This document shows positions 1 through 64,000 of a DNA stretch of 64,000 bases, piece by piece. Under the pieces are notes generated by a model that made no database searches, was not told the origin of the DNA, and saw only the letters and a list, made by a program, of their open reading frames with translations. The stretch's first letter is position 1. Each line of letters begins with the position of its first letter. The translations under genes were made by a program, and so were the position numbers. The stretch comes from Utricularia gibba (Eukaryota; Streptophyta; Magnoliopsida; Lamiales; Lentibulariaceae), in contig CM007989.1 in assembly GCA_002189035.1 (NCBI GenBank), positions 5,921,001 to 5,985,000 on the forward strand, written 5' to 3'.

Positions 1-2860
1 GTGAGAGTGTCTTCACTTTTCTTTGTTTTTTTGTGCTACCTTCCAAATCTTTGAAAATTTTAGACTCTTTTTACTATGATTTCCATAACTATATTTGACT
101 TAAAGGTGATTTTGTAGAGAACTAGAAAATAAACTAGACTGGTGATGTAGAAATTAGTGAAAACTAAGTGTTTTCAAACACCAAAAGGAAGATTTCACTA
201 TGATCACTAAGAAAGTTAAACTAAATTTGATTAGAAAGTTACAAGATGATAGAATTCTCCCCCTTCTTTTATGTTCACCTATATCAAAAAAGTTGGCCCT
301 TGTTTCTATCCTCCTTTTAGTATGTGTACTTGCAAAAAGTTGGGCAAGATGAGACTTTCTCTTTTTTCCATCTCTTTATAACCATATCTTCGCTAATGAT
401 GATATATTTCTCTATTTCAAGAAAAGTCATTAACTATCTACAAGATATGTTGGAACAAATGTAGGTGTAGTTCGAGCGATGGGGTTAGCCTATGTCATCT
501 CAAGTTTCTTAGATCCATTTAGGTTTAGTATTCAAATGAGAGCCTCTTGGAAGGGTTTAATCTCTCATCAAAGAAGGTTGAATGCACCTCTCCTAGGGCA
601 TTTGCCACCCATTAAGCTCGTTATATCTTGTTGCATTCTGGCCACATGAAAGACAAGATTGTCATCTCTTTGGGGTTTAGTTGGACATTATCCTTTCATT
701 AGAATACTAGTCTCTTAGGCCTTAGACTAAATAGGTTAGGCTATGGGTTCCACTTCCTTGTGGGAAGGAAATATTCCGAGGGTGTTGATGAGCTTATCCC
801 TTGGTGCAAGATCCCATGAGGTCTTACCTTGTTAGTGAGTGCCATCTTCTTCTCCATCTCCTTCTTTGCATTGAGCTCTTCCCAAGTGAGTTGCATCTAG
901 TCCTAGGTATTCCTCTTTGAGATTTGAGAATACTTCCATGATAGCCTTCATTTTCTAGAAGAAAATGATGGCAAAAAATTCAAGGAAAAAGTTGCTTGGA
1001 ATGATCCCCTAAGGCATGAGTAATAGAGGTATGGTCTTCGACCTACCCTGTGACTATTCCTCCAATACTTCTCCCTCTATAAAATACATAGATCTACCTA
1101 GGCATCCTTATGACTTTGCACTTGAATAGTTCATACCTTATAGTTTTTCACAACAAGCAATTTAGAGAAGCAGAGTTTGCATCTTTCTACTCGAGAATTC
1201 AGTGAAGAATTGGTCACGTCTCACAAACAATTCAAAATGTTATGTGGTTATGAGATTTTTCATTGTTTTTTCTCTTGATTTCTATAACATCAAAATGACT
1301 ATTAAGTGTTATGAGGAGGACAAGAAAAAAAGATGGATTGATGATCCAAAAAACAGGAAAACTGAGAGTGCTCACACACTAGAATGGAAATCTCCATTAT
1401 AAATTGGGGATTTTTCTAGACAAGATGAATCAAAAACTTAACAACAACTAAAAGATCATTTCTTCTTTCCATCTCCTTCATTGGTTCCCAAAAGTTCTCA
1501 ATTCTTCCTTAATTCTAGTATTTATACTTGTAGAAAGTCAAGTGCCACCTCCCTTTGACATCATCCTCATGGTTGCTAGATTTCTCATCCTCCTTTTCAA
1601 GGAAAAGTTTACCCTCAATCAAGTCAATAGAATTATGTGAGGCGTTCTGTTATGTGCAATTCATTGGGCTATTTTAGGGTTGCACTCCCTTTCGAGGTAA
1701 TAGAGTGGGAATAAAATCCCCAATGACGCTGAAACTAATCCTTTTCTTAACGTTCACTAGATGCTTTATATATGAATTTGCTTTCTTAAATGTGAAAGCA
1801 ATGAAAGAGATAAATGCATTCATGGCACCAATACATAATATTAGAGATTCTCTATGTGTTTTTCTAACACTATTTTGAATCCCAAGATATTGCCTCACAT
1901 ATTCACCCACCAATTTCACATATTCTATAAAGATTGGGAATAGCAATAATTTTCCATGTCTTAGTATTTCCAATTTCTGGGGGGATCCTTGTTGATTCAC
2001 TCTACTTCTTACTTAGGAACTTTTTTTCTTTGTGAAATCAATGGAGTTCTCTTTTGAAAGGGTGAATAGGTATCTTTATTAAGAAACGTATCCCCATACC
2101 TTTTAGTTCTTCATGGAGTTCTTAATAAGGAACAAGTCAATGCCTCAACAAAAACCTACACTCACTCGATCATTGGCTCTAGAGCAGAAGTCTAAAAGAG
2201 AGTCACCCAATCAAGAAGAGATAAGTGGGGTTTTAATCTAAACTTTAAAAGTGAACTATTGCTGGTTTTTGAAGGATAACACTTCTTTGAGTTTGCATTC
2301 CTAAGAGTGATACAATCCGAGTGAGAAGGCCGTACAAGGAGGAGACACTTGTGAGCCTCTTGAGTGCCCTCGCTTCCATAAACTATTAGTAGCTATGGCC
2401 TTTGAGGCCTTGTCAAAAGCCCCATTAGTGGATACAATTGCATCCTCTTCCACAAGTGGTCGCATATTGAACTCAAACTTTTAGGGAGGACATTGAATTA
2501 CAAGTTCTCAAAGTTCTTGGTGGATCACCTAATTGAGATCATGAGTTGGCTGTGTGTAAATGGCTCTAAAGCATGACCTTATGGGTCAATGCGAGCTTTT
2601 GACTAGAAGAACTGAAGCATTTCACAATCCTGTCATCCCTACCTATTACTGCCCAAAAGGGCACTAAGTCGGAATAAAGTAAGATCGATTCAAATTGTGC
2701 GAACTCGTTAAACTATAGAAGAAAGCAGCATGTGTCTGATGCTGCACTCCAAAAGTTTAACTAGGTCTGAAAATGTTCATGAAGACCCAACCAGCTACAT
2801 CGTTGGCTTTTACATCTACATGCTAACTTGTAGGATTTGGTTTCTAGTCATTGGGTTTTG
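1..2860. other. Gene-poor stretch, nothing recognised
   Basis: No open frame here resembles a protein family I know. The longest, about 108 codons on the minus strand at 1674-2000, has no recognisable motif and no exon-like neighbours. Codon use and stop density look like non-coding DNA or very old transposon sequence. I see no LTR borders, tRNA or clear repeat. Confidence 0.5.
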
Positions 2861-3476
2861 ATAACACTGTTTTTAGTGTGTTTTTATACGTGTTTTTAGG
2901 TATGTTTTATAGGGTTAAATGTTATTTAGTATACTAAATTGTCTTCTTTTGTGTATTTAGTTTACTGAAATGTGTTTATTGTGAAAACACGCTCAATTGA
3001 GAACAATTAAACCGAAACTCTCATTTTACCTCTAGTCTGTGTTTAAGTCTTAACAGGGTAAGAGTTAGTACTGGTAGTGCATTTTCTACATTGACAAGTC
3101 AAAAGGAGCAGAAAAGTTGAGAAAAAGCCACTTTTTGCTGAAAGCAGCCGTCTTCAGAAAAGATAAGATTTGGAGTAAAGATCTTTCTTCTAAAAGCCCA
3201 TGGAAAAGATAGAGATACCCTTACTTTGAGTGGGAAAAAGGAAAGAGGAAGTAGGAGAGAGAAAATGGCGAACAGTAAGGAGCAATGAGCAAAGGAGAAC
3301 GATGATTCTCCGGCTGCCTGCAGATCTACATTTCTCCATCAAATTTCCATCCAGAACTTTCATTTTCAGTAGATTTACGACCGAGAGCAACCGTTGAATA
3401 TTTTATTACTATTTTATGCACTTCCATTTCTATTTTTTAACTTGCTATTGTTACTTTATCTAGGTCTGCAAATGCA
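2861..3476 (+). repeat. Possible LTR-like sequence, unassigned
   Basis: The stretch opens with TGATAACACTG and a T-rich block that resembles in style the start of the gypsy LTR at 4537-7075 (TGATAGCACAC on the minus strand). It contains a purine-rich centre, as plant gypsy LTRs often do. No primer-binding site, second LTR or target duplication was found. The 66-codon minus-strand frame at 3190-3390 inside it is not convincing as a gene. Confidence 0.25.
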
Positions 3477-3626
3477 TGCTTCAAAATATTCTATGCATTA
3501 ATTTTGTGATGTGGCATCTTTGCTCTAGTAAGATCAAGAGTAAGAACTTGAAAAAGCATATTAGACATGAGGTGTTGAGCCTAATTAGAAAGGTAAGGGA
3601 CATATCCTCAAATGTGTGAGCTATTC

Positions 3627-4487
3627 TTAGATAGTGTTGTAGAACATAATGCTGAAAACACTAGTAGTAATGAAGAGAAATGAAGAAATATTGAATATGG
3701 AAAAAAAGGAGATGGTACTATCGACAATACGATAGTGCATAAAATCCTCAAGCAAAGAAAGAGCTTCGGTTGGTGTCTTCTTCCTTAAAAATCCTCCTGC
3801 CGCCGAATCTATCATTGCTCGATCAGTGCATAACAATACATCATAGAAATATTTGACCAAGGCATTGGTCTGAAAACTATGGTGTGGGCAGGAGCCCAAA
3901 AGATGATTAAATCTTTCCCAATATTCGTTCAATGATTCTCCACTCATTTGTTCAACATCACTAATTTCTTTTCTGATTCCTTCAGTCTTGGAAACTGGAA
4001 AATACTTGCTCAAGAACACGTTCTTCATTCCAACCCAATCGGTTATGCTTCTAGGCCTTAATGAGTTGAACCACATTTTGGCTCCTCCTTCCAAAGTAAA
4101 CTGGAAGGCTCTCAAAAAAATAGAATCTTCAGTCATCTCAGCTCCCTTGAATGATATACATACAGCTATTACAATGTCTAGATGCTCATGGGGATTTTCT
4201 CCAATTTTTCCATAAAACTTTGGCAAAAAATTTATCATCACCGGTTTTAGCTCGTTTGCTCCATCCTCTGGAAATCTGATGCACAGACCCCTATAAGTAT
4301 GATCAGTAGCATCCAATTCGTTCAAAGTTTTCTTAAGTTCAGCCATTTTGAAATTACTGTTATTCTCGGGTGAGAGCTGCCTCAATCTGCTCGCTTCCCT
4401 AACTCTAACCTTATTCTTGCTGATAACTCTCTCAATTTCTGGGAGGAAAGTGAGATTACCTGCACCAGAAGAACGTAAATGCATCAA
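3627..4487 (-). pseudogene. Ty3/gypsy gag fragment (retrotrans_gag domain)
   Basis: This frame encodes the capsid-type gag domain of plant Ty3/gypsy retrotransposons. The diagnostic block runs from about residue 75 to 250: a PKFYG segment, then ENPHEHLDIV, FQFTLEGGAKMWFNSL, FLSKYFPVSKTEGIRKEI and AMIDSAAGG, all typical of the family. The stretch after about residue 250 turns into low-complexity hydrophobic sequence, and no zinc knuckle, protease or polymerase follows. The element is therefore truncated near 3720. Just upstream on the same strand are a primer-binding site at 4517-4533 and the LTR beyond it, so this is the first part of an element's interior. It is not a host gene. The first methionine is arbitrary. 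Confidence 0.85.
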
Positions 4488-4516
4488 CTAGAAACACAAA
4501 ACAATTAAACACCGCT

Positions 4517-4533
4517 CCCCGGCAACGGCACCA
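4517..4533 (-). other. Gypsy primer-binding site
   Basis: On the minus strand the sequence reads TGGTGCCGTTGCCGGGG, three bases after the LTR end. TGGCGCCGTTGCCGGGG is the usual primer-binding site just inside the 5' LTR of many plant Ty3/gypsy elements. It fixes the element's orientation and the inner LTR border. Confidence 0.8.
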
Positions 4534-4536
4534 ATT

Positions 4537-7075
4537 TGATAAACGGAAATTTTAGCATATCGTTGCAATAAAACAAACTTCGTATCAAATACATTTATAA
4601 TCCCTAATGCTCACAAAATACAAATTAATCACAAAACGTACAGTGGAATTCAGGGTCAATCACAAGGAGCTTGTGCTTGTCATGTATTTCAGCAAATGTA
4701 GAATTCAAAGTAAACAGTGGTAAATGATAAGTGATTTTGTGTCATTCCAAAACATGTTCTTCCACTACTCTTGAGTGTTGTTTTTACTTATCTTAGACTC
4801 CACTTTCTCATTATTCTCAATTGATTTTGCATCTTTCACACTACTTTGATCTTTTTGGAGGGAAAGTGTATTTTGTGGATTTTTAAGATACTTTTGGATC
4901 AATTTGAGGAGAAATCAAGACCCACCAAATTATGGACTTGATGGACCGCGAATCTCAGCCCAAGACTCGGTCAATGATGAAGATTTGGTCCAAGATTCGT
5001 GGATAAGATAGAGATGTGAAGAAGATCTTCGAAGATTTGGATAGAAGATCTTATCCAAGCCCATCGAATAAGCTCAATACGAAGACTTGGATCTACTCTA
5101 CTATAAATACTCCACCCTCTAAACCATTAGAAATGTCTTTGACCACTTTTACTTTGAATCTTTCCTATTTTCATGTCTATTTTCATGTTTGAGTCGAGTC
5201 TGCGCGTGTAACCGCTTGCGGCTGAGGATCTGCGGTGAAGCCTTGCTTGCGCAAGTCCTGCGCATGTGACTATTTTTTACTATGTTTTTCGACATTTAAA
5301 TTGAGGTTTGATTCTATTTTTTGCAACGTTTTCTTTACCAATGTGATCTTTAGTACCATATAACTCTAAGGGAGTGTGGGAGAATCAAAAGTTGGCCTCA
5401 AGCACCTAAGGAGAAGGGCTCAATCGAACATCATTGATAAGACACATTCTATCTAATCTATCTGCGAGGTGTGAGGTGTAGGGGTTAGATTTGGGTGTGG
5501 ATAAAACATGGGTTATCACAAGAGGTGAAATGGCTATAGTGGCGTGGTTGATTCCATAATCACACTAAACGAGGGACGGTGCTATAACAGTCACCGAGTA
5601 GCACTATTTTAGAATAACACCCCAGAACTTGCGCAAGCAGGTCAGTTTTCAAGGTTTACACACACAAGTTTGGGTGAGTTTTGAGCAAGATGGATCCCAG
5701 GTCCAATGCCATTTTTCTTCTTGTTTTTAAAACCAAATATTTCTTTTGTTTTCGTTCTTTTTGAGTCTTTGTTTGAAAAGAAAATTCCAATAACAATTCC
5801 CTGTGGATACGATCTTATTTTATTACTTCGATGGTTTCTGTGCACTTGCAGAATCAGTAAACAAGTTAGGTAAACAAGATTAGTAAATAATATCAGGTCT
5901 TAACACTAAGGTAACAGGTACTGGTTCTAACTCAAAATAATACTATTGTGCCTTAAGGGTCTACAGGTGGTATAGTACCCAAATTCCTAATTTAATCTGC
6001 CATGTTCCTATACTCAAAACTTCAAGTAGCCTAAGTCTACCCACATCATTCATCATATTTTTGGCTAAGTTAGTCCCTCATATCATCACCAACATTGTAA
6101 TTAGGTCTAACCCCATGCAAGGCATATAGAATTATGTCTACCTGATTCTATTGGTTCTACCCCGGACTAACACCTACTGTTCACGTCTTGATTTGTTGGT
6201 CTACCTCTAAATCAAGCATCTAAGTTGTGAAGCTACTTGTTTCCCTTCTTAGGTCTACCCATGGCTTTATCGAAATAGGAACCAAGGGACAATGGTGAAT
6301 TTTATTAAGACTCCTAAACCCACACTACCATGTTTCACCTTAAAGCACTCCTAGGGTTTAGCTATTCATGCTTTGAAGGTAAAAAGTGATGACATTAACA
6401 TAAAACAATGAAAATGTTAAAAACATTGTGCAGAAGTTGAGTGCAGAAACTACAGACATCAACAAACTAAAAGAAAGCGATAAGTGTTCCGATTTCCATC
6501 TGCCACTGTTTATAGGCTGGAATAGTGGCGCTGGATTGGGTCTTGATGCTGTTCTTGAGGATGAAGTTCTTCTCCTCTTCTAATCGGTGTTCTTCGTGTT
6601 GGAGGTGTTGTTTTTGGTAGAGAAGTCGTCCCCCTCACCGCTGGAGTTTGCTGAATGTTGGAGGGAAAAATCCCCCCGTGTGTATTCTGAAAAGCACGTT
6701 GTCCCCTTGCGATTCTCTATCCTCTCACTTTCTCTTGCCTCCCACTACCCAAGGCAAGTACATTCTCTGACAGTTCTGCTGCTCCTGCCCCTGACTTGCA
6801 GACTGCTATCGGGACAATGTATTCATTGCCTCCTGCTGCGCGGTAACTTACACGAAGTCCTTGATTTTTCCATGATTTTCGGGTAGCTGCGGGGGCTCAA
6901 AATTGGGTTAGAACATGAGTAGCCTAAATCAAAGGATTTAGACCACTAACACACCAAAAATCACATTTTCCTAAATTATATATAAAAATACTTAAAACTA
7001 TAAAATAAACAACTAAACATCACTAAAAACTCATGATTTTCATATCCTAAAAACATGAAAATTTGTGTGCTATCA
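4537..7075 (-). repeat. Gypsy family B LTR, split by a solo LTR
   Basis: On the minus strand the LTR starts TGATAGCACACAAATTTTC (right edge 7075) and ends TTTATCA (left edge 4537), next to the primer-binding site. Without the family A solo LTR nested at 4725-5856 and its duplicated 5 bp it is about 1.4 kb. A diverged plus-strand copy with the same beginning lies at 33068 onward. The 99-codon frame at 6587-6886 lies inside the LTR and is not taken as a gene. Confidence 0.75.
4725..5856 (+). mobile_element. Solo LTR, gypsy family A, with 5-bp TSD
   Basis: A 1132-bp unit starting TGATAAGTGATTTTGTG and ending TTGCAGAATCA. It is flanked directly by GTAAA at 4720-4724 and GTAAA at 5857-5861, a 5-bp target duplication. 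No interior sequence is attached, so it is a solo LTR left by recombination between two LTRs. A TATA-like CTATAAATAC lies near 5101, as expected of an LTR promoter. Other copies are at 18471-19590 (with primer-binding site), 22523-23039, 13096-16980 (decayed, interrupted) and 62700-63048 (decayed). Confidence 0.88.
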
Positions 7076-10000
7076 AGGTTATATCGGTCTTTACCCAAGG
7101 AACGCAATAGAAATGGTGCTAAACATTGCTACCGAATTCCAAAGGCATCAGCCTCTATATTTCCATAACTTTCCATAATGTAAACTTTCCTTCCATTCAT
7201 TTGTGGTCATCTTTCAATAGAGTTACCTCATACATGTCTGATATAGTGATAATGTGATCCGCAATCATTCATTAACTTTACGGTTTGACAAGCTTCATGC
7301 AAAACCGTTTTAGATGGCCCTACATCAGCCCAAAATCATGAATCATAATTCATTTTGAACCTAAGAGGAAGGGCTTCCTTAAGGAAAAAGAATCACCTTA
7401 AAACTATCATCCAATACATAGATATGAACTTATTATTAGGGATTCAAAACTGGTGTGAATGAAGTTTAGTAAAAACTTCCTAAGTGAACTCCTTCCTAAG
7501 AACTCCAAATCAAGAAATTATTTCTAATAGTTAACCTTAAGGCATAGAACTACAATGTTTATATTAAGAACCGAAGTAGAAAATAAACCAACCAACACAG
7601 AAATTGCGATAAACAGAAACATGGCACATATTCAGCATTTTGCAAAAAATAAATATTGTCTAGTTGCCATACAAATCATCCCACTCACACTTCACCAACG
7701 CAATTCCACATAAACCTTATTCCTCTATGTCCTACCTACACCCCTGCAAATTTTATGATTTTAGGAGTACTCTATGAGCCATACCATATTAAACTTCAAA
7801 ATTGCACATCTGCTTACTTTCTTGTGTCCATGCTTCACAACTTTTCTTCTTTCGTCTCATCATGCTTACAGAGCTAAACTTCATCCATTTGCTTCCCCTA
7901 ACCATTCATGATTGATTTTTATCCACACCAAACTTGTTGGTATCATGTATAATTCTATGCTTGACACTTGCTTCCTTTTAATTAAACCAAATCATCTTGC
8001 ATATAGAAATTAAAAAATGGTTACTAGTATTGTTTTTTTTCCTCTTCTCCTTTCCTTTGTTCATTCCTAGTGCATCTAAATATTTTGGGGTCTCACAAAC
8101 TCAGTGATGTTTAAATGATCATGGATTGGGTTTAAAGGGTAGCATGTCTTCCTACTCTTAATGTATGCATTCTGGAGATAACTAATTTATTGACAAATCT
8201 TATCTTTTGATATTTATTTTGAATTTTGATCAAATTTATATCACTAATAAAATACTTTACTTGATTTATATGTTATAGAAATTATGATGAGATTCTAATG
8301 TGAGATTCTTCAAGCATTTATGTTCAAGTTAAAAATTTTGTAGCTAAAGTATTTGTGAAATGAGAATATTACAAATGTGGATGAGTATCGAGTTCTCTAA
8401 ATTGTTTAGACAATAGTTCTCACAATTGATGTAATGAGATTATTAGAACCCATGTGTGCATGTCGATTAGAAAATCGATTCATTGGATAACTCGTTTTTT
8501 AGATGCTACTATGGAAAACTAACCAAGTATCATTAGCAAGATCTCGAATATGACAGTCATGCAAATTAACTTAGAGTTGAGGTCAACAAAGTTATCTTGA
8601 TCTTAAGTTTGTATTTTCGTTCATTATTAATGAGAGTCTAACCATGAGTTGTCTAATATGGATGAGAAGGAATGTGACTCCTTAAGATTGGAGATAGTTG
8701 ATTGATCAATAAAATTTTCATCACTTATATTAATTATAAGATCTTATATCAACTAATTGCATCAAGTCTAATAGTAAATCCTAGCTCCAGGTTAATAACA
8801 CTCAAAGATCTATAGTTTTGGTTTCTCAAAAATTTTAAATTCCATTGCATTGAGGACCTATGATGTCTACGAGAAATCTAACACCTATATAATCTTGAGG
8901 TATTACACAACTTCATCTCTAATATGACTAAAGGAACCTCCTTGGTTAACCAAGCTTTGGTTGATTTTAGCCATTTGGGCATAGCTGCTGATGATTAAAG
9001 GGTTGTGGTTTGGTTGTAGCAAGCCTATAGAGTCCTTCTATTTAAAATATATTGGCATATCAGCTAGTTTTTGAATCTCCACATCCAAAAATCAATGGTG
9101 GGTAATACAAAGTAGGGGCACAATAGATAAAATGGATGGACAAGTCAGGGAAGCCATTTGTCCTTAAATAGAAGTACTAGCAATAGAAAAAGAAGATGAA
9201 AAGAATATTTTGATGAAATGCAAGAAATGATTACAACAAAAAAGATGGAAATGTCTTTGTAGGAAGGGATGAGATGACTAGGTACTTGAAAAGCAACGAG
9301 GAGAAGACCATAGTAGATGTAAAAAGAAGAAAAGGAGAAAAGGAGAGAGATGAAAAAAAAAAAAAAAAGTGAACATCAACGAGAACATATGTGGAGACAA
9401 TTTTTAGGACCGGAAAATTGCCTTCTAGCAATACTACTTCTAGCAGAATATCATCATAGAAGTAGAACTTGATTTATTCATTTGTGTATAGATTGAGAAA
9501 GAGAAAGGATAAAACATTCAACTTAGGAAACTTAAGATGTAGGTAAAAAAGGATGGGATATGGGTATATAGGAAAAAAATTTTGGGAAGAAACTATTTGG
9601 TTCAATTATATTTTATTTTATTTATATTATAAAATAATAGATCTAAGTATAACATTGTTTAGAAAACTTAGGAAGAAAAAAAAGTAAAAAATGATGCAAA
9701 TGAATTTGAGTGAATCTAAACTATCTCTAGTTAATAGTCATTTTAGAGTTATAAGATCAAAAAATAAGTGAGCTTATCCTTCTAAAATTTTGAGGCCATT
9801 CACTTTTAAGTTTGCCACTGTATTGTTCTATATAATTTTATATTATATATTTTATTAATTTTAATCAGTTTATCACATAATAAACACGTTACTTAAGTTA
9901 GATCCGTGACAGTATATAATTTCTTTAAATTTGTAATCCATATGAACGAGAATTATAAACTTTATATAACATGAAAATCAATATTCTATAGCAATATGAA

Positions 10001-10300
10001 GATTTTCGTTTGGCAGGAGTGTAGATACAAAATCCTAATTTACAACTTATTTAGTAGTAAAATCCTTGTCATATTTTTTCTTCTTGTTTACAAGTGATTG
10101 CAACAGCAGGGGCAACAAACAGCACGTGTACATCAACACACAGACTTAGCAGGTGAACAAAAACTGCTGCGAACTGCAAGCAAGGTGCCAGAGGTAACCA
10201 CCTCAAGTAATATTCTGACTCCAACGCAAAAATAATCCAAGCTTACTGAGGCACTCGTGCAAAATCTGAAACAACGGTTTCAGTAGCCTCGGGTCATGAA
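7076..10300. other. AT-rich spacer
   Basis: No gene recognised. Part of it (about 8163-8250) is an inverted match to 34545-34632, so at least that piece belongs to a dispersed repeat. A 15-base A run lies near 9354. The last 200-300 bases before 10374 are probably the 3' untranslated region of the WEE1 gene. Short frames at 7656-7877 and 9231-9431 lack protein-like features. Confidence 0.5.
8163..8250 (+). repeat. Dispersed repeat piece (inverted match at 34545)
   Basis: The run TTGACAAATCTTATCTTTTG and the following 60 bases recur on the opposite strand at about 34545-34632 with few differences. Around the second copy the sequence looks like a retroelement end, but I could not define borders for either copy. 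Confidence 0.6.
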
Positions 10301-10373
10301 CTGGGAGGCACAAAATAATACAGAGCAATGCCTTCAACAAGCATTCTTTTTTTTTTTTTCCAAGGGAACATTT

Positions 10374-12723
10374 TTACACACCCCTAATCCTGCAGAAAAT
10401 TGGATTCTCGACTATTTCCTTAGCAGAGGGTCTCCGTACGGGATCAGCATCCAGCATCGCCTGAACATAAAATGAAACTATGGCAACAAATTCAACTGCC
10501 TCCGAACCATTATCATATCATATCACATCATACCTTGATTAAATTTTGAAATTTCAGAGAGTGGCTTGGGAGAAGTGGCAGCTTTCCTTGTCTAAGGTTG
10601 ATAAAATGGGATCCTGAGTCAGGTATGGCCAAGCCTCTGGCAATCTCATAGACCGAAGCTCCCAAACAGAATATGTCAACCTTGTCAAGATGATCAAAAT
10701 TCTCGTTCATAATTTCCTGGGGCATGTAACGTGCATCACCTTCTTCAATTGGCAAGCTTTTATCTATGCGAGTTGCACAACCAAAGTCCCCGAGTTTATA
10801 CACACCATTTTTCACATATATGTTATCCGGCTTCACATCAAGGTGGGCTATCCCACGGCGGTGTAAAAACTCCAATGCCTTCGCCATCTGAAAACTCCAA
10901 GATGCCAATTCAATTATACTTACATGGGAAATCATAGCAGCAAACTAAAATGTTCTTGCTTCTATATTGCTAGTTTCTAGACCTGATATGTTAGATCTAG
11001 AGCCTCAGCTTCGGTCATTAATTTAGGTGGTTTTTTGACAGAAAGGCTGTGATCGCATAGCTCCAATTGAATGAAGAGTTGCTCATTTTCGAACCAAGAA
11101 GAATAGTAGCCAACTATATTCTCATGATACCCTGAAAGAATGAAGCGTCAAAGTAAACTTGAATACACATAAACTACAGGTATAATAAGTGAACCCACAA
11201 GCCCAGAGCAGTCAATCCCTTTTGGCATTCTAGTGGCTTGCCCGTTTCTAATAAGAATGGGTGTTGAAAAACTCAACACCATGTGCCCCCGTGGGGGGGG
11301 GGGATGCTGCTCAAAGAAAAAAAAAAAAAAAAACCAACCTAGAGCAGACAGAGCTTGAACTTCATTCAGTGCCTTGCGCCTGTAACAATGTGTAAAGATT
11401 TTTCTTGCAATGCAACACCAAATATGCAGCTAAGATTACAGGGAGCATCTAGCTACTATGTGAAAATATGATAAATTACCTATCCACATCCTGATGGAGC
11501 TGTTTTTTGCTACGCTTTACTGCATAGCAGCAGCCATCAATCCTCTTGAAGACTTTAAAAACATGATTAAAGTATCCCGTACCAAGTTTCTAGAATAAAA
11601 AAGCATAATCCAGATAAGATACATAGAATTCAAATCAATTCTAAGACGAAGGAATTCGCATAGAAAAAACCTCTATTTCATGGAAATCAGTTCGATATCT
11701 CGATAGACCGTCACCGCCACCTGCTTTAGAGTAAAAATCTGGAAAGGCCAAATAAGCATGGTTAAAGGTCTCATATCAAATTTAAGGCACCCATGGGGAT
11801 TATAAATGATATTCAGACACTTGATACCTCCATTTTTCAATTTTTCAAACCCAAAATGGTCCATGTCACAGTGAGATGCTTCATTAAGGTATGGATTCAT
11901 TAAGCATGGTGGAGGCATCACCCTGCATCGTAGCGCTATTGCAGATTTAGAAACATAACTGCACTTCTTCTGGGTATCCTGGAGCTTTTCGATCTTCATC
12001 TCATCTATTCTCAGCACATCTTCCACAGGATCTGGCATTGATTCACTTGACTCATCCAGATTAACAATATCTGCAGCCGTGGTTTACAAACTCAGAAGTG
12101 ATTGAATCACTGTTTCCATCCCTATTTTGGAATATTTTCACACTATTTCCAATACGCTAGAACATAATCTAGTAGTAAAGAATCACCGCTGGAGAATCAT
12201 AAAACTTAGTTACAAGCACTTATTAGAGACATCGATACCTATTTTTTGCCTTTTGCGACAACTTGTCTTAACCTTTTCTGGTGACTTGGGGCAGGGGAAC
12301 CTTTCCTAAACAATAAGAACGCACAGAGTAAGCTTCTTGTTATATAGGAGTATCACACACGCATTTCTACCTCGTTCCAATCTAAACTTGAAGCAGCATA
12401 GGGCATTTCCGGGGTGATGTAATCCGGTGTGCTGAGGCAAAAAAAAAAAAAAAAAACCAAGAGAAAAATATATGCAAGATGAAGAATGAGGAAAAAGAAT
12501 GTGAGAGTAGCTAAACGCAGTTTACTACACTTCACCAGAAGAAATCCTGACTAAGGATGCAGTCTTTTTCATCGTTTGTGTCTGCATCGGCGCTGAGAGG
12601 CAGAGATAAATGACAGATTTCGGAATCCAAAAGCTTGGGACACGCTGAGACATTTGGGGATTGAATGGAGAGGAGGTGGTCGAGTTGAAAGGTGATATCA
12701 GGCGGAGTGCCTTTCACCATCAC
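10374..12723 (-). CDS. WEE1: WEE1 protein kinase
   Basis: Wee1 kinase inhibits cyclin-dependent kinase by phosphorylating its glycine-loop tyrosine and delays the cell cycle after DNA damage or replication stress; it is nuclear. I assemble ten coding exons: 12723-12536, 12431-12371, 12305-12239, 12070-11828, 11738-11671, 11589-11480, 11379-11339, 11131-10983, 10887-10534 and 10460-10374. All have GT-AG borders and compatible phases, giving 1368 nt (455 residues). Landmarks are the glycine loop at G212/G214, lysine K234 in YAVK, catalytic HLDVKPDN with D326, and DFG at D343, followed by the Wee1-type EEGDARYMPQEI. Residues around 60-70 (SQDFFCTPDYITP) match the plant WEE1 N terminus. An in-frame stop lies upstream of the chosen ATG. 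The exon 3 donor (GTATCG at 12238) was chosen because it alone keeps phase. No disabling change seen. Confidence 0.95.
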
Positions 12724-12902
12724 CTTCCGGAGCTGCGCTTCTTGTTATTCTTCAAGTTACGCTAGTGGTTGCAGCTGCGATGAAACGAGATCGGCGGTAT
12801 TCGCTGGCAGTCGTGAGAGTGAAGAGCGGAGCGGGGAAGAGTAGAAACTATAAACAAAAAAAAATGGAAAATGGTTCGAATGTGGCGGTTGGGGTGAGCT
12901 GA

Positions 12903-12912
12903 GGCGGGAAAA
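12903..12912 (-). promoter_or_regulatory. E2F-like site upstream of WEE1
   Basis: The minus strand reads TTTTCCCGCC about 180 bp upstream of the WEE1 ATG, matching the E2F/DP consensus TTTSSCGS class. E2F factors drive S-phase genes, which would suit a cell-cycle kinase. The position is right for a proximal promoter, but binding is inferred from sequence only. Confidence 0.5.
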
Positions 12913-13406
12913 GTAGGGTTTCGGCAAAACGCCAAGCGTCCCTCTAGTTTTCGAATTTGTGTTTTCTTGAATTGGGAATAGGATTAATTAACAAAATAAT
13001 CCTCTACGAAAAATTCATTAGATATATAGTACTATTTGATAAATATTGATTAAATAGCCTTCTTGTGTTTTATTTGTTAAATAATAATATTTTTTTTATA
13101 ATTGGTTTTGTGTCATTTTAAAACATATTTTTTTCATTACTTTTAAGTATTGTTTTCAATTATACTCTATTTTTTATACTATTTTTTTATATAGAAAGAA
13201 TATTTAATGAATTTATTGGATATTTTTTAATCAATTTAATGAAAAATCAAGATACAACAATTTATAAATTTGATGAGTCACGAATCCTAGTCCAAGACTT
13301 CATCTAAGAATGAAGATTTGATGAAAGATTAGTGAATAAAATAAAGATTTTAAAATGATTTTAAAAAAATTAAATAAAAGATTTAAATATAAAATTTTAT
13401 CCAACT

Positions 13407-16399
13407 TAACCGTGGGCATGGGTCATAAACCACTGAGTCACGGGTCAATCAAACCAGGTCATGCTCTGGGTCATGGGTAGACGAGTTGCAGGTCAACGGG
13501 TTTTAACCCTTGACTCAACCTGTACCCGTAGGTCATGCGAGTACGGGTTGTTGGGTTGTGACCCGTCGATGTGTCAAAGGGAGAGAGATGGGGCGGGGCT
13601 TGACAAGAGAGGTATGGCATTGAGAGAGGAGGTATGGTGTGAAGATTGATGGGATTGTTCCATCAAGTACATGTACCATAAAGCAATTATTTATGTATAT
13701 GAAACAAATTTTTGTATTTTCTTCAAAATCACCTTATGAAATATAAGTAAAATTAAAATGAATCAATATACAAAAAAGGTAATACAATAATATAAAAGTT
13801 TTCCCTCTTTTTTTTTCCAGACTTAGACTAGCTGTGTAGTTTAAAACAACACAGTTGAAGTTAAAACTTTTTTTGCTAATTTAAGATAATATTAAATGAA
13901 TAAAAAATTAAAAAAAAATGTTTACTCTTTTTATGATGTAGAACTATCATCTTCCTTATCATCATCTTCTTCATCTAAGATAAGATTTTGCATTCTATGG
14001 TCTGCTCCAATTCAATCCTTTAAATAAATGCAAACCTCCAATATTTTATTTGCTAATTTGAGCCGCCATGATGACAATACTCTCCCACCTAAATTGAATG
14101 CACTTTCCGATACAACTGTAGACACAAGGGATGTGAAAATTGCCCTAGCCACTGCTGCTAAAGCAGGATAAACTGAGGATTGACCCTTCTATCGAGCCAA
14201 AATATCAAAGTTGTCTCCTTTATGCTGCACTTGATGCATTACATTATATAAAGCAATCTCATTGGTTTTTGTGATAATGCTAGGAGAAGCTGAAATCATA
14301 GTATAAAAATCATCTATTCCTGAAGGTTGGTCTGATTCAGCTACCTCAAAAACAGATCTAACACAGCAAATCTTATTCTCAAATAAGTCATACAAATGAT
14401 TTAAAGCATTGATAGCAGTATTATACACAGCATTAGATTGACATAATGGAAATTTAAGATAATAAACATAAGAACAATAAACATTCAAACCAGTTTGTAA
14501 ATCAACAACTTTAACTCTCGGATAAAGTATATTGGAGACAAGGAAGAGAATAAGAACATTGAGAAAATACTTAACGAATTTTTCAACCATAATTGAAACA
14601 TTTTCTCACAAAAACTCAACTTCAACATATTTTTTAAATGTATTTGAAATAGTAACTAAAGGTGGTAGTACTAAATGTGTTGTAGGATAATAACAACACT
14701 AAATAAAATAATATATTTCTCAAAAACGTCAAGCATTTCACACAAAGTCTGAAATTTAAAAAATATTTCAGAATCAATTGAACAATTTTGATCAACATGC
14801 ATTCTCATAAATAATGGAATAATACTCTTATATGAAAATAAAAATCTGAACATGTGAAGAGTAGAATTCTATCTAGTTGGACAATCTTTTTTTAAAATTC
14901 TATATGCAATGCCTCTAACCTCATAAATACTTTTGAAAATGTCTCTTTTAGGACTAGATTTTTTTCACCAATTTATGCAATGAAACAAGAGCATCTACAA
15001 AATTATATATTCGTAAAGCATCTTGTAAACATAAATTCAAAATATGACATATACATCTCGAATGAAAAAAAAACACCACCTAAAGGAGGATTTATGGAAG
15101 ATTTCAAGCCTGAAATAGCATTTGAATTGTTAGAAGCATTATCAAGAGCAATTGAAAATATACGTTCAATAATACCATATTCAACAGAAACACTAGTAAT
15201 CAACTGAGCAATTTGGGCACTTGTGTGTGGAGTGTCATAAGGTCTAAATGCTAAAACTCTTTTTTGCATAATCCACAAATTATCAAGCCAATTAGCAGTG
15301 ACAACAATATAATCTTCACCATTATTACCATGCCAACCATCAGCAAACAATGCAAATCAATATTTTAGAGATTGAAATGAAGAAATTAAAGCTGTTTTTT
15401 TCTTTTCAAATTGGTCAAAAGTAATCCGAATAGCTTTTCCTCTAGAAAAAGACAGAAAATGAGGTTGCAATCAAGTTTTAAAAAAATTTGACATAAATGT
15501 ATTTTCAACTTTAGTAAAAGGTTTTTCATTAGCTATCAAAGTTAGAACATAATCAATTTGGGCTAATTCATTATCAAAACTAAATTTAATAGCAAGATTA
15601 CCTACGACAATATTCAAAGTAGATTGAAAAACATTACTAGTGTATCTATCAGTATGCTTGTTCACTATATGTCTCAAAAAATTCAAAGTTGAACCATCTT
15701 TTCCATGTTTATAAGAAATATGGCAGTATTTGCATATTATCTTTCCTCTTATCAAATCATGAACAAAGTGCTCATGTCAACAAAATTCATATTTTCTTTT
15801 GTTTGAAGATGGGCTAGCCTCTAGAATTTCAAAATCATTCTCTGGAAATTCGGATTCATCATCTAAATTAACCACAGGATGAGATGCCAAAGGATTGGAT
15901 GATTGCTCAATCATATTCGCGTTGAGGATTTGAGGAGGAGAAATTGGATAAAAAAGATGTTGCATTACAAATTGTTAATTCTCATTTTTTAAACCCTAGA
16001 CGTATGCATGTTAATGGACAGCCCAAAAGCCTAGTTGGATCAAAGAAACAAAATATTCATTATCATATTGTGACATTGTGATAAAGGAATACTATTATTA
16101 ATTATGTGCACTCTCTTTCTTCATCATTCAATCACATTTAATAAGCTGCATTCAATACTTGCATAAGGGTAGTCATTCTATGCATATGATTACAATGGGC
16201 CGGATATTAGGTCTGAACCAAACTTTATCTCAATTTGGATTGGGCTTTAATGGGTTAGCCCTATCCGGCGGGTCAATCCGTTCTCGTTTTAGGATGACTT
16301 GACCCGTACTTGTATAGTACGAGTACGGATAACCCGTTCCCGTATAGTACGAGTTGACCCATGGGTCGACGAGTCAACCCACAACTGTGCTCACCACTA
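13407..16399 (-). mobile_element. hAT DNA transposon with 8-bp TSD
   Basis: A 2993-bp element. The left end reads TAACCGTGGGCATGGGT and the right end, reversed, TAGTGGTGAGCACAGTT, imperfect terminal inverted repeats. Flanks are ATCCAACT (13399-13406) and ATCCAATC (16400-16407), an 8-bp duplication with the last bases changed, as expected for hAT. Both subterminal zones (13420-13580 and 16200-16385) are rich in GACCCGT/ACGGGTC-type motifs, typical binding clusters of hAT transposases. The interior carries a broken transposase on the minus strand. Confidence 0.85.
13931..15965 (-). pseudogene. hAT transposase, broken
   Basis: Read on the minus strand from about 15965 to a stop at 13931, roughly 2 kb, the normal size of a plant hAT transposase (650-700 residues). 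Visible parts in order: an acidic N terminus; a BED zinc finger at 15755-15640 (CKYC, later HIVNKH); the catalytic region near 15350-15100 with LDNASNN; a central part at 14590-14189 with the YPRVK segment; and the C-terminal dimerisation block near 14170-14050 (STVVSESAFNLGGRVLSS). Several in-frame stops and frame breaks interrupt it, so it cannot make a full protein. It belongs to the element 13407-16399. Confidence 0.85.
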
Positions 16400-16989
16400 A
16401 TCCAATCCTATAAAACAAATCCAATATGAAGATTTCAATTTTTCTTCTATAAATACCCTACTCTCTTAATCATTAGAAACATATTTAGACCACTTTTCTT
16501 TTTTATTTTTTCTCATTTTTGTATTTATTTTCATGTTAGAATCAAGCATATACATGTAGTTGTTCGTAGCTAAAGATTTGCAGTGAAACCTTGTTTGCAT
16601 AAGTCTATGAGACTAATTTACCATGTTCCTTTACATTGAATTTAAAGTTTGATTCTATTTTTTGCCAACATGTTATTTAGTGCCTCATAACCTCAAGAGA
16701 GTATGATAGAATCATGAATTGACTTTAACCATCCAAGGAGAATGATTCAATTGGACATTATTGATAAAACATATTTTGTCTAATCTGTTTACGAGATGTG
16801 AAGTGTAGAGATTAGATTTAAGTGTAAGAAAAACATGAGTTATTATAGGATTTGAAATGACTCTACATGCTTGATTCTATAATCCTGCTAAACTAGGAAT
16901 GATGCTATGACAGTTATTGAGTATCACTATTTTATAATAATACACCCAAAACTTGTGTAACCAAGTTAATATTCAAAAAGATTGTAGGG

Positions 16990-17179
16990 TTTTCAAAGAG
17001 GTGAGGTTCACTTACCTATTTGGAAATCAATGTCCATTGCTTCTTGCACTTGAGGTAAAGCGCTATTTTTCTAACCCATTGATGATAGTTTTCACTAGAG
17101 AAAATAGGCATCCCTAGAGCGTTCGTCTGATTGGTGAAGGACATCACTGGTACACGCAGAATCAGTCCCTCTGATACCA
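16990..17179 (-). pseudogene. Ty1/copia 5' interior: PBS and start of gag
   Basis: On the minus strand, TGGTATCAGAGGGACTGA (17179 downward) is a copia-type primer-binding site complementary to initiator methionine tRNA. It is followed by a frame with FSSENYHQWVRKIALYLK, the start of copia gag (DUF4219-like: NY, W, YLK). A stop follows at about 17016 and the sequence then changes to decayed gypsy LTR. Only the first 60 codons of the element survive. Confidence 0.75.
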
Positions 17180-17700
17180 TGTTACATTTTTTATTCAAAA
17201 CTGTTTTGAAGAAAGTACAAGGAGTGATATAGAACAGTTGACTTTAGACAAAAGAAGTTCTAGTCAGCCCGCCGATTGCTAGGGTTGGAATACAATCTAA
17301 ATAGGTTCCATAATTCATGTAGAATTATGAGTTGTTTGTCCATTAGAGGGCCGAAAAACATAAATAAGGAAAAAACTTCAATTCTTCTCGGGCACATTTG
17401 ACTCACATCCATCTTCTATTTCTTTAGATGTAAATCGCTCCTTCTGGGTTTACAGCTGAGGAAGACATCCAACAATAATCACACTGAAGACTACATGACA
17501 TTCCCGTGAACAATTCATACAGCCCACAAGCCACAAGAAATCAAAGGCAAGAAAACCAACAAACAGAAAATGAAAAATACAATCACGAAATCAACCAAAC
17601 ATAGTCACAATGCACTGGTGGTGAAGAAAACCACGTACAGCGACAACTAGAAATGTACAGAAGGACCTAGATGTTAGCGCAAAGCCGAAGCACAAAAACA
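17180..17700 (-). repeat. Copia LTR, outer border unclear
   Basis: The inner end, GTAACA on the minus strand, abuts the primer-binding site at 17179, so an LTR must extend to the right. I could not identify the outer TG terminus; 17700 is a guess. No second copy of this LTR is visible in the window. Confidence 0.45.
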
Positions 17701-17883
17701 ACACGGATTTGATCGCTGGAGCTTCAGAGACTTGAGGGCTCCAAATCTAGTTTATTGTCTAATGCACATCTGTTTTCAATAAAGAGATATTATTGTTTGA
17801 TGAAGGGCAAAGTTGAAAGATTTGAGCTGTATTTACCATTCTGTGAATGCAGTCTGCTGTTTTACTTTAACATCATTTTATAA

Positions 17884-18099
17884 TTGTATTGTGAATCGAG
17901 GATCCATAATTTCATCCCAGTGTTAGGTGGAGAAAGCTGGCAGTCATCACGGTTTCTGCAGGAGGATCCCCCTACTTCAATACCATCACCGCTGCCCATG
18001 ACGGGATACCACGGGTATGGGTTTCCAGGCCCCTGGGGAAGTGATCCTCCAGATTCGGGTGGAGATCCACCACCATCGCTGCCTCCCACCAGCCCATAA
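17884..18099 (+). pseudogene. Pro/Gly-rich C-terminal exon fragment (left copy)
   Basis: A 71-codon frame rich in proline, glycine and serine (EDPPTSIPSPLPMTGYHGYG, then FPGPWGSDPPDSGGDPPPS). Composition and balanced codon use suggest the C-terminal part of a real protein, but I do not recognise the family. The same frame occurs in the right arm (23414-23629, minus) with only a few residue changes (Q/R and L/P). The 41-bp repeats follow after the stop, where a 3' untranslated region would be. No upstream exon is apparent on this side; beyond the right-hand copy a different short coding fragment (23812-24005) lies upstream on the same strand and may come from the same gene. Confidence 0.5.
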
Positions 18100-18129
18100 C
18101 TTTCGTCTCCGGTTGACGGGAAAACCTCC

Positions 18130-18252
18130 GGTCTATTGCACTGCCTTTTGGTTTGTCCAAGTCGTTGTTTGGTCTATCGCACTGCCTTTTGGTTTGTCCA
18201 AGTCGTTGTTTGGTCTATTGCACTGCCTTTTGATTTGTTCAAGTCGTTGTTT
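18130..18252 (+). repeat. Three 41-bp tandem repeats
   Basis: Three consecutive 41-base units beginning GGTCTATTGCACTGCC, at 18130, 18171 and 18212, with one to three changes each. The same triplicate is in the right arm at 23261-23383. The open frame 18017-18295 over this tract is probably a by-product of a repeat unit that is not a multiple of three. Confidence 0.93.
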
Positions 18253-18470
18253 GCATGTCTGCTTCGATAATTCAATGTATATGGGTTTTATATGACTTTG
18301 GTACCAAAAGCGTGAAACTTTTAAATTTAAATGGATATGAAAAGTGTTATTAAATGGGATACATGATTGTCATTTTTTTTTATTGAACTTTCAATAATTA
18401 TAAATCAACAACAATAATATTTTAGATCCATCTATAAAATTCAATATCAATTTCTTTTTGTCAATAAATC

Positions 18471-19590
18471 TGATAAGTAATTTTGTGTCGTTCCAAAACA
18501 TGTTCTTCCACTACTTGAGTGTTGTTTTTACTTATCTTAGACCCCACTTTCTCATTATTTTCAATTGATTTTACATCTTTCACACTACTTTGATCTTTTT
18601 AGAGAGAAAATGTATTTTGTGGATTTTTAGAATACTTTTAGATCAATTTGAGAAGAAACAAGATCCACCAAATTATGGACTTGATGGGCCACGAATCTTA
18701 GCCCAAGACTTAGTCAAACGATGAAGATTTGGTCCAAGATTCGTGGATAAGATAGAGATGTTAAGAAGATCTTCGAAGATTTGGATAAAATATTTGGATA
18801 GAAGATCTTATCCAAGCCCATCGAATAAGCTAAATACGAAGACTTGGATCTACTCTACTATAAATACTCCACCCTCTCAACCATTAGAAACGTCTTTGAC
18901 CACTTTTACTTTGAATCTTTCCTATTTTCATGTTTGAGTCGAGTCTGCGCGTGTAGGCGCTTGCGGTTGAGGATCTGCGGTGAAGCCTTGCTTGCGCAAG
19001 TCCTGCGCGTGTGACTATTTTTTACTATGTTTTTCGACATTTAAATTGAGGTTTGATTCTGTTTTCATTACCAACGTACTCTTTAGTATCATATAACCCT
19101 AAGGTAGTGTGGGAGAATCAAAGGTTGGCCTCAAGCACCTAGGGAGAAGGGCTCAATCAGACATCGTTGGTAAGACACATTCTGTCTAATCTATCTGCGA
19201 GGTGTAAAGTGTAGGGGTTAGATTTGGGTGTGGGGAAAACATGGGTTATCACGAGAGGTGAAATGGCTCTGGTAGTGTGGTTGATTCCATAATCCCACTA
19301 AACGAGGGACGGTGCTATAACGGTCACTGAGTAGCACTATTTTAGAATAACACCCCCAGAACTTGCGCAAGCAAGTCAGTCTTCAAGGTTTACAGACAGA
19401 AGTTTGAACGAGTATTGAGCAAGATGGATCCCAGGTCCAATGCCACTTTTCTTTTTGTTTTTAAAACCAAATCTTTCTTTTGTTTTCGGTCTTTTTGAAT
19501 CTTTGTTTGAAAAGAAAATTCCAATAACAATTCCCTGTGGATACGATCTTATTTTATTACTTTGACGGTTTTTGTTCACTTGCAGAATCA
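18471..19590 (+). repeat. Gypsy family A LTR (5' LTR with PBS after it)
   Basis: A 1120-bp LTR, TGATAAGTAATTTTGTG to TGCAGAATCA, highly similar to the solo LTR at 4725-5856. A primer-binding site follows after a short duplicated piece. A TATA-like CTATAAATAC lies near 18859. The first 517 bases lie in the left arm of the inverted repeat. Confidence 0.88.
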
Positions 19591-19682
19591 CCATCAAGTT
19601 TTTGAATTCCCTGTGGATACGATTTTATTTTATTAATTTGACAATTTCTATTCACTTGCAGAATCACCATCAAGTTTTTGGC
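19531..19682 (+). repeat. 76-bp tandem duplication at the LTR end
   Basis: TTCCCTGTGGATACGAT begins at 19531 and again at 19607; both units continue through GCAGAATCACCATCAAGTTT. The LTR end (GAATCA) is thus present twice, at 19590 and 19666, and only the second is followed by the primer-binding site. Confidence 0.85.
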
Positions 19683-19690
19683 GCCGTTGC
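19679..19690 (+). other. Gypsy primer-binding site
   Basis: TGGCGCCGTTGC follows the duplicated LTR end, the usual start of the primer-binding site in plant Ty3/gypsy elements. The sequence diverges from the consensus right afterwards (CTATG instead of CGGGG), so the interior has been cut here. Confidence 0.7.
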
Positions 19691-19734
19691 TATGTTTTGG
19701 AAATAGAAGTAAGGCTAGCATGTTTTGGAACGAA

Positions 19735-19799
19735 ACTCAAGAGTAGTGGAAGAACATGTTTTAGAACGACACAAAATCATTTATCAACTCCCCCACACT
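19735..19799 (-). repeat. Gypsy family A polypurine tract and 3' LTR start
   Basis: On the minus strand AAGTGTGGGGGAG (19799-19787) is a typical plant gypsy polypurine tract, followed immediately by TGATAAATGATTTTGTGTC, the beginning of a family A LTR, which breaks off near 19735. Upstream on the same strand is TTGCTTGAGGACAAGCAA (near 19808-19825), a block commonly found before the tract in such elements. The element read on this strand thus ends here in a truncated 3' LTR. Confidence 0.8.
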
Positions 19800-22522
19800 T
19801 AGATATTGCTTGTCCTCAAGCAATTGTTCAAGGTATTTTACTCCAAAGTAGTAATTTGCAAATAGAAGTAAGGCTAGCAAAATGCATGAGTTATTCAATG
19901 GTACACCATCCACTAGCCCTCCTTGCACTTAGCTACTCCTCACAAGTCACTCAATACGCTCAAAACAAGAAATCCATAAGAGGAGGATGAAATGAAAAGA
20001 GGATCGCTCAATACCTGAATGTAGGCGAGTCAGTAAACTTGCGCAAGTGATCCACTAGTTTCAGCAAGCTTGCGTAATCATGAGGTCTTTTTTTCGGGTT
20101 GTAGCACGGCAGGATCTTGGGACAGGTAGGAAATTCGGTTGGAGGCTCCATTTCATGAGTAATAAGGAGTGAGCATCCATCAAACAATTATGTCATGCTT
20201 ACCTTTTGATTTTCGTACTCCAAGTAACTCCTTCTCTTTCATCTTTGTGGCTTCTTTTCAACACTTTAGCCTTTTTCTTTCTTCTTCTCTCTCTCTCTTT
20301 TTTTTTGATTCTTTCTTTCTTTTTTTTCGAAAGTGATCTGTCTCTTGCATAGGATGTCTGTTTGAAATCCCTTCACAATTTTTTGAGATAGAGCTTGATC
20401 ACTAAGTTGAAAATTGCTCTCAACTTTTCTTCTTTTGTAATAGAGCTCCTGGTTCTGCAGCTTGTGCAAGCAAATGAATAGTACTGTTCTCCAGATGCTT
20501 GTTCCTTGGGTCAAGAGAAATTGCAGTAAGCTATAATTATAGAAATGGATTTGGCTTTTGATGTGGTGATCCAAATAAAAGGGTTTTAGGCTAAGCGGGG
20601 CTCACAAAGCGGATTCAAGGTGGGATATTAGGATAAAATAGGGCAAATCCTAATGCGTCAATCCCGTTGCGCAAGACATGTAGAATAACCCAGCAGTATA
20701 CACAAGAACATGCTCATGATCGTGGTACATTCAGGTCACTCATAAAGAAAAGAGAATACAAGTGTCTCCTCACCAAGAAAGTAGGGCTATGTAGCTTGTG
20801 CAAGGAGTACAAAATGAATAGCATGCAAAAGAATACCTTAGCAAGAAGCCTGCCAAAATTCTAATGCACAGGAACTATCTTGAAGAAATAATACCAAAAA
20901 TAAAAGCTTAAGTTCCAGCAAAACACCAAATGTAAGGTTGTAATAAGTTAGTAAATAAAATCACATTCCATTTGCAGAAAAATGAAAATGATAATTCTCC
21001 TCCACACTTGAATAAGAACTTATTTGCAAAGCTTGAAGAAATTTGACCTGAATCACTTATTCTAAAAAGTAGAATTTTCTTCATCTGGACAACCAATATA
21101 AGTTGCATGGCATGTGCATTTTCGTGGTCATTCATATCAGCCTGTTCGCAACTTTTAAATGCAGAAACCTCATTGCACAAGTTGCAATGATACTTGCACA
21201 AACATACTGGACATATATCAAAACTCATAAACCAACTTGTTTTTGAATGGCAACAAGTAAGCCATGCCTTGGTAAAAGATTAATGTGGTCGGTATGGAAA
21301 TGTGTGAAAGCGAAGAGCAAACCTCTTGAATTTTCCATGCAGCTTCTTCCACTTCCTATTGCTCCAGAATTTATTTTGAAAGAGCCCCTTGGTGGCACAA
21401 ATCACAGCCCATCTTGATCTCAAATTTCTTGCAAAAAACTAATGCATTGAAGAGAAAACAGAAACTTCATGACATTTTATACGTCTCATCTTGCGTAAGT
21501 GCCCATCACGCCATGTTTTTGTTTGCTCTTTGTACAACTCAAATGGAAAGCTCCAGTGCATGGAATCAATGCATAGAATTGTGATCGAAGCTTCCTTGAG
21601 TTGCTGCATTCTACAAAAGAAATCTTTGTTAAAAAAAAAAACATATTCTTCAACTAAATTCTCACTTGTGATGACAAGTTCTTCTTCTTTCAAATCTTTT
21701 TCTATGAAACTTAGGGACCTTTGAACCTCCTCTTGATGTGTGTCCTGATCACATAATTCGTGGGTGTGGTCCTCAAAAAGATCTACTGCTTGCAAATGTT
21801 CATGTGTAACACAATCTGCTTCTGCAGCTCGCGCAAGGTCAAGGACACGCATCGTTGGAACTCCATCTTCAATTTCAATATCCTCGCATCTAGTGGGGGT
21901 CTCTTCCAATTGACATGAATACTCTGATGTACAGATGGCTTCCAAATCATTCAATTGAGCTTTCAGCATTTGATTTTTAGTTGTAAGTTGCTGCAACTTG
22001 TCATTCATGCCATGCAATCTCTTCATTTGATCTGAAAATTCTTCTTTCACTTGCTTGAATTGCCCAATGACCCCATCTTTCATCTTCTTGATTTGATCAA
22101 ATAATTCATTATTCATCTGCTCTTATCTTTCAATGATTTGACTCAACATATCTCTCAAGGATGGACATTCAGGTTGTCTCCAACCATGATTTGAGTTTTG
22201 TTGGTTGTCAACCTGATTTGCATGACTTTCTCCTTGTGCAAGTCTGATATAATACCTCATGAATTTCTCCTCTAACTCTTCATCTTCAGAATCACTTCCA
22301 AAATCATTGTCCTTTGAATCTAATGATGAATGAGATTGATACCTGGTGTATTGTTGCTTTTTGGACCTCCAATCTTTTTCGTACCCAACATCATTATAAT
22401 AAGCATGAGATTCATTCACAGTCCTTTCTCTGGTGCAGTAATGATTTCTTGCTGGAAGTGGATTTTGTTTTTTCGTCCATGCTTGCGCAAGCATCAATTG
22501 ATCTCTATTGTACTTGCGTAAT
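19800..22522 (-). mobile_element. Interior of a gypsy-related element (non-autonomous?)
   Basis: This stretch lies between a truncated 5' LTR (22523-23039) and the polypurine tract/3' LTR start (19799-19735), all on the minus strand, so it is the interior of one element. It contains one broken coiled-coil frame (21439-22530) and about 1.6 kb of non-coding sequence with several TTGCGCAAG-like motifs. No protease, reverse transcriptase, RNase H or integrase motif is visible. It is either a large internal deletion or a non-autonomous element. Confidence 0.6.
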
Positions 22523-22530
22523 GGCTTCAC
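21439..22530 (-). pseudogene. Coiled-coil element protein with an in-frame stop
   Basis: Two frames, 22530-22123 and 22116-21439, are in the same phase and separated by one stop codon, together about 360 codons. The first part is basic, then has an acidic stretch (DSEDEELEEK); the second starts with heptad-like charged sequence (about residues 1-60) that suggests a coiled coil, then an acidic region. I do not recognise the family. Its position inside an LTR element suggests a gag-like or accessory element protein. The first codons (MKPLRKYNRDQ) overlap the last bases of the truncated LTR, so the true start is lost. Probably not functional. Confidence 0.5.
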
Positions 22531-23676
22531 CGCAGATCCTCAACCGCAAGCGCCTACACGCGCAGACTCGACTCAAACATGAAAATAGGAAAGATTCAAA
22601 GTAAAAGTGGTCAAAGACGTTTCTAATGGTTGAGAGGGTGGAGTATTTATAGTAGAGTAGATCCAAGTCTTCGTATTTAGCTTATTCGATGGGTTTGGAT
22701 AAGATCTTCTATCCAAATATTTTATCCAAATCTTCGAAGATCTTCTTCACATCTCTATCTTATCCATGAATCTTGGACCAAATCTTCATCGTTTGACTAA
22801 GTCTTGGGCTAAGATTCGTGGCCCATCAAGTCCATAATTTGGTGGATCTTGTTTCTTCTCAAATTGATCTAAAAGTACTCTAAAAATCCACAAAATACAT
22901 TTTCTCTCCGAAAAGATCAAAGTAGTGTGAAAGATGCAAAATCAATTGAAAATAGTGAGAAAGTGGGGTCTAAGATAAGTAAAAACAACACTCAAGTAGT
23001 GGAAGAACATGTTTTGAAACGACACAAAATTACTTATCAGATTTATTGACAAAAAGAAATTGATATTGAATTTTATAGGTGGATCTAAAATATTATTATT
23101 GTTGATTTATAATTATTGAAAGTTCAATAAAAAAAAATGACAATCATGTATCCCATTTAATAACACTTTTCATATTATTGATTAATAACACGTTGTTTAA
23201 TAACAAAGCTACCAAAGTCATATAAAACCCATATACATTGAATTATCGAAGCAGACATGCAAACAACGACTTGAACAAATCAAAAGGCAGTGCAATAGAC
23301 CAAACAACGACTTGGACAAACCAAAAGGCAGTGCGATAGACCAAACAACTACTTGGACAAACCAAAAGGCAGTGCAATAGACCGGAGGTTTTCCCGTCAA
23401 CCAGAGAAGAAAGTTATGGGCTGGTGGGAGGCGGCGATGGTGGTGGATCTCCACCCGAATCTGGAGGATCACTTCCCCAGGGGCCTGGAAACCCATACCC
23501 GTGGTATCCCGTCATGGGCAGCGGTGATGGTATTGAAGTAGGGGGATCCTCCCGCAGAAACCGTGATGACTGCCAGCTTTCTCCACCTAACACTGGGATG
23601 AAATTATGGATCCTCGATTCACAATACAATTATAAAATGATGTTAAAGTAAAACATCAGACTGCATTCACAGAATG
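22523..23676 (-). repeat. Right arm of the 1.15-kb inverted repeat
   Basis: The reverse complement of 17837-18987. Bases 22523-23039 are the first 517 bp of a family A gypsy LTR on the minus strand; 23040-23676 carry the gene-like sequence. The LTR breaks at 22523, where it joins the element interior directly (GGTGAAGCC followed by unrelated ATTACGCAAG). Confidence 0.92.
23414..23629 (-). pseudogene. Pro/Gly-rich C-terminal exon fragment (right copy)
   Basis: The right-arm copy of the 71-codon frame at 17884-18099, differing in a few residues (FLREDPP for FLQEDPP, PPPSPPP for PPPSLPP). On the minus strand it lies 180 bp downstream of another gene-like fragment (23812-24005), which may come from the same original gene. 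No family recognised. Confidence 0.5.
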
Positions 23677-23811
23677 TCTGCTTTTTCAGTGAGAAATTGG
23701 ATGAATCATGTATAGCAGGCAGGGAGAGGCATAGACAAAAAGAAACAAATGTGCATCGATTAGGGGAAAGAAAGTACGTGAAAACTCCTGGATTTTCCTG
23801 CTCGCTTCACT

Positions 23812-24005
23812 TGAAGTAATCAGGAGGAGGAACAGAACCACTACTGGAGCAACCTTCGTCATTCCCCAAGAGCTGAGCATCTTCAATTGGTGTATGCGTT
23901 TTATAGAGGTCAATTTTTGCTGTCCTTTTCGCTAACTTGACCAAGTTTTCATGTAGTTGAACAAGTCTTAATAGCACAGCAGCCGCGCAATCCCTTAGCG
24001 CCACT
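23812..24005 (-). pseudogene. Exon fragment of an unrecognised gene, copy 1
   Basis: A 65-codon frame with a helical part (LLRLVQLHENLVKLAKRTAK, then IDLYK) and a serine-rich tail ending SVPPPDYFK and a stop. It looks coding because a second copy at 24757-24963 keeps most residues. The sequence before the first ATG (CTACGAAAG) could be the end of an intron. I cannot name the protein; it reads like the C terminus of a longer one. Confidence 0.5.
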
Positions 24006-24139
24006 TTCGTAGATGAGATTGGAATAAGTTGAATTATAATTATTTAGGTTATTTGATAGATTTACATTTAATTAGCTTTAAAGAATTTTTATATTTGATA
24101 TCTTGAAAACAAAATACTACAAAAAACTGATGCATACAC

Positions 24140-24756
24140 ACATGTATTATCTTAGTTCTAAAGTTCAACAACAAATGACACATAACATAAACATAAACTG
24201 TCAATAGTTCTCACGGAAAAACGACAACAAATCCCAGCTAGGAATAGTGTTTTTCATAAGTAGAAGAAATCTTTAAAAGATGGCTTGAATCATGAATCGT
24301 CTTATTCGTTTCTTCCTATAAGTTTTTCTCAAATCTCCTCCCATTTTCCAGAGGTGTGTGGTGTGTTATTCAAGGGGGTAGAGATATTTTCTTCCCCTCA
24401 TCATTCAAAAAATCTTCTTTTTTTCTTCACCTTAGGATTTCGTGTACTTCATTAAGCTTTTGTCCTTATTTCATGTAACTTCACTGTTCTCTTTCGAATC
24501 TTTGGGATTTGAGTTGCTGACATATGTTTTATTGCTCAAAGTAACTATTAGAACTAAGTCACAAAAGAGTAGAAATACATAATAAGCTTGAGTTTTTTAG
24601 CAAATTATTAGTTATTTTTTTATTCTTAAATACTCAAAAATATGTTTTATCACATTATCCAAGACTAGACTTGTTCTCTAGTCCTAACTAAGATTAACAG
24701 GCGCTAAGCAGTCAAAGAACTTCATGAGCAGAGATGTCAACACTCAACCCTTCACT
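24140..24756 (+). repeat. About 0.6-kb direct repeat, copy 1
   Basis: Repeated in the same orientation at about 27325-27946. Shared landmarks include AGTTCTCACGGAAAAA, CTTGGGATTTG/TTTGGGATTTG, and the closing AACAGGCGCTAAGCAGTCAA. On the minus strand this segment lies just downstream of the stop codon of the exon copy at 24757-24963, so it may derive from a 3' untranslated region. No coding frame of note. Confidence 0.8.
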
Positions 24757-24963
24757 TGAAGTAATCAGGAGGTGGAACAGAACCACTACAGGAGCAACCT
24801 TCGTCATTCCCCAATAGCTGAGCATCTTCAACTGGTGTATTGTGAATTGACCTCTACTTTTATAGAGGTCAATTTTTGCTGTCCTTTTCACTAACTTGAC
24901 CAAGTTTTCGTGTAGTTGAACAAGTCTTAATAACACAGCCGCCACGCAATCCCTTAGCGCCAC
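24757..24963 (-). pseudogene. Exon fragment of an unrecognised gene, copy 2
   Basis: A second copy of the fragment at 23812-24005. The first 35 codons are the same with two residue changes. Then an inserted stretch of about 19 bases, which partly repeats neighbouring sequence in reverse (GTAGAGGTCAATT), shifts the frame. After the insert the nucleotide sequence again matches copy 1, through CCTCCTGATTACTTCAAG. Broken by the insertion. Confidence 0.55.
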
Positions 24964-25099
24964 TTTCGTAGATGAGATTGGAATAAGTTGAATTATAATT
25001 ATTTAGGATATTTGATAGATTTACATTTAATTAGCTTTAAAGAATTTGTATATTTGATATCTTGAAAAAAAAATAATACAAAAAACTGATACATACATA

Positions 25100-27324
25100 T
25101 ATATATAATTTGATTAATTAATTGGTTTAACCTTTAAATTAATATTTAATATTAATTTTCCTTCCATCTCTAAAACCGAGTCTCCCCCCTATGCCATATA
25201 CCAGCAATCCCAAAGTAAATCTTTACTTTGGAATCCATGTAATTTTCTTTTTCACTTGTCTTCATCAGATAATCATGGACAGAGGGAGAAATATTAGGAA
25301 GAAGACTATTCAATTGAACAATGATGACAAGAATTTTGCGGAAAATTTGGCAACAATAACAATCCATCAAATTCTAGTAAGGCAACAACAAACAAGGTTA
25401 GACAATGCAAGAAGACTTATTTCTTATATGATTGATGCCACATAAGAAACAAAAATTTACAATGTCGTTAAAATTGCAAATTATTTTATCAAATAAATTT
25501 ATAAATCTAATTCATATCCAATCATATAACAATTATGAGCATAGTGAATTATGGTCGAATACAAGGAGCTATGTGTTTGTTGTGTAAAAGTTTATGCATG
25601 CTGTTTTGTCATGGTTAAGAGATTATGTATAGGCTAACACAAATTCTATTTAGTGATAAAATACAATAAAGAAAAGTAATAAATTATTGAAATCAGTTGT
25701 TGACTAAGATGAGATGGGGTGATGTGTTGGAACTCTTAGGATTAGTATGCAAATTACTACAACTATCCCACTGTTGCGTGTCGTTTCCTCAATAAATTTA
25801 AATTTAAAAAACGTAAAACACAAAAGAGCGTAGTACGAGTGTCAATCTCAAAAAGTTGAGTTTTGCGAAAAATGTTTTGTAGAAAACTTTTACAAATTGT
25901 CACGAAATTGTAAAAGGGAGTTTTTGAAATGCAAAAATACAAGTTACTATGTAAGTAATGGACCTTGAGTATGGTACACAGTTCCTGGGAAATGCACTCT
26001 GTTTCCTTCTTTTGTTTATCCTTGCCTCGGTTTTACTGATTCCTTCCGAATAGCTTGTTATAGAAGCAAGGAATAGCCTACTCTCCCTTACACTCTAATT
26101 GATAAAGAGGCACGGGAATAGCCTCATGCGGTTCCCCCTTGGACGATTGAGAAGACAATAAGATTGTCATCGATTGTCTTTAAAACCCACGTGTGTCCAA
26201 CTGTTGCCAATGACCAATGGCGAATACGAGGTCACTACTCGTCCACTGTTGCGGTATCTCGGTCACAAACAATTCGCTAATTCCCTCGAATTGATAGGGT
26301 TGCAAATGATGCTCTTCACCTTGCTCTTCATCAAATTTCACGAGGAGTGGCATGCTACTCATAGATCATGATTAGAAAACGTTACAGAAAGACTGCATAA
26401 AGAAGCATGGAAGCATGCAAAATCCGAAATGAATTCAGTAAAGAACCGAGAATTGCACTCAAGACTTAGAAGGAAATTTTATTTACTCTCAAAAAGTAAT
26501 AGTGTCAAAGGGCCATGGAAACAAAAAAAAAATGGAAAACTCTAGTGTTCTTCTTCCTTTGGAGGAGAGGAAGAATCAAAAGTTCTATATGTAAGAACAA
26601 AGTGTCAAAAGGTCAAAAGTCCAAAAATAAGTGTTCCAAATTGGTTTTATCTCACTCCTCACACGCATTAACTTCTTCTGGTCCCCTTCTCATCATTCCT
26701 TCTGTCTTACGGGCACCATCAGCTTTCTCATGCATGCAAGTAAGCATTCAATCATTGCTGTAGACTCTGACATGTCGTAACTCAGGGACCTTGACTAATA
26801 TCAGTTTTCCGCTCACAATTGTACCAAGTCACGTGCAAGGCACAAAAAGTTAGAGTCTAGTCTAAAGTCACAATTGTACCATCCTACAACACTCCACACT
26901 ACCTCCTACCACATTTCAGTCAAAGTACACGAAAAGGATAACGAAAATATACACAAAATAATTATCAATATAAATTCTAAATTGGACGACTTAACACTAG
27001 ATTCATACATAATAATACATAATAATAAGTATAAAATGACACTTAACACCCACCTAAACCATAAATCATTCATCTAACAAACAAAGCTTTAAGAACCAAA
27101 CTCTTGTTTTCCCTAATTTTTTGTCTATCTCTAATTAGGGTTGGTCTAGTGAACTTCACTATTTCCCTCTCCTGAATCTATCCTAAATTGTTAAGAAAAT
27201 AATGTGATTATGTGTTAAATGTGGTTTAATGAACAACAAACATGTAACTCCTTTTGTCCCCAGGCACTATTAGATGCTTTAGCTATTCATGATAACAGAA
27301 TGTAAAACACTTTCATGACATATT
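25100..27324. other. Spacer without recognised genes
   Basis: No conserved protein seen. Parts near 25455-25560 resemble the inner end of the family B gypsy LTR (compare 4540-4660), suggesting an old LTR remnant. The frames at 25191-25445, 26174-26371 and 26874-27077 have no recognisable domains. Confidence 0.45.
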
Positions 27325-27946
27325 ATAAGTATTATCTTGGTTGTAAAGTTCAACAACAAAAGGCACATAACAGAACCATAAACTGTAAATAGTTCTCACG
27401 GAAAAATGACAACAACTCCCAACTAGGAATAATGTTTTTCATAAGCAAAAGAAATTTTCAAAAGATGGCTTGGATCATGGTTCGTCTTCAAAAGAGGTGT
27501 GTGGCATGTTGTTCAAGGGGTTAGAGATATTTTCTTACCCTCATCATTCCAGAAATCTTCTTTTTCTCTTATCAGGAAGACAAGCAAAACAAAAATAATC
27601 TTTCAGCTTTTCTCTTATATTTTTTGTGTACTTCATTCAGCTTTTGTACTTATTTCATGTAACTTCACTATTCTCTTTCGGCTCCTTGGGATTTGGATTG
27701 CTGACATATGGTGTATTGCTCAAGAGAACTATTAGAACTAAGTCACAAAAGCATAGAAATACATTATAAAACTTGAGTTTTCTAGCAAAATACTAGTTAT
27801 TTTTTTTATTCTTAAATACTCAAAAATATGTATTATCACACTATATTACAACGATATTAGACTTATCCTACAGACTAACTAAGACTAACAGGCGCTAAGC
27901 AGTCAAGGAACTTCATGAGCAGAGATGTCGACACTCAACCCTTCAG
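27325..27946 (+). repeat. About 0.6-kb direct repeat, copy 2
   Basis: Matches 24140-24756 throughout, with small insertions (for example about 40 extra bases near 27560-27610) and roughly 10 percent changes. Unlike copy 1 it is not followed by the exon fragment; after AACCCTTCA at 27946 the sequence is unrelated. Confidence 0.8.
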
Positions 27947-30612
27947 CTCAAAATGCATGAATTAAAAATGTGCAAGTCTTGGTTGTCACTCAAGTATACA
28001 TGATAGCTTCATCAAGAAAAGTACCTTCAAAGATTAAATAAGCAAATATGACATGTTTTCACTTCCAAAGGGCTATTGGTTGTTAACATTTTTTTCCTTC
28101 TTTCTTTCTCTTCTTTTTCTATTTTTTTTTTCATTCGAAGGTTCAGATAGAAGGAAGCTATGGTTTCGCTCAGGTTATTGTTGTTCCCTTTCTCTTAAGT
28201 CCAGAGTGTGGACTAAGCACTCCCCTCCTTGTTCCTCCTGAGAATTCTCCTACTCCTCTAAGCTATCCCACAACTACCTTTCTCTTGTTGCTCCAATGTC
28301 TACACACGCTCTTTTGTTTATACTGCTTTTCAAGACTTGGGTCTCATTGCTTTTTAGGTGATGATGCTTTTCTGACCCCATAATCTTATGATCCTCGATT
28401 TCCTTGACAACTAGTATCCCATGAGAGAACAATGCATGCCAACTTGCATAAAATTTTTTTTTGAATGCACTAATTTGACTACATTGAACATGCTACTATC
28501 TCATGAAAATGATCAAGGAAAAATGCATGCTCATGGGTATATAAAAGGCTATAACAAAAGTCATGCATTTTGTGCATCATTGAAAAGTGTCACGTCCTTG
28601 TAAAGGGATTCCCCAACAGCACACAAGAGTCTCCAAATCATGCATCGAGCTACGAAAGTAGTCCTAGCTTAGAGTAATATAATAAAAATAAAAATAAAAA
28701 TAAAAAAATAAAAATGAAAATAGAATAAAACACACCAAATGCATCGATTATTACTTGATCAAGGAGGAGTCTTTCACTATCTAGTTCAATTTCTTTACTT
28801 CCCACAGCAAGTCCCCAAGCCTATTATACACCATGCCAATTATGGACTTGCAGCAGCAGTTTTTCATACTTTTCAGTTCGTTTAGTCCCTGGAAGGTGCT
28901 TTCCTTTTCCTTTTAATGAGGTGCTTTAATGTAAAGCCTTGCAAGAGACTTAAAAACAAAACCTTCCCCCCTAGCTTGAATTAGGCCAACAATTTTAAGA
29001 GAATGTGCATTCAAATGAGCTAATTTTGTTTCTACATGGAAGAATTTTAACTTGGAAGTTTTATTAGAGCACAACCTTTGAGCAAGGAAAGTGATTACAT
29101 TATTGAACCCAAGATGGTTTATGGTATTCCTCTAATAATTCTTATTCATTTGTTCCACTAAAATTGCTCCTAGATTCAAGGATTTCATGTGCAACAAGCA
29201 CCACATGACAAACAAATCACTTTTATATAAAGAATTGAATCCTAAGGTTCTATCGAAAAGCAAAGCATAAATAAGCAAGTGAACACATCGTATAGTAGGG
29301 TCTGCGAATAAATCAGCACATTTTGCCCCTTTTACCTCATTATACCTGGTTGTGAATTCTTCATCATCAAAGTGTAGGTATTTGAGGTTGAGCATCTCTA
29401 CAAGTTGCTTGAAGTAGGGAATGCCCTTGTTGGTCATTTTTCATTGTGATTTCCTGATGAACGCTGGAATGGGTTTGCTAAATGTCGCACTTTAGTACAT
29501 TCAACGCATCAAAAGAAATTTATAAACCTAGTTATTCAACTATACAAATTACAGGAATTAATGTAGTGTGACAAGCAAAGATCAAATTTACAAGGAATGG
29601 TTACAATTTCCTGAAGTTGATTACATTTACTAAAAACAGGGGTTTTTTGAGAATTTAGCTCTAATGTGTGTAAAACATAAAATAGCAATAGCTGAAATAA
29701 ACGAGTTGTAGAGATGAAGAGGCATTGAAATTACCGTGAATGTGCAAAAAATATAAAATAAAAGTGATTTGGCTAGGTTTTACATCAGAATCTAGCTCTT
29801 GTATCATTCAAGAAAGCTCATAGGTTTAAACCCAACTTTAAAACACTTAAATACAAAGCAAAGGTTTGCAGGAACAGTAAATAGCATATCAAACTTAAAA
29901 CCAAACACAACAGGTTTAAACAAGAACATGTTGATAAGCTGACATATTTACCACATAAAAGTCTATTGAAAATACTAACTATTCAATCTTCACGAGAACA
30001 TATTCAACCAAGCCTTTTGAGGAAATAACTCTTTGATCAATGGTTTTTGTGCACTTATAGAATTGTCATCATTTTTGTATATCATGTTTAACATAATAAA
30101 AATAATTAATTTTTACTTATAAAAAATTTAAATATAAACTTATATATATAATTTTGATTTTATATTATATTTATACAAAAATAAAATTAATAAAATGAAT
30201 TGAATTTTCAATATTTTAATTATTTTTTAAAAAAATTTTAATTATCTTTTTAAATTAATTTTAATTTTACAAAAAGATGAAATTTGTAACGAGTTGAAAT
30301 TGAATTCTTAAATATATAGGTTCAAAAAAGCAAAGTAATATCAATTAAGTTACGAACATACATGTAAAAATCTAACACAAATATGAATACACAATGACAG
30401 AAACTTCATGGCCTACTCAAAACCCCATAAGAGTACATGGAATACCACCCAACAAGGAGCCCACCCTATATCCTTGTTGGAATACCACCCAACAAGGATA
30501 AGGTTATATGGAACTCTTACCTTTCGTTTCCAAGATTGTCAGACCAATGTTACTAAGAATAAGAGGGTGCAACCATCAATGTAAATGGTCATATAGCTAA
30601 TGAACTCATATA
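27947..30612 (-). other. Probable gypsy (Athila/Tat-type) remnants
   Basis: Low-complexity, gene-free DNA typical of the non-coding interior of large gypsy elements, with one recognisable fragment at 29132-29437. An AAAAT-type microsatellite lies at about 28679-28720. No LTR borders could be set. AT-only sequence dominates from 30080 to 30300. Confidence 0.4.
29132..29437 (-). pseudogene. Athila-like retrotransposon ORF fragment
   Basis: A 101-codon frame with the pattern ADLFADPTIRCVHLLIYALL followed later by LNLGAILVEQM. This resembles the plant ORF often annotated as Arabidopsis retrotransposon ORF-1/Athila protein (P-IR, a hydrophobic block, then NLG and a terminal M). No flanking coding sequence continues it, so it is a fragment. 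Confidence 0.5.
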
Positions 30613-30620
30613 CGCTAAAT

Positions 30621-31243
30621 TAGACATGGGCACGGGTTGCGACTTACTAAGTAACGAGTTGGACTTGTCGAGTCATGACTCTATTACGGGTTCACGAGTC
30701 GACGGGTTGATGGGTTTTGATCCCCAACTCGTATTTTACCCGAGTTGACTCGTTACCTATCGACTCGTCGAGTTGACTCGTTACCTGTCGACTCGTCGAG
30801 TTGACCCAAGTATGAACTCGTAAACCCGTATTTTATATTATTTTTTAAAATAATTATTATATTTTTCAGTTATTTTTTTGTTGTATATGAATATTTTTAT
30901 TTGTATATGATTTATTTAATCATTGAATATTCGATTTTAAAAAATGTAATAAAGTTTTACCTCCTCCTTTACGATATTTGAGACTAATGGTATATAATAT
31001 AAGTGGAGTTAGTTAGTACCAAATTAAAAATATTAAATAAAAAAGATGTAAAATATAAATTAAAAATGAATAATTTGGACTATAAATCATGCATTTTTTC
31101 ACGAGTTATTCGGGTAACTTGTTGAGTCGAAAATCACCGACTCAACTCGTACCTATTTTTCACAAGTACGAGTAACTCATACCCATTACATACGGGTCGA
31201 CTTGCGATCAACTCGGGTTGACCCGTACCCATGCCCAAATCTA
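30621..31243. mobile_element. Non-autonomous hAT element with 8-bp TSD
   Basis: A 623-bp element. Left end TAGACATGGGCACGGGT; right end, reversed, TAGATTTGGGCATGGGT. Flanks are CGCTAAAT (30613-30620) and TGCTAAAT (31244-31251), an 8-bp duplication with one change. Both ends carry many GAGTTGACC/GGTCAACTC-type subterminal motifs, including two tandem 28-bp units at 30742-30797. The AT-rich middle has no coding capacity, so it would need a transposase from elsewhere. Confidence 0.9.
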
Positions 31244-31251
31244 TGCTAAAT

Positions 31252-32429
31252 GTTTCATATTTTTTGTGGTCTCTTTCTTATATGGTTTTCTGTTGAAATG
31301 ACATCGATTTTTCTACATTCTTCTCTTATTAATTGCATGTGATTCAATGTATTGAATGCTAAAAAAGTCTATTTCAGGTGACCAAAGGGTGGGGGAGTAC
31401 TAGAGGTTGTGATCCAAGCCTTAGGGAAATGAGTCATAAGGGTAGCCATTTTGGGTGTCTTCCATACGCCTGCTTTAAATTGTTGATGAGGCTGGTGTCG
31501 GTTTTAAGATTAATGTCATGCACATTTACTTTTGTCATGTGATGATGAACTTAGGTAGCTACGTGTGGGACTGTGTAGAAAAACTCAACTATGTTTTCTT
31601 GTAACTTATATTAATATCTTGTATTTAACTTGATGTTTTATAACTTTGTTGAGTTTTGTACGAGGTAATAGAATGTTATGGTCTCATGATTCTTCTTGTA
31701 ATCATAGTATCAAGGCTCGAATCTAGAAAGATGTGGATTTAGGTCTTGGCATTTACATAGAAGGGAATGGACTCACAAAAGCCATGAGGAACCTCCAAAG
31801 TGAATTTGTTTGATTCATAATAGTACCATGCACGACACTAAGGACTATCATCTTAGAAGTATACTGCTTTAGGTTGAAGATGAGGAATGTGACTATGCAG
31901 AAATTTTTTCCCCATAGAAAAAGCATTCTGTTATGTGGAATGAAAATACTCTCTTATACTTGAAATTGTGATACCTAATGAGATTATCCATCATTCTCCC
32001 TCACCACTAAGTTAAATTAGAAAAACTCGGCTAATGAAATCAGAGTAAGGATTACCTTGCCCAAGGAGGTTAAACCCTACCCATGAGGTCGTAGCATATA
32101 GGGTAAAAGGTCAAAGAGGGTAAACCCTACCTCTTAATAGTCTAATCGGTAACCTAGCTCCCTATCGATATATATTTGAGCGGGGCACCCAATGAACTTG
32201 ATCTATGAGTTGAAGTTGCAATTTCAAGTACATTACTATGGGCTCCTAAAGTCGCACCTCAGCTACATTCAAGTGTTCCTGCTCATGCAGAGGATTCAAT
32301 GTGTGAACTAAGGATGAAGTCAAGTCGAAATCTGAGTAAGAGGAAATGGTTGTTTGATAAAAGAAATCACGCTCCAACCAAGCCTATATCGAGAGTTTGA
32401 TTGTCATGGAGCTTATGATTCAGACCACC
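31252..32429. other. Spacer without recognised genes
   Basis: No frame with protein-like features was found. A short duplicated phrase (GTAAACCCTACC / TTAAACCCTACC) occurs near 32070 and 32120. Nothing else supported. Confidence 0.45.
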
Positions 32430-33065
32430 TTCACAATCCACCTTCGCCTTGCACGCTATTTTTCACTTTGGGCATGCAACCCTCATGATTTTACATTCTT
32501 TCCTTCTGGAGAAAAGGTCTCGTACAAGATTAAGAGGATCCCTCTATTTAAACACCTCCTCTTCCCCATCTATAACCAATATGGGATATCGTAACTGTCA
32601 CAAGACCCATATCCTTACATTCTTCCCCTCTTAGACACTTAGCATCCTCATTAAGTATCACCTCATCCCACTGACACAAGCTCGAGTGTGACCCTAATAT
32701 CAAATGTCATGGCCTACCCTCGTCTCTTACAATGTTGTACGCTTTGGGCACCCAACCCTCATGGTTTTACATAATCCCATTTCGAGAGAAAAACCTCATA
32801 CAAGATTAAAAGAGTCATTCTATTTAAGCACATCTCCTTTCTCGTCCCTAACCAATGTGGGATACCATAACCATCACAAAGCCCCTAGACCCACACTAAG
32901 TTTCTAAGAGGGGAAGAATGTAAGGCTAGGGACCTTGTGACAATTATAGTATCTCACATTGGTTACGGATGGGGAAGATGATGTGTTTAAATAGAGAGGC
33001 CCTCCTGATCTTGCATGAAGTACTTTTCCCTAAAATGGTAGAACGTAAAACTGTAAGGATAGGGT
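32430..33065. repeat. Reiterated repeat family C with an inverted copy
   Basis: Two direct copies (about 32455-32640 and 32740-32900) and one inverted copy (about 32905-33065) of a unit with the order TTTGGGCA, CAACCCTCATG, TTTACAT, AAGATTAA, CTCTATTTAA, ATCACAAGNCCC-like blocks. The same unit recurs at 60130-60710. The reading frames over it reflect the repeat, not genes. The inverted copy stops where a family B LTR begins at 33068. Confidence 0.7.
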
Positions 33066-33067
33066 AC

Positions 33068-34190
33068 TGATAGCACACAAATTTTCCTTTTTTTAGGATA
33101 AGAAAATTATGACTTTTTAATTATATTTTAGATATTTATTCTATGATTTTAAGTATTTTGGAAAAATTAAGAGAATAATATGATTTTTGTATGTTAGTGA
33201 ACTAAATCCTTTGATTTAGCCCATCCTATGTTCTAATCCATTTGTGAACCAGTGGCAAAGTCTAAGATTATTGCAAAACAAGTATTTCGCACAACCATCC
33301 AGTTCGTAGAAGGATCAGTATAAAAGAAGGGATAATGAGTGCACTGTTACTATAGCAAACTGCAAGTCAAAGATAGGAGTAGTACGATTGTCAGAAAATC
33401 ATACTTTCTTTGGGAAAAGAAAAATAGGATATTTTTGAAAAAAAAAGAGTAGCAAGCAAAGAACACATACATGGAGAAGCTTAAGGAGGAACAAGAAACT
33501 GGGATGAAGACGATTTTTCTAGGAGAGCCTCAAACTTGAAGAACAGTATCAAGAACCCAATTTAGTGCTACTGTTCCGAAATGTGAACAATAGTAGACGG
33601 GAATCAGAATTATTTCTTTTTGTTTTTAGTTTGCTAAATATTTAGTTCCTATACAGTTAATCTTACAATGTTTATGATGTTTACTTTAGTTTATCTCAAT
33701 AAGCTATTGCTTTCATATAAGTAGCTAAACTTAAGGATGCCTAATGGTGCGAGAAGGACGATGTGGATTAGTGTTCATAAGATAATTGATCATTGTGTCT
33801 TTAGCTTTTATTTCTATCATTTCTCAAGTAGATCAAAGGGGGGAAACAAACAGATTCACAACTCAGATGCTTGATTTAGAGGTGGACCAACAAATCAAAA
33901 AAGGATAATAAGTGTTAGTCTTGGGTAGAACTATTAGAGATAGATAGACCTAATTTTACATATTTTACATAATGATATTAAGAGCTACCTTAATTAAAAA
34001 TATGATAAATAACCTGGGTAGACTTAAACTGTTTGAAGTTAAAAGTATAGAAACATTGTAGATTAAAAAAACATTTTAGTACTACATTACTTTGACCACT
34101 TTGAGGCATTTTAGTATTATTTTATGCTTAGAACTTGTATTTCTTACTATCTACATTAAGATTTAATCTTAGTTACTGAACTTACTGTTA
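33068..34190 (+). repeat. Gypsy family B LTR, diverged and truncated
   Basis: Starts TGATAGCACACAAATTTTC, as does the LTR ending at 7075 on the other strand, and keeps landmarks such as CTAAATCCTTTGATTTAG near 33208 and GGGTAGACTTA near 34016. The 3' end and primer-binding site are missing. No interior follows. Confidence 0.7.
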
Positions 34191-37100
34191 GGTTTTTCGC
34201 AGACATCGCATTTCAAAAAAGCAGCAAAATTTAAAAAATTTCGAGAAACCCAAACCAAATCTTGGAATACAGTATACATCAGATAAGGCGATTATGAGAA
34301 TACTTTTTAGTTGACTCCAATGTTCACCAACTGCCAATAGTAGACGGCTCTATGATATCCACATGTGAAATACTTCGTTGATAACCTTTTCAAGACCACA
34401 AAATGATGGTCGATCTCCTCAAGTGCTAGTAGAAAAAATCGCCCCCTTACAAATCAATCTCAGAGAGAACGAAGATCTTGATATCTCTGTGGATCAAATC
34501 TTTTTGATAGATTTGTCAACATATGTAATCAAATCTTTTTGATAGATTTATCAATGATATAAATTTGATCACAATTCAAAATAAATATCAAAAGATAAGA
34601 TTTGTCAATGAGTTGATTATCTCTAGAACACATACACCAACAATTGAGTACCGCTGTTAGTTTGGCATTGGACTAAGAATACAATTTATTCTTCAAATTT
34701 TCATCTACTAAAACACATAGCAAATACTTGCTCTTTGATCGATCCCGAAATTTCACTATATATCTTATGTTTAATTTGTATTTTGTAAAGATTAAGACTT
34801 TTAAATTTATTTGATACATAAATTTTATTTTATTGCAATAATATTCAAAAATTTTCATTTATTAGGTACTTAAAATAGACAATACCATGCAAGGCAAGGG
34901 TGAGTCATGATTAAGTCTACGAGCTACATTGTGTTGCTTCTCTAGCATAGTTTGATGGGAGTCAGTGGCTTTTACCCTAAATGAGGGGGATATTATGCCA
35001 CTAATAGAGGAAAATTTCATTTAAATATAGTAAAAAGAGAAGTATCATCTTGTCACCCTACAATAAGGATTGGGTTTATGGTGAAGGAGATCACTCAAAA
35101 AAGCCGAAGCAACTTCTCCAGAATTGTAAGTTTCTAGGTGATCATTGATAGTTTTTCCTTCATGTTCTTTGTGAAAACCTTTCTCCTTGTGTGTGAGCAT
35201 CTCCATTTTTCTTGTAACACTTTCTTTTGAAATCCAAGAACTTTGGATGGATTCACTACTTTGGACACTCGATCTACATATTGTTTCACAATTTTCATAA
35301 GCTTGCATCCACAAACTCTCAAGCTCATTTTTCGTGGTGGGTGATATCCAACTCTTTGGTAAGTTTATCACTTAAAAAATTCAAATTTGAGTTGCACTCA
35401 TATGCTTCTAGCTAGCTCACACATCAACATTTGAGAGGTGATCAATCGATGAAGACCAAAAAAGATGACAACTTTGGCCATGTCTTTCCTAGAGAGTGGT
35501 TCTTCATACTTGCCACTGTTGCTACCAAATTTGTTGCTTTCTCGGTTACAAGAGCATCAATTTCTACTACATTCCGTAACTTGGCAAAACCCAAATAGGC
35601 CTTCATATGCGGCACCGGCACTACATGGTTGATGCCATTAAATTTTCATATTTACATATACAATGTTGCATCCATGTGGGCTGCCTATTGAAATGAAAAT
35701 TTGCCAACCATGCGTCAGATATTGAAACCAATCAATGAATATCTGTATTTTCATTGACTTTGATGGTAGCTAAATTGAAGCAATTGTGAATGAGTTCAAA
35801 GTACTTAATTGCACAAAATGCCAAAAAAATGCTGAATTATGCTTCTAGAGTATGAAGCTTTTCGATTCTTAGTACTTAAACAGCTACAAAAGGAAGAGAT
35901 TAAATATAAAAATATAAGAAACATAACTAAGTGCAAGGATAGGAAATATGATCATAGGAACATGACAAGACATGATATTGGTTAAGGAAGTGTGCTGATT
36001 ATGGACGGTAATTCCTTTAGGTGTCACAAATTAAAGGTTTTCAGCATCAAAAATATTTGTATGCTGAATATATAATCCACAAATATTCTACATAAAAATA
36101 AATACAATATTTTTGGTGCACACTATCGAGAAAATTAAGTAAATCCCTACTCTAATTGAGCTGAATGAAAGTAACCATCAATAACATAAATTGAGGAGGC
36201 ATCTAGCTAAAATGGTAGTCATGATTTAACAAGAACATGCATCAAATAAGGCATAAGTGAGCAATTTTCTAATTTATTACTGTAGCATTCAAGGCTATTT
36301 CTACATTTGAAGGATAATTAAAAACAACTAACTAAAGCAAGTAACTAAAGAAACAGAGAAAATGTGCAGTCATAAAGTTAAACTAAAGCTCAAAAAATTC
36401 AAAAAAAAGTCTTAGAAATTCTTCTTTTGCAATTTGTCTTCGATGTAAAGATTTTCCTTTCAACTATTCTTTCCAATAGGTGAACATTATCACTCTCCAG
36501 TTGCTTCAGCTTTGTCACAACTTCTTTCGTAGCACAGAATGGTGGTTTCACTGTCTCACCAAAAGTATGATGTTCTTCTACTATCTCTATTCTTCTCCTC
36601 TGAAAGTCATGAGAAATTCTTCTTCTCCAAGGAAAGCCCCCCCTTTTCATCTCTAGACCTTTCCTCCAAAATCACTCTCCCTTTGCATTCTGATTTTTTT
36701 TTTTTTGATTATTCTTGCAATCAGATCATGTCAATCTGACTCTCATTATAACAATTAGAGTTGTCAGTATCTTTCTTTTTGGATGCAACAAAATGCTGAC
36801 CCTTGCTCAAAGAGTATTCTTTTTTCTTAATTTAGCTTCACCATAGACTTGTAATTCTACTTTTGCTCATATTCTAAAAATATCCTTGTAAATTGGTTAG
36901 ATTTTGCAGCCCGGCTGAAATGGGCCAGACGTGCATAGGCTTGAAAAACAATAAGCCCACTTTGACTTCGAACTAAATGGAAATTGTGTAAGTTCACATT
37001 TTTACCGAGAAAATTATGACCAATGCGTTTTTGAGTATTTTCCTATCCTAACTCATTATTTAAATGCTATTATCACTAACACAGTAAAAAAAAATACACC

Positions 37101-38174
37101 AAAATAAAACCCATCACTCATAAATTTGAGCGTGGATAGAGCATGCTGCGTCCTCTAGGTTACTCCATGTTGCCTAATGTCACTAATGTCCAACACATTC
37201 AAACTCAAATGTTGGAAAATCAAGGGAACGTGAAAACACAAAAACAAATCTCTGTGAGTGTGCGAAAATCCATGAATTATTGTTGGAAAATAACCTATGC
37301 AAGAGCATTCATCTTATGATACACTAAAAGAAATCTATGTTAGCGGACTAAGTCGTGAAAACATAAGTAGTTTACCATCTTTATTGGATGGAATATACTT
37401 GCTAACATGTGTGAAATCAACAACCAAGAGATTTTAGACTTTGATACTGATATTACTTCCATGGTTACATGTTTGCTTTTTCCAAAAATACCATGAACGT
37501 GACTCCTCATCAACTAGTTAGTCACACCGATTTCTTCTATAGAATACCGGCTTTATCACGGCCTCAATCCTACATATTTCACAGCTTAGAAAAAAAAAAT
37601 AGACGAATGATTCACGAAAAGTTGCCAATGAAAGATGGGAGTAAATGTGCGATGGATAGCGTCTATGGCCACGGAACACAAGGACAGCAATCCTGTCCCT
37701 CTTGCTTTCGGCATTCAGCAACAAGTATATCTATAGATCTATGAAATGCTTTTATGTTTATAACCAATACCCTAAAAAATAAATAACAGAAAATTGCCGT
37801 AGTATTAATTTCTGTGTTGGGCTTACGGTTTTGTGATTCAAAGTGACATGAAATTAAAGCTTAACACGAAAATGACTAGAGGAATAAAGAACATGGAGTA
37901 ATTGGTTTCCAAAAACGGAGTCTTTTGGCAGGAGGAGGTTCCATTATTAGTATGCATTGGACAAACATGGGGAACATGCACAGCTTAATACCACCGAATG
38001 GGATCCTCAGTTTCTGGGTTAGAATTCGATGCCATCTGCCAAAAGAAACATCACTCTCTCTCACACATTCAACGTACCTTACTTCCCAATCTCTTTATTA
38101 TCATCATTGCTGATCATCATTCAGCACTTCCTCCTCCTTCAACAGTCATCTCTGTTTTTCCTTAGAGAGCAGCA
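34191..38174. other. Spacer without recognised genes
   Basis: The first 500 bases resemble an LTR end and include the inverted match to 8163-8250 at 34545-34632. Frames at 35045-35371, 36399-36650 and 37469-37744 are short, overlap open frames on the other strand and match nothing I know. The final 150 bases upstream of 38175 are CT-rich and likely the SUPERMAN leader. Confidence 0.45.
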
Positions 38175-38825
38175 ATGGAGAGCAGTTCCAACTCGAAGCA
38201 TGATGAATTTGTGGGAAGACAAGTGAAGCCGTTTGATCGCCTCACGTCGGGAGGGTATTCGTGGGCCGAATGCGATCATACTTCTTTGCAAGATGATGAT
38301 CTCGTTGCGGCTGGGTTTTCATGGCCCCCTAGAAGCTACTCTTGCAGTTTTTGCAAGAGGGAATTCAGATCTGCTCAGGCACTCGGTGGCCACATGAACG
38401 TGCACCGGAGGGATCGGGCTCGACTTCGGCTCTCACCGGAGCTACCAATGGATGCCGGTTGGTTTCTTTTTTTTTTTTTTTTCAAGTCAGAAACGATAAG
38501 CCAAAACTTTACCTCTGCCCTACTGGAAGCCCTAGCTTGTTTGTCCTTTCTCACAGAGTTTCCAAAATTTAAACGCAAGTTGGTTGAGGCAGTGAGAATA
38601 CGCCACGACCATTTAACTATGGCGACCAATGACAGGATGAGAAGCGAGATGAACACTCCAACAGGGCATTTTGCTGTCGAAAAAGAGTGTCTGTTTGAGG
38701 GAGAGAAAAAGGCTTGTGAGATCTGGAAGAGGCGTGCATTTGATGGATTGGAGTTGAAGATGGGGGTGATTGATGAGTCAAAAGAGGAGTTGGATTTGGA
38801 GCTCAGGCTTGGATGCAATAATTAA
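38175..38825 (+). CDS. SUP: SUPERMAN-type C2H2 zinc-finger repressor
   Basis: A nuclear transcriptional repressor that in Arabidopsis sets the stamen-carpel boundary. The frame is intronless, 216 codons (Arabidopsis SUP has 204). At residues 50-85 it has [18 protein letters not shown] and [20 protein letters not shown], nearly identical to SUP, with the plant QALGGH finger (C57, C60, H73, H78 approximately). The C terminus has the EAR repression motif LDLELRLG, preceded by a SUP-like segment. Between residues about 95 and 150 the usual Ser/Pro-rich linker is replaced by a hydrophobic stretch that begins with a Phe run encoded by 16 T (38467-38482). That part may reflect length change of the T run, or a drifted linker; the reading frame still reaches the conserved C terminus. 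The ATG context and alignment of MESS support the start. Confidence 0.9.
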
Positions 38826-38827
38826 TT

Positions 38828-40602
38828 TCACTCTCATTTACTTCTTCAGCTCATTCATCAACACTTTCATGGACAACCATTTGCAACTATGAATCAATCG
38901 AAAGAACATTGCATGTGCTTTTTTGATTCTTATTGTAATCCTTGCAATGTGTAATCATGCTGTTACATGACTTTAAAATCGTGAAATGACTCATGATTCA
39001 TTCAACTTTATTCTCAAATTTTTTCATTAATTCCATTTTCTGTGAAAACTCACCTGTATTTTCTACAAATACAAAATGACAAACTTTTCGTGGTCTTTGT
39101 TGTGGAATTGATTGTGTAGATTTACTACGGAAAGAATGGACCTCCCATGTCATCTTGCTGGAAATTTTTATATGCTTCTATTAGTTTACTACTTTCACCA
39201 AGAAGATCTTGGGAGTTAATAATGTGCATTCGTAAACAAGGTACGAAGGGTAGGTAACTGATCTCGCTGTGTATATTTAACTAACGATGAGCGTTGGGGT
39301 ACTGAAGTAAATTCACATCAACTTATAAGTGAAGTCTACAAGTTTAACCATGTTATAAAGGTATATATTATATACCTATGGGCTTTTAGGGTGCCCTGCC
39401 CCACCGTGTACTGCCGGATGCGCGTAGTGCTCGGGAGGTCCTGCACATGTGCAGACCTGCACTGCTACTGCTAGGCAACACGAGACCGCCCCGATAGCCA
39501 TCAACTTGAGGGAATTTAGCAAAATACCCCATCTTTCAACAAAATTAGGTGAATAGCTTTTATTTATTTATTTGTTTTTTTCTAAATAATCATATTTAAT
39601 ATAAGAGAAAATAATAAAATAATAAATATATATTTATATATTAAAAATGACCATAAAGAACCCCCTACTGTGTATTAATAGAATGGAAAAAATAGCGCAA
39701 TAAGTAATCTTTGGTAATGAAAATATATTTTAGTGCACCAGTTTCGCTTTAGATCAAACAATAATTTTAAAAGAATATTGATTTAAATGTATACCTATTA
39801 TAGCATATAAATAATGACAAATTTCTTCAAAGTTGATCTATATTTTAAATCAAATATTCATCCTACATTCCATCAAGTATCACGTGAATAGTGAAATCAA
39901 TGAAATTATTACCAAAACAAAATGCACATTCTTTTACAAATGAAGTAATCATTGTACTTGGGAAATGAATGATAATGTAGATATGAAAAATGAAAAAGTT
40001 AAAAATAAGAATAAGTGTTTATATAATGAATAAGAGAATATATTAAAAAGTAAATTTAATATTTGAAAGTAAAATAAAAATTTATATAAAATATATGATA
40101 TTTATAAAAAATATTAAAATAAACTTATTTATTAAATTAATGAAATAATTGTTTGAGTTGCAATATTTATTTAAAACTCTAACAACATTTTTTATTTTTT
40201 TTATTAAATAGTGGCACTAATGTGTTTTATAAAACCCACATCCGTACCATTTACGTCATGCCCTCATGGTTTATATGTCACCGGAGTAAAAAGGAAGTTA
40301 GACCGATGACTTACGAAGCCTCAAGGTCGGACTGATTGACCTTATCTTAAGAAGCTATACGGCCCCTTATGGTGCGTGCTTGTGGGGACATGACATAAAT
40401 TTATTTATTTATTTTTTAGAATATAAACATTTGAAAATATATTTTATAAAATATTATATTATTTGAAATAAAAATTAAATTTTAAATGAAATTAAATTGA
40501 ATATAGTTATATTTTCGTATATAATGTTAAACGTATTATAAAAAATTTGAATTGATTTTTTAAAAGGGTAAATAATTAAATTATTTTATTTTTTAAAATA
40601 TA
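38828..40602. other. Spacer downstream of SUPERMAN
   Basis: The first few hundred bases are probably the SUP 3' untranslated region. A short GC-rich island at 39385-39505 stands out from very AT-rich surroundings; its origin is unknown. No coding frame is supported. Confidence 0.45.
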
Positions 40603-41189
40603 TTATTTATTAAGAGTGGGCATAGTCCAACCCAACTTGTTGATCAAGCCCAACTTGTTAATAATAGTTAAATATGTTATTCATAGATTATAAAGTGAGG
40701 TAATCCAAATAAATATGTGACCCGCAAAGGCCCAACCCAAATTTTAAAATTGACCTGCAAATTTTAAATAATATTACTAGTTATTATTCAATATTATTAA
40801 AAAATAAAAAAATGTCTTATCCCACAACTAACACTATTATGGTGCCCAACCCACACACATTTATTAATGAATATGTTTAATATTTTTTTAATTTTATAAT
40901 ATATTTTAATTTTATAATTTAAAATATTTGTAACTCTTTTACCCTACCCCCAGCCTACTCAATACCTAACAATCCATCTCGAGAATTCACCTATCATGAC
41001 ATCCACAATTTTATTAATCTTCTTGCTATAGTTTATAATGTACACAAGTTTTTTATACCTTTTTTTCATGAAGAATATATATTATATAACAATACTTCTA
41101 TAGTTGAAAGGAGTGATGATGATCACTTTGATATACATTTTTAATAGAAAAGCAATTCTATCAATTTTATTGTTTTGGCTACAATGATT

Positions 41190-41332
41190 AAAGATATTTT
41201 TACTCCTCAATGTCAACCATACCTTTGGAGAGTGCATTTAGTACAAGTGAGAGAATATTGACAAAGAAAAGGTCTAAGTTTGATCCTAATATATTGGATG
41301 ATTGTGTGTGCCTGAACAATTAGAATTATGCC
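41190..41332 (+). pseudogene. hAT transposase C-terminal remnant
   Basis: The plus strand reads STIPLESAFSTSERILTKKR followed by SKFDP and a stop about 15 codons later. This is the hAT C-terminal dimerisation signature (ES-AFST-GR-L, then the R(S) block). The rest of the transposase is missing or unrecognisable. It sits inside the hAT termini at 40611 and 46426, which supports that assignment. Confidence 0.8.
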
Positions 41333-41600
41333 AAAAAGATGAAACAAAAATTATGAACCAGGTTATTAAGAGTAGTATGAAGATCGAAATCTTGAAGAAC
41401 ATGAGTGCAACTATTCAATGCTAATACCACATTCTAATTGCAAAGGGTAAGAGTTTTATTTTATATATTTTTATTTTTATTGACTTTAAATTAATAAGTT
41501 AATTCTTGATAGGTATAGACAAATTACTTGATTTCATTCTGTAATACAGTATTCTTCCGTCACAAGTGAAGGCAAATCAATTAAATCACGAAATACCTAT

Positions 41601-41822
41601 TGAAGGTGCCATCGGCTGCCAAATCACCCTCCAAAAATGCTGATGTTTAACTTCCTTTTGGTCTTGTTTTTACTGCTTTTTTATTTGTTAATTCGGTTGT
41701 AATGGGTCATAAGCCCAGACCTATATATACACCATGTGTAATCGCAGAACACTTAAGAACTGGAAAAAATTTTCCAGCAATGTCGAGGACCCTCGAGCTC
41801 TTTTTCTTTTCTCTTTTGAACA
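41601..41822 (+). repeat. Copia 5' LTR
   Basis: A 222-bp LTR from TGAAGGTGCC to TTTTGAACA, with a TATA-like CCTATATATACACC near 41720. It is followed at once by TGGTATCTAAGCC (41823), a slightly changed copy of the initiator-tRNA primer-binding site. It differs from the 3' LTR at roughly 25-30 positions by eye, so the insertion is old. Confidence 0.9.
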
Positions 41823-41943
41823 TGGTATCTAAGCCATAGGTTCATGATCTCGTTCCTGTGGATTTTCTTCCTTCTCGGTTCGTTTTGTACCTTCGTGACA
41901 TTCGTCAATCGCTGGAGCTCTTGATTCTAGATCTGCAGACGCT

Positions 41944-42705
41944 ATGAGTGGGCAGAATGAAAGGGATTCCAGTCTCATAACAATTGCTCGTAATCCGATG
42001 CTTCTTTTGACAGCATCAAATAATCCTGGTACTACTTTGATCAATTTTCCACTCACTAGTACCAATTTCAGCGATTGGAGCCACATTATGAAGTTAGATT
42101 TGGATTGCAAAGATAAATTGGAATTTATCACTGGTGAGATTGTTATACCTAAGTATGATTCCCTTGAGTTCCGATTATGGCAAAAGGCTGATAGTATGGT
42201 GCATTCTTGGTTGTTGCGTGATATTTCTAATCTGATTCCTACTTTCAATAAGGCTCTTATTGCACGTGAAATGTGGATATTGCTAGAAACACATTTTGGC
42301 CAGCCAGGCAAATCGACTGTTTTTCATCTTTTTAAAGAGTTGTTTGTGTTGGAACAAGCAAGTATCGTTACAGAATATTATTTGAAAGTACAGACTCTAT
42401 GGCATGAAATCTCCAGCATTTTACCTATGTCTCAATGCAATAATTGTGGCACTGATTTGGATATGGATGGAGGCTTGGCTATGGTTCGTTTGATGCATTT
42501 CTTAGCAGGACTAAAGGACTCATATGACTCAACTACAAACTTCATATTATCTATGAAGCCAATACCTGCTTTAGAAGAAACATTTTCCATCGTCCTCAAT
42601 ATGGAGCCTGCTAGGGATAAGATGACAAATGTCATCGATTCAGCATTATTGAGTAAGGTGACTGATGATTTCAACACGACAGCATCTGTAGTTCAAAGGG
42701 GATAG
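41944..42705 (+). pseudogene. Copia gag
   Basis: A 253-codon frame with the copia gag pattern: NFSDWSHIMKLDL, an LWQKADSMVHSWLL segment, EMWILLETHFGQ, and MDGGLAMVRLMHFLAGLKDSYD, i.e. the UBN2/Retrotran_gag family. A zinc knuckle follows just after the stop (CTKCNK, then GHLRESC in a different frame at about 42720-42765), so a one-base frame change separates gag from its knuckle. Start by homology near MSGQNERDSS. Non-functional. Confidence 0.88.
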
Positions 42706-42865
42706 ATAAAAGATCAAGATTCTGTACAAAGTGCAACAAGAAGGTCACTTAAGGGAATCTTGTTTTAAAGGATTATCAGATGCGGAATTGCCAAATTAGT
42801 TCCTTGAATTTAAAAGGAAATCTGGGAGACAAACTTGTGGCAAGGCATCGAATCAAGCACATTGC

Positions 42866-43566
42866 GTGGAGAACATTACTCCCTCGGGTGTTGATACTTC
42901 AAGAGTATTGAATGTAGACACCACCTCTCTAATTAAACAAGAGATATTGAAGATACTTGGAATATCAAGACAAAATTTGGTTGGAGTTGGCGAATTCAGT
43001 GGTACTCGTTTTTCCTCTCATCTCTCACTAGGTGTTTTACGTGATTCATATGATTTACATGATTATACTAGTATTCATTGTGCTGCTGTTCAGCGTTCCT
43101 CTATTACTTTGTTTGAACATTATGTGAAGCCATATCAACATTGTGAATGGGTGGTTGACACTGGTGCTACAGCTCATATGTGCAATTCTTCATCCTTATT
43201 CGACACCCTCTTGCCTACCACTTTACATAGTTTTGTTTTCCTCCATGATGGATTAGCAAAGAACATCACCCATACCGGCATCATCAAACTACCCTCCACT
43301 CTCACCCTATCCTCATTTTGCTTGTCCCTTCCTATAGATTCAATTTAATTTATGTGAGTAAGCTAGTTGAAGTTGATATACAATTACTTTTTCATGGATC
43401 TTGTTGTCTTCTTCAAGACCTTCGATCTAACTCATTACTTGGGGTGGGAAGACTGAAAGCTGGGTTGTACATCATAGATGCCAATTCCTTCCATCCTCAA
43501 GTTTTAGCCACTTATTCTAAAGTCTTAAACCATGCTTTTCCGCCTACTACATGCGATTTTTTTTAG
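42866..43566 (+). pseudogene. Copia protease region
   Basis: Two overlapping frames (42866-43348 and 43318-43566). The first contains the aspartic protease active site WVVDTGATAHMC; the second continues with VPSYRFNLIYVSKL, which in intact elements lies in the same frame. A frame break near 43320-43340 separates them. Together they span the protease and the segment before integrase. Confidence 0.85.
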
Positions 43567-44566
43567 ACATTGTGATGATATGATCAATAAAACCGATTGT
43601 TTTTCACTTATTGCGATGTCGCCTAACTCCTCATCCTTGTTGTGGCATTTGCGTATGGGCCATGTCTCTACCACCGCGGGTAGTCATTTACCCTTTCCTT
43701 GTAGTTTGGGTGATTACCCTTGTGATGTTTGTGAATCAGCCAAGTTCTATAAGTTGCTATTTCGCTTAAGTGAATGTCGCTCCATGGAGTCTCTCTCTCT
43801 AATTCATTGTGATGTTTGGGGTCCGTATAACATTCCTACTTATTCCGGACATTGTTTTTTCTTGACCATTGTGGATGACTATAGTAGAAGTACTTGCATC
43901 TCTCTTTTATCTACCAAAGCCCATGCATTTTCTGCCTTAAAGAATTTTCTTCCCATAGCCAAAACCCAATTTAATTGTACCGTCTACATCCTGCGTTCTG
44001 AAAATGGTGGGGAATTCACGAGAAAGAATTTACTTGATTGGATCCTATCTTTAGGAATTCATCCGGAAAACTCCTACCCTCATTCCCCTTAACAAAGCGG
44101 TGTGGTTGAGAGAAAACATTGCAGTTTGCTCAATATTGCTAGAGCTCTTATGATTCAATTTTGTTTACCGGATGAATATTGGGGGGATAGCATTTTGACA
44201 GCTACCTACATTCATAATAGGTTACTTTCTGCTCTCTTAGCTTGGAAATCACGCATAGAGGTATTGCTAAACCAGCCTCCTTCATATTCTCATATGAGAG
44301 TTTTTGGTTGCTTGTGTTATGTAGCAAATTTAACCCCTTTAAAGGATAAGTTCTCTTCTAGAGTCCTTAAGTGTGTCTTACTTGGGTATCCTGCCAATCA
44401 AAAAGGATATAAATTCCTAGATCTTTCCACCAAAACTACTTTTGTATCTCGAGATGTGAAGTTCTATAAAAATTTATTTCCTTTCAAATATTCCCTGAGG
44501 GGTAATCTGGACACTTTGGACCCTATGTTGCCATTTTTTTGGAGCGAAGAAGTACACTCAGATTGA
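43532..44566 (+). pseudogene. Copia integrase
   Basis: Frames 43532-44092 and 44102-44566, separated by one stop (TAA at 44090). The HHCC zinc finger is visible as LWHLRMGH with CDVCESAKF. The catalytic triad is altered: first D in HCDVWGP present, second position reads RSENGGEF where intact elements have RSDNGGEF, third E in SGVVERKH present. The core continues to GCLCYV and LKCVLLGYP. The C-terminal hinge ends abruptly at 44566. Confidence 0.88.
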
Positions 44567-44571
44567 AGTTA

Positions 44572-45816
44572 CTATGATTGTTTTTCCCCGATAGTAAAAT
44601 GGTCACCATTTGTGTCATTATTGCTCTCACTGCTGCTCATGATTGATTTTTGCATCAACTAGATATTACTAATGCATTTCTTCATGGGCACTTAGATGAG
44701 ACTATATACATGCATATTCCTGATGGTTATTCTCGTTGAAAACCGGGTGATGTATGCCTTCTACAACATTCGCTTTATGGATTGAAGCAGACATCCCATC
44801 AATGGAATATTGAGTTGATGAATGCATTGCTATCCTTTGGTTTTATTCAATCTAATGCTGATGCATGCCTCTTTATGCTTACTAATGGTGATGTGCATTC
44901 TCATTTGGTGATTTATGTTGATGATATCTTGGTGGTTGATCCAGATTTGGCGATTATTTGTGGGATAAAATCATATTTATGTCGTCTGTTTACAATTAAG
45001 GACATGGGGGATGCAACCTTTTTTCTTGGACTTGAATTGAAATGTACAGGTACTGGGTTTTTCCTCTCGCAACAAAAATATGGATCTGATATTGTGGCTG
45101 ACTGAGGCATGGAGGACAGTACCCCGGCTCTTACACCTCTTCCAAAAAATTTTGACTTCGGGATTCCTAGTGATGGTTTAATTTTGGATGAAACCCGTTA
45201 TCGCCGTCTAGTGGGGCGTTTACTTTATCTTGGGTTCATGCATCCCGATTTGGCTTATGTCACTCAGCAACTTAGTCAATTTGTGAACCATCCCACTGAT
45301 AGACAATGGATCGTAGCTAAGCGGGTGGTGCGTTACTTGAAGGGTTCTCTTACCTGCAGTTTGTTCTTTCCTAAGAATTTAATGTTACACCTTGAAGGCT
45401 ATTGTGATGCCGATTGGGCTTCTTGTCCCATCATTCGTAAGTCGATCTCGGGCTACTACATTTTTCTCAATCCTTCTCTGATCTCTTGGAAAGCTAAGAA
45501 ATAGAATGTGGTGGCACATTCTTCGGCAGAGGTCGAATATCGTAGCTTGGCATTAACTATAGTGGAGTTACAATGGCTTTCCTTCTTATTGAATGATCTT
45601 TCACAAGTTGTTCCTTCGCCTATTTCCCTTTCGTGCAATAATCAAGTGGCTATGCATGTTGCCTCCAATCTAATCTTTCATGAACGGACCAAACATATTA
45701 AGGTTGACTACCATGTTGTCCATGAGCAACAAAAATCTGGTTTTTTGTCTTGTCTTTTTGTTCCCTCGCAGGCACAACTCGCCGATGTCTTTGCTATGGC
45801 ACTTGGCACTCAGTAG
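44572..45816 (+). pseudogene. Copia reverse transcriptase and RNase H
   Basis: The reverse transcriptase is present from the FSPIVK segment onward, with LDITNAFLHGHLDETIYM, YGLKQT and the active site IYVDDILVV, but its N-terminal part is missing. RNase H follows (GYCDADWASC, ISWKAKK, SSAEVEYRSL, HIKVDYHVV). Stops occur at about 44646, 44738, 45103 and 45502. Ends near ADVFAMALG, the usual copia terminus, 50 bases before the polypurine tract. Confidence 0.9.
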
Positions 45817-45882
45817 TTCTCCTCACTCATTGGCAAGCTGGGACTCTATGATCTTTCGCCCGTCCCGCTTGACGGGGGGTAT

Positions 45883-46104
45883 TGAAGGTGCCATTGGCTG
45901 CCAAATCAACGTCCGAAAACGCTGATGCTTAACTTCCTTTTGATCTTGTTTTTAATGCTTTTTTTATTTGTTTATTTGGTTGTAGTGGGCCATAAGCCTC
46001 GACCTATATATACACCATGTATAAGTGTAGAACACTTACAATCTAGAAAAATTTTCTTGCAACGTCGAGGACTCTCGTGTTCTTTTTCTTTTCTTTTTTG
46101 AAAA
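45883..46104 (+). repeat. Copia 3' LTR
   Basis: Starts TGAAGGTGCC directly after the polypurine tract and ends near TTTTTTGAAAA. It keeps the CCTATATATACACC promoter block near 46002. The CA terminus seen in the 5' LTR is mutated here. Confidence 0.88.
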
Positions 46105-46434
46105 ATAATGTCCTCGTTTTAATTTATTTCAAAATTTGAATTGAAAATATACCAAAATTTCATAATTTAACTAATTCTTATAATTATTTTTTGAAAACCA
46201 TGTGATAAATATGAGTTGGACCCACAGGTTAGCTCAACTCGTATATACCTATGCAATTTCCAAGAACTTGTAGGATATAGATTGGGTTGGGCGAAGAGTG
46301 TAACCCAATAAGCCAATCTGTGCATAAGTACATTTTAGACTCTGATACATAGTTTCGACCAGTCAAGTTACAACATGTTTCGGACTAAACCTACAATCCT
46401 TTGGATCTTACCTGTGCCCACCACTATTATTTAG

Positions 46435-46568
46435 AAACATCAGACATATACATTTTTTCTAATAATTTATTTTTTGAAATAATTTAATTTTTATAGATAA
46501 TATTTTTATAATCATTATTATTTTATTTATTTATATATATCTTTAAAATAATTATATAAAACATCATG

Positions 46569-46617
<49 letters not shown>

Positions 46618-49324
46618 AAGTTACAAGCATACATAGTGCATTTATATGAGAAAATTTGTTAAAGAAAAATGTGATTGTGATATTATATAGTGAAATGTAT
46701 GGACATGCCTTATTCATACTTATGAATTGATATGTGATTCATGAGCGTCTTTAATATGAGAATTTCCTTGTTATTTGATGGAGATACGACGTGCAAATAC
46801 TAATAATATAATTAAATAATAATATAACACATGTCCAAATGGAGAACATTGCAAATTACACTTAATGCTTTCTAGGATTATAGTTCTGTATTATTTATTG
46901 ATGTAGCCCATCTATATAGTTATTATGGATACAAGTTAATTATCTATATCGTCATTAATATAAAAATTGTGTTTGTCCTATTGCATATGTTTTTGTTATA
47001 GAAGAATCTAGCTACGATTGGGTTTGATTTCCTACACAACTAATTGGATTGTCGCTCATACTCATCAGGATGCATCTTTTATCAAGAGAATCATCAATAC
47101 TGTGTTTTCCATATTTAGAAGAATATAGTAAGTCATAGGTAAAGAATCACCAACTATTTATGAATTAGTTAGAAAAGCAACGTATATTACATCGGAATGC
47201 ACCTAGAATTGAGTGATTGAGCAAATTCAAAATCGATCTCAAAAGTCATGTGACAATCAATAAGGAAATATGAATGCTATTTTATTATTTATGAAGAGTG
47301 AGTTATGTAGTATATTTATTTACTATAAAAAAATTACTTTTAAATACATAATAATATTGCATAATCATATTATTATGACAACAAACCATATAGAAGCAAT
47401 GAATCGAGTTTTACATGGTATTTGTCATCAACTTCCAACACAAATAATGAAGGCATAAAATAGTAAATTATATTATTGCTAATACATGATATACTAAATA
47501 CATATTCATATTCAATTTATTTTTAATAAGGACCAAGAGTACTTTGAAAGATATAGATAAACATGTTAATAATATTAATGTCAAATACTATATGGTTGAA
47601 TAATAAATGAGTCATACAATAACTCACATAATAAATACAATACTGTCATTGCACAAAATAAGACTTACATTATACAATGTACGACTCAAGAAATTTTATA
47701 ACTCGTGTAATCTTGATGCAAACTCATTCTTTGTGTACATTCACAATTGATGTCAGAAATTGCAAATTTGAATGTGAGATTTGACAATTCCACTTATATG
47801 TATGTTGTGATGTCTAAAAGTTAATTTTATATTTGTATAATTATATAATATTGGATTTATTTCATATACTCAACTATAAATGCATGTCATCACTTTTAAA
47901 TCAATCAATGGGATAAGTCATCCATATATTTTAAGACTTTTTTATTTGTAGATACATATGCACCACAAATCCATCTTTTTCTAAATGAGAGGATTCAATA
48001 TTACTTATTCTTTCTATAGATCCATCTCAATTTTCAGACTTCTCTGAGATGTGGGCATCAGCCACAAGAAGTGCATGATTCTCATGACTTCACTACACAA
48101 AACCCAGAAGCATCTGAACTAGGTTTGACACATGAACCTCATACTTGTCATTTTGATGTAGAAGATTTTTCGATACATGTATCCGATAACAATCAACTGA
48201 CATGAAGACGTCGTCCTCAAAGTCGATGTCTACCAAATATAGTAGACATGAGACAAGATGTGAATCTAATTCCTATCGATGTTCAAATCGATCACAATTC
48301 ATCATTTAAGCATTCATCATATATAAGGATATCATTAACTCTTCAAATTCCTTTGACTCAAATAGATATATATTCTTTATCATATGATTTACAATTATCA
48401 AAAACCTCATTGACACTTGATCTTGATCTTTATGAGTTCATACTTAAACTATTATACCAATCTATTTTTCTATTTAAAAGAGTTATTCCATGTTTTTTGC
48501 ATTCTAATCCAAGAAATAATTCTTAATAATATTTTATGAAACATTATGTACAACTCTATAATTTTTTTTGTGATGTTTAATGTGAAATTTCTTATTTATA
48601 TCTTTTAATATGTTACAAAATAATAAAAAAATCATGCGAAAAAGATTATAAAAGAAAATACGATATTGAATTTATTTTTTAATCAATAGATATTAATTAG
48701 TTAATCTTCATAAAGTTTTTTATTAAATAATAAAAATATTTGATGAGGTTTATTTTCATTTGTCAATTGTATGTAAATTATTAAAAATATTGATTTTCTG
48801 AAACTTTTACAATTAATATAAAAATGTAATTGTATTCGAAAAATTAAAATCCTTTATATTAAATAAGAAAAATTGCACTAACACTCCATAGCAATTAAAT
48901 TTTGTTACATTTTTTAAACTAAATTAATAATGTAAAAAAACCAATTTATATTTGATATCAATTATGGAATCAAAAGGAATATAATTTAGTTGGGTAATCA
49001 ATCGAATTTGTATATTGCTGTCAAGTACTGAATAGTTAAACAGATTATTTTAATAATTTTTAGATAAGTTGCATAAAATATATAAATACATTTGTATGTG
49101 TATCTTAGTTATTTTGCAAATATATTTCAAAAACTCAATTACTTTACAAATACCAAAACCAGCGTAGCTATATTTGGAATGATAAACCAACTTACAAATT
49201 ATATAATATTTTTTAGTTAAGAATTTTGTAATACTCTATATCAAGCGGATCTTAATTTTTTTCCTCATTCCTTTGGGTTCCCCTGAAGTCTATGGTGGCC
49301 GAGTTCTGCCGCACTTAACAAGAA
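46435..49324. other. Very AT-rich spacer
   Basis: No supported gene. A TA microsatellite of about 22 repeats lies at 46570-46615. A slightly more complex patch at about 47990-48250 has no recognisable protein. The frames at 47270-47458 and 48248-48526 are not convincing. The last 70 bases before 49325 are probably the PAI leader. Confidence 0.5.
46570..46615. repeat. TA dinucleotide microsatellite
   Basis: About 22 uninterrupted TA units. The short minus-strand frame across it (46523-46717) encodes an IY run and is an artefact of the repeat. Confidence 0.97.
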
Positions 49325-51241
49325 ATGTTGTCAGGTATCTTTCATTTTCGCCATTTCTGAATCCGCGTGATTTTCGTATGATTGCATTAGTATCTTTGTC
49401 AACACGCATGGAAGGTGCTTGTGAAAATGCTCTATGAAACCTTTATTATCCTGTCTACGAAATCATTTTTTTTTTCGTTCCAGTCAAGGCACATTTAAAC
49501 TGCTGTTTTGGTGGGAGCGGTGCTACTCTAAACGATGTCAATACATTCTTTTTTGCTACAGGTGTAAATGTGGAGGTGCAGTTTATGCGTGAAGTTTTTC
49601 ATATTCAGGAAAAAAGTCGCGGTACCGTTGGCAAAAAACCCTTGGCGGTTTCGTTTATTGATTTGTTCAAACTAATTGAACTTTGATTTGAGCTTCTAGT
49701 CTTAGACCAGTTGTCAGAGAAAACATATTCACAATGTATAAATGCTTTGATTTTCTATAAACTTTGAAGCAATTATGTAAGTTACGATAAGGAGATTTCT
49801 AGGGGCCTGTATCTGGAGAGGCAGCAGGTGATGAAGGGAATAGGAATCTCTGCGACTAGCCCGTTGAGATATGAATTTTTCCTTGTATAATATCTACAAT
49901 GGTTCGAGCATTTATTATCTCATTCTATGTTGAAGATCGAATTTGATGCCTATTTGTACAATGAGAACCCTTTAGTCACTTATACTCCACATGCCCTTTC
50001 TTTATTGTTGATGCTATCCATTTGACAATATAATGTATGGAAGATTATCTTGGTAGTCAAGATATCTTTTCTACAATGACCGAAAATTACTTTCTGGATA
50101 TGTGCATAACTGTGTGGTTAGGGGGTTAGCCATGTGTTCAAGATAATTTTTTTTTGCTATCATTTTAGGTGTAACCTGCAGGACTGCCACTTGCAGATAT
50201 ATATCTACCTAGCAGACAAGTCCCCAGGAGAATGAGAATTAGGAGCTTGCTGAATCAGTCACAAAAATTATCTTCTGACCCAGAGCATGAAAAGAGAAGA
50301 CCTCTAGTTAAAATGTGCGGAATTACATCAGCTAGAGATGCTGCAATGGCAGCAGAAGCTGGTGCTAATTTTATTGGGATGATTCTTTGGCCAAATTCCA
50401 AAAGGTCCATTCCAGTTTCTGCTGCGAAAGAGATTTCAAAGGTGGCACGTCAAAATGGTGCTGAGCCTGTTGGCGTTTTTGTTGATGATTGTGCGGATAC
50501 CATTCTAAGGATTTCTGATGAAGCGAACCTTCAATACGTGCAGGTTGTATTGACTATTCTAACAGTAATTTTTCATTATCTGAATTTCATGCATTTCTTC
50601 TTTTCCGTGCAGCTCCATGGAAATGCTTCTCGTGATGCTTTTCAAATCGTCAAGAAATATAACAGAGTGATATATGTTCTCCACGCAAATGAGGATGGGG
50701 GCATATTGAATTCACTCTCTGATGAAGAATGCTCTCTTACTGATTGGATTCTTGTTGACAGTGAGAAAGGTGGCAGGTAAAGATATCCAGTCATGTTTTG
50801 CCTAGCTCCATTTTTTTTTTTTTTTTTTTTGCTTTCCATCTTTTCTTTATGTGCAGCCTTAGTGATAAGCGTATGTTATATCATCCATTTCAAGTGGTTA
50901 ATTAATTTTCTAATTTGGGGAGCACAGATATCGAATTGGTGAAGCATAACCATGAAAACAAGTACTGCGGTTCTACGGGGAAATTAACATCTACCTTGTT
51001 TTGGATTGCTTGCAGTGGAAAAAGTTTCAAATGGTCCAACTTGAAGCTTCCTAATGTTATTAGCAAGCAAGGATGGTTTTTAGCTGGAGGAATAAAGCCT
51101 GAGAATGCATATGAAGCTCTGTCTACCCTTCGGCCTAATGGGATCGATGTTAGTAGTGGCATTTGTGCTCCTGATGGCATTACGAAAGATCACACACGAA
51201 TACTTAACTTCATGAAGGCTGTCAATTCTGTGCATTACTGA
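49325..51241 (+). CDS. PAI1: Phosphoribosylanthranilate isomerase, plastid
   Basis: PAI converts N-(5-phosphoribosyl)anthranilate to CdRP, the third step from chorismate to tryptophan, in plastids. I assemble five coding exons: 49325-49334, 49562-49621, 50182-50543, 50613-50776 and 51016-51241; all have GT-AG borders and fitting phases, giving 822 nt (273 residues, Arabidopsis PAI1 has 275). The TrpF barrel starts at [19 protein letters not shown] (catalytic Cys in MCGIT) and includes [24 protein letters not shown] (catalytic Asp), [14 protein letters not shown] and [14 protein letters not shown]. The first 65 residues are basic and act as a transit peptide. The first coding exon is only ten bases (MLSG); the start could instead be elsewhere, as exons 1-2 rest on splice phase alone. 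Exons 3-5 are secure. Confidence 0.93.
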
Positions 51242-51890
51242 GTATGAAGCCGAAGGGCGCAGCATCCACAAGCTTCCAAGTGCTTTCTCACTCAAGTTGC
51301 CAATTTAATATTTCTAAGCCCATGCTATTATTGCTTATAAGTGAAAGAAGCAAATATAGCTTTTCTTTTTTCTGATGAATGGTCATTGGTTTTGATCATG
51401 AAACCTGAATTCGCATGATTTGTTGCTCTGTGGCATCATGATTCTTGTGTTCCCTTAATCAATTTCTCTTGTTGAAATCAACTATATCGATCATCCACTC
51501 CATTGGGTGGAATAGAATGGGTTGGGCAGAATTTTTGATGCTTAGGCCTAATTTGGTAGGAAAGATGGAATCGAGATAGCTTGGTTCTATTTAGGATTAT
51601 TCATGTGTTTAAATTTATGTAGGATTTGCAAATTATTCAGGGTCATGGCTATAGGACATGAATTGGACTTGGGATCTGTTTGATAGTAGACTATACTACC
51701 ATTGTCACTGACGTAGTGATCGTTTCTCATACTTTTCCAGGAGAAGCCCAAGCAAGTGAAATGGAAATGGCCCTGATATCTGAGGCTCTTTGTAATATTT
51801 TTCTAGTACTAGCTTACCTGCTTCTGTATGCGCAATCATAAATTAGCATTCATCAAAAGAATGGTTTATGATGATACGAAATTTCCAGTC
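51242..51890. other. PAI 3' region and spacer
   Basis: Non-coding. The first few hundred bases are probably the PAI 3' untranslated region. No repeat or gene recognised before the desaturase relic. Confidence 0.5.
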
Positions 51891-51916
51891 TCTCTTGACT
51901 TAAATTCTGAACTTCC

Positions 51917-52262
51917 AGCCTCTATTAAATGATAGTGTGGAATTTGAGGAAACAGGTGATGAATGAGTCCCAATGTCATGGTGGGTGTTGTTCCCCATCC
52001 ATAGTCACGATCGAGTGTTGTAAGCGCCCCTCTCAGGTAATTCCATTCCTGTTCAATAAAAGTTTTCATGTCAGTTATCAATAGGTTCTGAGGAAGCGTA
52101 TTCGTTTTTATACAGATCCTACTATTTAATTTAACCAATGAATTCTCAAGTTCTGATGAATAAAAATTCTATATTAGATGAGTATTTGATTCTACCTGTC
52201 CACGGCACCAAGGAAGCTTGTCATCGTGGCCATGATGATGCAGGTAGGCAACCAAATCAAGC
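51917..52262 (-). pseudogene. Omega-3 fatty-acid desaturase relic (two exons)
   Basis: Two neighbouring exons of an omega-3 (FAD3/FAD7/FAD8-type) desaturase survive on the minus strand. Exon a (about 52262-52196) reads [19 protein letters not shown] and ends in a GT donor. After a 147-bp intron-like gap with an AG acceptor, exon b (52048-about 51917) reads [18 protein letters not shown] and, after a frame-breaking change, [16 protein letters not shown]. In working enzymes the segment between contains the third histidine box (HVIHH) in frame; here bases are missing, so the frame shifts and the box is damaged. The other exons are absent on both sides. It cannot be a working gene. The intron position between the two exons matches what I recall of plant FAD genes, so it is a genomic fragment, not a reverse-transcribed copy. 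Confidence 0.85.
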
Positions 52263-52696
52263 CGCATAAAAAATCCAATTCAAAGGCTTAATAAGCAAAC
52301 TTAGGAGCAGTACAGGAGATTCTTGTTTTCTACATTGATTATAGTCATTCTGAGTTACCTCATTCTAATTGTCCAAGTTTATCCATCATTGAATTCACCA
52401 GTTGTGAATGGGAGCTTTGAAAATGATGTCTTCCAAATTAGAGAATATAAAAATTGTACAATAGATACCCTTGTCAAATGAAGTAATTTTGATATTTAAT
52501 AAATAATGATAAATTCATCATTTTACGATATAAATCACAAATATAAGCTCTGTATACTTTTCAATTAAACATAAATAACATAATAGTATACTTATTAAAC
52601 AAAAAAGTTTTACTGGTATGGTAACCTACACCTTAATAATTCAAATCAAAGTTTGCTTATTAAAGAAACAGCATTTGCTGCTTTGGACTATGGATT

Positions 52697-54429
52697 ATGG
52701 AGTATACTTCTGTTTCATTTTGCTGTGCTTGTTACGGCTTCGCTCCCGATAACCAGCACTCTTACCGCCAGTTCGGCGCTCATCTTCCAAGAAATGTTTC
52801 TCGGCATGCGAAGATTCAGTGCACCAGTCATAGTGTTCTGAAACATTGCTACGCTAAAGAGACGAGACAGGCCGGTCGCGATAGCGGATATACTACTTTC
52901 TCAGACACTACGGAATCACGGTTTCCAGGAAGGGAAGAGGCGGGAGGGTTTGGGTTGAACATGTGGCTCGGTGATTTGAAATCGGTGTTGGGTCAGAGGC
53001 TTAATCTTCAAGGTTTCACTTATGCCATTAGGGTTATTACAAAAGACAGAGAAATGGCAGTGCCTCATCTACGTGTACCCGACGTTAGTTATATTGATTG
53101 GGCACTGCTGAAGAGTAGGGGCTTCGAAGGTGTTGTTTTTGATAAAGACAATACTATAACTGCTCCGTATTCTCTGTCTCTATGGCCGCCTCTTGAATCA
53201 TCCATAATGAATTGCAAATCTGCTTTTGGGAAGAATGTTGCTGTTTTCAGCAACTCAGCTGGTGAATTAAGTTTCTATCCTGCAAATATACCATAGCAAT
53301 TTTTTCTTGTGTTTAATTTTTCCTTGTTTTAGATAGTTGATATTGTTTATTGTGTGAAATTTCAGGTTTGCACGAGTATGACCCAGATGGTGTAAAAGCT
53401 ACCGCTGTGGAGGATGGAATTGGAATAAGTGTTATACGTCACAGTAAGTTTGGTTCTTTGATGAAGGTCTTCAACGATTCTGTCCATTTTTTAGTAGAAA
53501 GTTATCCTTTGTAACGCTTAGTTTTGGTGCATTTTGGCTTTTGAAAAAAATCTAGGGGCTAAGAAGCCATCTGGATGTGCTGATGATATTGAACGGCACT
53601 TTGGGTGTGAAGCCTCTCGACTCATCATGGTACTGTTGTTTCTCTCTATTTTATTATGTTGGAATATGATTACGAAAGTGAGTTTGCAGGTGGGGGATCG
53701 GCTGTTAACTGACATTGTTTATGGGAACCGGCATGGTTTCTTCACAATATTAACCGAACCATTCAGTTTCGCAGAGGAGCCTCTGATTGTCAGGCAGGTT
53801 TGTTAATTACCTATCTTCTGTTACCTCGCCACCGTTTTTTCATGTGTTAAGAATAATCCAAGATTGTTAGTAAGGTTTTCCCCTATGATCCTAGCAGTGT
53901 TTTGCAGGTGCTTGAATCCTGCGTGTTCTTATCTTACTCGAAATTTTTGGGGGTTTTTTTTGGGGTTTAACTTTGGATCAAAAAAACAGACGTATTTTGG
54001 GGAGCTTCTGCTGGTTGAGGATTGACTAAGATTCAAGGCAGATTCATATTCATCTACATTAACAATTGACTGTCCCTGGAAGTTGTCATACTGAGTGAAC
54101 AGCAACTCCCTTTATGCCAAGAATGATTACGTTACATGAAAGAAAATGTTCCTCTGCAGTATGCATTTCATGATCAGATTATGTTTAATTATAGAAGCTG
54201 CAAGTCAATCTAGAAACAAAAGAGTGGCACCTTTTATGAGAACACAATCCAGAGTTTGTTGTAAATATTTGTTTTGGATCAATCTGAGATTAAAAAGCTT
54301 ATTTTGATACTGCAGGTAAGGCTTATTGAAAGGGCTATTCTGAAGCAGTGGTCAAAGAAGGGGCTGAGAGCATCCCATCACAAGCTCATCTCAGATCCTG
54401 AAAAATGCGTTATAGATCCCCATGTCTGA
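52697..54429 (+). CDS. PGPP1: Phosphatidylglycerophosphate phosphatase
   Basis: PGPP1 removes the phosphate from phosphatidylglycerophosphate, the last step to phosphatidylglycerol, needed in thylakoids and mitochondria. Five coding exons: 52697-53261, 53366-53443, 53556-53629, 53690-53797 and 54316-54429; GT-AG borders and matching phases give 939 nt (312 residues). It is a YqeG/GEP4-type HAD phosphatase. Motif I is VVFDKDNTITAPY (nucleophile D149, acid/base D151), motif II FSNSAG, motif III the lysine in RAKKPSG, and motif IV VGDRLLTDIVYGNRHG. The first 85 residues are Ser-, Arg- and Cys-rich and look like a transit peptide. The ATG at 52697 is the only one in frame before the conserved part except MWLGDL (52961), which would remove the targeting peptide. 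Confidence 0.93.
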
Positions 54430-55138
54430 TGAGAACCACAAGTAAATATAGTTCATTAACACCCAAGTATTTCACAGCCTATGATTATTTTCCTCAAATC
54501 TAAATGCCTCTGATCAAGTCTTCAATTATTTGATTCTTACCATCATTGGATTCATGAAATCATTATGAGTAAATCAATAATGCATCATGCGCAATTGGGT
54601 GGAGTATTGCAACGTTTCTTGCGAATATATATCTCTCATTTTTGGTGGTTCCTTGGCCTGTAAATGGATTACCTCATTCCCCTTTCTTCAGATAAGACTT
54701 AATTGAGCACCATTTGTTTGAAGTTTTTTCAAAATATCATGAACAATAGTTTTAAAGAGTTATGAATCTTAAAAAAAAAAAAAAAAATTAGGTGACTACC
54801 AGGCAATCCCACCCAAGTATCATCCCATGAACTCTCTAACCGTTTGAATGTAGGTTGACTTTACGTTGTTATTTATTGCACGATAGGCCTATGGGTGCGG
54901 AAGAATTAGTTCGATTCAATAAATAATCGAGATAAAATCATATTAATCATAGTCATTTGTAATTGAACTTCAATTCAGCACTCATCCGACCGAAATTTGA
55001 CGGGTGCCGTTTGAATTTGGATTGGGCCGGCCCAACCTTCACCCCGAGTCACTCGTAACGTAACGTTATTCCTTGCAATAAAACAACTACTAAACAAACA
55101 AACAATGAATCGGGATTATTCAATTCAATTCGTTCACA
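54430..55138. other. Convergent intergenic region
   Basis: The region lies between the ends of PGPP1 (plus) and the ABCG gene (minus), so it holds two 3' untranslated regions. An A17 run lies at 54771-54787. Nothing else recognised. Confidence 0.55.
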
Positions 55139-57369
55139 TCATCTCCTCTTGTTCTTGCTCCCGAGGGAAAGTGAGAAATAAAAGAGAATCCTGAAGAAGA
55201 AGCCCCACGCGAGCGTAACCCATAAGCATTGCCACTTAGTCAAATCAGTAATCCCTTGCCGCCGGAGAATATCCGCCCCCGTTGTCACGCACGTGGTGGA
55301 AGTTATGTTAACCCCCAGCGTGCTGCTCAGGCCGACCAGTAGATTCGTCTTGACCGCCGCCGGAGCCGCCACCAACGGCGTCGTGTCGAACATTTGGATC
55401 CCTCGAACGAAGCACTTTGCCGGATCGTCAAACTCATTTTGGAGGACGGCTTCGTATGGGTACTTCACTAGAGATATGTAGTGGAACCAAATCCAGTACG
55501 CCGGAATCCGCTCACGGGAGATGAAGAAGCCGCTGAATAGAAGGAAGTAGGCAAGAATCGCCACCACGATGGTGTAACCTGCCGGAGTTCACAATATTAA
55601 GTTTTTTGAAATTATTATTAACGAAGGTGATAGAAGAAATGCTTCACAATGTGTGTACCGAGCATGACGTGAGTAACGACGCCGGAGAGGAATGTGACGA
55701 AGGAGCTGCCTGCCCAGAAGGAGGCGACGATAATGAGGGCATAGAACAAAAAGCTTCCGTCGAGACCCACCGACCAGAAAGTAATCGCCGCGAACACCAC
55801 CGCCAGAAGAATCAGCGACGGGATCGAGACGGCGGCGTGAGCCAGAACGTAAGACCATCTCCGGTAAGCGTTGTAGGCCGTTTCCCGGAGAAAAATGTAT
55901 CTTTCCTGTAAGAAAACCGGAAGCGCATCGGCGCAGGTGTAGAACGTCGTCGACATCGCGAACGCGAAGAATCCTAATCTCTCCTGAACACCCCGCGGCG
56001 AATTATCCAGCCTCCAGAACATGGTGGCTAAAATTACTCCGGTAACCACCACGGCGGCGAGGCGGATCCCGAACAGCTCAGGCATACGCCAGGAGTTGGT
56101 AAAAGATCTCCTCGAAAGCACTGCCATTTCGACCCAGAATGGATTAGCGAAGGTAGGTACCATCGAATTTGGCCTGCTGCGCCCGTTGGTGGCGCCGGAG
56201 ACGAGTTTCCCCCTGGAAACGCTTGCAGTTATCGCTTCTTTAAGCGACAAATTCGTCACCTCGTGAAGCTCGGGTTTGATCTGATCTCCCTTCATCTTGA
56301 TTTGCCACGATTTATTGAAATCGACCAAGGCTTTCGTTCCTCCAGGGGAAACCTCAAGCTCTTTAATCAAATCAAGGGCAAATTCTGTGCGATTATGGGT
56401 ATCCGGAATTGGCCGGCCGAAATCTGAGAAAAATAACGGCAGAGCCGACGGCGGCCCACTGTAGGCCGTTCTTCCCTTCGACAGAAAGATCATGTGATCC
56501 AGCAAACTGAGAATTCGGTAACTTGGTTGATGGATCGACATGATCACGATGCTCCCACTCTGCGCGATCCTCTGTAGCACTTTAACCACCATGAAAGCGC
56601 TCGTGGAGTCCAATCCCGACGTGGGCTCATCGAGAAACAGCAGAATGGGGTCATGGATGATGTCCATTCCAATGGAAACCCGGCGGCGTTCCCCACCGGA
56701 CACTCCGCGGTGTCCCTCGTCGCCGATGACTGTCCCCGCCGCGGCCCTCAACCCTAGCTGATCGATCAGAGCTTCTACCCTTAGTTTCTTCTTGGTTTTG
56801 GAAAGCGTCCTCGGGAGACGGAATTCAGCAGCGAACATCAATGTTTCTTTTACAGTGAGCATCGGGAACAAGAGATCATCCTGCATAACATAAGCTGAAA
56901 TAGCCTTCAAAAGGCTGGATTCCAACTGCTCCCCGTTCAGAGTAACAGATCCTTTCAAACTTCCCTTAGACATACGATTCGCCAAAGCGTCAATCAAAGT
57001 TGATTTCCCGGACCCCGAAGCCCCCATAACCGCCATGATCTCCCCATCACGAGCCTCCCCACATATATCCTCAAGAATCACCTTACCAGACCCGTCTCCT
57101 CCAGAGCCATGACCATGACCATCCGGGGGACGAAGACAGAAGCGACGCCGTTTCTTGACCGTATACGTGATGTTCGAGAACGACAGAAGGAAGGGGAGCG
57201 CGCATGGAGGTGCGACCTCGATCACTTGATGCAACGGGGACTCGTTACGAGCATCTCCGACGCATTTCAGGAGATGGCCGAGGGTGGTGGAAGAACGGAG
57301 CTGCTGCTGCTCCATGGGGGCATCTGACGACGACAAGTTAGTGGCTGTGAGTGCGACCACCCTATTCAT
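55139..57369 (-). CDS. ABCG6: ABCG6-type half-size ABC transporter
   Basis: A plasma-membrane half transporter of the ABCG (WBC) clade that includes Arabidopsis ABCG1, 2, 6, 16 and 20, which export suberin and sporopollenin-type lipid precursors. Two exons: 57369-55659 and 55578-55139, with an 80-bp intron; total 2151 nt, 716 residues (family 727-755). Walker A is GASGSGKST at 116-124, signature VSGGE at 223-227, Walker B ILLFLDE at 242-248, then the H-loop in SIHQPS. The membrane domain starts near [20 protein letters not shown] and ends GSKNKRR, identical to the family end. MNRVV at 57369 aligns with MSRVV of ABCG6; the open frame extends 45 codons further upstream to 57504, which I take as leader. 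Similarity at the C terminus is closest to ABCG6, but the exact ortholog needs a tree. Small differences from family: a missing GLMG-like loop and VVTHVML for VVPHVML. Confidence 0.94.
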
Positions 57370-57504
57370 CGACGCAGGGAATGGGATAAACAGCAAACCT
57401 GAGGGGCATGCAATGAAATTATTAAAACATTTATACGAAAAGATGTAGTTGGTATTTAGGTAAGAAGAGGTTGCAGTGGAGAGGAGAGGAGAGGAGAAAG
57501 CCAA

Positions 57505-58330
57505 GAAACAAGTCTCATATTCAAATCGTATAAAAAGAGTAAAGCAGATGGTTTCCTTTGGACAGATGAGAGAAGTGGCCTACATGGCGTCCAAGTCGAA
57601 GGAGTTAGGTGTGGCTGGTAACCAGTATTTGCAGGGGCATGAAGAAAACTGCATGGGGGCTACCTACTGAGAGCTGATAGTTACGTGTCCCCATGCCGAT
57701 GACCTGAACAACTCCTGGAGCTGGATCTGCAGATGATGGGAATATTTAACACAATTCACAAATGGAAACTTGTGGCTTCCGTCTACCTACTGAAGTAAAT
57801 TGGCGTTGAAAGACAATGTCATGTAAAGATGGAGAGGAGAGACAGTTGCCCACCACGTGAAGAAAAATATCTATACCCGATCGGGAAGTGTGAGCAGATT
57901 GCATAGAATATCAACGCTACTACCCTCAGAGAGCATCAAAAAGGAGAGGAGTTCACACCATACAGCGTCGCCTCTTCGGCAAGCAGTTGTGGATTTATTC
58001 AAGAGCTTGAAGGAATTATCACCTCTTTAATTCAACATATTTATTTCATCTTTTAGAGTCATTCTGGATCTGAATGGAAAGCTGCAAAAAATCATAAATT
58101 GTATTATACTTTAGAAGTAGATATACAAATATTTGCCCTTAAACCTAATCCATGGGATATTTATCCAACAAGCATATACAAAATGGAAGCCAGTTGTACA
58201 AAATATTCTCTTTCCAAAAATGCGTATGTATTGCTCACTTGTTATAAAGCAATTGCAAAATAGTGATTTGTTACGCGGAGGGGTATGGTGAGGCGCATGA
58301 ATGGAACAAAAGGACACATCTACTGATAAA
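57505..58330. other. Upstream region of the ABCG gene
   Basis: Presumed promoter and leader for the minus-strand transporter. Contains a short GGAGA repeat near 57480-57495. The open frame 57476-57670 on the plus strand has no protein-like features. No other genes. Confidence 0.5.
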
Positions 58331-58334
58331 TCAA

Positions 58335-58640
58335 AATTTTGATATCATCCTAAAAATAAAATTTTTGAATCAAATAAGTTTATAAATCATAATATATACA
58401 AAATATAAATTAATCACAAATTATATGGTGGGTTTCATGATCCAATTCTAATTTCACGTATGTTTCAATGTCAACTTTGGTAATAGCACTTAGCTAAAAC
58501 AAGCAGCGAAGGTGATGATAATAATAAAACAACAAGGTCTTGACTCTACATTTACCAAATACAAAATTTGAGGACTTAAGTGTTCTAGGTGAGTTTGCTC
58601 ACTCAACCCTTAATTATAAAACTCTGATGTGCTAATAACT
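58335..58640 (-). repeat. Old gypsy LTR remnant (family B-like)
   Basis: 58335-58440 resembles the inner end of the family B LTR at 4540-4660: the same order of AATTTT, ATCAAATA, TTATAAATC, TACAAA and AATTAATCACAAA blocks, then a similar CAAT/TCA zone. No primer-binding site is left. The identity is low, so the assignment is tentative. Confidence 0.4.
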
Positions 58641-58956
58641 CAATAAGGTCTAAGTGAGTTTTTGAGAAAATTTTTAAAATGTGTTTTTATTTTTGAAAAA
58701 ATAAAAATAAAAATAGTTTGTAAAAGTAGAAGTAAAAAATAAATATTCTAGAAAACTATGAAAAAATTTACATAGAAATATTTTTGAAATAATGAATATT
58801 TTAAACAAAAATATTTTTGAAGCTAAAATGCGTTGTATAGTTTTTTATTGTTAATGTTTATTCTTTTTTAATATATAATTAAAAATTAAATTAAATTAAA
58901 AACATTCCAAATATTATTTTGAAATACATGATTCTACATTAGTAACGGTGATTATT

Positions 58957-59930
58957 CTAAAAATGATCACAAATATTATCACGAAGTATTGCCATTAGAT
59001 TCATTGTTGACATTGCTTCTCCTTTATCCAACTCATCGTTAGTTTCATGCAATAAATTTGAATCATTATATTCAATCAAATCTTGTCCTTCATCTTTAGC
59101 ACTAACTTGTCGAAGAAAATTATATGACCATGGTTGCACCAACCAAACGTACTTGGTAATGTAATTTCATATTAAATGGCACATCATTCACAATATGAAA
59201 ACATTTCTTCCATACACTAAAAGCTCTTTCAATTAAAAAATGTAGAGCAGAATCCCAATAATTGAACAACTCCTCAAGACGAACTCTATCTTCAGCTGAA
59301 AAGCATGCTTTTATATGAGTCCCATCAATGGCTTCCTGAAAATATGGAAAAAATCGAAGCTTATTTCTAATATATGGTAATACCTTTGTGAAATTATATC
59401 TCAATTTAAACCAAACTGTGGCTATACTATCACACATTAGCATATACATTATAAAAGGATTTATTAATAGTATCTCTCCCCTCTGAAAGAATTCTTACAA
59501 ACTTCGATTGCCCATTCTTGTACCTACAACTTTTAGGAAAATTGCTACTTACTCTTCCACAGTAATATATCTTTTTGTTAGCCTGAAATCATCAACAAAT
59601 AATGCATAAAATTTAATAAAGATTGACGGTTTCATTCGAAGATCTTGATAGAATCTAATATCTCCTCCATTCAGCATATTTAACAAGAGAGCCCACCCTA
59701 AGGTTGGATGATTGTGGATTATATTTTTTTCCAAATATTGATTATAATAACCATGAAAAATAATGAATAAATTAGTTCTTTCCCCTAGAAAAGACATTTG
59801 CTCCTAGATTTATTTGAGTTCATCATCATTATCTTCTTTGATATCACGATCATGATATTGAGCACTCTCTTCAGAAAAAAAATTGAAAGGATTTGAAGAA
59901 GAAACCATCTCACAAAGATAGGTGAAGAAA
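58957..59930 (-). pseudogene. PIF/Harbinger transposase relic
   Basis: On the minus strand, 59797-59549 carries an N-terminal segment with GWALLLNMLNGGDIRFYQDL and FRM/KP-like pattern, and 59449-59120 carries the DDE nuclease part: FQEAIDGTHIKACF (first catalytic Asp in AIDGTHI), then LFNYWDSALHFLIERAFSVW and KKCFHI, all typical of plant PIF/Harbinger (DDE_4) transposases. The segment with the second Asp is missing and the parts are joined by stops. An acidic frame at 59142-58957 follows. Terminal repeats were not identified. Confidence 0.75.
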
Positions 59931-60129
59931 AGAATATGAATTTCTTTATAATAAAAACCTTTGATAATGCATATTCATTTTCATATACAATGTTTTTTAT
60001 CTAAAAAAAAAAAAGGTCACATGTTATATTATATTCTTTACTAAATACAAAGTTCAAAGACAAAAGATCACATTAATGCGTAAAGAGTTTTTTTTTAAAC
60101 ACAAAGTTTCTAAATAATAGATCGCATAA

Positions 60130-60710
60130 AGTAGCATCCGCTTCAGGTACCCAATCCTCACGGTTTTTCATTCATCCATTTTGGGGAAAAAGTTTTGTAC
60201 AAAATTAACAAGATCCCTCTACTTAAGTATGTCCTCTCTCCCGTCCATTATCAATGTAGGATACTGTATCATTACTAGAACATTGATCTTATATTCTTCC
60301 TCTTTTAGATACTTAGTGCCCTCGTTGAATGCCACCGCATCCCACCATTGGCACGAGCACATGTTTGACTTTGATATCAAATATCATGATTCACCCTTGT
60401 CTTATATGATATTGTCCGCTTCAGATACTCAACCCTTACAGTTTTATGTTCAACCCATTATCAATGTAGGATACTGTATCATTACTAGAACATTGATCTT
60501 ATATTCTTCCTCTTTTAGATACTTAGCACCCTCGTTGAATGCCACCGCATCCCACCATTGGCATGAGCACATGTTTGACTTTGATATCAAATATCATGAC
60601 TCACCTTTGTCTTGTACGATATTGTCCGCTTCAGATACTCAACCCTTACAGTTTTATGTTCACCCCTTCTAAAAAAAGGCTTCGTATAAGATTAATAGAG
60701 TTCCTCTATT
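60130..60710 (+). repeat. Repeat family C, with 210-bp tandem duplication
   Basis: Same unit as 32430-33065 (CAACCCT, CTCTACTTAA/CTCTATTTAA, then the GTAGGATAC block). A 210-bp stretch starting CCATTATCAATGTAGG is tandemly duplicated at 60245 and 60455; the two copies differ at only a few bases, so this duplication is recent. The frame 60181-60672 is open because 210 is a multiple of three, which explains its internally repeated protein. Confidence 0.85.
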
Positions 60711-62699
60711 TAAACCCATTCTTTTTCAAAAAAAAGTTGCAAAACAAGATATCACAAGCAACAATACAAAACAAGAAAAGAATTAACAATAGTAAGAATT
60801 ATCTAAACCATCATGAGATCCAAATGAAGATCTACCACAATAAGGTAAAACTCTTGAGGTATTAGTCTCTAGTTTTGGTGAGGTATGCATGATCCACTTT
60901 TCACTGGCATCATCATCATCAATCATCATAAAAATTTCTCAATTTGAAGCATTTTTAATCAAATCTAATGTAATAAATCACAAATTATTTTCTGCTTGAA
61001 TGTTGGTCATGAAGTTAATTTTTTTTTTTATTCAAGTACCTCTGAAGCACTAGCCTATTGTTCAAATGAGTTAGTTATTCAATCGCTATTCTTACAATTT
61101 ACTTTTGATTTATTTGGTTTCGGTACTGTCTGTACATCTTGGTCTCAATATCAATATTGGTTTGTTGAGGATTCATGGATTGAATATCATCGAGTGATGA
61201 TGACATTAGTATCAGATTATTCTCAAATTGATTTATGAAATTTCTTTGTCAAATCTTAACATGTCACTTATCGCTTAGGAGCATATCCAACTATAAAATC
61301 AAATAGTTTTTGAATCAAGTTTGGTAACATTGATGTCTTATCTCTGAAATTCTTTGCGTGAAACATTTTTTGTATAAAAATAAAACACATTCTAGCAATT
61401 CATGATTACAAATGATTGAAGTAAACATATACTAGAGTTTAGTTAAAAACATGATCCTACGAATCTTGATCCATTTTAATCATTCATTTATCTTTGTACC
61501 ATTCTATGCCGGTCATATTACTCAATTTTTTATAGACACTCCAATACTCTCATAGTGCATTTCACCTATTCTTGATTCGCATCATGTCAAAGTGGTAATT
61601 TTGTGCATTGTTCATAGTACTAAAGAGGTGTTCCCAACTTTCTTGTCAAATGATGTGTTTATGAAATTTCTCTTCTCCAACTCCACAATTGCAAGTCGCA
61701 AATATGTTTGTATGGAAATTGATTCCCAGAAAATTTTTTTGAAACAATGAAACTAAGTTGCTTAGTTGCACCAGTAGCCTTCTACTTTCTTATATCGTTA
61801 TTAGATTCTATTGCCTATGGAAATAATACAAAAAATCCATTAGAAGGGTGCAATTCTTAATATGATGGTTTTAGAATTAAATACAAATGTACCAATAATT
61901 TATTTGAACTCAAAAGTTATTGAAATCAATCAACACAGAATATTATCAAGAAATCAAAGTGCTTTTAAAACAATCTTATCAATTGATATCAAAAGGAAAA
62001 ATTCTAGAAGAGATTTTATGTCCGTCTATAAGAAAGATCAATATCTAATAGCTACAGTTTATGGAATGAACTTGCAGTCTAGGTTCCATGAATATATATG
62101 AAAAAACATACAAAACAACAACCAATTAATTGATTATTAAATTCATGAAAACAATGAAGTTATAAATGTGGATGCAATTAGTAAATCTAGACACAAACAA
62201 ACATAAAAATAGTTTATGAATCCAATTTGTAAACTGATAACTATTATAACACCATCCTTTATTTAGTAGAATTATAGTATTAATCACGATTCGAGAGCTA
62301 TTTCATCTCTTTTGATAACTCATACTTTCTTCATGCTTGATTCTAACTCTTACACCTCACACTTTCGCAAATTGATTAGGTATAATGTGTCATACCAATA
62401 ATGTTTAATGGAACTTTTTTCTTTAGGTATTTGAGTTCATTCCAAGATTTTGATATATTCCCTTAAGGTTTTATAGTACGAAAGTGCATATTGATAAAAA
62501 AGAATATTGTGAAAGATGAAAGCAAACCTTAAATTAAATATAAAAAAATTTGGTAAAATAAACATATGTATACGATCTTACACAAGAATTACTTCATCAC
62601 ATATCTTTAGTCTCAAATATCTACATGTGCATGTTCGACTATATTATACAAAAATTAATGAAAAACAAAAGAAAACGGAACCAAAAACACCCAGGCCCC
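60711..62699. other. Spacer without recognised genes
   Basis: AT-rich, with scattered short frames (60996-61238, 61862-62101) that match no family I know. No repeat borders seen. Confidence 0.45.
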
Positions 62700-63048
62700 A
62701 AGCAACTTAATGCTTAGCTTTTTATATAGGTGTGATTATTTGATGGGATTTCTTGATAAGATAGAATCCAAATTAAGATTCACATCTTATCTTGATCTAG
62801 AATTTTTGAATAAATCTTTATTCAAATAGTCTAATTTTTAATTTTACTAAAATCAATTCTAATTTCCTTTAATTTAATTGAAATTATTCTAAAAATTTAC
62901 AAAATATTTTTTTTTCAAAAAGATCAAATTGATATAAAAGATATAATATTTATTAAAAATATAAAGAAAATAAAATAAAAAGAAGATATAAAATTATCTA
63001 AAAGAATTATAAAAAAATATAATTATAAATGATATAAAATCACTTATC
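62700..63048 (-). repeat. Decayed gypsy family A LTR start
   Basis: Reversed, the sequence begins GATAAGTGATTTTATATCATT and follows the order of the first 380 bases of the family A LTR (for example GATCTTTTTGA, TTTGTAAATTTTTAGAATA, ATCTTATC, CTATATAAA), with most C and G changed to T and A. Confidence 0.6.
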
Positions 63049-63114
63049 CCCATTTTATTGTCTTAAACAAGTTCCAATGTCATGATTTAATAAATTATAA
63101 GTTTATTTTTTGGA

Positions 63115-63365
63115 AGATGTGTTTGAAAGGAATGAAGAAGTTTATACTTTATTTTTTTAAGAAAGGTGATTTATAACAATTTTTGATTATCAATGTTTAT
63201 ATGGATGATTTGATTTACACAAGAAATTGTCGTGTCTTGATGTATAACTTTTGAAAGTTTGTAATAAAGCATTTTGACATAACTGATTTGTGGAAAATGA
63301 GATATTTCCTTGGGATAAAAGTAGTGGAGTGGAAGGTTTTTATGTTCATATTACATTCAATTATT
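63115..63365 (+). pseudogene. Copia reverse transcriptase remnant
   Basis: The plus strand holds a decayed piece around the reverse transcriptase active site: NVYMDDLIYTRN (YMDD box) and further FDITDLWKMRYFLGIKVV, the block that follows in copia elements. Stops interrupt it. No other element part is seen nearby. Confidence 0.7.
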
Positions 63366-63821
63366 GACACAATGGTGTGGAAATTAAGTATATTTAAAGA
63401 AAATTTTAAATTGGACGTATATTTGATGTTATTTTTAAATTTTACAAAAAAATATACTTGCATCTGCACATTATAATTATTAGATGAAATCATTAATATT
63501 ACATTTGATTAAATAAAACTAATGTTTAAATACAATCAAAATTAATTAGAAGATTGAAATATTTTTTATTCAAGTAAAATAAATTTAAGGTAATTTGGAA
63601 TAAAAATATCATAAAAAAGAACACACAATAGCATAATCGGGCTCTCCTCTTATGGTCCGATAGTGCTTTGGGTAGCCCAGAAGATTTATTATAACGGGGT
63701 TGGCCCCTTATCAGATACCATTATGTTTATTATTTTTGTCTGAACGAAACTTGCAGTTGCAGATATTTTAACTCTTTTCGTTGTGTGGCTACTTCTCTCT
63801 GCCGTCCACCAGCAATTCGCA
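63366..63821. other. Spacer and presumed promoter of the edge gene
   Basis: AT-rich, then rising in GC from about 63640 towards the ATG at 63822. No gene. The minus-strand frame 63689-63895 overlaps the better-supported plus-strand start and is rejected. Confidence 0.4.
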
Positions 63822-64000
63822 ATGCCGGTGGCTACCTTCTGCCTATCGGTGTCTTCCACTGCATCGCAAGAGCCTCCAAATGCTTCAACCCCCATTCAGC
63901 AGCCACCAATTTCGCGGCCGCCTACAAAAATCATACTACCGCAGAAGAAACCTTTGAAATGGTCGACTGGCGTATCGCCTGGGGAATACGGAGGTCCCCC
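63822..64000 (+). CDS. Probable gene start, cut by the window edge
   Basis: An open frame of 59 codons runs from ATG 63822 off the end of the window. It starts MPVATFCLSVSSTASQEPPN, a Ser/Thr/Ala-rich stretch with few acids that suits a plastid transit peptide, continues with a Pro-rich part and ends KKPLKWSTGVSPGEYGGPP. The last block looks like the conserved start of a plant plastid protein, but I cannot name it with certainty. GC content is higher than in the spacer. There is no splice donor I would choose before the edge. The call as a real gene is an inference. Confidence 0.6.
   Translation, partial: MPVATFCLSVSSTASQEPPNASTPIQQPPISRPPTKIILPQKKPLKWSTGVSPGEYGGP

Follow-up and report, generated by a model that had tools for sequence, protein, structure and literature searches.

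A 64,000-nucleotide stretch of Utricularia gibba DNA (the window) contains an inverted repeat in whose arms host gene sequence runs straight into the LTR of a retrotransposon. Such a structure raises three questions: which arm is the original, how was the other one made, and could the pair act as a source of hairpin RNA?

Structure of the repeat

The arms, 17837-18987 and 22523-23676, are about 97% identical overall. In the repeat search of the window they appear as two inverted matches, 18335-18987 with 22523-23175 (653 nt, 98%) and 17837-18303 with 23210-23676 (467 nt, 99%). Between these blocks lies a patch that does not match (31 bp at 18304-18334 on the left, 34 bp at 23176-23209 on the right). 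With the left arm as query, a genome search retrieves the right one at 97% identity along all 1151 nt. Outside the patch, the arms differ by 17 substitutions in 1116 sites (1.5%), a match far above chance. In each arm, non-element DNA passes unbroken into the LTR, which starts with TGATAAG at 18471 and 23039. A preliminary description of this DNA had reported near-identical inverted arms, three 41-bp repeats within them and continuity from non-element DNA into the LTR; the repeat search and the genome search agree with it on the arms, and the repeats and the unbroken LTR starts are seen as well.

The retroelement and its LTRs comprise the following parts:

18471-19672, plus strand: left LTR, complete, about 1.2 kb, TGATAAG...CACCATCA; family alignments end at about 19596/19672
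18855, plus strand: TATA-like motif in the left LTR (motif search)
19529-19680, plus strand: duplication of the LTR tail, 76 bp
19679-19690, plus strand: PBS TGGCGCCGTTGC, presumably of tRNA-Asp type; homology to relatives (L048, L049, L051, L053, L054 and L006) stops here, at the inner end of the copied segment
19691-19733: junction filler, 43 bp, made of overlapping local copies (exact-match search)
19742-19786, minus strand: 3' LTR stub, the first 45 nt with the remainder lost, 93% complementary to the LTR start and adjoining the PPT
19787-22522, minus strand: internal region, reversed, starting with the PPT AAGTGTGGGGGAGT; many copies of 80-91% identity in the assembly
22523-23039, minus strand: right LTR, first 517 nt only, 98.3% identical to 18471-18987

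The hallmarks of an LTR element are present, namely TG..CA LTR ends, a PBS after the 5' LTR and a PPT before the 3' LTR (19787, reversed). Pfam found no pol domain in two long ORFs of the internal region, a test limited by the decay of this copy, and no structured RNAs of Rfam were found in the window. By its sequence features, then, the element is best classed as a non-autonomous LTR retrotransposon in decay.

The two LTRs are unequal. The left one extends beyond the arm; it is complete (18471-19672) and followed by the PBS. The copied unit is thus longer than first described and embraces the gene end, the full 1.2-kb LTR and the PBS, 17837-19690 (about 1.85 kb). A chimeric left LTR with a template switch at position 517 was considered and rejected, both halves being similarly close to the same relatives (L009 and L003), as for one LTR. 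On the right side, the second half of the LTR, the PBS and the leader (about 1 kb) are missing in comparison with relatives, in which the sequence starting at 22519 is preceded by an LTR, a PBS and a leader several hundred bases long. This deletion can be read from the alignment with the relatives.

Which arm is the original

The non-element part of the arms belongs to a small predicted gene, whose parts and surroundings are as follows:

17477-17836, plus strand: native left flank, with an interruption at about 17606-17739; collinear by blastn with the locus lacking the element at C375:683.2 kb
17837-18470, plus strand: non-element part of the left arm, copied in inversion from the end of the intron, exon 2 (here 17927-18099) and the 3' flank
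18130-18253, plus strand, mirrored at 23260-23383: 41-bp repeat, three tandem units within the copied 3' part (repeat search); the C375 paralogues have fewer units
23040-23676, minus strand: non-element part of the right arm, native exon 2 and 3' flank, collinear with C375:683498-684314
23176-23209: patch of 34 bp, replaced in the right arm (alignment with the C375 copies)
23586-23414, minus strand: exon 2, Pro/Gly-rich, ending ...DPPPSPPPTSP*, open in both arms and three C375 copies
Between exon 1 and exon 2, minus strand: intron of 191 nt, splice sites inferred
23862-23778, minus strand: exon 1, 85 nt, with the signal-peptide-like start MTKVAPVVVLFLLLITSSEA (gene model and paralogue alignment)
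23911-23896, minus strand: TATA-like motif upstream of exon 1
24750-25109, minus strand: pseudogene, a partial duplicate in tandem, with promoter and exon 1 present and exon 2 missing

The Pro/Gly-rich exon of the preliminary description is indeed present, although it is better read on the minus strand of the right arm, with a signal-peptide exon upstream. The gene model predicts a product of 85 residues, MTKVAPVVVLF...DPPPSPPPTSP; equivalent models in two C375 paralogues predict 78 and 74 residues. We regard the product as a predicted small, secreted-type Pro/Gly-rich peptide. The Pfam search of the peptide returned no family, and its dN/dS, computed on 73-78 codons, is about 0.8-1.1, values that say little about selection. 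The reading frame of exon 2 is open in five places, among them the left arm, which has neither exon 1 nor a promoter.

It had been supposed that the parent gene of the exon resides elsewhere in the genome. The assembly searched comprises 100 Mb in 516 contigs and may be incomplete. Queried with the arm minus its LTR, it yields the two arms, relatives of 70-85% identity on contig C375 and one 37-bp piece at 92%. High identity is thus confined to the two arms, and the relatives of the exon elsewhere are diverged paralogues, mostly 70-80% identical. A distant parent was therefore rejected: the parent is the right arm. The right flank, 23685-23997, matches the same places on C375, adjacent to and co-oriented with the right arm.

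One of these paralogues, L042 (C375:683 kb), is free of the element. In it, sequence resembling the left flank as far as 17836 is followed by 82 bp that have no counterpart in the window and then by sequence resembling 23040-23981, all in one orientation. By blastn of the window against it, L042 3705-3824 corresponds to 17477-17605 and L042 3813-3909 to 17740-17836, at 80-86% identity. The target site GATTT at 23040 matches the empty site, which reads ...TTGGATTTACTGAC... in L042 and agrees with the boundary between the LTR and GATTTATTGAC in the window. Outside the patch, 17837-18470 and the reversed 23040-23676 are 98.7% identical, and the left arm is oriented opposite to the paralogue. Because L042 joins the two flanking sequences without an element, we read the right arm and right flank as the native gene, the left arm as its derived, inverted copy, and 17837-23039 as extra DNA, an inverted copy of the gene end followed by the element.

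Another conceivable origin is that two tail-to-tail paralogues were independently hit by one LTR family. The gene family is indeed a duplicated one, including the tandem partial copy at 24750. However, insertion point and orientation are identical in both arms, the arms are 98-99% identical across gene and LTR while no other LTR of the family exceeds 95% identity to them, and the paralogous locus has the left flank beside the right arm. We find independent hits scarcely credible.

Order and age of events

Divergence between the arms amounts to 8/599 sites (1.34%) in the gene part and 9/517 (1.74%) in the LTR part (Fisher p = 0.63), and derived changes, judged by paralogues and other LTRs, occur in both arms. 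No further copy of the gene/LTR junction was found in the 100-Mb assembly. Since gene and LTR parts are equally diverged and other family LTRs are at most 95% identical, the alignments place the duplication after the insertion. The preliminary description had arrived at the same order, with the junction copied, and the equal divergence, the single occurrence of the junction and the element-free paralogue all speak for it. A larger repeated unit holding gene and LTR together was also considered; it was rejected, no other copy having been found in the assembly.

The 3' LTR stub differs from the arms at 3-4 of its 45 sites, which, short as the stretch is, fits an older insertion. The plant LTR rate in common use, 1.3e-8 per site per year, is not calibrated for this genome; with it, the 1.5% divergence of the arms would correspond to roughly 0.6 million years, an age that gene conversion could make look younger.

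In the alignment, the left patch (18304-18334) retains the ancestral sequence seen in the C375 paralogues. The right arm was therefore altered after the duplication.

This older state of the left arm also bears on the suspicion that the repeat is an assembly artefact, in which an allele of the gene/LTR segment, differing by 1-2%, was attached in the inverse direction. A divergence of 1.5% lies within the range of plant heterozygosity. Nevertheless, the window has no N gaps, the left breakpoint falls inside native flank, where the paralogue has 82 bp between it and the insertion site, and the left copy runs out in templated filler that connects it with the stub of the element's own 3' LTR. An artefact of this kind seems to us very improbable.

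How the copy was made

The inserted segment is an inverted copy of nearby sequence. Its inner end is abrupt: the left copy stops at the PBS, where relatives go on into the leader. The filler that follows consists of three exact pieces of 11, 20 and 15 nt with 2-nt overlaps, ATGTTTTGGAA (LTR, inverted), AAATAGAAGTAAGGCTAGCA (an exact copy of 19860-19879) and CATGTTTTGGAACGA (LTR 18488-18502, inverted); a 20-mer match of this kind has a chance expectation of 8e-7. Sequence was lost at the insertion point: the native 82 bp still present in L042 and the greater part of the 3' LTR. Microhomology was not seen where the copy meets the left flank, at the outer junction (17836/17837).

One might think of a product of retrotransposition, either a read-through cDNA carrying a gene segment or an LTR-PBS cDNA resembling strong-stop DNA, inserted inversely beside the element. 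In its favour, the complete left LTR stops at the PBS, as a plus-strand strong-stop product would, and a read-through RNA begun in the gene would hold the gene and the 5' LTR. Yet the left arm is unspliced and still has the intron end; gene, LTR and PBS are contiguous with the outer end inside the intron; the inner junction is local filler; neither a TSD nor poly-A was seen, and no second copy was found elsewhere in the assembly. Such an origin we consider highly improbable.

The patch, the filler and the junction marks point instead to double-strand-break repair with serial template switching, which in our opinion is quite probably the best explanation of the structure. We infer the following course. 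The locus would have begun with the small minus-strand gene for a secreted-type Pro/Gly-rich peptide, which a non-autonomous LTR retrotransposon entered, reversed, at GATTT, about 0.4 kb past the stop codon. Later, the element presumably suffered a double-strand break at its left end, that of the 3' LTR. Repair synthesis would then have switched to the other end of the element and the gene flank, in inverted orientation, and about 1.85 kb (the 3' half of the gene, the full 5' LTR and the PBS, 17837-19690) would have been inserted. The insert would have been joined to the 3' LTR stub through the 43-bp filler of chained local copies, with the loss of the remaining 3' LTR and, going by the paralogue, of about 82 bp of native DNA. 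Afterwards, the right copy probably shed the second half of its LTR, the PBS and the leader (about 1 kb) and underwent replacement of its 34-bp patch, changes that together would have left the present arms of 1.15 kb.

Several aspects sit uneasily with this course. The 1.85 kb is long for end-joining filler and would need synthesis resembling break-induced replication, the outer junction is devoid of microhomology, and inverted gene conversion between the arms could make the event look younger. In yeast, templated inverted insertions arise at breaks by microhomology-mediated template switching and are mostly very short (PMC11724301). The locus shares with templated or inverted break insertions and with plant filler DNA the local template, the inversion, the loss at the break and the chained short filler with 2-nt overlaps. 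It differs from the local foldback insertions of yeast, mostly 5-34 bp (PMC11724301), in its insert of about 1.85 kb and its outer junction without microhomology. Among the papers found on LTR-junction inverted duplication in plants, none was a close match.

Possible RNA products and significance

Could the repeat be a locus active in silencing? Transcripts extending leftward out of the peptide gene, or started at the inward-facing LTR promoters, would then yield foldback or antisense RNA, and from it 21-24-nt siRNAs against the peptide family, the LTR family or both. The arms are long (1.15 kb, 1.5% substitutions), and transcription of the gene, once past its end, would continue through the right LTR and the element into the left arm, which it would read in antisense. 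At 18855 (+), 22655 (-) and 23911 (-) there are TATA-like motifs, the first two of which face each other. As to targets, the arm corresponds to exon 2 of the adjacent gene and is mostly 70-80% like the C375 paralogues; each arm has 27-40 exact 21-mers in common with the C375:683 paralogue and fewer with the others. Foldback RNA from read-through also has precedents: dsRNA of this origin was proposed for Mu killer and described for PAI1-PAI4 (PMC3440606, PMC3203196). On the other hand, the spacer measures 3.5 kb and a read-through transcript would have to cover about 6 kb. Both arms are drifting, and a deletion and a patch replacement have affected the right one, with no sign of hairpin upkeep. 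LTR siRNAs, moreover, can be anticipated in every repeat family, and their presence would be no proof of a hairpin origin. We therefore regard an active silencing locus as unlikely.

Hairpin silencing in the manner of Mu killer or PAI is nonetheless geometrically possible. Like Mu killer of maize, the locus is a transposon rearranged by partial inverted duplication, in which one element end occurs twice and beside which lies a gene that could read through; the transposon there is MuDR, whereas here it is an LTR retroelement, and the arms include host gene sequence. With PAI1-PAI4 of Arabidopsis Ws it shares tail-to-tail inverted copies of a host gene and unlinked paralogues elsewhere, but one copy here has only exon 2 and the 3' flank, and a retroelement forms the spacer. 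The inverted-duplication model of new MIRNA and siRNA genes likewise starts from a duplicated gene segment able to fold back and match its parent family; our locus is very young and long, with a large spacer.

If the repeat were transcribed through, from the gene promoter leftward or from the inward-facing LTRs, dsRNA could arise as a by-product. That it forms a young natural hairpin locus, in which read-through of peptide gene and LTR gives siRNAs on both families and so links host-gene control with retroelement silencing, appears to us a distinctly improbable extension. Given the drift of both arms and the sequence lost from the right one, the locus probably has no selected function and is most likely a neutral scar.

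Taken together, templated inverted duplications and potential hairpin loci are known kinds, of which the present locus is a further example. It offers a clean, well-polarised case of retrotransposon insertion followed by inverted duplication of the host-gene/LTR junction, and the order of events can be reconstructed from the legible filler, the old stub of the 3' LTR and a paralogue that lacks the element. Inverted host-gene/LTR junctions of this sort have been proposed as raw material for new hairpin and small-RNA genes. If small RNAs are found, the locus would represent a datable early stage in the birth of a hairpin gene; otherwise it would be an ordinary genomic scar.

Repeats around the peptide gene

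Promoter and exon 1 of the peptide gene, a small minus-strand gene with a secreted-type Pro/Gly-rich product, recur without exon 2 as a partial tandem duplicate at 24750-25109 (94-96% identity to 23805-24150), which is likely a pseudogene. Upstream of the gene there is also a repeat pair of dispersed type (24144-24735 and 27329-27926, 76% identical), for which the assembly holds more than 30 additional matches.

A further copy of the LTR of the studied element lies at 4725-5856, 90% identical, in direct orientation and 13.7 kb away. Close to this copy lies a gag-type ORF (3627-4487, minus strand, PF03732).

Other relics and host genes

15003-15974, minus strand, BED zinc finger relic (PF02892)
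41899-44566, retrotransposon of copia type, decayed (PF14244, PF00665)
50175-50780, phosphoribosylanthranilate isomerase gene, one exon (PF00697)
55618-57579, long ABC transporter ORF (PF00005, PF01061)

The BED zinc finger relic is probably what remains of a hAT transposase. Judged by its layout, the transporter is ABCG-like, and its long ORF accounts for the GC-rich stretch. As for the isomerase, one of the classic silencing loci of Arabidopsis consists of an inverted repeat of this gene family.
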